Notes under the pieces: model-generated
What the model was told of the DNA's origin: nothing
The model's input: the letters and a program-made list of their open reading frames with translations, nothing else
Databases searched by the model: none
Assembly: GCA_021325525.1 (NCBI GenBank)
Contig: JAJPHB010000008.1
Span: forward strand, 1-54,197
Source of the DNA: Alphaproteobacteria bacterium
GTDB taxonomy: Bacteria; Pseudomonadota; Alphaproteobacteria; ATCC43930; CGMCC-115725
Direction: 5' to 3'
Length of the DNA: 54,197 bases
Part shown: piece after piece, positions 1-54,197 of the stretch
How positions within the stretch are numbered: position 1 is the first letter of the stretch
Layout of the letters: each line of letters starts with the position of its first letter
Translations under genes and position numbers: made by a program

Positions 1-409
1 CCGTTGCCCAGGGGCCCTTTGATGCATGGGAGATGTCGATCAACCTACCGGGAGAGTGATGCCCGTATGCCCACACCACTTGCTCGAGTTGATGGATCAC
101 ATCCGGGTCGTCAACTGCATCCAGCGGCACCATCGCACCCGTAATTACGTTCTGGCCCATAGCACGAGATTTAATGTGCCGTTCTTCCTCGCTTTTGAAA
201 GCTTGATAGACTGCCGGGTGGACCGGCCCATAAGTCCAGGCCTCGAAGGCGGCCTTGACCAGCGGCTTCCCGGTTCGGATGAGAAAATGACCATGAGCGA
301 AATACAAAAGTTTTTGTAGCGCGAGATTGCTCACGCCGAGTTTCCTCCGGTCCGCAATGTCCAGGAGCAGATTCGCTACGACACGTGGGTCATATGGCGG
401 CTGCGGCAT
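1..409 (-). CDS. Panacea-domain (DUF4065) protein, SocA/GepA-like, partial
   Basis: Reading the reverse strand from the ATG at 409-407 gives an open frame of at least 136 codons that leaves the window at base 1, so the C-terminus is missing. The translation has the hallmarks of the Panacea/DUF4065 family: an early NLALQKLLYFAHGHFL segment (about residues 29-44), then FEAWTYGPVHPAVYQAFK (about 55-72), and a later LIDISHASKGPWA segment. Panacea proteins are known as antitoxin-type domains that neutralise varied toxins, or as SocA-like proteolytic adaptors. Any partner toxin downstream would lie outside the window. The DNA here is visibly less GC-rich than the rest of the window, which suggests acquisition. 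Spacing to the start codon is poor for a Shine-Dalgarno site, so the start is moderately certain. Confidence 0.85.
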   Translation of the reverse strand, partial: MPQPPYDPRVVANLLLDIADRRKLGVSNLALQKLLYFAHGHFLIRTGKPLVKAAFEAWTYGPVHPAVYQAFKSEEERHIKSRAMGQNVITGAMVPLDAVDDPDVIHQLEQVVWAYGHHSPGRLIDISHASKGPWAT

Positions 410-518
410 TATCGCATCTAACTCGTTTTCAATTGCGTCCCACCTATTTGCGAATCGTCGCTAAGCACAGTGCCACATCTCTCGCTCCAGAACAAACATA
501 GAACATTGCGCGTCCTGC

Positions 519-914
519 TCAGGCGACCGCGATGTCTGTCTGCGCGAAATCGTCGCCCTTAAACAGGAGCGGTGCGTCGAGGAGCCGGGCGCAGGCGTAT
601 GCGAAGCAATCGCCGAGGTTGAGGGCCGCCGGATGGCGCCCTCTGCCGAAGTGACCGAATGCCGCTACTGCTTCCCGCCCGATCTGGGCAGTGATGGGGA
701 TGATTTCGATACGCGCCTCGGCAAGGAAGCGGTCGAGCACCGGGGCGGCATCGGCAGGCGCGATCTTGCCGATCCGCGCCAAGCCGAGGATCGCCTCATA
801 GACCGCTATCGGTGAGGTCCGCACGGCCTTCGCCTGACCTAAGCGTGCCGCAAGAGCCGCCGCTTCTGGCTCGCGCGCCACGATCGCGATCATCGCCGAG
901 GCATCGACGAACAT
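519..914 (-). CDS. vapC: VapC-family PIN-domain toxin
   Basis: This 131-aa protein is a complete PIN-domain ribonuclease of the usual VapC length. The N-terminal MFVDASAM carries the first acidic residue (Asp4). Others sit in the YEAILG helix (a Glu near residue 40), in LNLGDCFAYA and in FKGDDFA, the normal acidic quartet that binds Mg2+. VapC toxins cleave RNA, often tRNA, when freed from VapB. Its ATG overlaps the stop codon of the upstream antitoxin gene as ATGA at 912-916, so the two are translationally coupled. The target cannot be inferred. Confidence 0.93.
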   Translation of the reverse strand: MFVDASAMIAIVAREPEAAALAARLGQAKAVRTSPIAVYEAILGLARIGKIAPADAAPVLDRFLAEARIEIIPITAQIGREAVAAFGHFGRGRHPAALNLGDCFAYACARLLDAPLLFKGDDFAQTDIAVA

Positions 915-1165
915 CAGGGCTCGCCCGAGAGGTCGTCGAAGAACGCCTTGTCCGCGGGCAATCCACCGGGCCGCGAGAGTGCGGCGAAGCGATCCTGGAT
1001 CGGCTTCAACCGCTCGATCAGCGGAATACGCTCTCGCTCCCGCTCATACTCATGCTCGACGGCTTCGCGGATGGTCTCCGTCAGTGTCTTTCCCTTGATC
1101 TTGGCGAGCCGCCGAACGGCGCGATCTGTGGTTTCGTCTCTGACGTGAAAGGCCATGATGACCAC
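914..1165 (-). CDS. vapB: VapB-family antitoxin (Rv0623-like)
   Basis: This 83-aa protein (80 aa if translation begins at the second Met, 1156, giving MAFHVRDETT) matches the short VapB antitoxins of the PSK/Rv0623 type. An N-terminal beta strand and two helices (residues 5-45, with KIKGKTLTETIREAVEHEYE) form the DNA-binding ribbon-helix-helix. The C-terminal tail (GGLPADKAFFDDLSGEP) is the typical toxin-binding segment. It lies first in the operon with the PIN toxin, overlapping it by 4 bases. Direct repeats over its own promoter (see 1178-1216) suggest autorepression by the VapBC complex, as known for the family. Confidence 0.9.
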   Translation of the reverse strand: MVIMAFHVRDETTDRAVRRLAKIKGKTLTETIREAVEHEYERERERIPLIERLKPIQDRFAALSRPGGLPADKAFFDDLSGEP

Positions 1166-1177
1166 ACTTTCGTATAC

Positions 1178-1216
1178 ACGTCTACACTAATACATCTACA
1201 CAGCCTTTCTCGTCAA
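1178..1216 (-). promoter_or_regulatory. vapBC promoter and direct-repeat operator
   Basis: On the minus strand a good sigma-70-type promoter is visible: TTGACG at 1216-1211, an 18-base spacer, and TATTAG at 1192-1187. Two 10-bp direct repeats GTGTAGAYGT (1201-1192 and 1187-1178), spaced 14 bp start to start, bracket the -10 element. A bound antitoxin complex there would block RNA polymerase. The repeats are seen directly; the operator role is inferred from VapBC autoregulation. Confidence 0.55.
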
Positions 1217-1295
1217 GCTGCCGTCCGGCTTTTTGCCCGACCTGTCGGCACCGGGCATACTCGCGCGTCCTCGGGGAGGAAGGAGGCCTGACCGC

Positions 1296-1676
1296 ATGCG
1301 CTACGCCATTCTCTGCTATCACGAGGAGGACGTCGTCTGGTCCTGGACGAAGGAGGAGGAAGCGGCCGTCATGGACCGCCTCCGCGCCGTGCGCGAGCGG
1401 CTGACGAAGGCGGGAAAGATGGGGCCGTCGCTGCGGCTCATGCCGACGACGGCGGCGACGACCCTGCGCAAGAGCCAGGAGCCGCCGCTCGTCATCGACG
1501 GCCCCTTCGCCGAGACGAAGGAGCAGCTCCTCGGCTTCTACATCGTCGATGCCGCTGATCTCGAAGACGCGCTCGGTATCGCGCGCGAGCTCGCGGCAGC
1601 CAATCCGGGCGGCGCCTACGAGATCCGTCCCGTGGCGCTCTTCAACCCCGATGAGCGGCCGGGCGCGCCGGCGTGA
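1296..1676 (+). CDS. YCII-domain (DGPF) protein
   Basis: This 126-aa protein starts at MRYAILCYHEED; the GGAGGAAGGAGG purine run at 1275-1286 supports the ATG at 1296 rather than the longer open frame. It contains the DGPF signature (VIDGPFAETKEQLLGFY) and the beta-alpha-beta fold expected of YciI-like proteins. Their activity is usually unknown, although YciI itself has been linked to dehalogenase-like chemistry. Its stop overlaps the GTG start of the next gene (GTGA at 1673-1676). DGPF proteins next to an ECF sigma gene are the recognised context of the ECF42 group, so it is probably a functional partner or target of that regulator. Confidence 0.9.
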   Translation: MRYAILCYHEEDVVWSWTKEEEAAVMDRLRAVRERLTKAGKMGPSLRLMPTTAATTLRKSQEPPLVIDGPFAETKEQLLGFYIVDAADLEDALGIARELAAANPGGAYEIRPVALFNPDERPGAPA

Positions 1677-2938
1677 CCGACCCCGCCTGGATCGACGCCG
1701 CGCTCGTCGCCGCCCGGCCGCGGGCGCTGGCGGCGCTGCTCCGCTATTTCCGCGATCTCGACACCGCCGAGGAGGCGTTCCAGGAGGCATCGCTCCGGGC
1801 GCTTGCGAGCTGGCCGCGCAACGGGCCGCCGCGCGATCCCGTGGCCTGGCTCATCCTCGTCGGCCGCAACGCGGCGCTCGACGGCCTGCGGCGGCGCGAG
1901 CGCCATGAGGCGCTGCCGGCGGAAGAGACGATCTCCGACATCGAGGACGCCGAGGCGCCGCTGACGGAGCGGCTCGACGGCGCGCATTACCGCGACGACG
2001 TGCTGCGCCTCCTCTTCATCTGCTGCCATCCCGAGCTGCCGGCGACGCAGCAGATCGCGCTCGCGCTCCGCATCGTCTCCGGCCTCTCGGTGGCGCAGAT
2101 CGCCCGCGCCTTCCTCGTCGGCGAGGCGGCGATGGAGCAGCGCATCACCCGCGCGAAGGCGAAGATCGCCCGCGCCGACATTCCCTTCGAGGCGCCGGGC
2201 GCGGTCGAGCGCGCCGAGCGTCTCGCCGCCGTCGCCGCTATGATCTACCTCGTCTTCAACGAAGGCTATTCGGCGGCGAGCGATTCGGCCCGCGCCGAGC
2301 TCTGCGCCGAGGCGATCCGCTTGGCCCGGCTGCTCCTGCGCCTCTTCCCGGCGGAGCCCGAGATGATGGGGCTGACGGCGCTCATGCTGCTCCAGCATGC
2401 GCGCGCGGCGGCGCGCTTCGATGCCGCGGGCGAGATCGTGCTCTTGGAGGAGCAAGACCGCGGCCTGTGGGACGGCAAGCTCATCGCCGAGGGGCTGGCG
2501 CTCATCGACAAGGCGATGCGCCACCGCCGCCCCGGCCCCTACCAGATCCAGGCGGCGATCGCCGCGCTCCACGCGCGCGCCGCGCGCGCCGAGGAGACGG
2601 ATTGGGCCGAGATCGACGCGCTCTACGCCGCGCTGGAGCGCCTCCAGCCGTCGCCGGTCGTGACGCTGAACCGTGCCGTCGCCGTCGCAAAGCTGCGCGG
2701 CGCCGAAGCGGGGCTGCGGATGATCGAGCCGCTGGCGCCGCGGCTTTCCGGCTATTTCCACTTCCACGGCGCAAGAGGCGCCTTCCTCCTCCAGCTCGGC
2801 CGCAAGAGCGAGGCGCGCGCCGCCTTCGATCAGGCGATCGCCCTCGCCAATACCCCGGCCGAGGCGGCGCATATCCGGCAGCACCTCGACCGCCTCATCG
2901 GCGAAAGCGCGGCGGCGCCGCGGCGCGAGGAGGGATAG
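1673..2938 (+). CDS. ECF42-type RNA polymerase sigma factor with C-terminal TPR-like extension
   Basis: This 421-aa protein starts at GTG 1673, overlapping the YCII gene. Residues about 10-75 are sigma region 2 (LRYFRDLDTAEEAFQEA, then a WLILVGRNAALDGLRRR helix) and about 105-165 are region 4 (QQIALALRIVSGLSVAQIAR). The remaining roughly 250 residues are an alpha-helical, TPR-like extension with the GRKSEARAAFDQAIAL pattern near the end. Ordinary ECF factors are about 180 aa, so the extension is diagnostic of the SigJ/ECF41/ECF42 style, and the DGPF neighbour points to ECF42. No anti-sigma gene is present; in this group the extension is thought to control activity itself. Confidence 0.92.
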   Translation: MTDPAWIDAALVAARPRALAALLRYFRDLDTAEEAFQEASLRALASWPRNGPPRDPVAWLILVGRNAALDGLRRRERHEALPAEETISDIEDAEAPLTERLDGAHYRDDVLRLLFICCHPELPATQQIALALRIVSGLSVAQIARAFLVGEAAMEQRITRAKAKIARADIPFEAPGAVERAERLAAVAAMIYLVFNEGYSAASDSARAELCAEAIRLARLLLRLFPAEPEMMGLTALMLLQHARAAARFDAAGEIVLLEEQDRGLWDGKLIAEGLALIDKAMRHRRPGPYQIQAAIAALHARAARAEETDWAEIDALYAALERLQPSPVVTLNRAVAVAKLRGAEAGLRMIEPLAPRLSGYFHFHGARGAFLLQLGRKSEARAAFDQAIALANTPAEAAHIRQHLDRLIGESAAAPRREEG

Positions 2939-3015
2939 GTTGACCCGGCTGAGCCGGGCATCGAAAGTGGCGGCCCCGCCCGAAGGGCGGCCGATGCCTC
3001 GCGAAGGAGCAGGGC

Positions 3016-3932
<917 letters not shown>

Positions 3933-3936
<4 letters not shown>

Positions 3937-4730
3937 GGATGAGCGCGCGCGCGAGCCTCCCCGCCGTCAACCGCTACAGCCAAGCCGTGTGGCGGCGGAA
4001 CGCGCTCGTCTGGCGCCGCCTCATCGGTCCGTCGCTGACGACCAACGTGCTCGACCCGCTCATCTTCCTCTTCGCCTTCGGCTACGGCCTCGGTGCCGTC
4101 ATCGACCGCGTCGGCGGCATGAGCTATCTCGCCTTCGTCGTGCCCGGGATGATGTGCTACGCCGCGATGTTCGCCGCCAGCTTCGAATCGACGATCAGCA
4201 CCTATGCCCGATTCAGCCTGCAGCGCACCTGGGACGCCATCCTGGCGACGCCGGTGAGCCTCACCGAGCTGATGCTGGGCGAGATGTCCTGGGCGGCGAC
4301 GAAGGGCGTCTTCTCGGCGTCCTGCGTCATCGTCGTGGGCTCGCTCTGGGGCGGCGTCGCGAGCCCGGTCGGCGTCCTCCTCGCCCTGCCGGCGCTGGCG
4401 CTCGGCGCGATCTGCTTCGCCTGCTGCGGCCTCGCCGTGACGGCGCAGGCCAAGAGCTGGGACATCTTCGCCTATTTCTTCACCTTCTGGGTGACGCCGA
4501 TGTTCATGTTCTCCGGCACCTTCTTCGAGGTCGGGCGCTTCCCCTGGTTCGTGCAGGCGATCGCCTGGGTGCTGCCGATGACGCATCTCATCGCCGTCGT
4601 GCGGCCGCTGACCGCCGGCGTGGCGGTGGACCCGCTCGCGGCGGCGGGGCATCTCCTTTACGTGGCGGCCCTCGCCGCCGCCGCCTTCTCCCTCGCGCGC
4701 TGGCGCTTCGGCGCCCGCCTCTTCGGCTGA
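3933..4730 (+). CDS. ABC-2 type transporter permease, NodJ-like
   Basis: This 265-aa membrane protein has about six hydrophobic spans (for example LIFLFAFGYGLG, YLAFVVPGMMCYAAMFAA, VLLALPALALGAICFACCGLAV, WVTPMFMFSGTFFEV and LLYVAALAAAAFSLARW). The VPGMM segment and the FSGTFF segment are typical of NodJ/DrrB-type permeases. It is the membrane partner of the preceding ATPase: its ATG (3933) overlaps that gene's stop, although a second ATG at 3939 is also usable. Together they should form a two-gene exporter acting in the inner membrane. The substrate is unknown. Confidence 0.92.
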
Positions 4731-4759
4731 GGCGCGGGTCGGCCGATCGACGCCGCTCG

Positions 4760-5641
4760 CTACTGCGGCACCTCGCCCAGCACGGTGCAGCGGCGGATGA
4801 CGCGCGGCTCGCGCGCCGTGTCGTACGCCTCGGCCTTGTGCAGGAGGCAGCGATTGTCCCAGACCATGAAGTCGCGCGGCCGCCAGCGATGCGTATAGGT
4901 GCGGGCCAGGGCGACGATGCGGTCGTTGAGCGCGTCGATGAAGGCGCGGCCCTCGGCGTAGCCCATTCCGACGATGCTCTCGGCATGGTCGCCGAGAAAG
5001 ACGCATTTGCGTCCCGTCTCGGGATGCGTGCGGATGATGGGGTGGTCGACGGGCGGCACCGCCGCGCGCTGCGCCGCCGTCATCGGCTCCTCGCCGTGCC
5101 GGCGATTGCGCGAGAAGTCGAGATTGTGGATGGCGCGGAGGCCGGCGAGGCGCGCCTGCTCGGCGGGGCCGAGCGCCTCGTAAGCCGAATACATGTCGGC
5201 GAATCCCGTGCCGCCGCCCTGCGCGGGGATGCGCTCGGCATAGAGCATCGTCGCCTGCCCGGTGACCCGCCGCCACGAGCCGTCGGTGTGCCAGGCCATG
5301 GTGCCGCGGTCGGGATGCTTGCCGCTCGGCCGGCCCTCGGCGTCGAGGTTGGAGAGGGTGTAGAGCTCGGGATGCCGGCTCGCATGGTACTGGTTCATGA
5401 CATGGACCTGCACCTCGCCGAAGCGGCGGGCGAAGGCGACTTGCGCGGCCTCCGGCAGGTCCTGGTCGCGGAAGAGCAGCAATTGGTGCCGCAGGAACGC
5501 CGCATAGACGGCGGGGAAGAGCGCGTCGTCGACGGCAGCCACCTGGAGCTCGAGCACCTCGGCGCCGAGACCGCCCTCGAAGGGCCGCAGACGCAGCGCC
5601 GCCTCGGGCGCCGCGGCCGCCGGGTCGCGCAACTGCTGCAT
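4760..5641 (-). CDS. TauD/TfdA-family Fe(II)/2-oxoglutarate dioxygenase
   Basis: This 293-aa protein starts at ATG 5641 behind GAGGAGGG; the longer open frame to 5704 adds only an unlikely leader. It shows the facial triad of the family: His118 and Asp120 in MAWHTDGSW, and His268 in NRCLLHKA. Arginines 283-284 in VIRRCTVLGE are the usual 2-oxoglutarate carboxylate anchor. Family members hydroxylate taurine, phenoxyacetates, alkyl sulfates and similar compounds, which then lose the side group. The substrate here is not identifiable. It is transcribed divergently from the DUF427 gene. Confidence 0.93.
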   Translation of the reverse strand: MQQLRDPAAAAPEAALRLRPFEGGLGAEVLELQVAAVDDALFPAVYAAFLRHQLLLFRDQDLPEAAQVAFARRFGEVQVHVMNQYHASRHPELYTLSNLDAEGRPSGKHPDRGTMAWHTDGSWRRVTGQATMLYAERIPAQGGGTGFADMYSAYEALGPAEQARLAGLRAIHNLDFSRNRRHGEEPMTAAQRAAVPPVDHPIIRTHPETGRKCVFLGDHAESIVGMGYAEGRAFIDALNDRIVALARTYTHRWRPRDFMVWDNRCLLHKAEAYDTAREPRVIRRCTVLGEVPQ

Positions 5642-5719
5642 CGCGCCCTCCTCTTCGCTGCCTCCTCGCGAGCGGAGGCTAGGACAACCGTGGGACCCCG
5701 TCAAATCGCCGTCCCGCGG

Positions 5720-5748
5720 TTGACAGGCAGGCGCCTTCCGCCTTCATC
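5720..5748 (+). promoter_or_regulatory. Candidate promoter for the DUF427 gene
   Basis: A perfect -35 hexamer TTGACA (5720-5725) is followed after 17 bases by TTCATC (5743-5748), a weak -10 match, 22 bases ahead of the ATG at 5770. The -35 is convincing and the -10 is not, so this is only a candidate. Confidence 0.35.
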
Positions 5749-5769
5749 TTGGTGCGACGGAGGATCTCG

Positions 5770-6051
5770 ATGAAAGCCACTCTGAACGGCCGCGTCCTCG
5801 CCGAAAGCGCCGACACGATCGCCTGCGGCGGCTATGACTATTTCCCGAGCGCGGCGGTACGCCTCGACTGGCTCGAAAAGGCGGCGAAGACGGAGAGCGA
5901 CCGCGCCTGCCCGCACGGCGTCCAATTCTACGACATCGTGATCGACGGCGGGCGCCATCCGCGCGCCGCCTGGTCCTACGAGGCCCCGCGCCCCGAGATG
6001 CGCCATGTCGGCGGGCGCTTCGGCTTCTGGCAGGAGGTCGAGGTCGGCTGA
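5770..6051 (+). CDS. DUF427 domain protein
   Basis: This 93-aa protein starts at MKATLNGRVLAES (ATG 5770). It is a compact single-domain DUF427 member, with the conserved LAESADTI segment, PSAAVRLDWL, ACPHGVQFYDI, and a C-terminal AAWSYEAPRPE...GRFGFWQEVEV block. Family structures are small beta barrels of uncertain function. It stands alone between two opposite-strand genes. Confidence 0.88.
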   Translation: MKATLNGRVLAESADTIACGGYDYFPSAAVRLDWLEKAAKTESDRACPHGVQFYDIVIDGGRHPRAAWSYEAPRPEMRHVGGRFGFWQEVEVG

Positions 6052-6087
6052 GCGAGAGGCGGGGACGCCGCCTCTCGCCCCTTCCGG

Positions 6088-6984
6088 TCAGTCGAGCGGC
6101 GCCTTGCCGGGCGCCGTCGTCTTCGCCGGCTCCGATATGTCGCGATCGGGCGCCGCCGCCGGCCCCGGCTCCGCCGCCGGCGCCACATCCGCCGGCTTGT
6201 TGCCGGCCGCCGCGCGGTCGACGTCGACCTTGGTCTCGCGCAGCTTGTCGCGCACCGTCTCGACGCGCTCCGTCGCGTCCTTGCGGATGACGACATCCTC
6301 GCCGCGGCGCACGACCTTGCCGACGACCGGCTCTTCGCGGCGCTCGGTCACCTCGACTTCCTTCTCCTCGAAGGCGCCCTCGCCCGCGGGCCGATCGCTG
6401 CCGGGCGCGCGGCGCTCGATCGTCACCCGCTCGTCGCGCAGCGACACCTGCTCCTCGACGGGGCGCTCGACGACATAGCTGCGGATGCGGTAGCTCCGGC
6501 CGCCGGTGGTCTCGCGCTTGCCGACCTGCAGCTCCTCATGCGCGGTCGGGATCACGGTTTCCGTGCCGGGCGCAGCGGCGGCAGGGACGGAGCCGGCCGG
6601 GCCCGCCACGCCCTCTCGGCCGAATCCTGCCGTCGCCTCGTCGCCGATATCGATCGGGTCGAAGCGCTCGAGGAGGGCGACGATGCGCTCGAACTCGGCA
6701 TCGCCGCCGGCGGCGCGGACATAGAGCAGAGTCTTGCCGCCTTCATAGACATAGGAGTGATAGCGCTGCTTTTCCGCCTCCGGGACGTCGGTGCCGAAGA
6801 GCCAGTCGAAGAAGCCGCGCGGTTGCCGCGGCTCGGCGAGGGTGGTCGTTGCCGCCGCCGGCGCGCCGTCGCCCGCGCCGACGACGCGCACCTCCTCGGC
6901 CGCGAGGCCGGACCGCTGCAGCTCGTCCCGCGCCCGTTCGGCCTCAGCGCGTTGATCGAACAGCGCCACGATTGTTTGTTGCAT
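6088..6984 (-). CDS. YsnF/AvaK (DUF2382) domain stress-type protein
   Basis: This 298-aa protein has an N-terminal ferredoxin-like segment (MQQTIVALFDQRAEAERARDEL, residues 1-30) of the kind found in general-stress YflT-like domains. A C-terminal DUF2382 domain (about 150-250) shows IPTAHEELQVGKRE, IRSYVVERPVEEQV and VEVTERREEPVVGKV. The last 50 residues are rich in Ala, Pro and charged residues. The YflT plus DUF2382 architecture is common in stress-induced proteins of desiccation- or radiation-tolerant bacteria. There is no signal peptide or membrane span. The exact role is unknown. Confidence 0.88.
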   Translation of the reverse strand: MQQTIVALFDQRAEAERARDELQRSGLAAEEVRVVGAGDGAPAAATTTLAEPRQPRGFFDWLFGTDVPEAEKQRYHSYVYEGGKTLLYVRAAGGDAEFERIVALLERFDPIDIGDEATAGFGREGVAGPAGSVPAAAAPGTETVIPTAHEELQVGKRETTGGRSYRIRSYVVERPVEEQVSLRDERVTIERRAPGSDRPAGEGAFEEKEVEVTERREEPVVGKVVRRGEDVVIRKDATERVETVRDKLRETKVDVDRAAAGNKPADVAPAAEPGPAAAPDRDISEPAKTTAPGKAPLD

Positions 6985-7157
6985 GATTATCTCCGCTTAC
7001 CCAATGACAACGGCCGGGTCCTCCGACCTTGCAAAGGGAAACGCGGCGGATCGGTCATCCTCTTTCGGTTCGGCGACAATATTGCTCGCACATGAGTGCA
7101 GCTTTATACGCGTGAAATCTTCGCGTGCTTTCGGATTTCCCAGCTCTTCCCTTGTTC

Positions 7158-7949
7158 CTACGCGCCACGGAACTTCGCCGACCTCTTTTCGAGAAAGGCG
7201 GCGACGCCTTCGCGGAAATCGGCGGTGCCGGCCGCGATCTTCTGCATGTCGCGTTCGAGGTCGAGCTGCTGGTCGAGGCTGTTGCCATGGCTCGCATCGA
7301 GCATCGTCTTGATGAGGGCGAGGGCGCGTGTCGGCTGCGCGGCGAGCCGCGCCGCGAGCGCCCGCGCCTCCGTCATCAGCACCGCGTCATCGACGACGCG
7401 CCAGATGAGGCCCCAGCGCGCCGCCTCCTCGGCCGGGACGGCGTCGCCGAGCAGCATCAACGCCGCCGCCCGCGCCCGGCCGACGAGGCGCGGCAGGAAG
7501 AAGCTGCCGCCCGTATCCGGAACGAGCCCGATCCGGCAGAAGGCCTGCAGAAAGCTCGCCGAGCGCGCCGCCAGCACGATGTCGCAGGCGAGCGCGAGGT
7601 TGGCGCCGGCGCCGGCGGCAACGCCGTTGACGGCGCAAACGACCGGCTTCTGCATCCGCCGCAAGCGGCGGACCAGCGGGTTGTACCAGGCTTCGATGGC
7701 GCCGCCGCCGTCGAAGGGGCGGCCATCCGCCATGGCGAGGGCGCGCGCTTGAAGATCCTGCCCGGCGCAGAAGCCGCGCCCGGCGCCGGTCAGGAGCACG
7801 GCGCGGACGCCGTCATCGGCCGCCGCGGCGTCGAGCGCCGCCGCCAATTGCTGGTGCAGCTCGGTGGTGAAGGCGTTGAGCTTTTCGGGGCGGTTCAGCG
7901 TCAGCACGCTGACCGCTTGCGCCCGCTCGATCAGGACGAGTTCCGCCAC
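7158..7949 (-). CDS. Enoyl-CoA hydratase/isomerase, PaaG-like
   Basis: This 263-aa crotonase-fold enzyme has the oxyanion-hole motifs GFCAGQDL (59-66) and NGVAAGAGANLALACD (108-123), and the family acidic residue Asp145 in GLVPDTGGSFFLPRLVG. The GQDL...R segment and the PDTGGS motif are those of PaaG, which isomerises ring-1,2-epoxyphenylacetyl-CoA to the oxepin in aerobic phenylacetate breakdown. No other paa ring-cleavage gene is adjacent, so it may instead serve a related isomerisation. A PaaK-like gene begins at 54053, but far away. Confidence 0.88.
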   Translation of the reverse strand: MAELVLIERAQAVSVLTLNRPEKLNAFTTELHQQLAAALDAAAADDGVRAVLLTGAGRGFCAGQDLQARALAMADGRPFDGGGAIEAWYNPLVRRLRRMQKPVVCAVNGVAAGAGANLALACDIVLAARSASFLQAFCRIGLVPDTGGSFFLPRLVGRARAAALMLLGDAVPAEEAARWGLIWRVVDDAVLMTEARALAARLAAQPTRALALIKTMLDASHGNSLDQQLDLERDMQKIAAGTADFREGVAAFLEKRSAKFRGA

Positions 7950-8076
7950 CGCCGCCTCCCCGCTGGTTTTCGCGGGGAAGCCTTCCCTATGAGCGGACTC
8001 CGGTCAAGGCTGGCCCGCCGCTGGCGCAGGCGCGCAAGACCCGCAGGCCTCGGAGATGCGCGGCCGCTGGGCGCCG

Positions 8077-8448
8077 TCAGCTATTCGCGAGCGCGCGCGC
8101 GAGCTGGCTCACCGCCTCCTGGTGGCGCTCGTTGGTGATGTCGGCGAAATTGCGGGCAATCTCCAGCATCATGCGCTCGCGCTGCGTCACCTGGCGCGTG
8201 CCTTCCTCGCCGATCCCCTCGTAGAAATACCCGACGGGAACGCTAAGCACGCGGCCGATCTCGTAGAGGCGCCCGGCCGAGACGCGGTTGATGCCGCGCT
8301 CGTATTTATGCGCCTGCTGATATGTGACGCCGATGAGCTCGGCGAGCTGCTGCTGGGTGAGGCCCAGCATGATCCGCCGTTCCCGGATGCGGGCGCCGAC
8401 ATGATCGTCGATTGCCGCCGTCGACCGTCCTCGCTTTGGCTTCGCCAT
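8077..8448 (-). CDS. XRE-family helix-turn-helix regulator
   Basis: This 123-aa cytoplasmic protein has an HTH_3 domain at about residues 16-72 (ARIRERRIMLGLTQQQLAEL, then GVTYQQAHKYERGINRVSAG). The C-terminal part contains YFYEGIGEE and a helical tail (about 85-120). It resembles the short Cro/CI-like regulators common in Alphaproteobacteria. It is monocistronic, and its targets cannot be inferred from the context. Confidence 0.9.
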   Translation of the reverse strand: MAKPKRGRSTAAIDDHVGARIRERRIMLGLTQQQLAELIGVTYQQAHKYERGINRVSAGRLYEIGRVLSVPVGYFYEGIGEEGTRQVTQRERMMLEIARNFADITNERHQEAVSQLARALANS

Positions 8449-8702
8449 CGTTTCACCTGCCTTGACCGTTCATCGCGGCCCGCCCGGTGCCGCAATCAGA
8501 TGTTTCGATCGCATGGTTAACAGACGCAAAGCGCGGGAATTCCACCGGAGCACTTCAACGGTGAGCAGAATCACGCAGCACGGAAGGCGGGCCCCCGTCC
8601 GCACCGTTCCGAGCTGCCGTGGCGACGAAACACCGGCGGCGAGAAAACGTTCCCTCGCCGCTGGCCGCGCGCGAAGGGGCGCGGCCGGCGGCGCCCTTGC
8701 GC

Positions 8703-9341
8703 TCAGGCGCCCGCCTTCCGCGCCCGCCAATCGGCGTAGGCGATGCGCGGCATCGAGAAGGGATCGCTGAGGCGGATGTAGCCGCTGCCGGCAAGGCGCC
8801 CCACCAGCTTCATCTTGGCGGTCTCGATGCGGCAGCGCTCGTCGACGAGGCCGTCGCGCACATGGCAGTAGACGACCTCGCCCAAAATGATGGAGCGCTT
8901 GCCGCCGCCGCCGAGGCGCAGCTCCTGCAGCAGGCGGCATTCGAGGCTGACCGGCGACTGCGCGACGCGCGGCGGCGCCACCACGGCGGACGGCGCCGCG
9001 GCAAGCCCCGCCTCGGCCAGCTCGTCCGTTCCCTCGGGAAAGTCGATGGCGCAGATGTTCATCGCCTCGGCGATCGCCTCGTCGACGAGGTTGACGACGA
9101 ACTCCGCCGTCTCGCGCATGTTGCGCACCGTGTCCTTGGGGGCGCCGCTGTGGCGCTGCTCGACGCCGAGCGTCACCACCGCCGGGTCGTGGCTCAGCAC
9201 GTTGAAGAAGCTGAAGGGCGCGGCGTTGACGATCCCCTCCCGATCGACCGTCGTGACGAGCGCGATCGGCCGCGGCACGACGGCGCCGATCAGCAATTTA
9301 TAGCGGTCGGCCGGAGGCAGGGTGCGGAAGTCGAATTGCAT
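8703..9341 (-). CDS. Flavin reductase-like, FMN-binding split-barrel protein
   Basis: This 212-aa protein starts at MQFDFRTLPPADRYK (ATG 9341); the 59-residue upstream extension in the open frame looks non-coding. It matches the DIM6/NTAB family: LIGAVVPRPIALVTTVDREG (17-36), NAAPFSFFNVLSHDP (39-53), KDTVRNMRETAEFVVNLV (69-86) and a C-terminal GYIRLSDPFSMPRI. Such proteins bind FMN and act as flavin reductases for two-component monooxygenases or as stand-alone oxidoreductases. No cognate monooxygenase is adjacent. Confidence 0.9.
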   Translation of the reverse strand: MQFDFRTLPPADRYKLLIGAVVPRPIALVTTVDREGIVNAAPFSFFNVLSHDPAVVTLGVEQRHSGAPKDTVRNMRETAEFVVNLVDEAIAEAMNICAIDFPEGTDELAEAGLAAAPSAVVAPPRVAQSPVSLECRLLQELRLGGGGKRSIILGEVVYCHVRDGLVDERCRIETAKMKLVGRLAGSGYIRLSDPFSMPRIAYADWRARKAGA

Positions 9342-9611
9342 GGAGGGCTCGCATCGGTGGCGTCGCGGCCATGAACGCAAGGCCTCCCGCCATCCGTCAA
9401 GGGCTTTGCCGGGCCGCGGCCGCAACTCGTCGGAGACGGCATGGTTAACGGCCCGGCGCGGCGGCATTCCCCCCTCACCCGGGCAAAAACCGCCGATTTT
9501 CGCCGGATTCGACCGCAAATCACCGCGTTAACTTTAATTAAGACTATTGCCTCCCGACGGGTCGTGTCATCATCCGGACGGGGGGAGTGCGGCTAGGCAA
9601 GGATCATTTTT

Positions 9612-10574
9612 ATGTCTCTCCTCGATGCATCGGCGAGCGGCGTCTATGTGATCTCGGCGACGCCCTTCACCGACAGCGGGGCGCTGGACTGGCCCTCGAC
9701 CGACCGCCTCGTCGACCATTACTGCGCGAGCGGCGTCGCTGGCATCACCGTGCTCGGCGTCATGGGCGAGGCGCCGAAACTGTCGCGCGAGGAATCGGAG
9801 GCCTTCGTCGCGCGCGTCCTCAAGCGGGCGACGGTGCCGGTCGTCGTCGGGGTGAGCCAGCCGGGCTTGCGCCTTCTCGGGGACTTCGCCCGCCGCGTCA
9901 TGGATCTCGGCGCCGCCGGCGTCATGGTGGCGGCGGCCGCGGGGCTGCGCACCGACGAGCAGGCCTACGCCTATTTCGCCGCCGTCGCGGCCGAGCTCGG
10001 CGACGCCGTGCCGGTCGTGCTGCAGGACTACCCGCCGCTCAACGGCGTCTTCCTCTCCGCCACCCTCATCGACCGCCTCTTCAGCGAATTCCCGAGCTTC
10101 GTGATGCTGAAGCACGAAGACGTGCCGGGGCTGCGCAAGCTGTCGCAGCTCCGCGCCGCCGAGGCGCGCGGCGCGCGGCGCCGCATCTCCATCCTCGTCG
10201 GCACCGGCGCTCTTTACCTGCCGCAGGAGCTGGCCCGCGGCGCCGACGGCGCGATGAGCGGCTTCGCCTTCCCCGAGATGCTGGTCGAGGTCTGCCGCCG
10301 CTTCCGCGCCGGCGACCGCGACGGCGCCGAGGATCTCTTCGATGCCTATCTGCCGGCGATCCGCCACGAGCAGCAGCCGGGCATCGGCCTCGCCCTCCGC
10401 AAGGAGACGCTGCGCCGGCGCGGCCTCATCGCGAGCGCGCGGACGCGGGCGCCGGGCCCCAGCCTCGATGCCGAGGACCATGCCGAGCTGACGCGCATGC
10501 TCGACCGCCTGGAGCGGGCACGGCGGCGCTTGGACGAGCCGGCGCCGGCACAGTTGCGGCGCGTCTCCGGATAG
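9612..10574 (+). CDS. DHDPS/NAL-family class I aldolase
   Basis: This 320-aa TIM-barrel protein has GVMGEAPKLSREE (49-61, in place of the usual GTTGE), Tyr140 in LQDYPP and the Schiff-base Lys167 in FVMLKHED. These are the key residues of the dihydrodipicolinate synthase / N-acetylneuraminate lyase family, so pyruvate-dependent aldol chemistry is likely. The changed GTTGE motif and a longer, Arg-rich C-terminus (after residue 280) argue against lysine-biosynthetic DapA. It stands alone, so the partner aldehyde is unknown. Confidence 0.9.
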   Translation: MSLLDASASGVYVISATPFTDSGALDWPSTDRLVDHYCASGVAGITVLGVMGEAPKLSREESEAFVARVLKRATVPVVVGVSQPGLRLLGDFARRVMDLGAAGVMVAAAAGLRTDEQAYAYFAAVAAELGDAVPVVLQDYPPLNGVFLSATLIDRLFSEFPSFVMLKHEDVPGLRKLSQLRAAEARGARRRISILVGTGALYLPQELARGADGAMSGFAFPEMLVEVCRRFRAGDRDGAEDLFDAYLPAIRHEQQPGIGLALRKETLRRRGLIASARTRAPGPSLDAEDHAELTRMLDRLERARRRLDEPAPAQLRRVSG

Positions 10575-10732
10575 CAGAAAATCGCGACGGATCAGAATCA
10601 CACAAGCACAACTGGCAGAAATATTTAGAATTCGTGTTGTAGTTGCGAAGAAAATTCATAAAATCCGCCATCCATTATTTCGACCGGGTTTGCGGATGAA
10701 CGAGCAGCAACTTTAGGTTTCGGGGAATCGTT

Positions 10733-12082
10733 ATGACGTTCCGCATATTGTCTCTCGATGGGGGTGGCACCTGGTCCCTCATCCAAATCCTGACGCTGAT
10801 CGATCTTTATCGGAGCGGCGGCGCCCTGTTGTCGGGCCACCACGTGCTGCGCGACTTCGACCTCGTCGCCGCCAATTCCGGCGGCAGCCTCGTCCTCGGC
10901 GGCTTGCTCAAGGATCTGCCGCTCGGCGACGTCGCGAAATACTTCGACGATCCGGCGACGCGCCGCGCCGTCTTCGCCCCGGGCGCCGGCGCCCGCGGCG
11001 CCAAGGCGCGCCTGCGCCGCGCCGCCGCCGGCGTCGGGCCGCGCCACGCGGCGGCGCGCAAGCTCGCCGCCCTGCGCCAGCTTCTCAACAGCGAAGCGGG
11101 CGAGCCGGGGCTCGGCGACATCACGCTCGACGCCCTGACGGCGCGGGCGCGCCTGCCGACGCAGATCATGATCACCGCCTTCGACTACGATCGCCGCAGC
11201 GAGGTCATCTTCCGCTCCAACCTGCAGAGCCGGGCCGCCGGCTTCGGCACGCCGGCGATCGCGACACTCGCTGAGGCGATCCATGCCTCGACGACGGCGC
11301 CCGTCGATTATTTCGACGGGCCGGCGACGGTCTCGCGCGGCCGGCGGTGCTGGGACGGCGCCCTTGCCGGCGACCACAACCCGGTGCTGGCGGCGATCGC
11401 CGAGGCGCTCGCCAACGGCGTCCCGCGCGAGGCCATCGAGGTGCTGAGCATCGGCAGCGGCAGCGTCGTCCTGCCGCCGGCGAGCGGCAGCGAGGATGCC
11501 GCCGCGGCGAAGCTGGTGCAGGTCAGGCAGGCGCACGACCCGGCCGGCGATCTGCGCACCCTCGCCGAGGTGCTGATCGACGACCCGCCCGACCGCGCCA
11601 GCTTCCTCGCGCATCTCGCCTTGGGGCAGGCCGTCCCCGAGGAGCCGGGGCGCGCCGTCGGCGACGGCACCCTCGTCCGCCTCAACCCGCTCGTCCAGCC
11701 CATTCGCGCCGCCGGCGGCTGGGTCCGTCCCGCCGGCCTCATCGAGGCCGAGGACGCGAGCGATGAGTTCCTGCGCCTGCGCAACGCCGCCGCCGACACC
11801 GTCGCCGACGGCGATATCGCGCTCATCCGCAAGTTCTGCCTGCTCTGGCACAATGACGCGGTGCCGAACCAGCCGATCCGCGCTAATGCCGACACGCTCG
11901 AATGCGAAATCGGCCAGCGCTGGTACAGCGAGGCGAAGGGCCGCTGGGCGGCGCTCGTCGAGGCGCGGCCGCGGGCGGCGGCGGCACCGAGCCCGGCGGC
12001 GCCCGCCGGCCAAGCGCCGCCGCCCGCCAGCGGGCCGCGCAGCGCGCCGCCGCCGCGCCTCACCAGCCCCAAGCTGAATTGA
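10733..12082 (+). CDS. Patatin-like phospholipase-family protein
   Basis: This 449-aa protein has the patatin anion-binding loop near the N-terminus (LDGGGTWS, residues 8-15), a nucleophile-elbow position AANSGGS (46-52, Ser49) and a DGA catalytic dyad motif at 208-210 (CWDGALAGDHNP). Patatins are Ser-Asp lipid acyl hydrolases. The usual GxSxG is replaced by A-N-S-G-G, so activity is probable but not certain. The C-terminal roughly 45 residues are a Pro/Ala-rich disordered tail. No signal peptide is visible. The 158-bp leader upstream is AT-richer than its surroundings and may hold the promoter. Confidence 0.88.
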   Translation: MTFRILSLDGGGTWSLIQILTLIDLYRSGGALLSGHHVLRDFDLVAANSGGSLVLGGLLKDLPLGDVAKYFDDPATRRAVFAPGAGARGAKARLRRAAAGVGPRHAAARKLAALRQLLNSEAGEPGLGDITLDALTARARLPTQIMITAFDYDRRSEVIFRSNLQSRAAGFGTPAIATLAEAIHASTTAPVDYFDGPATVSRGRRCWDGALAGDHNPVLAAIAEALANGVPREAIEVLSIGSGSVVLPPASGSEDAAAAKLVQVRQAHDPAGDLRTLAEVLIDDPPDRASFLAHLALGQAVPEEPGRAVGDGTLVRLNPLVQPIRAAGGWVRPAGLIEAEDASDEFLRLRNAAADTVADGDIALIRKFCLLWHNDAVPNQPIRANADTLECEIGQRWYSEAKGRWAALVEARPRAAAAPSPAAPAGQAPPPASGPRSAPPPRLTSPKLN

Positions 12083-12232
12083 CGGCGGCAAGCGGCCGCT
12101 ACAACGAGCGCTTGAATCGCGGAGCCTTGCTGCAATTCGATTGACAGCGCCCGGCGCGGCACCCGATCTTCGCCCGATGGCGCGGCGGCGCCGCCGCGCC
12201 GCGCCAAGAAGAGAAGAAGGGGGCCGGAGCCC

Positions 12233-13216
12233 ATGACGGTCATCGACGTCCACACGCACATGTTGAGCGAGGAGTGGATCTCGCTCATCTCGGAGCATGG
12301 CGGCCCGCGCTACGCGGTGCGGCCCAGCAAGGACGGGCCGCGCGCCGTCATGTGGGACGGCGCCCCCTTCATGACGCCGCAGGAAGGCCATCTCGACTAC
12401 GAGCTGCGCATCAAGAAGATGAACGAGGCCAAGGTCGATCTCGCCATCCTCACCTTGACCTGCCCCAACGTCTATTGGGGCGGGCCGGAGATCAGCCTCA
12501 AGGCGGCGCAGGTGATGAACGACGACATGGCGCGGGCGCAGACGCAATGGCCGGACCGCATCCGCTGGATGGCCTCGCTCCCCTGGCAATACCCGGAGAA
12601 GGCGGTGGCCGAGCTCGACCGCGCCTGCGCCAAGGGCGCCGTCGGCGTCATCGTCCTCGCCAATGTCTACGGCGAATCGCTGACGGACGCGAAATTCGCG
12701 CCGATCTGGCAGGCGATCGACCGGCGCGGCCTTCCCGTCCTCATGCACCCGACGGCGCCGCCCGGCCTCCCCGAGCTCGACATGCGCGTCTACAACCTCA
12801 TCGCCTCGGTCGGCTTCATGTTCGACACGACGCTCGCCGTGGCGCGCATGATCTTCGACGGCTTCTTCGACACCTACCCCAATCTGAAGCTCATCGCGAG
12901 CCATGCCGGCGGCACCCTCCCCTACCTCGTCGGCCGCTTCGACCAGTGCTTCGACAAGATGAATGCCTGCCGCGTCAAGATCGCGCGCAAGCCCGCCGAA
13001 TATCTCCGCCACATCTATTACGACGCCGTCACATACCGGCAGGAGGCGCTCGATCTCTGCGTCGCCGTCGGCGGCGCCGACAAGGTCATGTACGGCTCCG
13101 ACTACCCGCACAATATCGGCGACATGACGGGCTGCCTCGCGCGCGTCAACGCCCTGCCCGAGAGGACGGCGGCGGCGGTGCGCAGCGCCAACGCCCAGCG
13201 CATCTTCAAATTGTAG
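12233..13216 (+). CDS. ACMSD-like amidohydrolase / decarboxylase
   Basis: This 327-aa TIM-barrel metal hydrolase has HxH at His7/His9 (IDVHTHM), His172 in VLMHPTAPPG, His224 in ASHAGGTLPYL and Asp290 in YGSDYPHN. This is the metal-binding set of the ACMSD (2-amino-3-carboxymuconate semialdehyde decarboxylase) group, which also includes gamma-resorcylate decarboxylases. Most members carry out non-oxidative decarboxylation of aromatic or muconate-type acids. The neighbours do not fix the substrate. The start is well supported by GGAG seven bases upstream. Confidence 0.9.
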   Translation: MTVIDVHTHMLSEEWISLISEHGGPRYAVRPSKDGPRAVMWDGAPFMTPQEGHLDYELRIKKMNEAKVDLAILTLTCPNVYWGGPEISLKAAQVMNDDMARAQTQWPDRIRWMASLPWQYPEKAVAELDRACAKGAVGVIVLANVYGESLTDAKFAPIWQAIDRRGLPVLMHPTAPPGLPELDMRVYNLIASVGFMFDTTLAVARMIFDGFFDTYPNLKLIASHAGGTLPYLVGRFDQCFDKMNACRVKIARKPAEYLRHIYYDAVTYRQEALDLCVAVGGADKVMYGSDYPHNIGDMTGCLARVNALPERTAAAVRSANAQRIFKL

Positions 13217-13372
13217 CAGCCGCGCGCGACGAGCCCTCCCCGCCCCCGGGGCGGAGAGGAGCGTTGCCGCGCGTGAACGAAATTTCACCTTGCGGCAATC
13301 TCGGCGCAACCCACCTACCCGACATGATGGGCGACCGAGCCGGGGCTCGGCCGCCAGTCGGGAGAACCCACG

Positions 13373-13804
13373 ATGCGCATCGCCGACGTCCTCCACCACA
13401 AGGGCCGTCTCGTCCATAAGGCGCGGACGACCGACGCCGTCGCCGCCGCGGTGCAGAAGCTGTCGGACAACAATATCGGCGCGCTCCTCGTCTATGACCG
13501 CTGGGGCAAATACGCCGGCATCTTCAGCGAGCGCCACCTCATGCACGGCATCGAGCGCTTCGGCGCGGCGGCGCTCGAACTGCCCGTCGGGGAGCTCATG
13601 GTCCCCGACCGCATCACCTGCCATCCGGGCGACCTCGTCGGCAAGGTGATGGGCCTCATGACCGTGCACCGCATCCGCCACATGCCGGTCGAGGAAGCGG
13701 GCAAGATCGTCGGCATCGTCAGCATCGGCGATCTCGTGCGCGCCGTCATCGAGGAGAAGGAGCTCGAAGTCGAGGTGCTGCGCGACATGGCGCGCGCGCA
13801 TTAG
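13373..13804 (+). CDS. CBS-domain pair protein
   Basis: This 143-aa protein consists of two CBS motifs in tandem. The first is at about residues 8-60 (TTDAVAAAVQKLSDNNIGALLVYDRWGKYAGIFSERHLM, split here by position only). The second is at about 75-130 (MVPDRITCHPGDLVGKVMGL, then HRIRHMPVEEAGKIVGIVSIGDLV). A Bateman pair normally binds adenosyl nucleotides and reports energy state. No attached effector domain is present, as in many small stress-associated CBS proteins. Confidence 0.92.
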   Translation: MRIADVLHHKGRLVHKARTTDAVAAAVQKLSDNNIGALLVYDRWGKYAGIFSERHLMHGIERFGAAALELPVGELMVPDRITCHPGDLVGKVMGLMTVHRIRHMPVEEAGKIVGIVSIGDLVRAVIEEKELEVEVLRDMARAH

Positions 13805-14135
13805 GGCAGAGCGCGCGGCATTCGCCGCTGCGTCATCGCGAGGAGCGGAGCGACGCGGCTGCGTCATCGCGAGGAGCGGAGCGACGCGGCGATCCAGAAT
13901 GCAGCCGGCACGAAGCTCGATGGCGGCGCTCCGCTCGCCATGACGGCTAATGCCGGAATACATTGATACCGCCGGCGACGTGAACCCTCCCCTCGCCGCC
14001 GGCAACCATCGGGCGGCGCGGCGCGTTCTCGCTCGGGAAGGCATTGCGCCGTTCGGCGACCTTTCCGTGCGCCAGGATCGCGTCGCTCCCGCGGCGATGT
14101 CGCTGCGAGGCAGAGCGGAGCCGCCCGTGAAGCGG
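13805..14135 (+). other. Non-coding gap between the CBS and CheB genes
   Basis: This 331-base gap holds the tandem 31-bp repeat (13829-13890). It also holds an open stretch in frame with the CheB gene (from 13950), whose residues do not resemble CheB N-termini and which is probably untranslated leader. No convincing promoter was identified. Confidence 0.5.
13829..13890 (+). repeat. Tandem 31-bp repeat, two identical copies
   Basis: Bases 13829-13859 and 13860-13890 are identical, beginning TGCGTCATCGCGAGG and ending AGCGACGCGGC, and are followed by GATCCAGAATGCAG. The unit resembles the dispersed intergenic element seen in many proteobacterial genomes (GTCATnGCGAGGAGC...GCAATCCAG). Each copy contains GCGTC and GACGC, which could form a weak hairpin. 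Confidence 0.8.
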
Positions 14136-15176
14136 ATGGCACAGCACCACGACATCGTCGCCATCGGCACCTCCGCCGGCGGCTTCCATACTCTCCAGAG
14201 CTTGCTGCGCGGCCTGCCCGCCGAGCTGCCGGCGGCGGTCTTCATCGTCATGCATGTGGGCAGCACGAGCCACCTCGCCCAGCTCCTCGACCAGGCCGGG
14301 CCGCTGCGCGTCAAGGAGGCGGAATGCGGCGAGCCGATCGTGCCGGGGCGCGTCTATGTCGCCGGACCCGGGCGCCACCTGCTGCTTCATGACGGGCACA
14401 TCCTGCTGCGGCGCGGCCCGCGCGAGAACATGGCGCGGCCCGCCATCGACCCGCTCTTCCGCTCGGCGGCGTGCAGCTTCGGCGCGCGCGTCGTCGGCGT
14501 CGTGCTGTCGGGCGCGCTCAATGACGGCACGGCGGGGCTCATGGCGGTGAAGCGCTGCGGCGGCGTCGCGGTCGTCCAGGACCCCGCGGACGCGGCGGTG
14601 CCGAGCATGCCGCAGAGCGCCCTGCGCCACGTCGAGGTCGACCATTGCGTGCCGATCGCCGCGATGCCCGATCTTCTTGCCCGCCTCGCCGCCGAGCCGG
14701 CGGGGAAGACGCCGGAGATACCGCTCGAGATCAGGATCGAGGCGGCGATCGCCGCGCAGGAGCTTTCCGACATGAGCCAGAACGACCGGCTGGGCAAGCC
14801 GTCCCGCTTCGGCTGCCCCGAATGCCGCGGCACCTTGTGGGAGATTGCCGATGGCGGTACGCTTCGCTATCGTTGCCACGTCGGCCACGCCTACAGCGGC
14901 GAGGCGCTCCTCGCGGCGCAAGCCAGCGACGTCCACAAGCTGCTGCGGACGCTGCTGCGCTCGCATCAGGAGCGGGCGGAGCTGGCACGACGGGTGGCGG
15001 CGGCCGAGCCGCCCGACTCCAATCTCGCGGCGCTGATGTCGGCGCGGGCGCGCGAATACGACCGGGACGCGGAGCTGATGCAGCAGCTGCTCCGCGAGAG
15101 GAACAGCGTGCCGAGGGGAGGCGCTCGCGCGGCGGACATAGCGGATGACGGCCAGCAGGAAGAGGCGATCGGCTGA
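14136..15176 (+). CDS. Stand-alone CheB-like methylesterase with C-terminal zinc-ribbon-like motif
   Basis: This 346-aa protein starts at MAQHHDIVAIGTSAGG. The CheB C-terminal (methylesterase) domain spans about residues 5-185, with the catalytic Ser in GTSAGG, the His in VMHVGSTSH and the Asp in LSGALNDGTAG. There is no receiver domain, unlike chemotaxis CheB. Near residue 230 a CPECRGTLWEI...RYRCHVGHAYS segment carries a CxxC...CxxH pattern that could bind zinc. A helical tail follows. It overlaps the next gene by 32 bases, so it is translationally coupled to the CheB-CheR kinase and probably works with it. It may demethylate or deamidate glutamates on an unknown sensor. Confidence 0.88.
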   Translation: MAQHHDIVAIGTSAGGFHTLQSLLRGLPAELPAAVFIVMHVGSTSHLAQLLDQAGPLRVKEAECGEPIVPGRVYVAGPGRHLLLHDGHILLRRGPRENMARPAIDPLFRSAACSFGARVVGVVLSGALNDGTAGLMAVKRCGGVAVVQDPADAAVPSMPQSALRHVEVDHCVPIAAMPDLLARLAAEPAGKTPEIPLEIRIEAAIAAQELSDMSQNDRLGKPSRFGCPECRGTLWEIADGGTLRYRCHVGHAYSGEALLAAQASDVHKLLRTLLRSHQERAELARRVAAAEPPDSNLAALMSARAREYDRDAELMQQLLRERNSVPRGGARAADIADDGQQEEAIG

Positions 15177-18100
15177 GCGGCCGCCGCTGGACAGCCGCTC
15201 GGCTCTCGTCCCGGTCGTCGGCATCGGCGGCTCGGCCGGCGCGGTCCCGGCGCTGAAGGCCGTCTTCTCCAGCGCTCCCGCCGATTCCGGCCTCTCTTTC
15301 GTCGTCGTCCAGCATCTCGACCCCGACCACCGGACCGCGCTGCCGGAGCTTCTGGGCCACGCAACGGCAATGCCGGCGCGGCTGATCGAGGACGGCGGCG
15401 CGGCCCAGCCGAACCACATCCATATCCTGCCGCCGAACGCGACCCTGACAATCAAGGACGGGCGCCTCCGCCTCGAGCCCCCCGCCTTGCCGCGCGGCCA
15501 GCGCACGCCCATCGACGATTTCCTCACCTCGCTCGCGGCCGATCGCGGCGAGAACGCCGCCTGCGTCATCCTGTCGGGGACGGGAAGCGACGGCACGCTG
15601 GGCCTCAGGGCGATCAAGGAGAGCGGCGGGCTCACCCTGGCGCAGGCGGGCGCCGAATATGACGGCATGATGCGCAGCGCCGTCAGCACCGGCCTCGTCG
15701 ACTTCGTGCTTCCAGCCGAGGAGATGGCGGCGAAGCTCGTCGATTATTTCAGCCCGCTGCACGCGGAGGCGCGGCGGAAGAAGCGCGACGGGCTGAGCCA
15801 GGACACGGCCGCCTATCTCGGCCCGCTCTGCGCCGTGCTGCGCGCCCGCACCGGGCACGATTTCAGCGGCTACAAGTACAAGACGATCATCCGCCGCGTA
15901 CTGCGGCGCATGCAGGTGCTGAAGATCGACGAGATGCCGGCCTATCTCGAACGCCTGCGCGCCGATGTCCGCGAGGTCGACCTCCTGTTCCAGGATCTCC
16001 TCATCGGCGTCACCAACTTCTTCCGCGACCCGGCGGTCTTCGCCGCCCTCGAACACGACATCGTGCCGCGGCTCTTCGAGGGGCGCGGCGCTGACGATGC
16101 GATCCGCGTGTGGGTCCCGGGCTGCGCCACCGGCGAGGAAGCCTACTCGATCGCCATCCTGCTGCGCGAGCGCATGCCGAGATCGCATGCGGGACCGAAG
16201 CTGCAAATCTTCGCCACCGACATCGACGAGCAGGCGCTGGAGATCGCCCGCGCCGGGCGCTATCCGGCGGCGATCGCCAAGGACGTGCCCGGCCCGCTTC
16301 TCGAGCGCTATTTCCTGCGCGAGGACGGGACATACCGGGTGGCGAGCGAGCTGCGCGAAGTCTGCCTCTTCTCGGCGCATAATCTGCTGCGCGACGCGCC
16401 CTTCTCGAAGCTCGACCTCATCTCCTGCCGCAACCTCTTGATCTATCTCGGCGCCGATCTGCAGAGCCGGCTGGTTCCGCTGTTCCTTTACGCGCTGCGC
16501 GATTCCGGCTACCTGCTGCTCGGCACCTCGGAGAACGTCGCCCGCCATTCGCGCCTCTTCGCCACCGCCGACAAGGCGCATCACATCTTCCAGCGGCGGC
16601 CGCAGGCCGACCGCCGCCTGCCCGAGTTCCCGCTCACCTCGCCCAATCCGGCGCGCCGCAAGCCGGCGCCGGCCGCCCGCCCGGCCGCCTCCACGAGCGA
16701 TCTTCAGAGCCTGGCCGACCGGCAGCTTCTGGAGCGCTACGCCCCGGCTTGCGTCGTCATCAACGAAGAGGGCGAGCTGCTGCATGTGTCGGGGCGGACG
16801 GGCAAATATCTGGAGCTGCCGCCGGGCCTGCCCAGCAACAACATCTTTGGCCTCGCCCGGCGCGGCCTGCGCCTCGAGCTGCGCGCCGCCTTGCACCGCG
16901 CGGCGAGGACCGGAGAATCCGTCACTCAGCGGAACCTCGCGGTCGGCACCAATGGCGGCCGCCAGACGCTCGATATTATCGTACAGCCGCTGCGCCGCGG
17001 CGAGCCGGCCGAAACTCTCTACATGGTCGTCTTCCGCGATGTGGGCGAGGCGAAATCCGCGTCCGTGGCGCGGGCGGGCGAGCCTTCGGAGGATGCCGAG
17101 GACTCCAATCTCCGCGCCCTAGAGACGGAGCTGGCGGCGACCAAGGAGCGCCTGCAAACCGCGACCGAGGAGCTCGAATCCTCGAACGAGGAGCTGAAAT
17201 CCGGCAATGAGGAGCTGTCCTCGATCAACGAGGAGCTGCAATCCGCGAACGAGGAGCTGGAGACCTCGAAGGAAGAGCTGCAGTCTATCAATGAGGAGCT
17301 GCAGACCGTCAACGCCGAGCTGAAGATGCGGGTCGAGGAGCTGAGCCGCGCCAACAGCGACATCGCGAACCTCCTCGCAAGCACGCAGATCGCCGCCGTC
17401 TTCCTCGATCACCGGCTCGCCATCAAGAGCTTCACCCCGGCGGCGAAGGAAGTGTTCCGCCTGGTCGAGAGCGATGTCGGCCGGCCGATCTCGCATGTGC
17501 GCTCGCGCCTGCGCCTCGATACGGTCGAGGGGGAGGCCGAGCGCGTCCTGCGGACGCTCGGCACGATCGAGAAGCAGGTCGAGAGCGCCGATACCGACGC
17601 CCGCTTCATCATGCGCATGATGCCCTATCGCACGGTCGACAACGTCATCGCCGGCGTCGTCATCACCTTCATCGACGTGACGCGCATCACCGCCGCCGAG
17701 GCGCGCATCAACACGCTGACGCGCGACCTCCGCGACCGGCTGGAGACGCTGCTCGACCTGCTCCCGGTCGGCATCTTCATCACCGAGGACAGTGCCGCCC
17801 GCCGCATCCGCGTCAACCGCTACGGCGCCCGTCTCCTCGGCGAGGAGGACGAGCGCGAGGGACCGCGCGCGGTGTCGGCGCTGGGCCGCCTCATCGTCGA
17901 CGGCCGTGAGCTGCCGGTCGAGGAGCGGCCCTTGCAGCGCGCCGCGCGCACCGGCAAGACCCCGGCCGCGGTCGAAGGCCGCTTGCTCCGCGCCGATGGC
18001 GGCGCCGTCGAGGTGATGATCCTGGCGACGCCGCTCTTCGACGGGGGCGGCCAGCCGCGCGGCGCCATCGCCGCCATCATCGACATCTCCGAGCGCAAGC

Positions 18101-18750
18101 GCGCCGAGGCGGCGCGAGAGCGGCTGATGCACGAGCTGCAGCATCGGGTGAAGAACATCCTCGCCACCGTCGCCTCGCTGGCGAGCCGCATGCTGAAGGA
18201 CCACCCGTCCATCGAGGATTTTTCCGCGGCCTTCCTCGCCAGGATCATGGCCATGGGCCGGATGCACGAGCTGCTCTCGACCCATGAATGGGAGGGCGTC
18301 GATATCCGCGCGCTGACCGCGACGGCGCTGGCGCCCTATGTGAATGGCGAGGAGAACAACACGATGCTGAGCGGGCCGGCGGTGAGGCTGGGGCCGAACG
18401 CGGCGGAGACCTTCGGGATGGCGCTGCATGAGCTGGCCACCAACGCCGCCAAATACGGCGCGCTGTCGGTGCCGGACGGCCGGGTCGAGGTGGTCTGGCA
18501 GGTCCAGAATTCGGGAGACGGGAAACGGCTGGCGCTCACCTGGACCGAGCGCGGCGGCCCGCCCATCGGGCACGGGCGAAGGGAGGGATTCGGCACCGGC
18601 TTCGTTCGCCGCAGCGTCGAATACGAGCTCGAAGGCCGGGTCAGCCTCAGCTTCGAGCCCAGCGGCTTCCGCAGCACGATCGAGTTCCCGTTGCGCGAGG
18701 GCGGGGCGCCGCCCGCGGGAGGATCGGGTGACGGCGGCGATGCCCGATGA
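15145..18750 (+). CDS. CheB-CheR-PAS-HWE hybrid sensor histidine kinase
   Basis: This 1201-aa cytoplasmic protein reads in order: CheB methylesterase (about 20-215; GGSAGAVPAL, VVQHLDPDHR and the GSDGT Asp); CheR methyltransferase (about 225-495; SAM motif PGCATGEEAYSIA near 320, then SCRNLLIYL); a linker; a coiled coil of 7-residue NEEL repeats (about 665-745); PAS-like domains (about 750-860 and 870-985); and an HWE/HisKA_2 kinase (985-1195). The kinase phospho-acceptor is His1000 in QHRVKN, the N-box is ELATNAAKYGALS (about 1095), and Trp1133-x-Glu is in LTWTERGG. No membrane span is seen. A single-domain receiver gene follows with 11 bases of overlap. The stimulus is unknown. Confidence 0.95.
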   Translation: MTASRKRRSAERPPLDSRSALVPVVGIGGSAGAVPALKAVFSSAPADSGLSFVVVQHLDPDHRTALPELLGHATAMPARLIEDGGAAQPNHIHILPPNATLTIKDGRLRLEPPALPRGQRTPIDDFLTSLAADRGENAACVILSGTGSDGTLGLRAIKESGGLTLAQAGAEYDGMMRSAVSTGLVDFVLPAEEMAAKLVDYFSPLHAEARRKKRDGLSQDTAAYLGPLCAVLRARTGHDFSGYKYKTIIRRVLRRMQVLKIDEMPAYLERLRADVREVDLLFQDLLIGVTNFFRDPAVFAALEHDIVPRLFEGRGADDAIRVWVPGCATGEEAYSIAILLRERMPRSHAGPKLQIFATDIDEQALEIARAGRYPAAIAKDVPGPLLERYFLREDGTYRVASELREVCLFSAHNLLRDAPFSKLDLISCRNLLIYLGADLQSRLVPLFLYALRDSGYLLLGTSENVARHSRLFATADKAHHIFQRRPQADRRLPEFPLTSPNPARRKPAPAARPAASTSDLQSLADRQLLERYAPACVVINEEGELLHVSGRTGKYLELPPGLPSNNIFGLARRGLRLELRAALHRAARTGESVTQRNLAVGTNGGRQTLDIIVQPLRRGEPAETLYMVVFRDVGEAKSASVARAGEPSEDAEDSNLRALETELAATKERLQTATEELESSNEELKSGNEELSSINEELQSANEELETSKEELQSINEELQTVNAELKMRVEELSRANSDIANLLASTQIAAVFLDHRLAIKSFTPAAKEVFRLVESDVGRPISHVRSRLRLDTVEGEAERVLRTLGTIEKQVESADTDARFIMRMMPYRTVDNVIAGVVITFIDVTRITAAEARINTLTRDLRDRLETLLDLLPVGIFITEDSAARRIRVNRYGARLLGEEDEREGPRAVSALGRLIVDGRELPVEERPLQRAARTGKTPAAVEGRLLRADGGAVEVMILATPLFDGGGQPRGAIAAIIDISERKRAEAARERLMHELQHRVKNILATVASLASRMLKDHPSIEDFSAAFLARIMAMGRMHELLSTHEWEGVDIRALTATALAPYVNGEENNTMLSGPAVRLGPNAAETFGMALHELATNAAKYGALSVPDGRVEVVWQVQNSGDGKRLALTWTERGGPPIGHGRREGFGTGFVRRSVEYELEGRVSLSFEPSGFRSTIEFPLREGGAPPAGGSGDGGDAR
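17167..17322 (+). repeat. 21-bp periodic coding repeat (NEEL heptads)
   Basis: GAGGAGCTG or a close variant recurs every 21 bases at 17167, 17188, 17209, 17230, 17251, 17272, 17293 and 17314 inside the hybrid kinase gene. It encodes eight successive seven-residue units of the form N/S-E-E-L-x-S-x, a strict coiled-coil heptad between the CheR and PAS parts. Such CheB-CheR kinases commonly have this linker. Confidence 0.9.
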
Positions 18751-19129
18751 GACGGGCGTGACCGCTGTCAGCGGCCTGCGCATCCTCGTCGTCGAGGACA
18801 CCCTGCTCGTCGCCGAGGTGATCTGCGCGCAGCTGGAAGGCGCGGGCTCGATCGTCATCGGCCCGGCGGCGCGCTTGCCGCAGGCGCTCGCCCTGGCGCG
18901 CGCGGAGGAATTGGACGGCGCCGTGCTGGACGTGAACCTCAACGGCACCATGAGCTTTCCGCTGGCGGCGCTGCTGGAGGAGCGGCAGGTGCCCTTCATC
19001 TTCCTCACCGGCTACGATAACGGCAGCGTCGTGCCGCCCGAATACCGGCACGTCCCGCGGATCGCCAAGCCCTGGCATTACGCCACGTTTTTGGCGACGG
19101 TGGCCGCGTGCTTCCGCCGGGCGGGGTGA
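18740..19129 (+). CDS. Single-domain response regulator receiver
   Basis: This 129-aa CheY-like receiver has the acidic pocket Glu19-Asp20 (ILVVEDTLL), phospho-acceptor Asp64 (AVLDVNLNG), Thr90 (FLTGYD) and Lys110 (RIAKPW). There is no output domain. The FLTGYD and PAILxKP-like ends resemble the receivers paired with HWE kinases. The ATG at 18740 (or GTG 18728) lies inside the end of the kinase gene, so it is the likely direct phosphorylation partner. It may act as a phosphate sink or bind another protein. Confidence 0.9.
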   Translation: MPDETGVTAVSGLRILVVEDTLLVAEVICAQLEGAGSIVIGPAARLPQALALARAEELDGAVLDVNLNGTMSFPLAALLEERQVPFIFLTGYDNGSVVPPEYRHVPRIAKPWHYATFLATVAACFRRAG

Positions 19130-19215
19130 GGATTTCCGATCCCGCCACCGCCCCGGCGTAAGCACCGGGCAGGCAAGGCCCGTGCCCGCGGCGGCACCGC
19201 CCCCACCTCACCTTA

Positions 19216-19242
19216 CCTCTCCGCCTCGGCGGGGCGGAGAGG
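19216..19242. repeat. REP-like palindrome, convergent gene ends
   Basis: Arms CCTCTCCGCC (19216-19225) and GGCGGAGAGG (19233-19242) are perfect, with a 7-base loop, preceded by CCCCACCTCACC. The element lies between the receiver stop and the livF stop and could serve both as a terminator-like hairpin. There is no U-tract. Confidence 0.7.
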
Positions 19243-19268
19243 GGCGGCATTGGCCAGGAATGTCGTCC

Positions 19269-19970
19269 TCAGACGCCCAGATACCGCTGCCGCAGCTCGC
19301 CGGCGGAGGCCAGGGCAGCCGAATTGCCCTGCCAGACGACGCGGCCCTTCTCGATGATGATGTGACGGTCGGCGAGGCGGCTCAGCGCCGCGATATTCTT
19401 GTCGATGACGAGGATGGCCTGCCCGCCCGCCTTCAGCGCTTGGAGGCAGCGCCAGATCTCGGCGCGGACGAGGGGCGCCAAGCCCTCGGTCGCCTCGTCG
19501 AGAATGAGAAGGCGCGGATTGGTCATGAGGGCGCGGCCGATCGCCAGCATCTGCTGCTCGCCGCCGGAGAGCTGGCCGCCGTAATGCCCGGCGCGCGCGG
19601 CGAGGCTCGGAAAGAGGGCGAGGACGCGCTCGTAGTGCCAGGGCGCCGCGCCGCCGCGCCCACTGGCCGCCGTCGCGACGAGGTTCTCGCGCACGGTGAG
19701 GTTGGCGAAGATGCGCCGCCCCTCGGGCACGAGGCCGAGGCCGCGCCGCGCGATGCGGTGAGCGGGAAGGCCGTGAATCGCCTCGCCCGCGAAGCGGATG
19801 CTGCCGGCGCGGATCGGCGTCAGCCCGAGGATCGACTTCACGACCGTCGTCTTGCCCATGCCGTTGCGGCCGAGGAGGCTCACGACCTCGCCGGCGCCGA
19901 CGGCGAGGTCGATGCCGAAGAGCACCTGGCTCCGCCCGTAGGCGGTCTCGAGCCCGCGCACTTCGAGCAT
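19269..19970 (-). CDS. livF: Branched-chain-type ABC transporter ATP-binding protein LivF
   Basis: This 233-aa ATPase starts at ATG 19970 (MLEVRGLETAYGRSQVLFG); the longer open frame upstream is a shadow. Motifs are Walker A GRNGMGKTT, signature QLSGGEQQMLAIGRAL, Walker B LLILDEATEGLAP and the VPEGRRIFANLTV segment typical of LivF. In LivF the H-loop normally reads EQN; here it is VIDKNIAAL, a modest departure. It is the last gene of livHMGF, overlapping livG by ATGA. Confidence 0.92.
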   Translation of the reverse strand: MLEVRGLETAYGRSQVLFGIDLAVGAGEVVSLLGRNGMGKTTVVKSILGLTPIRAGSIRFAGEAIHGLPAHRIARRGLGLVPEGRRIFANLTVRENLVATAASGRGGAAPWHYERVLALFPSLAARAGHYGGQLSGGEQQMLAIGRALMTNPRLLILDEATEGLAPLVRAEIWRCLQALKAGGQAILVIDKNIAALSRLADRHIIIEKGRVVWQGNSAALASAGELRQRYLGV

Positions 19971-20722
19971 CAGCCCACCTCCTCGCCGAGATAGGCGGCG
20001 CGCACCGCCGGGTCGGCGCGGATCGCGTCGGGCGCGCCGGTCGCGATGCAGCGCCCGTAGACGAGGACGCTGACGCGGTCGGCGAGGGCGAAGACGGCGT
20101 CCATGTCGTGCTCGACGAGGAGAATCGCGCAGCGCCGCTTGAGGCGGCCGAGCAGCGCCACCATGCGCGCCGATTCCTCCGGCCCCATGCCGGCCATCGG
20201 CTCGTCGAGGAGGAGAAGGCGCGGCTCCGTCGCCAGCGCCATCGCGAGTTCGAGCTGCCGCTGCTCGCCATGCGCGAGGATGCCGGCGGGCACGGCGGCG
20301 CGGCCGGCGAGCCCGACCGCATCGAGAAATGCGCGGGCCGGCGCCCGCAGGCTCTCCTCGCGCCGCGCCGGACGCCAGAAGCGGAAGCTGTGGCCGCTCC
20401 GCGCCTGCACGGCGAGCGCGACATTGTCGAGCGCGGTGAAATCGGGGCAAATCGAGGTGATCTGGAAGGAGCGGGCGAGGCCGCGGCGGGCGCGCTCGGC
20501 CATGCCGAGCCGCGTCACATCGGCGCCGGCGAAGCGGATGCGGCCGGAGGTCGGCATGAGCTCGCCCGCGAGCTGCGCCACGAGCGTCGTCTTGCCGGCG
20601 CCGTTGGGGCCGATGACGGCGTGGAGCTCGCCCTCTTCGACGCTGAGCGAGAGGCCGTCCGTCGCGGCGATGCCGCCGAAGCGCTTGACGAGGCCGTCCG
20701 CCGCGAGCAGCGCCTCAGCCAC
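19970..20722 (-). CDS. livG: Branched-chain-type ABC transporter ATP-binding protein LivG
   Basis: This 250-aa ATPase (GTG start at 20722) has Walker A GPNGAGKTT, the LARSFQITSICPDFTALDNV segment, signature-position LAHGEQRQLELAMAL, Walker B LLLLDEPMAGMGP and the switch His in LVEHDMDAVF. These match LivG of HAAT-type importers. It overlaps livM upstream by 8 bases (GTGGCTGA) and livF downstream by 4 bases, so the whole set is translationally coupled. Confidence 0.92.
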   Translation of the reverse strand: MAEALLAADGLVKRFGGIAATDGLSLSVEEGELHAVIGPNGAGKTTLVAQLAGELMPTSGRIRFAGADVTRLGMAERARRGLARSFQITSICPDFTALDNVALAVQARSGHSFRFWRPARREESLRAPARAFLDAVGLAGRAAVPAGILAHGEQRQLELAMALATEPRLLLLDEPMAGMGPEESARMVALLGRLKRRCAILLVEHDMDAVFALADRVSVLVYGRCIATGAPDAIRADPAVRAAYLGEEVG

Positions 20723-21755
20723 CTGCCGCCTCCGGCCGGGCGACGAGCCCCCAGAGGCCGCGCCGCGCGAAAAGGACGAGGAGAATGAGGAGCGGCCCGA
20801 AGATGATCGCCCAATGCTCGGTCCAGCCGCCCAGCACCAGCTCCAGCAGCAGATATGCGGCGGCGCCGAGGATCGGACCCAGGAGCGTCCCCATGCCGCC
20901 CAGCACCACCATGACGATGAGCTCGCCCGAGCGCTGCCAGCTCATATCGGCCGGGCTCACATAATCCTGGCTGTTGGCAAGGAGCGCGCCGGCGAGCCCG
21001 GCGAGCGCGCCCGCGATGACGAAGCAGCAGAGGCGGTAGCGGAAGGTCGGAAAGCCGAGCGCCCGCATCCGCCGCTCGTTCTGGCGGCAGCCGCGGATGA
21101 CCATGCCGAAGCGGGAGCGGACGAGGCGGTGGCAGAAGCCGAGGGCGGCCATGAGAAGGGCGAGGACGAGATAGTAGAAGACCCTCTTGTCGCCGAGATC
21201 GAACGCGCCGAAGCGCGAGCGGGCCGGCATCTGCAAGCCGTCCTCGCCGCCGTATTTCTGCAGCGCGATGAAGAAGAAATAGAGCATCTGCGCGAAAGCG
21301 AGGGTGATCATGATGAATTGGACGCCGCTGCTGCGCAGCGAGACGAGGCCGATGACGAGCGCCGCCAGCGCCGCCGCCGCCATGGCGAGCGGCCAGACGA
21401 TGAAGGCGTTATCGGAGCCCGGAAGGACGACGGGCCAGAGGAGCAGCGGCTCGGCATTGGCGGCGTGGACGGCGAGGATTCCCGTGACATAGGCGCCGAT
21501 GCCGAGGAACGCCGCATGGCCGAAGCTGACCATCCCGCCATAGCCGAGAATGAGGTCGAGGCTGATGGCGGCGAGCGCCATGACGAGGACGCGGGTCGCG
21601 AAGCGGAGATAGAAGGGCTGGTCCAGGAGCTGCGCCAGGATCGGCACGGCGAGGAGCGCGAGGGCGGCGAGGAGGAGGGCGAGCCGCGCCGGCGCGAGGC
21701 GCGGGATGACGGAACGCCGCGCCGTCTGGGCGGCGCCCGCCGGCAGCTCAGCCAT
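20715..21755 (-). CDS. livM: Branched-chain-type ABC transporter permease LivM
   Basis: This 346-aa polytopic membrane protein has the LivM signatures AAISLDLILGYGGMVSFGHAAF (shown here as a region near residues 45-65) and LVRSRFGMVIRGCRQNERRMRALG (about 210-235), followed by LANSQDYVSPADMSW and a VLGGMGTLLGPILGAA loop near the C-terminus. About ten membrane spans are expected. Its ATG overlaps the livH stop by 8 bases. With livH it forms the channel through the inner membrane. Confidence 0.93.
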   Translation of the reverse strand: MAELPAGAAQTARRSVIPRLAPARLALLLAALALLAVPILAQLLDQPFYLRFATRVLVMALAAISLDLILGYGGMVSFGHAAFLGIGAYVTGILAVHAANAEPLLLWPVVLPGSDNAFIVWPLAMAAAALAALVIGLVSLRSSGVQFIMITLAFAQMLYFFFIALQKYGGEDGLQMPARSRFGAFDLGDKRVFYYLVLALLMAALGFCHRLVRSRFGMVIRGCRQNERRMRALGFPTFRYRLCCFVIAGALAGLAGALLANSQDYVSPADMSWQRSGELIVMVVLGGMGTLLGPILGAAAYLLLELVLGGWTEHWAIIFGPLLILLVLFARRGLWGLVARPEAAGG

Positions 21756-22620
21756 GGGCGGGGAAGAGGCCGCGCGGGCGCCAGAAGAGAATCGCCGCCA
21801 TCAGGACATAGATGCCGATCTGCGCCAGCGCCGGCGGCAGCAGGACGCGGCCGAAGGTGTCGATGATGCCGACGAGGAGGGCGGCGATGAAGGCGCCGCG
21901 CACCGAGCCGATGCCGCCGATGACGATGACGACGAGGGTCAGGATGAGGACCTCGTCGCCCATCCCGACCTGCACCGCAAGCAGCGGCCCCGCCATGACG
22001 CCGGCAAAGCCGGCGAGCGCCGCGCCGAGACCGAAGACGAGGGTGAAGAGGCGCGCGATGTCGACGCCGAGCGCCCCCACCATCGCCCGGTCGGCGGCGC
22101 CGGCGCGGATCAGCATGCCGAGCCGCGTCTTGGCGATGAGGAGATAGAGGAGAAGCGCAATGGCGATGCCGGCGAGGATGATGGCGAGGCGGAAGGCGGG
22201 ATAGGGAAAGCCGGGCGGCAGCTCGACCGTGCCGGCGAGCGAAGCGGGCAGCGCCATGCGCAGCGGCACCGGCCCCCAGACGATGCGGACCGCCTCGTTG
22301 AGGAAGAGGATGAGGCCGAAGGTGCAGAGCACCTGGTCGAGATGGTCGCGCTCGTAGAGCCGGCGCAACGCCACGATCTCGATGGCGATCCCGACGAGCG
22401 CCGAGAGCGGGACGGCGAGGAGGAGCGCCAGAAGGAAGGAGCCTGTCCATTGCTGGAGGGCCGCGGCGAAATAGGCGCCCAGCATGTAAAGCGAGCCATG
22501 CGCGAGATTGATGAGGTTCATGATGCCGAAGACGAGGGTGAGCCCCGCCGCCATCAGGAACAGCATGGTGCCGAGCTGAATGCCGTTGAGCGCCTGCTCG
22601 AGGAGGAGGGAGAGGGTCAC
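21748..22620 (-). CDS. livH: Branched-chain-type ABC transporter permease LivH
   Basis: This 290-aa permease (GTG start at 22620) begins LSLLLEQALNGIQLGTMLFL, then MNLINLAHGSLYMLGAY, the conserved LivH helix. It also has MLIRAGAADRAMVGALG and VVIGGIGSVRGAFIAALLVG toward the C-terminus. It is the first gene of a complete permease/ATPase set, but no periplasmic binding protein gene is attached. The AsmA gene upstream is on the same strand, but a 231-base gap with REP-like hairpins separates them. Confidence 0.93.
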   Translation of the reverse strand: MTLSLLLEQALNGIQLGTMLFLMAAGLTLVFGIMNLINLAHGSLYMLGAYFAAALQQWTGSFLLALLLAVPLSALVGIAIEIVALRRLYERDHLDQVLCTFGLILFLNEAVRIVWGPVPLRMALPASLAGTVELPPGFPYPAFRLAIILAGIAIALLLYLLIAKTRLGMLIRAGAADRAMVGALGVDIARLFTLVFGLGAALAGFAGVMAGPLLAVQVGMGDEVLILTLVVIVIGGIGSVRGAFIAALLVGIIDTFGRVLLPPALAQIGIYVLMAAILFWRPRGLFPAHG

Positions 22621-22645
22621 GGCGTTCCCGCGCGCCTTAACCGCT

Positions 22646-22758
22646 CCTCTCCGCCCCGGGGGGCGGAGAGGTCAGGGTGAGGCGGGGGATTCCACGGCGA
22701 TTGCCGAGCAAGCGGCGAGGCCCCTCACCCCCGCGTCTCCCCCACTTCGTGGCGGAGA
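22646..22758. repeat. REP-like palindrome pair upstream of livH
   Basis: The first palindrome has perfect 12-bp arms CCTCTCCGCCCC (22646-22657) and GGGGCGGAGAGG (22660-22671), followed by TCAGGGTGAGGCGGG. The second has arms TCTCCCCCAC (22736-22745) and GTGGCGGAGA (22749-22758) with one mismatch, preceded by CCCCTCACCC. The flanking GGTGAGG and CCTCACC show that the units face each other, as in BIME-type arrays. Confidence 0.7.
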
Positions 22759-22851
22759 GGGGCTCGTTGCGCGTCGGGCGACAGGTGCGAATGCCGTCGC
22801 CGCCGGGCGGAGCGGAGACGATCACGACCACCAGCTCCGCGCGCCCCATGC

Positions 22852-24924
22852 CTAATTCTTCGGCGCGCCGAAGAGGCCGCGGAGGATGTCGGCCGGCTTC
22901 GGCGTCGAGCCGGACGGCGCCGGCGATCCTTGCGGCGGCGGCGCATTCGGCGCGATGCCCTTCAGGGCGCCCTCGATTCCCTTGAGCGCTTGCCCCGGAT
23001 TCTTCAGCAGCGCCTCCGGCTGCGGCCGGTATTTGAGGTCGCTCCACGGGCCGGTGACGGCGATCGGCACGGTGAGGCCGGCGGCGTCGGCCTTGATGAG
23101 ATAATCGACGGTGCGCTGCGGCAGGTCGACCGTGCCGGCGCCGGTCGCGCTCAGCAAGGGCGCCTTCAGCAGCAGGTCCTTGTTGTCGAGAATGCCCTTG
23201 GTGATCGTGAAGGTGCCGGTGAGGTTCGAGAATTCCGTCTGCTCGTTCGCCTGCGCGCCGGCATTCAGCAGCGTGTTGGCGAGGTTCTTGACGAGGGCGC
23301 CGATATTGATGCCCTTGACCGCGCCGTCGGCGAAGCGGATCGAGCCCTTGCCGCCGAGAGCCGCGATGAGCTCGCGCTCGCTCTTGCCCTGCGACTGGAG
23401 CGTGACCTCGGCATTGGCGCTGCCCTTGACGCGGTCGAAATCCATGGCGTCCTTGAGGAGCGGCTCCGCCTCGACCTTGTCCAGGGTGAAGGCGGCATCG
23501 AGAGCCGGCACCGGCCCGGCGCCGTCGAGCTTCAAGCTGCCTTTGCCGCCGCCGCCGTAGAGCTGCATCTTCGAGAGATCCAGCGCGAGCTTCGCGTCCT
23601 TGAGGTGAAGCGCGAGCGCGCTGGCGCCGATCTTGATCTTGTGGAACTGGATGCCGCCGGCGCTGAGGGCGAAATCGGCGTCGGCGACGCTCAGGCCCGA
23701 GACGTCGATGGGCGCATCGCTCCAGCCGCCCGCCGCCGATGTCGGCGCCGGCTTCCCCGCAGGGGCGCCGCCGGCGGCGGGCGCGGCCGGCTTCGGCGCC
23801 GGCGCGGCGGCGTTTTGCGGGCTCGCGCCCGGCGCCGCGGCCGGCTGCTCGGGCGGCAGATACGGGTTGAGATCGAGCCGGTCGATATCGAGCATGCCCT
23901 TCAGCGCCGGCCGCGGACCCGCCGTGTCGACGGCGAGATCGCCTTTCGCCTTCATGGCGTCGAGCGCGATCTGGGCGTCCTTGAACGACGTCCGGCTGCC
24001 GGCATGCTCGAAAGTGCCGCTGATCTTGAGCGGCCCCATCCCGCCGCTCGTCGGCGGCAGCTTCGTTCCGGTCCAGGCGGCGAGCTCTTTCAGCGACGGA
24101 ACGTCGAGCGTCGTCGCGCCGGCGAGCTGCATCTGCGGGCGCTGCGCAAGGGTGCCCTTGAAGTCGAACTTGACCGGATTGGCGGCGAGAGCAAGGGCGA
24201 CGGCGCTGGCCTCGCCGGCGAGCAAGGCGCCGGGCTTGGCAAGATCGAGAGTGAGGTCGATCTTCTGCCCGTTCCAGCGCGCATCGGCGGTCGCCTGCAT
24301 CGGGCTTTTCAGATCCTTGAGCGACAGCTTGGCGTTGATGGCGTCGATCTGCTGCTTCTGCCCGGTGCGCGCGTCGCTGTAGCTCAGCGTGCCGTTGACG
24401 AGGCGGATGTCGCCGAGCTGGATGTCGGAGAGCGACGGGCCGCCGGCAGGCTGCGGCGCGACGGCCGCGGCGGGCGGCTTCGGCGCGCCGCTCTTGGGCG
24501 GCGCCGAGGGCGGCTGCGGCGCGGGCGTCGCCGGCGAGGCGGCGGCGAATTGCCAATTCGCCCGCCCGTCCTTGTCGACGGCGAGCGCGATCCTGGGATC
24601 GACGAGGACGAAGCTGTCGACTTCGAGCCGGCCCTTCAGCAGGGCGAAGAGATTGGCGCGGAGCTGCAGCTTGCCGAGCGTCATCATCTCGCCCGCCATG
24701 CCCGGCGGGTTGCCGAGGCTCACATCGGCGACTTCGAGGGTGGTGCGCGGCAGAAACGAGAGGTCGATGGGTCCGTTGATGGCGAATTTGCGGCCCGTCG
24801 CCTGCTCGACCCTGGCGATGATGCGGCCCTTATAGGCCGAGACCGGGACGAGGAAGGGCGCGGCGATCGCCAGCGCGACGATCACGACGAGCACAGCGAG
24901 GACGATCATCAGCGCCTTCTTCAC
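22852..24924 (-). CDS. AsmA-family protein
   Basis: This 690-aa protein starts at GTG 24924 (MKKALMIVLAVLVVIVALA), with GGAGG upstream supporting it. One N-terminal membrane anchor (residues 3-25) is followed by the AsmA N-terminal motif RVEQATGRKFAINGPIDLSF and a long beta-rich periplasmic body. The C-terminal conserved block has GKGSIRFADGAVKGINIGAL and LLLKAPLLSATGAGTVDLP. Two Pro/Ala-rich linkers (about 130-165 and 370-405) interrupt it. AsmA-like proteins are now viewed as bridge-like lipid carriers between inner and outer membranes, or as modulators of outer-membrane biogenesis. Confidence 0.9.
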   Translation of the reverse strand: MKKALMIVLAVLVVIVALAIAAPFLVPVSAYKGRIIARVEQATGRKFAINGPIDLSFLPRTTLEVADVSLGNPPGMAGEMMTLGKLQLRANLFALLKGRLEVDSFVLVDPRIALAVDKDGRANWQFAAASPATPAPQPPSAPPKSGAPKPPAAAVAPQPAGGPSLSDIQLGDIRLVNGTLSYSDARTGQKQQIDAINAKLSLKDLKSPMQATADARWNGQKIDLTLDLAKPGALLAGEASAVALALAANPVKFDFKGTLAQRPQMQLAGATTLDVPSLKELAAWTGTKLPPTSGGMGPLKISGTFEHAGSRTSFKDAQIALDAMKAKGDLAVDTAGPRPALKGMLDIDRLDLNPYLPPEQPAAAPGASPQNAAAPAPKPAAPAAGGAPAGKPAPTSAAGGWSDAPIDVSGLSVADADFALSAGGIQFHKIKIGASALALHLKDAKLALDLSKMQLYGGGGKGSLKLDGAGPVPALDAAFTLDKVEAEPLLKDAMDFDRVKGSANAEVTLQSQGKSERELIAALGGKGSIRFADGAVKGINIGALVKNLANTLLNAGAQANEQTEFSNLTGTFTITKGILDNKDLLLKAPLLSATGAGTVDLPQRTVDYLIKADAAGLTVPIAVTGPWSDLKYRPQPEALLKNPGQALKGIEGALKGIAPNAPPPQGSPAPSGSTPKPADILRGLFGAPKN

Positions 24925-25230
24925 GAGGACTCCTCCGCCACTCCCGGCCGCCCCCCAGCAGCGCCATCCTACCTCAGACGGCATCGCCGCCATATCGGCC
25001 AATTCGCCGTCCGCCGGGTACGCCAAATCGAGGGCTTGCGGCTCGCGCAGAGCGCGCATACGGCAAACGCAGGGCTCCCTCTACGAAAATACGCTCGTCC
25101 CGTGGAATTGAACGCTAGTATGAGCGTTTCTTGACGTAGTTGCGTCGTGCTTCGATCGCGGCGACGGCGCTTCCTCCCCTCCGACCGGGGTCACGCCGAA
25201 CCGGCGAACCCGTAGAGCTGCTGGTATCCC
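24925..25230. other. Divergent intergenic region, AsmA / cold-shock-like genes
   Basis: This 306-base stretch between divergent genes holds the EcfG-like promoter candidate at 25104-25128 and an inverted repeat AACGCT / AGCGTT at 25111-25128. Nothing else was recognised. Confidence 0.5.
25104..25128 (+). promoter_or_regulatory. EcfG-like general-stress promoter candidate
   Basis: GGAAT (25104-25108), a 16-base spacer and CGTT (25125-25128) match the alphaproteobacterial EcfG consensus GGAAC-N16/17-CGTT in eight of nine fixed bases, about 100 bases upstream of the ATG at 25231. The CGTT is also the end of an inverted repeat AACGCT / AGCGTT (25111-25116 and 25123-25128), which might instead be a regulator site. 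Confidence 0.4.
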
Positions 25231-25998
25231 ATGACCGAAAACTCGATGCCCGCCCCGCAGATCGCGCGCCTGATCGCGCGCATTCTCGGCGCGCGGTCGA
25301 CGCCGACCGAAGAAGTGCCGGTCGTCGTCTCCAGGCTCCGCGACGCGTTCGCCCGCCTCGGCCAGGACGAGGCGGCCGCGCCCGCCGGCGAAACCCCGGC
25401 GGCGCGCGCCCTGCGCGAGCTCGCGGTAGCCGTCGATGGCAGCGAAGCCGCGGCGAAGCCGGCGCCGCGCCGGTCGGCGGGAAGGCCGCGACGCCGCGCG
25501 GGGAGCGAGGAGGTCGCGGCAGAGCCCACGGCTCCGCCCCCCGCCGCCCCGCGCCTGATGCGGCGGGCCGAGGTGGCGCCGGCGGAGCCGGAGATTCCGG
25601 AGGTCCTGCAATCGCCGCCCGAAGCCCGCCGGCGCGGCGTCGTGCGCTGGTTCGATGCGCGCGCCGGCCGCGGCATGCTGCGCGTGCCGGGCTTCGCCGA
25701 GGACGTTCCCCTCGAAGCCGATGCCTTGCGGCAAGCCGGCTTGTCGCGCCTCTATAAGGGCCAGGAGATCGAGGCGACGATCATTGCCGGCGAAGGCGGC
25801 CAGCCGCGGCTCGTCGGCCTCGCCCTGCCCGGGCGGGTCGCCGCCACGGGACCGCTCGCCAAGGCCGGAATGATGCGCCGGCACGCCAAGCCCGTCGTCG
25901 TCGAGATGAAGCGCGACGGGCTGCGCCGCGCCGCGGCGCGCATCGAGGCCGAGCACCTGCTCGGCCATCGCCAGAACCGCCCCCTGGGCGCGGATTAG
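25231..25998 (+). CDS. Degenerate cold-shock-domain protein with MucR-like N-terminus
   Basis: This 255-aa protein has three parts. Residues 8-44 (IARLIARILGARSTPTEEVP, then VVVSRLRDAFARLG) resemble the N-terminal oligomerisation helices of MucR/Ros regulators. Residues 70-130 are a low-complexity, basic then Pro/Ala-rich linker. Residues 136-198 align with a cold-shock domain (GVVRWFDARAGRGMLRVPGF and AGLSRLYKGQEIEATI). The RNP1 core KGFGFI is AGRGML here, and the RNP2 VFVH is VPLE, so most base-stacking aromatics are missing. The C-terminal 55 residues are basic. The family-level call is CSD-like; the MucR resemblance is by eye only. Confidence 0.75.
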   Translation: MTENSMPAPQIARLIARILGARSTPTEEVPVVVSRLRDAFARLGQDEAAAPAGETPAARALRELAVAVDGSEAAAKPAPRRSAGRPRRRAGSEEVAAEPTAPPPAAPRLMRRAEVAPAEPEIPEVLQSPPEARRRGVVRWFDARAGRGMLRVPGFAEDVPLEADALRQAGLSRLYKGQEIEATIIAGEGGQPRLVGLALPGRVAATGPLAKAGMMRRHAKPVVVEMKRDGLRRAAARIEAEHLLGHRQNRPLGAD

Positions 25999-26010
25999 GC
26001 CCGCCTCGCC

Positions 26011-27150
26011 TCAGCCGCGCGGCACGGCGGCGCGTACCGCCGCGATGACGCGGTCGACCTCGTCGTCGCCGAGCTGAGGGTACATCGGCAGGCTGAGGAC
26101 CTCGCCGGCCGCCGCTTCGGTCGCCGCCAGGCCCGACGGCGCCGTGGCGATGCGGCCCAGATAGGCCGGCTGGAGATGGACCGGCACCGGATAATGGATG
26201 TTGGTGCCGATCCCCGCCGCCGCCAGGGCGGAACGGAGGGCATCGCGCCCGGCGCTGCGCAGCACGTATTGATGAAAGACGTGCCGGCGCCGCGGATCGC
26301 GCCGCGGCGCCGTCGCGGCGAGCCCGGCAAGCTCCGCATCATAGCGGTCGGCGATCGCGATCCGCCGCGCGTTGTCGGCTTCGAGCCGCGCGAGCTTCAC
26401 GCGCAGAATAGCCGCCTGCAGCTCGTCGAGCCGCGAATTGACGCCGGCGCGCTCGCTGACATAGCGCCGCTCGCGCCAGCCATATTCGCGAAGCGCGCGC
26501 AGCTCGGCGGCGAGCGCGTCGTCCGAGGTCGTCACCATGCCGCCATCGCCGAGCGCGCCTAGATTCTTCGTCGGGTAGAAGCTGAAGGTCGCCATCACGC
26601 CGAAGCTGCCGGCCGGCCGGCCCTCGAAGCGCGCGCCATGCGCCTGGGCGCAATCCTCGATGAGCGGCACGCGGTAGCGCGCGGCGAGCGCCGCCAGTGC
26701 CGCGAGATCGGCCGGCTGGCCGTAGAGATGCACCGGAACGATGGCAGCGATCGGCGGGAGGCGGGCGGGCGGCGCCGCGAGGACTCGCGCGAGCGCCGCC
26801 GGATCCATGGTGTAGCTCGCGGGATCGATGTCGAGGAGCAGCGGTTCCGCGCCGACCATCTCGATGGCGGCGACGGTCGCCACCGCCGTATGCGCGACGG
26901 TGGCGACGGCCTTGCCGGGACCGATGCCGAGCGCGCGGAGGGCGAGGACCAGCGCGTCGGTGCCGTTGCCGACGCCGATGCCGTGGCGGCAACCCATGGC
27001 CGCGGCGAACTCGCTCTCGAAGGCGGCGCTCTCGCTGCCGAGAATGTAGCGGCCGCCTTCGAGCACGCGGGCGATGGCGGCGTCGATCTCGGCGCGCTGC
27101 GCCAGATAGGCGGCGCGCGGATCGTTCTGCGGGAGCTCGCGTGACGCCAT
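26011..27150 (-). CDS. DegT/DnrJ/EryC1/StrS sugar aminotransferase
   Basis: This 379-aa PLP enzyme has GNGTDALVLAL (60-70), the Asp in IEDCAQAHG (Asp166 region) and the internal-aldimine Lys195 in FSFYPTKNLGALGDGG. ATG 27150 follows an AGGCAGG ribosome site and is preferred over the TTG at 27162. The family transaminates keto-sugar nucleotides to make amino sugars for O-antigen, glycan or antibiotic pathways. It lies 8 bases after an SDR gene on the same strand; the pair probably acts in sequence on a nucleotide sugar. The exact amino-sugar product is unknown. Confidence 0.92.
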   Translation of the reverse strand: MASRELPQNDPRAAYLAQRAEIDAAIARVLEGGRYILGSESAAFESEFAAAMGCRHGIGVGNGTDALVLALRALGIGPGKAVATVAHTAVATVAAIEMVGAEPLLLDIDPASYTMDPAALARVLAAPPARLPPIAAIVPVHLYGQPADLAALAALAARYRVPLIEDCAQAHGARFEGRPAGSFGVMATFSFYPTKNLGALGDGGMVTTSDDALAAELRALREYGWRERRYVSERAGVNSRLDELQAAILRVKLARLEADNARRIAIADRYDAELAGLAATAPRRDPRRRHVFHQYVLRSAGRDALRSALAAAGIGTNIHYPVPVHLQPAYLGRIATAPSGLAATEAAAGEVLSLPMYPQLGDDEVDRVIAAVRAAVPRG

Positions 27151-27158
27151 GACCTGCC

Positions 27159-28193
27159 TCAAACGTAATCCTGAAGATGCTCGCGGAAAAAGGCGAGCGA
27201 GCGGGCGAGGCCGTCGGCAAGGCTCGTCCGCGGCCGCCAGCCGGTCGCCCGCCGCAAGAGACGGTCGTCGGCGCAGTAATCGCCGATATCGATGCGGCGC
27301 CGCGCCTCGGGAAAGTCACGAATGACGAAGCTGCCGCCGCCATTTGCCGCGATCAGCATCTCGGCGAGCGCGGAGAGGCTGACGGGGCCGTCGCCGCCGA
27401 CATTGGCGGCCCTCCCGCAGAGCGCCGGCGACAGGGCGGCGTGGAGGAAGGCGTCAACCGCATCCTCGACATAGGTGAGATCGCGCGTCTGCGCGCCGCC
27501 CCACACCTCGAAGCTGCGCCCTTCGAGGAGGGCGCGCAGCCAGACGCCGAGGAAGGTCTGCCGCGCATCCTTGATCCGCATCCGCGGCCCATAAGTATTG
27601 GTGAGGCGGAGCGCCGTGCAGCGCATGCCGTAGACGCGGTGATAGAGGAGGTGGAAGGCTTCGCCCGCGGCCTTGGCGATGCCATTGACGTCGGGCGGCC
27701 TCACCGGATGCGCCTCGTCGACCGGCAGGTAGTCGGGACGCCCGTAAATCTGCCGGGTCGAGGCGAAGACGATGCCGATCTCGGGGTTGACGGCGCGGCA
27801 GAGCTCGAGAAGCTGGAGCTGCGCCCGGCAATTGATGTCGAGGTCGGGCAGCGGCTCCTCCATAGAGCCCTGATGGCTGGTCTGCGCCGCGAGGTTGAAG
27901 AGGTAATGGCGTCCTTCGAGGTGCGGCCGCAGCGCCTTGGCGCAGCGAACATCGGCCTCGACAACGGCGATGCGGCCTTCGGCGCCGGCGAGGTTGGCGG
28001 CATTGGCGCCGGAGCCGGGAAGGCGATTGTCGAGGACGAGCACCTCGGCGCCGAGCGCGGCGAGGCGGCGCGCCAGGTTGGAGCCGATGAAACCGAGTCC
28101 GCCGGTCACGAGAACGCGCGCCGCGGCGTAGGCCGCAAAAGGCTCCGCCGCCGCTCCGCTCGCGCCTTCGATGCTCTTCGGCTCCGCCGTCAT
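27159..28193 (-). CDS. NAD-dependent sugar epimerase/dehydratase (extended SDR) lacking the usual Tyr
   Basis: This 344-aa protein starts at ATG 28193. The Rossmann motif is VTGGLGFIGSN (29-39), the NAD-binding Asp55 is in VLVLDNR, and the active-site Ser/Thr is in FASTRQIYG (Ser145/Thr146). At the Y-x-x-x-K position the sequence is N-G-I-A-K (Asn170, Lys174), so the normal catalytic Tyr is replaced. The LRLTNTYGPRMRIKD and DLTYVEDAVDAF segments are standard for sugar epimerases/dehydratases. It overlaps nothing but sits 8 bases ahead of the DegT gene, which suggests a two-gene sugar-modifying operon. Confidence 0.9.
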   Translation of the reverse strand: MTAEPKSIEGASGAAAEPFAAYAAARVLVTGGLGFIGSNLARRLAALGAEVLVLDNRLPGSGANAANLAGAEGRIAVVEADVRCAKALRPHLEGRHYLFNLAAQTSHQGSMEEPLPDLDINCRAQLQLLELCRAVNPEIGIVFASTRQIYGRPDYLPVDEAHPVRPPDVNGIAKAAGEAFHLLYHRVYGMRCTALRLTNTYGPRMRIKDARQTFLGVWLRALLEGRSFEVWGGAQTRDLTYVEDAVDAFLHAALSPALCGRAANVGGDGPVSLSALAEMLIAANGGGSFVIRDFPEARRRIDIGDYCADDRLLRRATGWRPRTSLADGLARSLAFFREHLQDYV

Positions 28194-28273
28194 TCCGTGC
28201 TCACCCCGAAGGCGCGACCTTTGCAGAAGCCGGTCGCGGCGGCAACCAAATGCCGCTGCGGCCCGGCGCCGCG

Positions 28274-29215
28274 CTAGGGAGTCCGGGCCGGCGCCGCGGC
28301 GCGCGCCGGACGCGGCGGCAGGAGAACCGCAGCGGCGGCGGCGATGATGAGGGCGAGGCCCAGGAGGTCGGCGGCGCTCGGCCGCTCGCCGAGGAACGCC
28401 ATCGCTCCCGAGACGCCGACCGCCGGCACGATCAGCATGCCGAGGCTGGCGATGCCGGCCGGAATACGCGCCACGATCTCGAACCAGAGAAAGTAGGCAA
28501 AGGCCTGCGCCAGCAGGATGTGGTAGGCGAGCGCCAGCATCGTCGCGCCGCCGAGCGGCCGCGGGACCGGCACACCCTCGAAGGCGAGCATGCCGAGCGC
28601 CGCGAAGAGAGCCCCGATGAGGAGCTGCCAGGCGGCGATGGCGAGCGGCGGCGCGGCGACGGGAAAACGCTTCGTCACGATCGTGCCGGCGGCCCAGCTC
28701 ATGCCGCCGAGAAGCGCCCAGAGAAGGCCGAGCGAGAGCTGGCCGGCGCGCAGCAGCGGCAGGCCCAGGGAGGCGAGGCCGGCGATTCCGAGCGCGAGCC
28801 CGGCAAGGCGCCGCCGGTCGAGCGGCTCGCCGAGGACGAGGCGCGCGAAGAGCGTCGCCCAGATCGGCATGGTGAAGGTGACGATCGCCGAGCGGGAGGT
28901 GGGCGCGGCGAGCTGGGCGAAGGCGAGGAGGATGTTGAAGGCGCCGATGGTGAGGATGCCGGCGGCGGCGAGGCGCGGCCAATGCGCGCGGGGGACGAGG
29001 AGCGAACCGCCGCGGAGAAGCACGATCGCCGCGAGGATGGCGCCGCCCAGCAGCGTGCCCGTCATGCGCAGCGTCCAGGGCGCGATCTCGCCGAGGCAGA
29101 TCTTGACGGCGGGCCAGTTGAGGCCCCAGAGGACGCCGAGCAGCGGAACGAGGGCAACATAGCCGGCCTGGCTGCGGCCGGCGCGCACCGGCCCGCCGCT
29201 CGCTGCCCCACTCAT
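28274..29215 (-). CDS. EamA/DMT-family transporter
   Basis: This 313-aa protein has about ten hydrophobic segments in two EamA repeats. Repeat 1 holds VPLLGVLWGLNWPAVKICL and IVTFTMPIWATLFARLVLGEP; repeat 2 holds LLGGMSWAAGTIVTKRF and LGMLIVPAVGVSGAMAFLGERP. The paired P-x-x-x-x-x-GE-type ends (VLGEPL and FLGERPS) are characteristic. Members export or import metabolites, amino acids or drugs, and the cargo is unknown. It is on the same strand as the sugar genes and 80 bases upstream of them. Confidence 0.92.
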   Translation of the reverse strand: MSGAASGGPVRAGRSQAGYVALVPLLGVLWGLNWPAVKICLGEIAPWTLRMTGTLLGGAILAAIVLLRGGSLLVPRAHWPRLAAAGILTIGAFNILLAFAQLAAPTSRSAIVTFTMPIWATLFARLVLGEPLDRRRLAGLALGIAGLASLGLPLLRAGQLSLGLLWALLGGMSWAAGTIVTKRFPVAAPPLAIAAWQLLIGALFAALGMLAFEGVPVPRPLGGATMLALAYHILLAQAFAYFLWFEIVARIPAGIASLGMLIVPAVGVSGAMAFLGERPSAADLLGLALIIAAAAAVLLPPRPARAAAPARTP

Positions 29216-29322
29216 TTGCGCCCCATGCTCAGCCCGCGCCGGTCACGACTCCGGGCCGAGCCTAGCGGACGGCAGCAGCTCCGACCAGTATGGCGATCGT
29301 GCTTGCGGCGCCGGCGCCGCGC

Positions 29323-30996
29323 TCAGCGCGGGCGCCGCGTCGCCGCCGTGCCGCCGGCGACGCGGAGGCCGAAGAGGTTCTGGCGCCAGGAGGCCGAGGA
29401 CTCGTCGGCGGCCGCGCTCTCCTCCGTGCCGGCTTGCGGCTGCTCCGGCGCGGGCTCGGCGAGGCGCGCGCGCATCTCCGTGACCTCGGCTTCGAGGCTG
29501 CGCGCATATTCCATCACCTCGGCGATGCGCGAGCGCACATCCCCGGCGGCATCGCCTTCAGTGGCGCTCGTCTCGGTCGCAGGGGCGGCCGCCAGCTTCG
29601 CCTCGAGCTCGGCAACGCGGGCGCGCAATCTGCGCAGCTCGGCGAGGGCGGCATCGCCCTGCTCGCTCGCCGCCGCGACGACGCTCGCAGCCGCCTCCTC
29701 GCCCACCGCCTCGGCGAGGCGGAGGCGAAGCTCGTGGATGACGAGGCTCGCGCTGTTCCGCCCGGCTTCGAGCTCGGCGGCGAGGGCCGCGTTCTGCTGC
29801 TGCAGCGCGGCGATCTCGTCGGCGCGGCTCGTCCGCTCGGCATTGAGCCGCGTCTCGAGCTGATTGGCGCGCGCGATCTCCATGGTAGCGGTCGCCGTGG
29901 CGCCCGCGGCCTGCTTCTCGGCTGCGATCGCCCGCGCCTCGATCTTGCGGCGCTGCTCGTCGCGGGCGTCGAGCTGCCGCCGCGCCCGGTCGCGCTCGTC
30001 GGCAAGCTGCGCCTCGAAGCGCCGGCGGTCGATGGCAAAGCTGTCGCGCGCCGCCTGCGCATCGCGCTCGATCGCCGCCAGCGTCGCCTTCAGCCCCTCG
30101 ACGGTCTTGGCGTGCTGCACGGCCTCGCGCTGGCGCATCGCCTCGATGTCGGAGAGCGCCTGGCGGAGCTGCGCCTTCTCGGCGGCGGCGACCGATTTGA
30201 TGTTCTCGATGTCGCGGCGCAGGGCCGTGATGATGCGGTCGCGGTCCTCGCTCGCCTCGGCATGGCGCGCGCGCAGCTCGTCGATGTCGCCGAGCAGCGT
30301 CGTCACCCGGCCTTCGAGCGACAGCCTCTGGCGCGTCGCCGCCGAGCTCGCGACCTTGGCCTCGGCGGCGAGGCGCGCATTCGCCTCCTCGAGCTCGTCG
30401 ATGCGCTTCTGCAGCTTGCCGCATTCGAGGGCGACGGCGGCGTTGAGGCGCTTCTTCTCGGCGGCGATGTCGGCGTCGCGCTCGCGCAGGCGCGCTTCGA
30501 GGCGGGCGATCGTCCGCGTCGCCTCGGTGCTCTGCTGGTCGAGGCGCGAGCGCATGCTGGCGACGTGGCGGTCGGCCGAATCGAGGTGCTCGGTGAGAGT
30601 CTTGATGCGCTGCCGCAACTCGGTGCACTCGCCGACATCGGCGGCGCGCAAGGTGTCGAGCTCGGCGCTCACCGCCGAGAGGCGAAGCTCCAGCTCGGAA
30701 TTCTGGGTCGTGAGGGCGGCGTTCTTGGTGCGAAGCTGCTCGACCGTGCCTTCGAGGACGGCGATCTCGGCACTGCGGCTCGCGACGCCGAGCAGGGTCT
30801 CGCTCAGGACCTGCTGGCGAATGTAGTCGGAAATGGTCTGCCCCGCTGCTTCGGCGCGCTGGCCCAGCATCCGCTGCTCGCTCGCGCTGAGGCGCACCTG
30901 CTGGCTGATCAGCCTGCCCTCGGGCGCCTCGTCCGGCGCCGAAAGAGAGTTCGACGCCCCATGCGATTCCTGCGACAGCGCGGCGGATTCCGACAT
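29323..30996 (-). CDS. Long coiled-coil protein with ribbon-helix-helix-like head
   Basis: This 557-aa protein starts at ATG 30996 behind GAGGAGGG; the open frame continuing to 31074 is unlikely. Residues about 28-63 (VRLSASEQRMLGQRAEAAGQ, then TISDYIRQQVL) look like the ribbon-helix-helix segment of MobC/CopG-type proteins. Residues about 75-510 are almost unbroken coiled coil, rich in Ala, Arg, Glu and Leu. The C-terminus is disordered with a FGLRVAGG end. There is no membrane span or signal peptide. No family is recognised; a structural or chromosome-associated role is possible but unproven. Confidence 0.8.
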   Translation of the reverse strand: MSESAALSQESHGASNSLSAPDEAPEGRLISQQVRLSASEQRMLGQRAEAAGQTISDYIRQQVLSETLLGVASRSAEIAVLEGTVEQLRTKNAALTTQNSELELRLSAVSAELDTLRAADVGECTELRQRIKTLTEHLDSADRHVASMRSRLDQQSTEATRTIARLEARLRERDADIAAEKKRLNAAVALECGKLQKRIDELEEANARLAAEAKVASSAATRQRLSLEGRVTTLLGDIDELRARHAEASEDRDRIITALRRDIENIKSVAAAEKAQLRQALSDIEAMRQREAVQHAKTVEGLKATLAAIERDAQAARDSFAIDRRRFEAQLADERDRARRQLDARDEQRRKIEARAIAAEKQAAGATATATMEIARANQLETRLNAERTSRADEIAALQQQNAALAAELEAGRNSASLVIHELRLRLAEAVGEEAAASVVAAASEQGDAALAELRRLRARVAELEAKLAAAPATETSATEGDAAGDVRSRIAEVMEYARSLEAEVTEMRARLAEPAPEQPQAGTEESAAADESSASWRQNLFGLRVAGGTAATRRPR

Positions 30997-31184
30997 ATTC
31001 ACCCTCCTCGTTGGGACCGGCGCGGCGCCATCGTGACGACGATCGCGCCGGAGCGCCTGCCCGAGCGGGTTCAATATCGCGGCAGTTTCTTGCCAAATGG
31101 TTGATGGTTACCAAAAGGATTACGAGCCCTTGGCCGTGGCGCTTCCGAGGTGGGTTGCGCGCCGCGCCCATCCACGCCGAGGCG

Positions 31185-32783
31185 CTACTCGATCGGTTGC
31201 GGCTTGCGCTCGATCTTGTAAAGCGAGAATTCGTCGCCCTGGTAGAGCGGCGTCAGCAGATCCGGGAGCGGGTTCTCCGGGCGCGGCTGATACATGATGT
31301 AGAGATAATCGAACTTCTGCGGCCAGCCTGCCCAGTATTCGCCCGCGGGCGGGTCGGGGTCGGGATGGCGCGCTTCGGCCACGAGGCGGCGCTGCACCGG
31401 GAGCGGCGTCTCGTTCACGTCCGAGAATTGCAGATAGGCACGATTGACGTGGAGGATCTGCTTCCCCGGATGGGTGAAGGCGGTGGGCACCATGCTCGAC
31501 CGTTCGATCATGGCAAGGCAGGGCGCGTGGAAGAGGAAGTGCCGGAAGGTGTAGCGCAGCTCCGGAGACTCGATCTGGCCGACGAGGATGCGGCTGCCCG
31601 GCGCTATGTCGCGGAAGGAGTCCTCGACCTGCGCGTAGAGATGGTCGAACCAGCGCCAATAATAGTCGACGACGGCAAAGCGCAAGAGGGCGACGCCGAC
31701 GACAACGGCGACGAAGGCGGCGCGCGCCGCCGGCGCCGACAGCTCCCAGCGCGTCATGCCGATGAGCACGAAAAAGATGGCGATCGGCAGCCGCCGGTCG
31801 GCCGCCCAGGAGCCGAAGAGCACGTCCGGCATCGCGAGATAGACCGGCACCGAGACGGCGAGGAGGTACCAGCCGAGCGGATGGACGAGGAGGACGCGCC
31901 GGCGCCAGGCGAGGAGGGCGGCGGCGGCGAGGCCGAGCCCGATCGCGAGGTCGAGCGGATTGTTGAAATTCTTGATGATGTAGAAGAGGCCGAAGAACTT
32001 CGCCTCGGCCGTCCATTTGACGTCGAGCGAATAGCCGGCGGTCGGGCTCGCCAGGAGCAGCGCCGGCACGATGAGGAAAGGCAGCGCGAAGGCCGCGACA
32101 TCGCCGCCGAGCCGCCGGCCGCCGGCGGGCGCCGTGCGCAGCCGCCAGGCCTCGTGCGCGAGGACGGCGAGGCCATAGACGCCGAGCGCGAAGAGATGGC
32201 AGGCGAAAAGGACGAGGACGAAGACGAAGGAGACGAGGCCGCGCAGCAGCGGATGGCTGCGGCGCAGCGCGATCCACGCGGCGATGCCCCAGAGAGCGAG
32301 GCCGGCGCCGAGGAGGTAATTGAGAAAGCCGTAGAAGAAGATGAAGTTGTAGACGAAGAGGAAGGCGACGAGCGGGCCGAGGCCGATGCGCCGCCAGAGC
32401 GCGGCGTGGATGGCGAAGGCGCCCGACAGCCACAGCGCCATGCACGCGAAGACGAAGAGCTTGCCGACGAGATAGACGCTCATATGGCGGATGAAGATCG
32501 GCAGCAGGATGTCTACGCCGAGATTGGGGATGATCTTCCAATGGACGCTGTAGAAGCGCGTGAGGTACGGGTCCTGGCCGAGCACCGCCATGGTGTGGAG
32601 GCGGCCGAGGTGATTCGCGAAGTCGATGAGGGCGGGAATGCGGACCGAGAAGACCGGCACCGCCGCCGCGGCCAGCAGGGCGATGAACAGAAGGACGGCA
32701 AGGCGCGACTGGCGGAGGCTCGGGGCGGCGCTGCCGGACGCAAGGTCGAGCGGGGCTTCGCGCGCGATACTTGCTTCGGTCAT
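31185..32783 (-). CDS. Uncharacterised polytopic membrane protein
   Basis: This 532-aa protein starts at ATG 32783 (MTEASIAREAPLD). A first span near residues 30-48 (LAVLLFIALLAAAAVPVFSV) is followed by a soluble loop with DFANHLGRLHTMAVLGQDPYL, then about ten more hydrophobic segments up to residue 370. The last 150 residues are soluble. The topology (large first outer loop, many spans, soluble tail) recalls GT-C glycosyltransferases, but no diagnostic motif was confirmed. Start of transcription is divergent from the GNAT gene. Confidence 0.75.
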   Translation of the reverse strand: MTEASIAREAPLDLASGSAAPSLRQSRLAVLLFIALLAAAAVPVFSVRIPALIDFANHLGRLHTMAVLGQDPYLTRFYSVHWKIIPNLGVDILLPIFIRHMSVYLVGKLFVFACMALWLSGAFAIHAALWRRIGLGPLVAFLFVYNFIFFYGFLNYLLGAGLALWGIAAWIALRRSHPLLRGLVSFVFVLVLFACHLFALGVYGLAVLAHEAWRLRTAPAGGRRLGGDVAAFALPFLIVPALLLASPTAGYSLDVKWTAEAKFFGLFYIIKNFNNPLDLAIGLGLAAAALLAWRRRVLLVHPLGWYLLAVSVPVYLAMPDVLFGSWAADRRLPIAIFFVLIGMTRWELSAPAARAAFVAVVVGVALLRFAVVDYYWRWFDHLYAQVEDSFRDIAPGSRILVGQIESPELRYTFRHFLFHAPCLAMIERSSMVPTAFTHPGKQILHVNRAYLQFSDVNETPLPVQRRLVAEARHPDPDPPAGEYWAGWPQKFDYLYIMYQPRPENPLPDLLTPLYQGDEFSLYKIERKPQPIE

Positions 32784-32966
32784 CGAGCCACCCCGCGATC
32801 GCCCGTGCCGGCCGGCATCCATCCGACCGGGGCAGAGGCGTCAGAGCCAATCCCAGCACCGGTCTAAACGAAAGGGTTGCGGCGCGGTTCCGGGCGCGAG
32901 CGCGGCGCTTGCCCGGCAGGCGGGTTGTGCCGGATAGTCGCGCGCCCGCAAACGAGATGCCTGCCG

Positions 32967-33437
32967 ATGAAGACTGCCGCGACGCATGCCCCCTTCGAGG
33001 CCCGCAAGGACGGGTTCACCATCAGCACCGATCCCGCGCGCCTCGACCGCGACCTCGTCTTCCGCTTCCTCCATGAGGAGAGCTATTGGTCGGCCGGGAT
33101 CACGCGCAGCTTCTTCGAGCGCGCGCTCGATGCCGGCGTCAATTTCGGACTCTACGAGCCGGGCGGCGCGCAGATCGGCTTCGCGCGCGTCGCCACCGAT
33201 TTCGCGACTTTGGCGCACCTCGCCGATGTCTTCGTTCTGCCCGGCCACAGAGGGCAGGGGCTCGGCCGCTGGCTGGTCGCGACCGTGCTCGCCCATCCGC
33301 GGCTGCAGGGCCTCCGCCGCTGGACGCTGACGACCGACGACGCGCACGCGCTCTATTCAGAATTCGGCTTCGTCGCCGCCGACCCGGCGACGCAGATGCA
33401 GCGCCTCGATGCGGACGCGCACAAGCGCGAGGTGTGA
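32967..33437 (+). CDS. GNAT-family N-acetyltransferase
   Basis: This 156-aa protein starts at MKTAATHAPFEARKDG (ATG 32967); the longer open frame is unlikely. The acetyl-CoA-binding loop is HRGQGLGRWLVATVL (about 92-106), preceded by the strand LADVFVLPG. The C-terminal ALYSEFGFV is the motif B/A end of the fold. The substrate is unknown, and the amino-terminal segment FTISTDPARLDRDLVFRFL is typical of the small stand-alone GNATs of Proteobacteria. Confidence 0.92.
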   Translation: MKTAATHAPFEARKDGFTISTDPARLDRDLVFRFLHEESYWSAGITRSFFERALDAGVNFGLYEPGGAQIGFARVATDFATLAHLADVFVLPGHRGQGLGRWLVATVLAHPRLQGLRRWTLTTDDAHALYSEFGFVAADPATQMQRLDADAHKREV

Positions 33438-33517
33438 GGGCGCCAAGATCGAGGCAATTCAGAGGCGGAGACAGCCCCTCACCCAGCGTCGGGTAAGGCT
33501 CGGCGTTGCCTCGCCAA

Positions 33518-33544
33518 CCCTCTCCCCCCGCCGGGGGGAGAGGG
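33518..33544. repeat. REP-like palindrome between convergent genes
   Basis: Perfect 12-bp arms CCCTCTCCCCCC (33518-33529) and GGGGGGAGAGGG (33533-33544) with loop GCC, followed by CAGGGTGAGC. It lies between the GNAT and S4 genes, which converge, so it could act as a two-way terminator hairpin. Confidence 0.75.
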
Positions 33545-33585
33545 CAGGGTGAGCAGGGGCGGCGCTCGACGCACCAATGCCGAGC

Positions 33586-33920
33586 TCAGGAATCCGCCGC
33601 CACCTCCTCGAGCAGCGGCGTCCAGGCGGCGGCGTTCAGAACCTCGCGTCGCGCTTCTTCCTGGTAGAGGCGCTGCGCCTCGCGCGCGGGGCCGCGGCGC
33701 GCGCCGAGGGCGAGGACGCGGACGGTGAGGACGAGGCGGCCGCGCGGCACGGTCACGACGTCGCCGACCCGCACCGCCTGATGCGCCTTCGCCGCCGGCG
33801 TGCCGCAGACGGCGACGGCGCCGGCGGCGCAGAGCTTCGCCGCCAGCGAGCGCGACTTCGCGAGGCGCGCGAACCACAGCCATTTGTCGAGGCGGAGGCT
33901 GGCGCCGGGCGGGCGGTCGA

Positions 33921-33924
<4 letters not shown>
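33586..33924 (-). CDS. S4 RNA-binding domain protein, Hsp15-like
   Basis: This 112-aa protein is an S4 domain with LRLDKWLWFARLAKSRSLAAKL (10-31), VAVCGTPAAKAHQAVRVGDVV (37-57) and a basic tail. It resembles HslR/Hsp15, which binds 50S subunits carrying nascent chains. Its ATG overlaps the stop of the helicase gene by ATGA (33921-33924), so the two are co-translated. This helicase-S4 pairing is usual in Alphaproteobacteria, to the best of my knowledge. Confidence 0.9.
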
Positions 33925-36428
<2,504 letters not shown>

Positions 36429-36882
36429 TCCTGAAGAATCGGGGCAAGCGCGGCCGAGTGCAAGGCGGAAGATCGGATTTGACCTCGTATCGCGGTGCGG
36501 AAGGCCCCTGCTCCTGCCGTCACTTGCCGGCGGAATGCAGGCGGGACGCGGATCGCCGGGCGAACCACCAAGGTCATCAAGGACATCAAGGAGACCGAGC
36601 ATGCCGGCCGTCATCACACCCTCTCCCGCTCCCCTCGTCTCTCCAAGCGGGAGAGGGTTCATTGGCACGGTCGGCGGGCGAGCATTCTTCCGCGGCGCCG
36701 AGACAGAATGTCGCGACGGTGGTTGTCATGGCGGCCGATGCGCCTAGATTCAAAACGATCGGCGCGTCCTCTGAAGCGATCGGGATCGGGCACCGCAGCG
36801 CGCGGCGCCGGGATGAACGGCAAAACGATCAACAACAACGATCCACCGCGCCGTGAGGGCGGCACCGTGGGGAGGAACCGAG
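36429..36882. other. Divergent intergenic region with a REP-like hairpin
   Basis: This 454-base gap lies between the helicase and the 166-aa unknown gene. It contains the palindrome at 36618-36658 and a short TCAAGGA duplication near 36575-36595. No ORF with coding character or clear promoter was seen; the longest open frames are extensions of flanking genes or shadows. Confidence 0.5.
36618..36658. repeat. REP-like palindrome
   Basis: Perfect 13-bp arms ACCCTCTCCCGCT (36618-36630) and AGCGGGAGAGGGT (36646-36658) flank a 15-base loop. The arms are the same CCCTCTCC family as the other dispersed copies in this window. Confidence 0.75.
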
Positions 36883-37383
36883 ATGACGCTCGAGGAATTC
36901 GAGGCCGAGGCGGAGCGTCTCGGCTTCCGCAAGAAGGAAGAGGAGTTCGTGCCGCATTTCGAGCATGCGGCGAGCGGGCGCCGCGTCGACTACATCGCCG
37001 CGCCGGGGAATTGCCACATCATCGATTGCGAGCGCACCCTCGCGGCGCTGCGCGCGGCGCTGGAGCCGGGCGGCGCGGCGGTGAAGCGCGGCGCGCCGGC
37101 GGCGCCGCGCAATGCCGAGGACTGGATGAACGCCTGCGGCGTCAGCTTCCGCAAGGCGCCGGCGGCGCTCGGCTGGTCGCTGCGGCGGCTGCAGGAGGAA
37201 GCCCTGTCGCGCATCGTCGGGCGAAGCGTCGTCGTCAGCGAGGCGACGGCGAAGGGCGAGGCGGTCGAGGTCCCCTCGCCGGTGCCGGGACACGGCAAAT
37301 CCTGGCTCGTCCTGCACCCGGCCGACGCCGAGGTCATCGTCAAGAGAGCGGCGGCGCCGGGGAAGCCTTCCGAGCCCGAATAG
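36883..37383 (+). CDS. Uncharacterised 166-aa protein
   Basis: The ATG at 36883 follows GGAGGAACC, which supports it over the upstream GTG. The protein starts MTLEEFEAEAERLGFRKKEEEF and has no membrane span or signal peptide. It contains VDYIAAPGNCHIIDCERTLAAL near the middle and a GKSWLVLHPADAEVIVKR end. No family is recognised. Codon and base use match the surroundings, so it appears to be a native gene. Confidence 0.75.
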   Translation: MTLEEFEAEAERLGFRKKEEEFVPHFEHAASGRRVDYIAAPGNCHIIDCERTLAALRAALEPGGAAVKRGAPAAPRNAEDWMNACGVSFRKAPAALGWSLRRLQEEALSRIVGRSVVVSEATAKGEAVEVPSPVPGHGKSWLVLHPADAEVIVKRAAAPGKPSEPE

Positions 37384-37422
37384 GGCGTTTGCGAAACCTG
37401 TGCAGCGTATTTGGCGTCGCTC

Positions 37423-37809
37423 TCACCACAGTACCGCGACGCCGTAGCGGCGAAACACCGGGTCGATGCTCACGACCTCGAGGTGCTCGATTTCGGCCTG
37501 AGCGATCAGCATGCGGTCGAACGGGTCCTTGTGCGGCCCGCGCAAGCGACCCGCTGCCAGCGCGTGGTCGAGAGAGATGGGGAGAATGGTGAAGTGAGCT
37601 TCCTTGATCTGTGCCGGGAGATGATTTGCGACGTTCTTCGCCTCGGGCAGTTTGCCGAGCCGGTGCTTCGTCGCAATTTCCCAGGCCGAAGCACTGCTGA
37701 CGAAGACCTCGTTCCCCGGATCGACGATCGCATCGCGTGCGCGCTCCGAGAGAGGGCCGCCCTTCAACAAAGCCCAGATCAAGGCGTGCGTATCGAGCAG
37801 CAGCCTCAT
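37423..37809 (-). CDS. vapC: PIN-domain toxin paired with a Phd-type antitoxin
   Basis: This 128-aa PIN-domain protein has the acidic residues in LLLDTHALIWAL (Asp6), SASAWEIATKHRLGKL (Glu near 44), KDPFDRMLIAQA (two Asp near 94-98) and VVSIDPVF. Its ATG overlaps the antitoxin stop (ATGA at 37806-37809). The form with DTHALIW and PFDRML is the type normally paired with Phd/YefM antitoxins rather than VapB. It should be an RNase toxin. The local DNA is somewhat less GC-rich than its neighbours. Confidence 0.92.
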   Translation of the reverse strand: MRLLLDTHALIWALLKGGPLSERARDAIVDPGNEVFVSSASAWEIATKHRLGKLPEAKNVANHLPAQIKEAHFTILPISLDHALAAGRLRGPHKDPFDRMLIAQAEIEHLEVVSIDPVFRRYGVAVLW

Positions 37810-38030
37810 TCTTCCCAGGCAGCCAGCTCGTCCTCAGGTAGTGGCTCGAAGAACGCGTCCGTCAAGCGCCCTTCGACGAAGCCCAGCCGCCGCGGCTCCT
37901 TCGCCGGCATCGGAACGAGGCGCGCCACGGGCTTGCCCGACCTCGCGATGACCACCTCTTCGCCCGCGGCGACGCGCTGAAGAAGACGCGAGAGATGCGT
38001 CTTCGCCTCGTGGATGTTGACGACGGTCAT
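37806..38030 (-). CDS. Phd/YefM-family antitoxin
   Basis: This 74-aa protein begins MTVVNIHEAKTHLSRLLQRV, followed by AGEEVVIARSGKPVARLVP, the standard Phd/YefM N-terminal DNA-binding fold (residues 1-45). The acidic C-terminal tail (FFEPLPEDELAAWEE) is the toxin-binding part. It is first in the two-gene operon. A palindrome and promoter elements lie immediately upstream. Confidence 0.92.
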   Translation of the reverse strand: MTVVNIHEAKTHLSRLLQRVAAGEEVVIARSGKPVARLVPMPAKEPRRLGFVEGRLTDAFFEPLPEDELAAWEE

Positions 38031-38048
38031 CCGGCCTTGCCCAAGCTG

Positions 38049-38096
38049 ACTAAGTCATCGGACTTAGTTCATAGCAGCTTCACCGCGGAACGGCAA
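38049..38096 (-). promoter_or_regulatory. Phd operon promoter and palindromic operator
   Basis: On the minus strand, TTGCCG (38096-38091), a 17-base spacer and TATGAA (38073-38068) form a plausible promoter. A perfect palindrome with 8-bp arms ACTAAGTC (38049-38056) and GACTTAGT (38061-38068), loop ATCG, begins at the -10 and runs downstream toward the start codon. This is where autorepression by a Phd-toxin complex is expected. Confidence 0.6.
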
Positions 38097-38136
38097 TCCG
38101 CCGCGGCGCGAGCGCCGCGGAAAACCGGCCCTTCCC

Positions 38137-38170
38137 CTTGCGCCGCCTCCGCCCTTTGCACATATCTGCG
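38137..38170 (+). promoter_or_regulatory. RpoH (sigma-32)-like promoter of htpG
   Basis: CTTGCG (38137-38142), an 18-base spacer and CATATCTGCG (38161-38170) match the alphaproteobacterial heat-shock consensus CTTG-N-CYTATnTnnG in all but one fixed base. The ATG is 33 bases downstream. Heat-shock control fits htpG. Confidence 0.55.
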
Positions 38171-38202
38171 CCAGTTTTCGACCATGGGGAATCAGCACAA
38201 CA

Positions 38203-40083
38203 ATGTCGGCCGAGAAACGGAGCTTTCAGGCGGAGGTGAGCCGCCTCTTGGACATCGTCGCGCATTCGCTCTACAGCGAGAAGGAGATCTTCCTGCGCGA
38301 GCTCATCTCGAACGCCTCCGACGCCTGCGACCGGCTGCGCTACGCGGCGCTGACGCAGCCTGAGCTCGCGGGCGACGACACCAATTACCGCGTCGTGCTG
38401 TCGAGCGACAAGAAGGCGCGGCAGCTCACCGTCGCCGATAACGGCATCGGCATGAACCATGACGAGCTGGTCGAGAATCTGGGCACCATCGCCCGCTCCG
38501 GCACCGCCGCCTTCATGCAGAACCTCTCGGGCGACCAGCGCAAAGACATGGCGCTCATCGGCCAGTTCGGCGTCGGCTTCTACTCCGCCTTCATGGTCGC
38601 CGAGAAAGTCGAGGTGCTGTCGCGCAAGGCGGGCGAGACGGCCGCCTGGCGCTGGGTCTCGGAAGGCAAGGGCGAGTTCACGGTCGAGCCCGCCGAGAAG
38701 GAAGGGCGGGGCACCGAGATCACCCTTCACCTCCGCCCCGAGGAGGACGAGTTCCTCGAACGCTTCCGCCTGCAGCAGATCGTCCGCAAATATTCCGACC
38801 ACATCGCCCTGCCGATCGCCTTCCGCGAGAGCGGCAAGGAGGAGACGCTCAACACGGCGCGGGCGCTGTGGACGCGGCCGCGCTCCGAGATCACGGCGGA
38901 GCAGTACAAGGAATTTTATCACCACGTCGCGCACAGCTTCGACGAGCCGTGGCTGACGCTGCACAACAGGGCCGAAGGCAAGATCGAGTACACGAACCTC
39001 CTCTTCATTCCCGGGGCCAAGCCCTTCGACCTCTTCGACCCGCAGCGCAAGCACCGCGTCAAGCTCTATGTCCGCCGCGTCTTCATCACCGATGACTGCC
39101 CTGAGCTGCTGCCCGCCTATCTGCGCTTCCTGCGCGGCATCGTCGATTCCGAGGACCTGCCGCTCAACGTCAGCCGCGAGATGCTGCAGAACAATCCCAT
39201 CCTGGCGCGGATGCGCGGGCAGCTGACGAAGCGCGTCTTGGGCGAGCTCGCGAAGAAGGCGGGCGAATCCGCCGAGGAATATGCGAAATTCTGGGAGAAT
39301 TTCGGCGCCGTCCTCAAAGAAGGGCTCTACGAGGATCACGAGCAGCAGGAGGCGCTGCTGCCGCTCATGCGCTTCCGCTCGACGGCGAGCGACGGCCTCG
39401 TCTCCTTCGAGGATTATCTCGGCCGCATGAAGGCGGGCCAGGACGCCATCTACTACATCACCGGCGACAGCCTCGAGGCGGTGAAGAAGAGCCCGCAGCT
39501 CGAAGGCTTCCGCGCGCGCGGCGTCGAAGTGCTGCTGCTCTCCGACCCCATCGACGAGTTCTGGGTCCTGGCGGTCGGCAAGGTGAAGGACAAGGCGCTG
39601 AAATCGGTGACGCGCGGCGGCGCCGACCTCTCCAAGATCGCGCCCGCCGAGGGCGAGGCGGCCGCCGCCGAGGGCGACGACAAGAAGGCGCCCGCCAACA
39701 TCGCCAGCCTCATCGCCATCTTCAAACTGGCGCTCGGCGAGGCGGTGAAGGACATCCGCACCTCCGACCGCCTCACCGACAGCGCCGTCTGCCTCGTCGC
39801 CGACGAGGGCGACCGCGACATGCATCTGGAGCGCCTCCTGAAGGCGCACCGCCAGATCGACACCACCGCCAAGCGCATCCTCGAAATCAATCCGCGGCAC
39901 GCGCTGGTGAAACGCCTCGCCGCCCTCATCGGCCAGGACGGCGCCAGCGATCAGCTCGGCGACTTCGCCTGGCTCCTTCTCGACCAGGCGCGCATCCTCG
40001 AAGGCGAAGCCCTGCCCGACCCCTCCGCCTTCGCGCGGCGCATGTCGGTGCTGCTGGAGAAGGGGCTGCCGGCAGCGGCGTAG
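38203..40083 (+). CDS. htpG: Hsp90-family chaperone HtpG
   Basis: This 626-aa protein has the full GHKL ATPase N-domain: IFLRELISNASDACDRLRY (27-45), VADNGIGM, GTIARSGTAAFM and GQFGVGFYSAFMVA. The middle domain contains YVRRVFITDD...LLPAYLRFLRGIVDSEDLPLN and NVSREMLQNN. The C-terminal dimer domain ends with normal length. It refolds client proteins under stress, using ATP. It is monocistronic, with a heat-shock-type promoter candidate just upstream. Confidence 0.97.
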   Translation: MSAEKRSFQAEVSRLLDIVAHSLYSEKEIFLRELISNASDACDRLRYAALTQPELAGDDTNYRVVLSSDKKARQLTVADNGIGMNHDELVENLGTIARSGTAAFMQNLSGDQRKDMALIGQFGVGFYSAFMVAEKVEVLSRKAGETAAWRWVSEGKGEFTVEPAEKEGRGTEITLHLRPEEDEFLERFRLQQIVRKYSDHIALPIAFRESGKEETLNTARALWTRPRSEITAEQYKEFYHHVAHSFDEPWLTLHNRAEGKIEYTNLLFIPGAKPFDLFDPQRKHRVKLYVRRVFITDDCPELLPAYLRFLRGIVDSEDLPLNVSREMLQNNPILARMRGQLTKRVLGELAKKAGESAEEYAKFWENFGAVLKEGLYEDHEQQEALLPLMRFRSTASDGLVSFEDYLGRMKAGQDAIYYITGDSLEAVKKSPQLEGFRARGVEVLLLSDPIDEFWVLAVGKVKDKALKSVTRGGADLSKIAPAEGEAAAAEGDDKKAPANIASLIAIFKLALGEAVKDIRTSDRLTDSAVCLVADEGDRDMHLERLLKAHRQIDTTAKRILEINPRHALVKRLAALIGQDGASDQLGDFAWLLLDQARILEGEALPDPSAFARRMSVLLEKGLPAAA

Positions 40084-40133
40084 CTCCCCGGGCGTGGCGG
40101 GGCGATCGGGAGCAGGGTCGGGGGCGTCCTGCC

Positions 40134-40895
40134 TCAGCTCTTCCCCGGATAGCGCAGCATGCGGGCGGCGAGGATGGGGCCGGCGCCGTCCTCGCCCTGG
40201 ACGAGGATGGCGCAGCCGCCATCGCCCGGCCCCGACTTCTCGAGATCGACGCTGAACTCGAGCGGCGCGCCCGTCCAGCTACCGATTTCGCGCAGCGTCC
40301 GCACGACCTGGTAATCGGTGAGGGTGCGGCCCTCGTTCTCGCCGCGCTTCACGGCGGTCCGGTGCTCGCGGTCGAATTTGACGAGCCACACCGTCGCCTT
40401 TGCCGCCGGCGGCGTCGCCGCGCCGCCGATCTTGACGGCGACGACCTCGTCATCCCCCATCGTCAAGGTGATGGGCGGGCCGGCGGGCGGCGCCTTCTCC
40501 GCCGCCGCGATCAGCTCCTCGACGCTGTGGCGGTCGGATCCCACCTCGTGATAGGCGCCGTTCACCACCATCTCGGGCGTATAGACATAGCGCTGGTTCA
40601 GCGTCCGCGCGTAGTCCTTCTGCCGCGCGGTCATCTGCTTCGAGGCGAAGGGGTCGGTCCAGCCGATATAGTTCCAGTAATCGACATGGTATGCCAAGGC
40701 GATGACGTCGTCGCGCCCGTTGAGCTCGCCCAAATACTCGTCGGCGGGCGGGCAGGAGGAGCAGCCCTGCGAGGTGAAGAGCTCGACGACGACGGGCCCC
40801 GCGGCCCGCGCCGGCACGGCGGCCGCGGCGAGAGCGGCGATGACGAGAGCGAGCGCGCCGAGCAGCGCCATGCCGTGTCCCGATCCGACGCGCAT
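40134..40895 (-). CDS. DUF1223 secreted thioredoxin-like protein
   Basis: This 253-aa protein starts at ATG 40895 (MRVGSGHGMALLGALALV). An N-terminal signal peptide ends near AARAAGP (about residue 31). The mature part begins VVVELFTSQGCSSCPPADE, with a CxxC redox motif, then AYHVDYWNYIGWTDPFASKQ and YTPEMVVNGAYHEVGSD. These are the DUF1223 family hallmarks. It is probably a periplasmic redox protein; its partner is unknown. Confidence 0.92.
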   Translation of the reverse strand: MRVGSGHGMALLGALALVIAALAAAAVPARAAGPVVVELFTSQGCSSCPPADEYLGELNGRDDVIALAYHVDYWNYIGWTDPFASKQMTARQKDYARTLNQRYVYTPEMVVNGAYHEVGSDRHSVEELIAAAEKAPPAGPPITLTMGDDEVVAVKIGGAATPPAAKATVWLVKFDREHRTAVKRGENEGRTLTDYQVVRTLREIGSWTGAPLEFSVDLEKSGPGDGGCAILVQGEDGAGPILAARMLRYPGKS

Positions 40896-41011
40896 CACCT
40901 GCCGACCTGTTTCCGCAGCGATGGATGGTAACCCCGGCGCGCCGCGGCGGCCAGTCACGTGTTCTCACGGCGCAGTGATGGCGATGGCGCCCCGCAGCGG
41001 CGCGGGACGCC

Positions 41012-43714
<2,703 letters not shown>

Positions 43715-43825
43715 GGGGCGTCTCCATCGGGCGAGGGGCGGGCGCAGCGCTGCTGCGGTGTCACGAGCCTAGCTGCTACAACCTCTCCCGGGGGAGATCA
43801 AGCGACAGCCGCGCGCCCGCGGTTC

Positions 43826-45208
43826 TCAGAAGACGAGGCGGCCCTCGGGCGCGGCGCGCAGCGCGGCGGCGATGACGCGCAAGCCGCGCGCGAGGCTCGC
43901 GCGATCGGGCGCAGCGCCGAGGCAGATGCGCAGGCCCGAGATCAGGCGCGGATCGACGATCGGCGCATCCGTCGGCGTCACCGCGACACCCTCGCGCAAG
44001 GCCCGTCCGGCGACGCGCTCGGCTTCGAGTTCGGGAAGATCGAGCCAGAGATGAAGCGACGCCGAGGCGTCGGGCGGCGGCGCACAGCCCAGAATATCGC
44101 CGGCGAGGCGTCGCCGCGCCGCAGCTTCCTGCCGCGTCTCGGCGAGGATGGCATCGGCGGTGCCGTCCTCGATCCACGCCGCGGCGATGGCAGGGCCGAA
44201 AGCCGGGGCCGCGATCGCCGTCGCCTGCACGGAGCGGGCGAGCCGCTCGCGCATCGCGGCATCGCCGCGCGGCAGGAGGAGGAAGCCGGTGCGGAGGCCC
44301 GGCATGACCGTCTTCGAGAGGCTGCTCACATAGAAGCTGCGCTCCGGCAGCAGCGCGGCGAGCGGCGGCGGAGCGTCCGGCTGCGCGAGCGCGCCGCAGA
44401 TGTCGTCCTCGACGATCCACAGCGCGTGGCGCGCCGCCAGCGCGGCGATCGCCTCGCGGCGCGGCCGGCTCATGCTGCGCGCCGTCGGATTTTGCAGGCT
44501 CGGCAGAGTGTAGAGCACGGCGCCCGGCCGCGCCGCCTCTTCGAGCGCGTCGGGACGAAGCCCCTCCGCGTCCATGGCGATCCCGCGCAGCCGGTATCCG
44601 GCGTGTTGCGCCAGAGACTTGACGCCGTGATATGTCGCCGCCTCGACAAGGATCGTGTCGCCGGGCCGGGCGAGCGCCGCGAGAGCGAGGCTCATCGCGT
44701 GCTGCGCCCCCATCGTCAGCATCAGATCCCGCCAATCCGCCCCGGGACATCCGTGCCGGTCCAGCCAGGCGGCGCCGGCGCGGCGATGCCGCTCATTGCC
44801 GAGCGGCGGCGGATACTGCGCGAGCCCGGCGAGATCGCGACCGCGACGAAGCCGGGCGAGCGCCGCCTCGAGCCGCGCCGCCGTCGCCGCGCTGGCCGGC
44901 GGCAGGTTGAGCGCGAGATCGACGGGCTCGCCCTCACGGCGGCTCTCCTCCCGCACGCCGGCAACGAAGGTCCCGCGTCCCACATGGCTCGCGACGAGGC
45001 CGCGGCGCTCCGCCTCGGCATAGACCTTGGTCACCGTCCCGACGCTGATGCCGAGGCGATAGGCGAGGTCGCGATGAGTGGGCAAGCGGGCGCCGGGCGC
45101 CAGCGCGCCCGAACCGATATCGCGCGCCAGCGCGTCCAGCAGCCGCCGCTGCAGCGAGGCAGGCGGCGCCGCCGGTTCCTCGATTTGCGGCAACCAATTG
45201 CGATGCAT
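43826..45208 (-). CDS. MocR-family GntR/aminotransferase regulator
   Basis: This 460-aa protein starts at ATG 45208 (MHRNWLPQIEEP). Residues about 15-80 are a winged-helix GntR domain (RLPTHRDLAYRLGISVGTVT, then KVYAEAERRGLV). The rest is a type-I aminotransferase fold with the PLP lysine in SLSKTVMPGLRTG (Lys299). MocR regulators bind PLP as effector or sensor. It is divergent from a PhzF gene, which is the likely target, and the shared 73-base gap carries operator-like repeats. Confidence 0.92.
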   Translation of the reverse strand: MHRNWLPQIEEPAAPPASLQRRLLDALARDIGSGALAPGARLPTHRDLAYRLGISVGTVTKVYAEAERRGLVASHVGRGTFVAGVREESRREGEPVDLALNLPPASAATAARLEAALARLRRGRDLAGLAQYPPPLGNERHRRAGAAWLDRHGCPGADWRDLMLTMGAQHAMSLALAALARPGDTILVEAATYHGVKSLAQHAGYRLRGIAMDAEGLRPDALEEAARPGAVLYTLPSLQNPTARSMSRPRREAIAALAARHALWIVEDDICGALAQPDAPPPLAALLPERSFYVSSLSKTVMPGLRTGFLLLPRGDAAMRERLARSVQATAIAAPAFGPAIAAAWIEDGTADAILAETRQEAAARRRLAGDILGCAPPPDASASLHLWLDLPELEAERVAGRALREGVAVTPTDAPIVDPRLISGLRICLGAAPDRASLARGLRVIAAALRAAPEGRLVF

Positions 45209-45258
45209 TGTATTATAGTACAATATTCGTTTTGACCCTGCCACAATTGTGTGACAAT
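45208..45258. promoter_or_regulatory. MocR/PhzF divergent operator-like repeats
   Basis: On the plus strand ACAAT occurs at 45220-45224, 45243-45247 and 45254-45258, that is 23 and 11 bp apart, close to two and one helical turns. The first copy also ends an inverted repeat TTGTA (45208-45212) and TACAA (45219-45223). A perfect TATAAT lies on the minus strand at 45217-45212. MocR factors usually bind such direct plus inverted half-sites. The binding role is inferred. Confidence 0.5.
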
Positions 45259-45281
45259 CCTCATGAGGAGGAGGAAATGCC

Positions 45282-46232
45282 ATGCGCCGAACCTATCGCT
45301 ATGCGACGCTCGACGTCTTCACCGAGACGCCCTTCGGCGGCAACCCGCTCGCCGTCTTCCCCGATGCGCGCGGCCTCGCGACGGCGCAGATGCAGGCGCT
45401 CGCCGCGGAGTTCAATTACTCCGAGACGACCTTCGTGCTGCCGCCGGCCGCGCCGGATCATACGGCGCAGGTGCGCATCTTCACGCCGAGATGGGAGCTG
45501 CCCTTCGCCGGCCATCCCAATGTCGGCACCGCCGTCTGCCTGGCGCGGCTCGGCGCGGTGCACGGGCGCCAGGTCGCGGGCGACACGCTGCTCTTCGAGG
45601 AAGGCGCCGGCCTCGTCGCCGTCGCCGTCGAACGGGCGGCGGGGGAAGCGGTGGGCGCGACGCTGACCGCGCCGGCGCCGCTCTCGATCGGCGGCGAGGT
45701 GCCGGTCGAGACGGTCGCGGCCGCGCTCTCGCTGCCGGCGGAGGCGATCCTGACGCGGCGCCACCCTCCGGTCTTCGCGTCGGTCGGCCTCCCCTTCCTC
45801 ATGATCGAGCTCGCCGACCGCGCCGCCCTCGAACGCGCCAAGGCGAATGTCGCGGCGATCGCCGAGGCGACGGAACGCTACGGCGCGGGCGCGGCCCGGC
45901 TCAGCCTTCACCTCTATACGCGGCGCGGGGCGGATACCGGCAGCGAGGGCAGCGTCGATCTCCGCGCCCGCATGTTCTCGCCGCTGGGCGGCGTTCCCGA
46001 GGATCCGGCGACGGGAAGCGCCAATGCGGCGCTGACCGGCTTTCTCGCCGCGCTGGCGCCCGAGCCGGACCTCGATTATTCCGTGCGCATCGCCCAGGGC
46101 GTCGAGATGGGCCGCCCGAGCCGCCTCCTCGGCCGCGCCCGCAAGCGCGGCGGGACGGTCGAGCGAGTCGAGATCGGCGGCCGCTGCGTCCCCATGATGG
46201 CGGGCGAGGTGACGCTGGAGGCCGCGGGCTAG
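45282..46232 (+). CDS. PhzF-family epimerase/isomerase-like protein
   Basis: This 316-aa protein has the PhzF signatures DVFTETPFGGNPLAVF (11-26), the catalytic Glu48 in NYSETTFV, PRWELPFAGHPNVGTA and, in the C-terminal half, GVPEDPATGSANAAL. The ATG at 45282 follows GAGGAGGAGG. PhzF proteins isomerise or epimerise small acids, and the substrate is unknown in most. It is divergent from a MocR gene, a common pairing in bacteria, so the MocR protein probably controls it. Confidence 0.93.
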   Translation: MRRTYRYATLDVFTETPFGGNPLAVFPDARGLATAQMQALAAEFNYSETTFVLPPAAPDHTAQVRIFTPRWELPFAGHPNVGTAVCLARLGAVHGRQVAGDTLLFEEGAGLVAVAVERAAGEAVGATLTAPAPLSIGGEVPVETVAAALSLPAEAILTRRHPPVFASVGLPFLMIELADRAALERAKANVAAIAEATERYGAGAARLSLHLYTRRGADTGSEGSVDLRARMFSPLGGVPEDPATGSANAALTGFLAALAPEPDLDYSVRIAQGVEMGRPSRLLGRARKRGGTVERVEIGGRCVPMMAGEVTLEAAG

Positions 46233-46239
46233 AGCATAG

Positions 46240-46269
46240 CGCCTCTCCCCTTGGGCTTGGGGAGAGGCG
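46240..46269. terminator. Hairpin after phzF (REP-like)
   Basis: Perfect 11-bp arms CGCCTCTCCCC (46240-46250) and GGGGAGAGGCG (46259-46269) with an 8-base loop lie 7 bases after the PhzF stop. It lacks a T-tract. Position suggests a terminator, and sequence suggests membership of the dispersed CCTCTCC family. Confidence 0.45.
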
Positions 46270-46426
46270 TTCAGGAGGAACCTTGCCGCGGCGCGGTTTC
46301 GCGTGCAGAGTAGCTTCCGGCCGGCGCATGTCCGACAGAAGACGGCGCGGCGTCTGGGAGGTGCAGCTTGCTCGCCGATCGAACGGCCCCGCTGGGCCTT
46401 CAAGCGTTGTCTCGCGCGCTCGCCCG

Positions 46427-48388
46427 ATGAGCGTCGCGCTCGACACCTTCCCGAAGCTGCTCCTCGACCACGCCCGGCGGCGCGGCGGGCGCCCCGCCAA
46501 TCGCGAGAAGGATTACGGCATCTGGCAGAGCTGGAGCTGGGCCGCGGTGGCGCGCGAGGTCGGCGACCTCGCCTGCGGCCTCGCCGCCATGGGCTTCCGG
46601 CGCGGCGACAAGCTGGCGATCATCGGCGACAACCGGCCGCGGCTCTATTGGGCGATGACGGCGGCGCAGGCGCTGGGCGGCGTGCCGGTGCCGATCTACC
46701 AGGACGCGGTCGCCGAGGAGACGGCCTTCGTCCTCGCCCATGCCGAGGCACGCTTCGCCATCGCCGAGGATCAGGAGCAGGTCGACAAGCTGCTCGCCGC
46801 CAAGGACCGCGTGCCCAGCCTCGAAGCCATCGTCTACAGCGACCCGCGGGGCCTCCGCCACTACCGGCAGCCCTTCCTCTTCAGCTATGCCGCGGTCCAG
46901 GAGAAGGGCCGCGAGCTCGCGGCGGCAAAGCCGGGCTTCCTCGAAGCCGAGATCGCCAAGGGCAAGGGCGCCGACACGGCGATCATCGTCTACACCTCGG
47001 GCACGACGGGGCAGCCCAAGGGCGTCGTCCTCAGCTTCGACAACGTCATCGTGACGGCGCGCAACGCCGCCGAGCGCGAAGGCCTTTCCGAAACGGACGA
47101 GGTGCTGGCCTACCTCCCCATGGCCTGGGTCGGCGACCATATCTTCTCCTTCGCCCAATCCTATTGCGTCGGCTTCTGCGTCTCCTGCCCCGAATCGGCG
47201 GCAACCGTGATGCTCGATCTGCGCGAGCTGGGGCCCACCTATTTCTTCGCGCCGCCCCGCATCTACGAGAATATCCTGACGCAGGTCATGATCCGCATGG
47301 AGGATGCGGGCTGGCTGAAGCGGCGGCTCTTCCACGCCTTCATGAATGTGGCGCGGCGCGTCGGCGCGCGGCTTCTCGACGGCCAGAAGGTCGGCCTCCT
47401 CGACCGCGCCTGCTATGCGCTCGGCCAGCTCCTCGTCTACGGGCCGCTGCGCAACGCGCTGGGCTTCAGCCGCATCCGCCTCGCCTATACGGCGGGCGAG
47501 GCGATCGGCCCCGACATCTTCACCTTTTACCGCTCGCTCGGCATCAATGTGAAGCAGCTCTACGGCATGACCGAATGCTCGGTCTTCCTCTGCATCCAGC
47601 CCGACGGCGAGGTGCGGCCGGACACGGTGGGGACGCCGGCGACGGGAGTCGAGATCAAGATCGACGAGAGCGGCGAGGTGCTCTACCGCGGCCCCGGCGT
47701 CTTCCAGGGCTATTTCAAGAATCCCGAGGCGACGGCCGCGGCGAAGCGCGCCGATGGCTGGGTCCATTCGGGCGATGCCGGGTTCTTCGCCGAGGGCGGC
47801 CACCTCAAGATCATCGACCGCGCCAAGGATGTGGGGCGCCTTGCCGACGGCACGCTTTTCGCGCCGAAATACATCGAGAACAAGCTGAAATTCTTCCCCT
47901 ACATCAAGGAGGCGGTGGCCTTCGGCAACGGCCGCGACAGCGTCGCCGCCATTCTCAACATCGACCTCGCCGCGGTCGGCAATTGGGCGGAGCGGCGCGG
48001 CATCGCCTATGCGAGCTACCAGGAACTCGCCGCCAACGAGGCGGTGGGCGAGCTCCTGCGCGGCTGCGTCGAGCAGGTCAATCGCGACCTCGCCGCCGAA
48101 CCCGCGCTCGCCGGCTCGCAGATCCGGCGCTTCCTCGTGCTCCACAAGGAGCTCGATGCCGATGACGGCGAGCTGACGCGGACGCGCAAGGTGCGCCGCG
48201 GCTTCATCGCCGAGCGCTACCGGGTGCTCGTCGAGGCACTCTATTCGACGGCGCCCAGCGTCCGCATCGAGACCGAAGTGCGCTTCGAGGACGGGCGCAA
48301 GGGTCAGATCCGCGCCGAGCTCGCGATCCGCGAGGCGGCGTGCCTGCCGCTCGCGCGCGAAGCGCCGCCGCTGCGCAAGGCGAGCTGA
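46427..48388 (+). CDS. AMP-dependent acyl-CoA synthetase (long-chain FAA1-like)
   Basis: This 653-aa adenylate-forming enzyme has the AMP loop IIVYTSGTTGQPKGVVLS (about 187-204), YGMTECSVF, and a later GWVHSGDAGFFAEGGHLKI. The MSVALDTFPKLLLDHARRR start (ATG 46427) has no obvious ribosome site; an in-frame ATG at 46328 is an alternative. FAA1-like ligases make acyl-CoA from carboxylic acids and ATP. It precedes a liv-type importer set and a second CoA-ligase-like gene, so the imported acid is probably CoA-activated here. Confidence 0.92.
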   Translation: MSVALDTFPKLLLDHARRRGGRPANREKDYGIWQSWSWAAVAREVGDLACGLAAMGFRRGDKLAIIGDNRPRLYWAMTAAQALGGVPVPIYQDAVAEETAFVLAHAEARFAIAEDQEQVDKLLAAKDRVPSLEAIVYSDPRGLRHYRQPFLFSYAAVQEKGRELAAAKPGFLEAEIAKGKGADTAIIVYTSGTTGQPKGVVLSFDNVIVTARNAAEREGLSETDEVLAYLPMAWVGDHIFSFAQSYCVGFCVSCPESAATVMLDLRELGPTYFFAPPRIYENILTQVMIRMEDAGWLKRRLFHAFMNVARRVGARLLDGQKVGLLDRACYALGQLLVYGPLRNALGFSRIRLAYTAGEAIGPDIFTFYRSLGINVKQLYGMTECSVFLCIQPDGEVRPDTVGTPATGVEIKIDESGEVLYRGPGVFQGYFKNPEATAAAKRADGWVHSGDAGFFAEGGHLKIIDRAKDVGRLADGTLFAPKYIENKLKFFPYIKEAVAFGNGRDSVAAILNIDLAAVGNWAERRGIAYASYQELAANEAVGELLRGCVEQVNRDLAAEPALAGSQIRRFLVLHKELDADDGELTRTRKVRRGFIAERYRVLVEALYSTAPSVRIETEVRFEDGRKGQIRAELAIREAACLPLAREAPPLRKAS

Positions 48389-48575
48389 GGGGCGGGCAGG
48401 CACGCTTGAACGACGAAGACACGAAGACACGAAGCCTGCGGCCTTATCCGTCGACTCACCGCTGCGCGGTGGCGCAGGATAAGGGTCGTCTTATTGCCGC
48501 AGCCCGAGGTCACCCTCGTCCTGGGCCGGCTCGAAGAGCCGAGTCGAAGGACAGGGCGGCACGCTCTTGATCGCC

Positions 48576-49367
48576 ATGCAGAACGGCAAGACGCTCGGCG
48601 AGCCTCTTCTGGAGGCACGGGAGATCAGCCTCAGCTTCGGCGGCGTCAAGGCGCTGAGGGGGGTGAGCCTTGCCATCCGCCGCCATGAGATCCTCGCCAT
48701 CATCGGGCCGAACGGCGCCGGCAAGACCTCGATGCTGAACGTCGTCAACGGCTTCTACCACCCGCAGCAGGGCACCATCACCTTCAAGGGGGAGACGCGC
48801 CGCGCCATGCGGCCGCACCAGGCGGCGGCGCAAGGGATCGCCCGCACCTTTCAGAACGTCGCGCTCTTCAAGGGCATGACGACGCTCGACAACATCATGA
48901 CGGGGCGGCTGCTGCGCATGAAGAGGGGCCTCTTGTGGCAGGCGCTCTATTGGGGCCCCGCCGAGCGCGAGGAGCTCGCCCACCGCGAGGCGGTCGAGAA
49001 GATCATCGATTTCCTCGAAATCCAGGCGATCCGCAAGATTCCCGTCGGGCGCCTCCCCTACGGGCTGCAAAAGCGCGTCGAGCTCGGCCGCGCCCTCGCC
49101 ATGGAGCCGGAGCTCCTGCTCCTCGACGAGCCGATGGCCGGGATGAATGTCGAGGAAAAAGAGGACATGTGCCGCTTCATTCTCGACGTCAATGACGAGT
49201 TCGGCACGACGATCGCCCTGATCGAGCACGATATGGGCGTCGTCATGGACATCTCCGACCGCGTCGCCGTGCTCGATTACGGCCGCAAGATCGCCGACGG
49301 CCCGCCCGATGCCGTGCGCGCCGACCAGGCGGTCATCGACGCCTATCTGGGGGTAAGCCATGGGTGA
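48576..49367 (+). CDS. livG: Branched-chain-type ABC transporter ATP-binding protein LivG
   Basis: This 263-aa ATPase starts at ATG 48576 (TTG 48567 is also open). Walker A is GPNGAGKTS (44-52); the LivG hallmark IARTFQNVALFKGMTTLDNI follows. The signature region is LPYGLQKRVELGRAL (normally LSGGQ-like), Walker B is LLLLDEPMAGMN and the switch His is in LIEHDMGVV. It is the first liv gene of the right-hand set. A 190-base gap filled with REP-like repeats separates it from livH. Confidence 0.92.
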   Translation: MQNGKTLGEPLLEAREISLSFGGVKALRGVSLAIRRHEILAIIGPNGAGKTSMLNVVNGFYHPQQGTITFKGETRRAMRPHQAAAQGIARTFQNVALFKGMTTLDNIMTGRLLRMKRGLLWQALYWGPAEREELAHREAVEKIIDFLEIQAIRKIPVGRLPYGLQKRVELGRALAMEPELLLLDEPMAGMNVEEKEDMCRFILDVNDEFGTTIALIEHDMGVVMDISDRVAVLDYGRKIADGPPDAVRADQAVIDAYLGVSHG

Positions 49368-49397
49368 GAGGGTTCTTCGGCTCTTCAACGTTCTTCC

Positions 49398-49539
49398 CCC
49401 TCTCCCCGTCGGGGAGAGGGTCGGGGTGAGGGGGACGCGCCGCGGCCCAGGTGCTTTCGATATGGCGCGCGAGAGAGCCACCCCCTCACCCTCCCATCGC
49501 TGTGCGATGGGCCCCTCCCTCTCCCCGACGGGGAGAGGG
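49398..49539. repeat. Inverted pair of REP-like palindromes between livG and livH
   Basis: Unit A has arms CCCTCTCCCC (49398-49407) and GGGGAGAGGG (49411-49420), loop GTC, followed by TCGGGGTGAGGGGG. Unit B has the same arms (49517-49526 and 49530-49539), loop GAC, preceded by CCCCCTCACCC. The units therefore face in opposite directions, as in BIME-type arrays. Between them, an extra palindrome CCCATCGC / GCGATGGG lies at 49493-49511. Confidence 0.8.
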
Positions 49540-49558
49540 GCTCACGAGAGCTGACGCG

Positions 49559-50494
49559 ATGGAGCTCCTGCACGCCCTTGTCATCGACCCGATCGGCGCC
49601 ATCGCCGACAATCCCGAATTCCTGCTCGAAGTCGTCATCGGCGGGCTCTTGACCGGCGTCATGTATTCGCTCGTCGCCCTGGGCTTCGTCCTCATCTACA
49701 AGGCCTCAGGCATCTTCAATTTCGCGCAGGGCGTCATGGTGCTGTTCGCGGCGCTCTGCTTCGTCGGCCAGCTCCAGCTCGGCATGCCGCTCGTCATGGC
49801 GCTGCTCTCGACCGTCGCCATCATGATCGCCCTCGCTTTCGTCATCGAGCGCGTCGTGCTGCGGCCGCTCGTCAATCAGGAACCGATCATCCTGTTCATG
49901 GCGACGATCGGCATCACCTTCTTCCTCACCGGCCTCGGCCAGCTCGTCTGGGGCGGCGACGTCAAGACGCTCGACATCGGGCTGCCGAAGGACCCGCTCA
50001 TCATCGGCGGCGTCCTCGTCAACGAGTTCGACCTGACCGCCGCCGCCGTCGCCGGCCTCCTCGTCGCCGGCCTCGCCCTCTTCTTCCAGAAGACGAGCAT
50101 CGGGCGCGCGCTCCGCGCCGTCGCCGACGACCATCAAGCGGCGCTCAGCGTCGGCATCCCGCTGAAGACGATCTGGGTCATCGTCTGGTCGGTGGCCGGC
50201 ATCGTCGGCCTCGTCGCCGGCATCATGTGGGGAACCAATCTCGGCGTGCAGTTCTCGCTGGCGCTCGTCGCCCTCAAGGCGCTACCGGTCCTCATCCTCG
50301 GCGGCTTCACCTCGATCCCCGGCGCCATCGTCGGCGGCCTCATCGTCGGCGCCGGCGAGAAGGTCGCCGAAGTGTTCTGGGGACCCGCCTTCGGCGGCGC
50401 CATCGAGGATTGGTTCGCCTATGTGCTGGCGCTCGTCTTCCTGCTGTTCCGGCCGCAGGGCCTGTTCGGCGAGCGCATCATCGAGCGCGTCTAG
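49559..50494 (+). CDS. livH: Branched-chain-type ABC transporter permease LivH
   Basis: This 311-aa permease starts at ATG 49559; the upstream open frame runs through a REP-like repeat and is not real. It has VVIGGLLTGVMYSLVALGFV, YKASGIFNFAQGVMVLFAAL, and SIGRALRAVADDHQAALSVG in the cytoplasmic loop. The C-terminal LPVLILGGFTSIPGAIVGGL is the LivH signature loop. It pairs with LivM in the membrane. Its stop is 10 bases before the livM ATG. Confidence 0.93.
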   Translation: MELLHALVIDPIGAIADNPEFLLEVVIGGLLTGVMYSLVALGFVLIYKASGIFNFAQGVMVLFAALCFVGQLQLGMPLVMALLSTVAIMIALAFVIERVVLRPLVNQEPIILFMATIGITFFLTGLGQLVWGGDVKTLDIGLPKDPLIIGGVLVNEFDLTAAAVAGLLVAGLALFFQKTSIGRALRAVADDHQAALSVGIPLKTIWVIVWSVAGIVGLVAGIMWGTNLGVQFSLALVALKALPVLILGGFTSIPGAIVGGLIVGAGEKVAEVFWGPAFGGAIEDWFAYVLALVFLLFRPQGLFGERIIERV

Positions 50495-50504
50495 GGGCGA
50501 GGCG

Positions 50505-51584
50505 ATGCTCTACCGCGAGGCCGGGCAGTTCAAGACGAGCTACGCCGCCGACCAAGCGATCTTCACGATCCCGCAGGACCGCGCCGCCTTCTGGATCCTC
50601 CTCGCCCTCGGCTTCATCGCCATTCCGCTCGTCGCCTCGGAATATGTGCTGCTGACCATCATGATCCCGTTCCTCGTCTTCGCGCTGGCCGCGATCGGGC
50701 TCAACATCCTCACCGGCTATGCGGGCCAGCTTTCGCTCGGCACGGGCGGCTTCATGGCGGTCGGCGCCTTCACCGCCTACAAGCTGACGACGGCGCTTCC
50801 CGGCCTCGACATCGTCTTCGTCTTCCTGCTCTCGGGGCTCGTCGCCGCCGCCGTCGGCATCGTCTTCGGCCTGCCCTCGCTGCGCATCAAGGGCTTCTAC
50901 CTCGCCGTCGCGACGCTGGCGGCGCAGTTCTTCCTCATCTGGCTCTTCAACAAGCTGCCCTGGTTCAGCAATTATAGCCCGTCGGGCGTCATCGGCGCGC
51001 CGCCGCGCGCCGCCCTCGGCCTCGTTACCGTGACCGGCGCCGAAGCCTCGCCCGTCGCCAAATACCTTTTCACCCTCGCCTTCGTCGCCATCCTGGCGCT
51101 CGCCGCCAAGAACCTCGTCCGCGGCCGCTTCGGCCGCTCCTGGATGGCGATCCGCGACATGGACATCGCCGCCGAGATCATCGGCATCCGGCCCTTGAAT
51201 GCCAAGCTCTCCGCCTTCGCCGTCAGCTCCTTCTATGTCGGCATCGCGGGCGCGCTCTGGGCCTTCATCTATACGGGCGGCGTCGAGGCGCTCGCCTTCG
51301 ACATCGACCGCTCCTTCCAGATTCTGTTCATGATCATCATCGGCGGGCTCGGCAGCATCCTCGGCTCCTTCCTCGGCGCCGCCTTCATCACCCTGCTGCC
51401 GATCTTGCTCGACCGCGGCGGCGAGGCGCTGGGCCTGCCGGTGCCGGTCAATGTCCTCACCAATCTCGAGGACATGATCTTCGGCGGGCTCATCATCCTC
51501 TTCCTCATCGCCGAGCCGCGCGGCCTCGCCCGGCTCTGGCAGATCGGCAAGGAGAAGCTGCGGCTCTGGCCGTTCCCGCATTGA
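50505..51584 (+). CDS. livM: Branched-chain-type ABC transporter permease LivM
   Basis: This 359-aa protein starts at ATG 50505 (MLYREAGQFKTSYAADQA). After a soluble N-terminus of about 30 residues it has roughly ten spans. The LivM markers are AIGLNILTGYAGQLSLGTGG (about 62-82), NLVRGRFGRSWMAIRDMDIA and IIIGGLGSILGSFLGAA. The N-terminal tail is longer than in many LivM proteins. It completes the channel with LivH. Confidence 0.93.
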   Translation: MLYREAGQFKTSYAADQAIFTIPQDRAAFWILLALGFIAIPLVASEYVLLTIMIPFLVFALAAIGLNILTGYAGQLSLGTGGFMAVGAFTAYKLTTALPGLDIVFVFLLSGLVAAAVGIVFGLPSLRIKGFYLAVATLAAQFFLIWLFNKLPWFSNYSPSGVIGAPPRAALGLVTVTGAEASPVAKYLFTLAFVAILALAAKNLVRGRFGRSWMAIRDMDIAAEIIGIRPLNAKLSAFAVSSFYVGIAGALWAFIYTGGVEALAFDIDRSFQILFMIIIGGLGSILGSFLGAAFITLLPILLDRGGEALGLPVPVNVLTNLEDMIFGGLIILFLIAEPRGLARLWQIGKEKLRLWPFPH

Positions 51585-51707
51585 GGAGGAAAGGCGGCGC
51601 CGCGAGGAGCGCGCTTTGCGCCGCCGCCGCAGAGTGATAGGGTTCGCACAAGGCGCGGCAAGCGCCGCACCGGCCGGCAAAGGGCCGGAGATTTCGGGAG
51701 GTCTCGC

Positions 51708-53039
51708 ATGACATTCATCAAATCCGCAATCTGCGCGCTCGCCGGCGCGACCGCGCTGTGCGGCGGCTTCGCGGCCGCGGCATGGGCGCAGAACGAGCAG
51801 TTCATTCCGCGCCTCGTCTATCGCACCGGGCCCTATGCGCCGAACGGCATTCCCTTCGCCGACGGCTATGCCGATTACCTCGACATGCTGAACGCGCGCG
51901 ACGGCGGCGTCGACGGCGTCAAGCTCGTCTATGAGGAATGCGAGGACGGCTACAACAACGACAAGGGCGTTGAATGCTATGAACGGCTGAAGGGCAAGGG
52001 GCCGACCGGCGCCGCCCTCGTCGATCCGCTCTCGACCGGCATCACCTACGCCCTCATCGAGCGCGCCACCGCCGACAAGGTCCCGATCGTCTCGATGGGC
52101 TACGGGCGGGCCGATGCGAGCTACGGGCCCGTCTTCCCCTATGTCTTCACCTATCCCGTCACCTATTGGGAAGGCGCCGACGCCATCATCACCTATATCG
52201 CGCAGCAGGAAGGCGGCGTCGCCAAGCTGAAGGGCAAGAAGATCGGCCTCATCTATCACGACAGCGCCTATGGCAAGGAGCCGATCGCGACGCTGGAGAA
52301 GCTGGCGCAGCTCGACGGCTTCACCTTCGAGAAATTCCCCGTCTCGCCGCCCGGCATCGACCAGAAGGCGACCTGGCTGCAGATCCGCCAGAAGCGCCCC
52401 AACTGGATGCTGATGTGGGGCTGGGGCGTCATGAACTCGACGGCGATCAAGGAGGCCGCGGCGGTGGGCTATCCGATGGACCATTTCATCGGCATCTGGT
52501 GGTCCGGAGCCGAGCCCGACGTCGCTCCCGCCGGCAAGGCCGGAATCGGCTACAAGGCCGCCGTCTTCCACGGCACCGGCACCGATTTCGGCGTCATCCG
52601 CGACATCAAGCACTACCTCTATGACAAGGGGCAGGGAAAGACCAAGGTCGACAAGATCGGCGAGGTGCTCTATGTGCGCGGCGTCATCAACGCGCTCTAC
52701 GACATGGAGGCCCTCCACACCGCCCATAAGAAATTCGGCAACAAGCCGCTCACCGGCGAGCAGGTGCGCTGGGGCCTCGAGAATCTCGACCTCACCGCGG
52801 CGCGCATCACCGAGCTCGGCGCCGAGGGGCTGATCGCGCCGATGAAGATCAGCTGCGAGAACCATGGCGGGCACGGCCTCGTCCGCATGCAGCAATGGGA
52901 CGGCGCGCATTGGAAATACGCCTCGGACTGGATCGAGCCGCACCATGATCTGCTCGATCCCATGTACAAGGCATCGGCGCTCGCCTATGCCAAGGAGAAG
53001 AACATCACGCCGCGCGATTGCTCAAAGACGCAATCCTGA
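51708..53039 (+). CDS. Periplasmic substrate-binding protein of the liv-type transporter
   Basis: This 443-aa protein begins with a signal peptide (MTFIKSAICALAGATALCGG), with likely cleavage after AWA near residue 28. The mature part has RTGPYAPNGIPFADGYADYL, DPLSTGITYALIERA, and GYGRADASYGPVFPYVFTYP, all of the type-I binding fold of the LivJ/Leu-Ile-Val family. It is longer than ordinary LivJ (about 370 aa). It selects the cargo for the adjacent permeases. The nearby CoA ligases suggest an organic acid rather than a branched-chain amino acid. Confidence 0.92.
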   Translation: MTFIKSAICALAGATALCGGFAAAAWAQNEQFIPRLVYRTGPYAPNGIPFADGYADYLDMLNARDGGVDGVKLVYEECEDGYNNDKGVECYERLKGKGPTGAALVDPLSTGITYALIERATADKVPIVSMGYGRADASYGPVFPYVFTYPVTYWEGADAIITYIAQQEGGVAKLKGKKIGLIYHDSAYGKEPIATLEKLAQLDGFTFEKFPVSPPGIDQKATWLQIRQKRPNWMLMWGWGVMNSTAIKEAAAVGYPMDHFIGIWWSGAEPDVAPAGKAGIGYKAAVFHGTGTDFGVIRDIKHYLYDKGQGKTKVDKIGEVLYVRGVINALYDMEALHTAHKKFGNKPLTGEQVRWGLENLDLTAARITELGAEGLIAPMKISCENHGGHGLVRMQQWDGAHWKYASDWIEPHHDLLDPMYKASALAYAKEKNITPRDCSKTQS

Positions 53040-53056
53040 GGCGCGACGGGGGCGCC

Positions 53057-53902
53057 TTGGCCGTTCTCGCCGGCACTGACGGCGCCGCCCGCCCCGATGC
53101 GGGCGGCGCTCTCCTCTCCGTCAACAACATCGAAGTCATCTACGACCACGTCATCCTGGTGCTGAAAGGCGTCTCGCTCGCGGTCCCCGAGGGGCGGATC
53201 GTGGCGCTGCTCGGCGCCAACGGCGCCGGGAAGACGACGACCTTGAAGGCGATCTCGAACCTGCTCCGCGCCGAGCGCGGCGAGGTGACGAAGGGCGCCA
53301 TTCTCTATCGCGGCGAGCGCGTCGAACGGCTGTCGCCTAACGACCTCGTGCGCCGCGGCGTCATCCAGGTCATGGAGGGGCGCCATTGCTTCGCCCATCT
53401 CACGGTCGAGGAGAACCTCTTGACCGGCGCCTTCACGCGCCGCGGCGGCGCCGAGATTCGCCGCGACCTCGACCTCGTCTATCGCTATTTTCCGCGCCTC
53501 GAGCAGCGCCGGAAGAGCCTCGCCGGCTATATATCGGGGGGCGAGCAGCAGATGGTGGCGATCGGCCGCGCGCTGATGGCGCGGCCGCGGATGATCCTGC
53601 TCGACGAGCCCTCGATGGGCCTGGCGCCGCAGATCGTCGAGGAGATCTTCGAGATCGTCCGCCGCCTCAACCGCGCGGAAGGGGTGAGCTTCCTCCTCGC
53701 CGAGCAGAACACCAATATCGCGCTCGGCTACGCCGATTACGGCTATATTCTCGAGAATGGCCGCGTCGTCCTCGACGGCGATGCCGCGAGTCTGCGCGCC
53801 AACGAGGATGTGAAGGAGTTCTATCTCGGCCTCTCCGCCAGCGGCCGCAAGAGCTATCGCGAGGTGAAGCACTACAAGCGCCGCAAGCGTTGGCTGGCGT
53901 GA
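53057..53902 (+). CDS. livF: Branched-chain-type ABC transporter ATP-binding protein LivF
   Basis: This 281-aa ATPase has no ATG near its N-terminus. TTG 53057 (LAVLAGTDGAARPDAGG) or TTG 53018, which overlaps the binding-protein gene, must be used. Walker A is GANGAGKTT, the LivF marker is VIQVMEGRHCFAHLTV, the signature is YISGGEQQMVAIGRAL and Walker B is ILLDEPSMGLAP. The C-terminus has an extra basic tail (SYREVKHYKRRKRWLA). It completes the ATPase pair with LivG. Confidence 0.9.
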   Translation: MAVLAGTDGAARPDAGGALLSVNNIEVIYDHVILVLKGVSLAVPEGRIVALLGANGAGKTTTLKAISNLLRAERGEVTKGAILYRGERVERLSPNDLVRRGVIQVMEGRHCFAHLTVEENLLTGAFTRRGGAEIRRDLDLVYRYFPRLEQRRKSLAGYISGGEQQMVAIGRALMARPRMILLDEPSMGLAPQIVEEIFEIVRRLNRAEGVSFLLAEQNTNIALGYADYGYILENGRVVLDGDAASLRANEDVKEFYLGLSASGRKSYREVKHYKRRKRWLA

Positions 53903-53937
53903 TGCGGGGGTCGAACACTTGCCCCTGCCTTCTCCCA

Positions 53938-54024
53938 CTCCCGCGTGCGGGAGAGGGTCGGGGTGAGGGCATTCCCTCACGATCAGCCCCCCTCACCTTG
54001 CCCTCTCCCGTAAGCGGGAGAGGG
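53938..54024. repeat. Inverted pair of REP-like palindromes after livF
   Basis: Unit A has arms CTCCCGC (53938-53944) and GCGGGAG (53947-53953), followed by AGGGTCGGGGTGAGGG. Unit B has arms CCCTCTCCCG (54001-54010) and CGGGAGAGGG (54015-54024) with loop TAAG, preceded by CCCCCCTCACC. The two face each other, as at livG-livH. The pair lies between livF and the CoA-ligase gene. Confidence 0.8.
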
Positions 54025-54052
54025 TCCTTCGGCGCGTGAGGCCAGGAGGAGC

Positions 54053-54197
54053 ATGCCCCCGGCAGATCAATATTACGATGGGCTCGAGACGCGCGATCCC
54101 GAGCAGCGCGAGCGGGCGCTCTTCGCGGCGCTGCCGGGCCAGATCGCGCAGGCGAAGGCGCGGGCGCCGGGCTGGGCGCGCATCCTCGCCGCCGTCG
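54053..54197 (+). CDS. Phenylacetate-CoA ligase-like protein (PaaK family), partial
   Basis: The ATG at 54053 follows AGGAGG and the frame stays open to the right edge (48 residues seen). The visible N-terminus, YYDGLETRDPEQRERALFAA then LPGQIAQAKARAPGWARIL, matches the start of PaaK-type ligases, which convert phenylacetate or related aryl acids plus ATP and CoA to aryl-CoA. The catalytic part is outside the window, so the substrate class is only probable. It appears to be the last visible gene of the liv/ligase cluster. Confidence 0.8.
   Translation, partial: MPPADQYYDGLETRDPEQRERALFAALPGQIAQAKARAPGWARILAAV

Follow-up and report, generated by a model that had tools for sequence, protein, structure and literature searches.

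The question raised by this locus is which protein is modified when a methyltransferase and two methylesterases of the chemotaxis type are encoded together with a histidine kinase, with no chemoreceptor gene beside them. The locus consists of three overlapping genes on the forward (+) strand of the window, the whole 54,197-nucleotide stretch of alphaproteobacterial DNA that was analysed. Comparison of the gene products with their relatives suggests, with moderate confidence, that the central protein is a self-modifying sensor kinase in which a helix carrying Glu-Glu pairs is the substrate that the fused CheR domain methylates and the fused CheB domain demethylates.

The first gene (14136–15176, its frame open from 13950) encodes a stand-alone CheB methylesterase devoid of a REC domain (P0001, 346 aa), recognised by its match to Pfam CheB_methylest (4.1e-53) and by the motifs GTSAGG, VMHV and GALNDG. 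It overlaps by 32 nt the second gene (15145–18750), whose 1201-aa product P0002 is, on the basis of Pfam matches and relatives, a CheB-CheR-PAS-coil-PAS_10-PAS_4-HWE histidine kinase fusion. The third gene (18740–19129), overlapping the second by 11 nt, encodes a single-domain response regulator (P0003, 129 aa; Response_reg 9.2e-8). The domains matched in P0002 were CheB (5e-47; residues 25–198, 15217–15738, with S30, H57 and D149), CheR (8e-50; residues 228–476, 15826–16572) with CheR_N, PAS_10 (1e-26; residues 741–846, 17365–17682), PAS_4 (1.7e-11; residues 870–986, 17752–18102) and HWE_HK (2.3e-22; residues 997–1185, 18133–18699). CheB_methylest and CheR are present in one chain with their catalytic residues, as in a CheB-CheR hybrid. 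HWE kinases are defined by an acceptor His, an N-box His and a WxE motif, and the kinase domain, scoring 80 bits against a cut-off of 22.8, carried H1000 (HRVKN), HELATN at 1095 and WTE at 1133. Both the open reading frames and the Pfam matches agree with the first-pass annotation, which had described three overlapping genes with two CheB-type domains, one CheR, an HWE kinase and a receiver; the phospho-acceptors His1000 and Asp64 (AVLDV) were found at the positions it had given. It had also held that loss of the esterase and methyltransferase catalytic residues would speak against its proposal; judged by sequence motifs, all of these residues were present, with the Ser/His/Asp motifs intact in both CheB domains.

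The gene order is partly shared with relatives. A REC gene on the same strand followed 19 of 27 HWE-type fusions and none of 54 other fusions, and a stand-alone CheB neighbour also adjoined some related fusions. The CBS-domain gene upstream (13373–13804) was rejected as a part of the cassette: at E 1e-8, none of the ORFs in the loci examined was related to it. An output through PhyR and the general stress response found no clear support in the window's own genome, where NF006623 (PhyR) was matched only below threshold and to the REC part; matches above the cut-off were obtained in four of five genomes. The metal or redox input proposed earlier for the stand-alone CheB was based on a CxxC...CxxH motif. 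The residues read directly near its C-terminus (227–251, 14814–14888) are C227-x2-C230...C247-x3-H251, a putative metal-binding CxxC...CxxxH motif, so the motif needed correction. Among the loci examined, 11 of 14 REC-less CheB ORFs carried it, as opposed to none of eight REC-CheBs, and it is therefore a common feature of that CheB subtype; an input special to this locus was rejected.

Judged by MCP and CheW, no canonical chemosensory cluster accompanies the cassette: the genome has 10 MCP and three CheW matches, all of them outside the window contig; the CheW matches are on contig 172, together with a second CheR. The lack of MCP and CheW genes noted in the first-pass annotation thus holds for the window contig and fails genome-wide, the absence at the cassette being only local. 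In the wider survey, 68 of 80 fusion-bearing genomes had an MCP match and 12 had none; of these 12, 11 were without a CheW match and all carried a CheR-bearing fusion. When only MCP matches over the cut-off were counted, 13 genomes were without one, 12 of them without a CheW match and all 13 with CheR, and the coils from 12 of the 13 kept 5–7 in-phase pairs. Genome G066, a single contig of 5.4 Mb and 100% complete, contains the match that ranked next to the window's own in the class survey (63% identity); neither MCP nor CheW was matched in this genome, and its sole CheR match was the fusion.

These counts bear on an explanation in which ordinary chemoreceptors are the trans substrates of the fused CheR and CheB, and the coil is a plain dimerisation linker. 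The MCP and CheW matches of the window's genome and the MCP matches in most fusion-bearing genomes are in its favour, but the own genome has the second CheR on the CheW contig, the genomes without an MCP match, G066 included, retain a CheR-bearing fusion, and near-invariant exposed Glu pairs would be left unexplained by a linker. We regard this explanation as very improbable, and because of the 12 of 80 genomes action on MCPs was rejected as the main role of the fusion. The same genomes lend partial support to the earlier suggestion that a methylation circuit here has its target outside chemotaxis.

A long Glu-rich helix (residues about 655–745), absent from the first-pass annotation, proved to be the most informative feature of the locus. 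An AlphaFold model of residues 1–860, built from nine sequences and of low overall quality (pTM 0.30), showed residues 655–745 (17107–17379) as a single continuous helix with pLDDT of 69–83 for residues 661–730 and lower values at both ends; it gave no usable CheR-coil contact, being too poor to place the coil relative to CheR. Between CheR and the coil lies a conserved segment (residues about 516–640, 16690–17064) with no Pfam match, which was mixed alpha/beta in this poor model (local pLDDT 64–84 for residues 531–630) and which we read as PAS-like from its secondary structure.

The helix bears seven Glu-Glu pairs (675/676, 682/683, 689/690, 696/697, 703/704, 710/711 and 717/718; 17167–17298) spaced exactly seven residues apart, the proposed methyl-accepting tract. 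Methylation sites of chemoreceptors are also spaced seven residues apart. All seven pairs were invariant in 9/9 close relatives, and among 47 aligned fusions, the window protein included, residues 701–725 had the highest mean identity to the window protein of all 25-residue blocks (78%, compared with at most 64% for blocks of CheB and CheR). At least three in-phase pairs were present in 106 of 107 CheB+CheR fusions regardless of the kinase (36/36 with HWE, 70/71 without). In 63 coils less than 85% identical, the pairs occupied the exposed heptad positions b and c, and position f was Ala, Ser, Thr or Gly in 63, 62, 63 and 63 coils in the four heptads from -1 to 2. According to the available text of PMC6829392, chemoreceptor sites share this register of a pair at b,c combined with a small residue at f. 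The strict chemoreceptor consensus [ASTG][ASTG]xx[EQ][EQ]xx[ASTG][ASTG], in turn, failed as a proof of a methyl acceptor: it fitted one of the seven pairs in P0002 and occurred in the coil of 13 of 107 fusions (13 sites; shuffled mean 3.4, maximum 9), being rarely matched owing to position e of the heptad, which mostly holds Gln, Glu or Lys. The pairs are unlikely to stem from a recent tandem duplication, as the residues particular to each heptad are preserved among relatives.

Signal transmission is a common role of helices that join PAS domains to kinases, and the available text of PMC1592074 describes S-helices as a class marked by conserved residues of their own. Such precedents would allow the coil to be an ordinary signalling helix kept for mechanical reasons, with the substrate of CheB and CheR lying outside the protein. 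The pattern of conservation makes this quite unlikely in our view: in heptads -1 to 2, departures from the consensus Glu, Glu at b,c amounted to 11 of 504 cells, compared with 81 of 504 at the core positions a,d, whereas in heptads 3–4 of the same helix the order was reversed (134 of 252 at b,c and 72 of 252 at a,d). The alignment was anchored on a motif that itself contains Glu pairs (heptads 0 to 2), so the pairs are somewhat favoured in this count; in heptad -1, outside the anchor motif, Glu was present in 61 of 63 coils at b and at c.

The pairs are also associated with CheR. A search of 385 genomes with the coil alone, in which the best 12 candidates per genome were scored and weaker coils elsewhere may be missed, yielded at least 49 matches; among those listed, 44 were in an ORF with CheR, two beside a CheR ORF and three without CheR, and in these three the pairs were decayed. 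In a tree with 102 scored rows, 92 had CheB, CheR and the pairs, nine lacked CheB, CheR or both and all had fewer than three in-phase pairs, and one (L185) had both enzymes but only two such pairs; the cut-off of three was picked after the data had been seen. On supported branches, 5/5 independent pairs agreed, the lineage whose CheR does not work having lost its Glu-Glu pairs or kept them in degraded form (sign test p=0.0625; range 0.0625–0.125 over pairings).

Individual losses differ in what they tell. L182 has no CheR and a degenerate CheB but keeps PAS_10 and HWE, and its Glu-Glu tract is shorter than that of its relative L155 by exactly 35 residues, or five heptads. In L126, CheB is missing, CheR has lost the Arg of FFR as well as the Asn of CRN, and not a single Glu-Glu pair remains, while PAS_10 and the kinase domains stay. 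That these two proteins lost their pairs along with CheR argues further against a purely mechanical helix. Four of the nine enzyme-less tree proteins (L139–L142) have no recognisable Glu-Glu coil and so give little information on the pairs alone; in L118/L103 the start of the HWE domain is missing too, and L119 is a broken gene. Among the 21 rows without both enzymes, nine were scored and the rest were dropped before the tree count: six broken or cut genes with 5–7 in-phase pairs each (L065, L077, L113, L123, L125 and L184), L014 with N in the coil, three distant PAS proteins that lack pairs (L148, L150 and L151), and L121 and L122, left outside the tree because of too low a PAS_10 score. The last two have no CheB domain, retain CheR and keep four and eight in-phase pairs, respectively, which fits a dependence of the pairs on CheR. 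No row was obtained for the other PAS_10 loci, L143–L147 and L149.

Conservation of the pairs and their loss together with CheR would also be accounted for if the Glu-Glu helix were a pseudo-substrate or latch, held unmethylated in the active site of the fused CheR or CheB and controlling the kinase from there; the seldom matched strict consensus would suit this as well. We consider it unlikely, as the catalytic residues are kept (CheR Arg294 of FFR, Asp359 and Asn430 in 107/107 fusions, Glu331 in 102/107; CheB Ser, His and Asp in 105, 106 and 103 of 107), which is unexpected for mere binding, and seven equivalent sites in register exceed what a latch needs.

In the preferred reading, of a kinase that modifies itself, the PAS domains would sense a signal and the fused CheR, tethered by a Pro/Arg-rich linker that is presumably flexible, would methyl-esterify Glu side chains of the seven-pair ladder between the PAS-like segment and PAS_10, in cis or across the dimer. 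The methyl groups could be removed by the fused CheB together with the stand-alone CheB. The charge state of the ladder would set the packing of the helix and so bias autophosphorylation of the HWE kinase and transfer to the adjacent REC protein, the outcome being adaptation or memory without a chemoreceptor, CheW or CheA. The statement that the locus lacks a methyl-accepting protein would then probably be wrong in spirit, with the likely acceptor being the Glu-Glu helix inside the kinase.

We also lean, somewhat more cautiously, towards a widespread class of one-chain bacterial sensors that unite a methyl-accepting Glu-Glu ladder, a methyltransferase and a methylesterase into a full adaptation device of the chemotaxis kind and work without a chemoreceptor. 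Some would feed an HWE kinase with REC, others a HisKA kinase with receivers and a LuxR-type DNA-binding domain, and further members would lack a kinase domain. If this is true, reversible methylation of glutamates can bring about adaptation independently of chemoreceptors, and a portable cassette giving memory to ordinary two-component kinases exists in many Pseudomonadota, including genomes without an MCP or CheW match. CheB-CheR hybrids would also gain a named substrate, open to test with a single purified protein or with laboratory Sinorhizobium meliloti 1021, which has a homologue of the fusion.

CheB-CheR hybrids as such are already known, e.g., RC1_3878 of Rhodospirillum centenum (PMC2890560) and the cheBR fusions of Geobacter (PMC8396549), which like the cassette have CheB and CheR in one protein. 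The available text of these two papers notes their existence and does not discuss a substrate, coil or self-methylation, and no description of a methyl-accepting coil in such fusions, or of a long inter-PAS helix with seven Glu-Glu pairs, was recognised in the open-licence PMC literature that was searched. MCPs (PF00015) share with the ladder the Glu pairs at b,c, the small f and the CheR/CheB partners; unlike them, the fusion coils have Asn/Lys at core position a, mostly deviate from the strict consensus and are in the same chain as the kinase, and MCPsignal PF00015 was not matched among the 11 Pfam families found in P0002. HWE histidine kinases (PF07536) resemble P0002 in their C-terminal kinase with HRVKN, HELATN and WxE motifs, whereas the input module of P0002 is CheB-CheR-coil. 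The nearest solved chains to the kinase were 6ph4 and 5epv ('blue-light-activated histidine kinase'), which we take to be HWE kinases, and each of the 13 solved sequences matched covers only a single part of the fusion. As far as the available text of the sources goes, further domains are likewise attached to a CheR that serves pathways other than flagellar chemotaxis in FrzF (PMC2535941) and in the CheR-TPR fusions of chemosensory pathways with alternative functions (PMC3447774), but FrzF acts on a separate receptor, FrzCD, whereas some fusion genomes have no MCP match. The action of CheR on the two-component protein PhoP (PMC8546571), described in the available text as methylation of Arg112 in vitro, is a case of CheR modifying a signalling protein other than a chemoreceptor.

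Three overlapping genes of the window constitute the cassette: a REC-less CheB (14136-15176), a CheB-CheR-PAS-HWE kinase fusion of 1201 residues (P0002; 15145-18750) and a single-domain REC (18740-19129), with overlaps of 32 nt and then 11 nt. The first-pass annotation had located these genes correctly, the domains it named were matched by Pfam (main domains with E-values from 4e-53 to 9e-8) and the positions it gave for the kinase His1000 and the receiver Asp64 were right. It had also named a loss of esterase and methyltransferase catalytic residues as refuting its reading; the Ser, His and Asp motifs of CheB were complete. The cysteine motif it had described is present, with the spacing CxxC...CxxxH instead of CxxC...CxxH. 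Its claim that MCP and CheW are lacking applied to the locus and not to the genome. The window spans the whole of contig C150, from an assembly of 4.8 Mb that was placed among the Alphaproteobacteria on the basis of its relatives. Elsewhere in this genome 10 MCP matches were found, and contig 172 holds a second CheR together with three matches to CheW, so it is only at the locus that chemoreceptors are lacking.

Directly upstream of the cassette, a small CBS-domain protein is encoded (13373-13804), for which no relative was found among the ORFs of the related loci. Genes of a putative branched-chain amino acid ABC transporter with two ATPases and two permeases, recognised from translations only, are convergent with the cassette (19269-22620, reverse strand). 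The ORF at 10733-12082, starting MTFRILSLDGGG, presumably encodes a patatin-like lipase by the look of its motif.

The domain reading of the fusion was sound, with a long Glu-Glu helix overlooked. In a structural model that was otherwise poor, residues 655-745 formed one long helix between the CheR side and PAS_10, carrying Glu-Glu pairs at 675/676, 682/683, 689/690, 696/697, 703/704, 710/711 and 717/718. Taking Leu as heptad position d places each pair at b/c and Ser/Thr at f; all three positions are exposed in a two-stranded coil. In an alignment of 47 fusions, window included, residues 701-725 were the most conserved 25-residue block (mean 78% identity to the window), whereas blocks in the CheB and CheR domains did not exceed 64%. 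Gaps in the tract of four of these fusions (L050, L054, L076 and L085) were 7 or 14 residues long and preserved the heptad register, as gaps in chemoreceptors are known to do.

Conservation was counted in 63 coils less than 85% identical, the tract being defined as heptads -1 to 2. Departures from the consensus occurred in 11 of 504 cells at b and c, 81 of 504 at a and d and 244 of 756 at e, f and g, the coils having been aligned on a motif that holds the Glu pairs of heptads 0 to 2, which biases the count somewhat towards the pairs. In heptad -1, outside this motif, Glu was found in 61 of 63 coils at b and likewise at c. The following two heptads of the same helix departed in 134 of 252 cells at b and c and 72 of 252 at a and d. 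A small residue occupied f in 63, 62, 63 and 63 of 63 coils within the tract, and in 26/63 and 17/62 past it. If the helix were no more than a coiled coil, the conserved face would be the wrong one.

A search with the coil only (102 residues, 385 Alphaproteobacteria genomes, E ≤1e-6, up to 12 candidates scored per genome) revealed 49 matches across 38 genomes. Of these, 44 lay in a CheR-bearing ORF, two adjoined a CheR ORF (broken genes) and three had no CheR nearby (L118, L119 and L120, of which L118 and L103 are one gene); in these three the pairs had decayed, with 0, 0 and 2 in phase, respectively. Both CheB and CheR were present in 107 of the 128 ORFs examined, and at least three in-phase pairs in 106 of the 107, the exception being L185 with two. 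The tract accompanied the HWE kinase in 36/36 fusions and was retained in 70/71 without it, although 7 of the 107 ORFs reach the locus end and their output part is possibly cut. The chain of L195 ends past PAS_10. L069 (5898-10325) encodes CheB-CheR-coil-PAS_10-HisKA-HATPase-REC-REC-LuxR in one chain, leading from sensor to transcription factor (LuxR-type DNA-binding domain) within a single protein. In L184, CheB-CheR and coil-PAS_10 occupy separate ORFs (4219-6075 and 8014-9651) about 2 kb apart, with the pairs intact.

A 109-row PAS_10 tree had few columns, so that trust was placed in its starred branches only; enzyme-less proteins were interspersed with complete fusions on it. Of 102 scored rows, 92 had both enzymes and the pairs, nine lacked CheB, CheR or both and had fewer than three in-phase pairs, a cut-off chosen post hoc, and one (L185) had the enzymes with few pairs. 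Outside the count were L014, with N in its coil, and six broken or cut genes keeping 5-7 in-phase pairs; in these six, CheB/CheR lies in an adjoining ORF or a contig end truncates the gene. All five independent pairs on supported branches pointed in the same direction, and this held for nearly all of the 200 pairings drawn (two-sided p = 0.0625, the smallest attainable with five pairs, up to 0.125).

The two best cases, L182 and L126, retained PAS_10 and the matched kinase domains. In L182, CheR is absent and the CheB shows no recognisable Ser or Asp motif; compared with its relative L155, the EE tract is shorter by exactly 35 residues, which equals five heptads. L126, the sister of L071 with full support, has neither a CheB domain nor any remaining Glu pair; in its CheR the FFR Arg is replaced by Asp and the CRN Asn by His, both presumably active-site residues and conserved in 107/107 complete fusions. 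L118/L103 kept CheB and lost CheR, with four of about seven pairs broken and the d positions mostly still hydrophobic; the start of the HWE domain is also lost, so this gene may be decaying in general. No EE coil was recognisable in L139-L142.

L121 and L122, outside the tree due to low PAS_10 scores, contain CheR and no CheB domain, with 4 and 8 in-phase pairs, respectively, and two stand-alone CheBs flank L122. Both fit a dependence of the pairs on CheR rather than on a same-chain CheB. In L122 (375-1439 and 3777-6107, reverse strand), a coil-HWE kinase with EE heptads (EELQVSLEELQVTTEELETAN) and no CheB/CheR match is found near the CheR-coil protein and the two stand-alone CheBs. This arrangement is possibly a trans version of the same device.

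A gene-neighbourhood survey, suggested by the first-pass annotation, covered 81 fusions with enough flank and used simple thresholds. A same-strand REC followed 19/27 HWE fusions versus 0/54 others, although distant RECs may be missed since the profile was built from the window's REC only. A stand-alone CheB was nearby in 8/27 HWE fusions versus 2/54 others, a count that missed L048, whose CheB is split. The Cys motif was detected in 11/14 REC-less CheB ORFs versus 0/8 REC-CheBs. Of the three lacking it, L024 is interrupted by a frame break, the tail with the motif lying in the next ORF, and L077 represents the CheB portion of a fusion gene that is broken. The cassette also occurs in S. fredii NXT3, where CheB is encoded on the other strand. 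Matches at E ≤1e-60 came from 253 plasmid records, in 82 of which the match spanned 80% or more of the query; names among the 30 matches listed were 'chemotaxis protein CheB', 'PAS domain S-box protein', 'PAS domain-containing protein' or no listed gene. The pairs are retained in the S. meliloti 1021 pSymB homologue (537748-541185), presumably SMb20515. A proteomics table enters SMb20515 as 'blue-light-activated histidine kinase' (PMC11302038).

Among 80 of the 107 listed fusion-bearing genomes, 12 were without an MCP match, and in one more (G489) the only match was sub-threshold. CheR was present in 13/13, the fusion being its sole match in seven (G066, G186, G320, G684, G734, G568 and G403), and CheW gave no match in 12/13, the exception being G403. 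Coils from 12 of the 13 (G568 not among them) kept 5-7 in-phase pairs. G066 (100% complete, in a single 5.4 Mb contig) held the best match of the class survey after the window itself (63% identity). Its fusion is followed by a REC and preceded by an ORF that matches the CheB tail.

A mechanism may be proposed beside what was established at the sequence level, namely the architecture, the intact enzymes, the conservation, the association, the parallel loss and the genomes without an MCP match. CheR and CheB would be tethered through a Pro/Arg-rich, presumably flexible linker (residues about 483-515), and methyl esters on the Glu-Glu ladder would be written by CheR and erased by CheB. The core a positions of the coil are mostly Asn/Lys, which should leave it weak enough to respond to changes in charge. 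Output from the kinase would then pass to the REC. Neither cassette CheB carries a REC domain; the kinase could possibly feed back onto the enzymes through substrate accessibility depending on the signalling state, or through that tail of the stand-alone CheB which bears the Cys motif.

CheB-CheR hybrids are already in print (PMC2890560, PMC8396549), and the signalling-helix paper (PMC1592074) nowhere mentions CheR or CheB. No description of a methyl-accepting coil in CheB-CheR fusions was recognised in searches of open-licence literature, which is not proof of absence, and solved structures that matched by sequence covered only single domains or the kinase end. At chemoreceptor sites, methylation typically falls on position c of a Glx-Glx pair that small residues flank (Alexander and Zhulin consensus, as quoted in PMC6829392). 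The coil, with its pair at b and c and small residue at f, agrees with this relaxed register, but in general does not match the strict 10-residue consensus. One strict site was found in P0002, and a coil site in 13/107 fusions, exceeding shuffled sequences (mean 3.4, maximum 9). Five of the 10 MCPs of the own genome were inspected and contained strict sites such as ATATEELASS, a near-match to TATEELESS of the coil.
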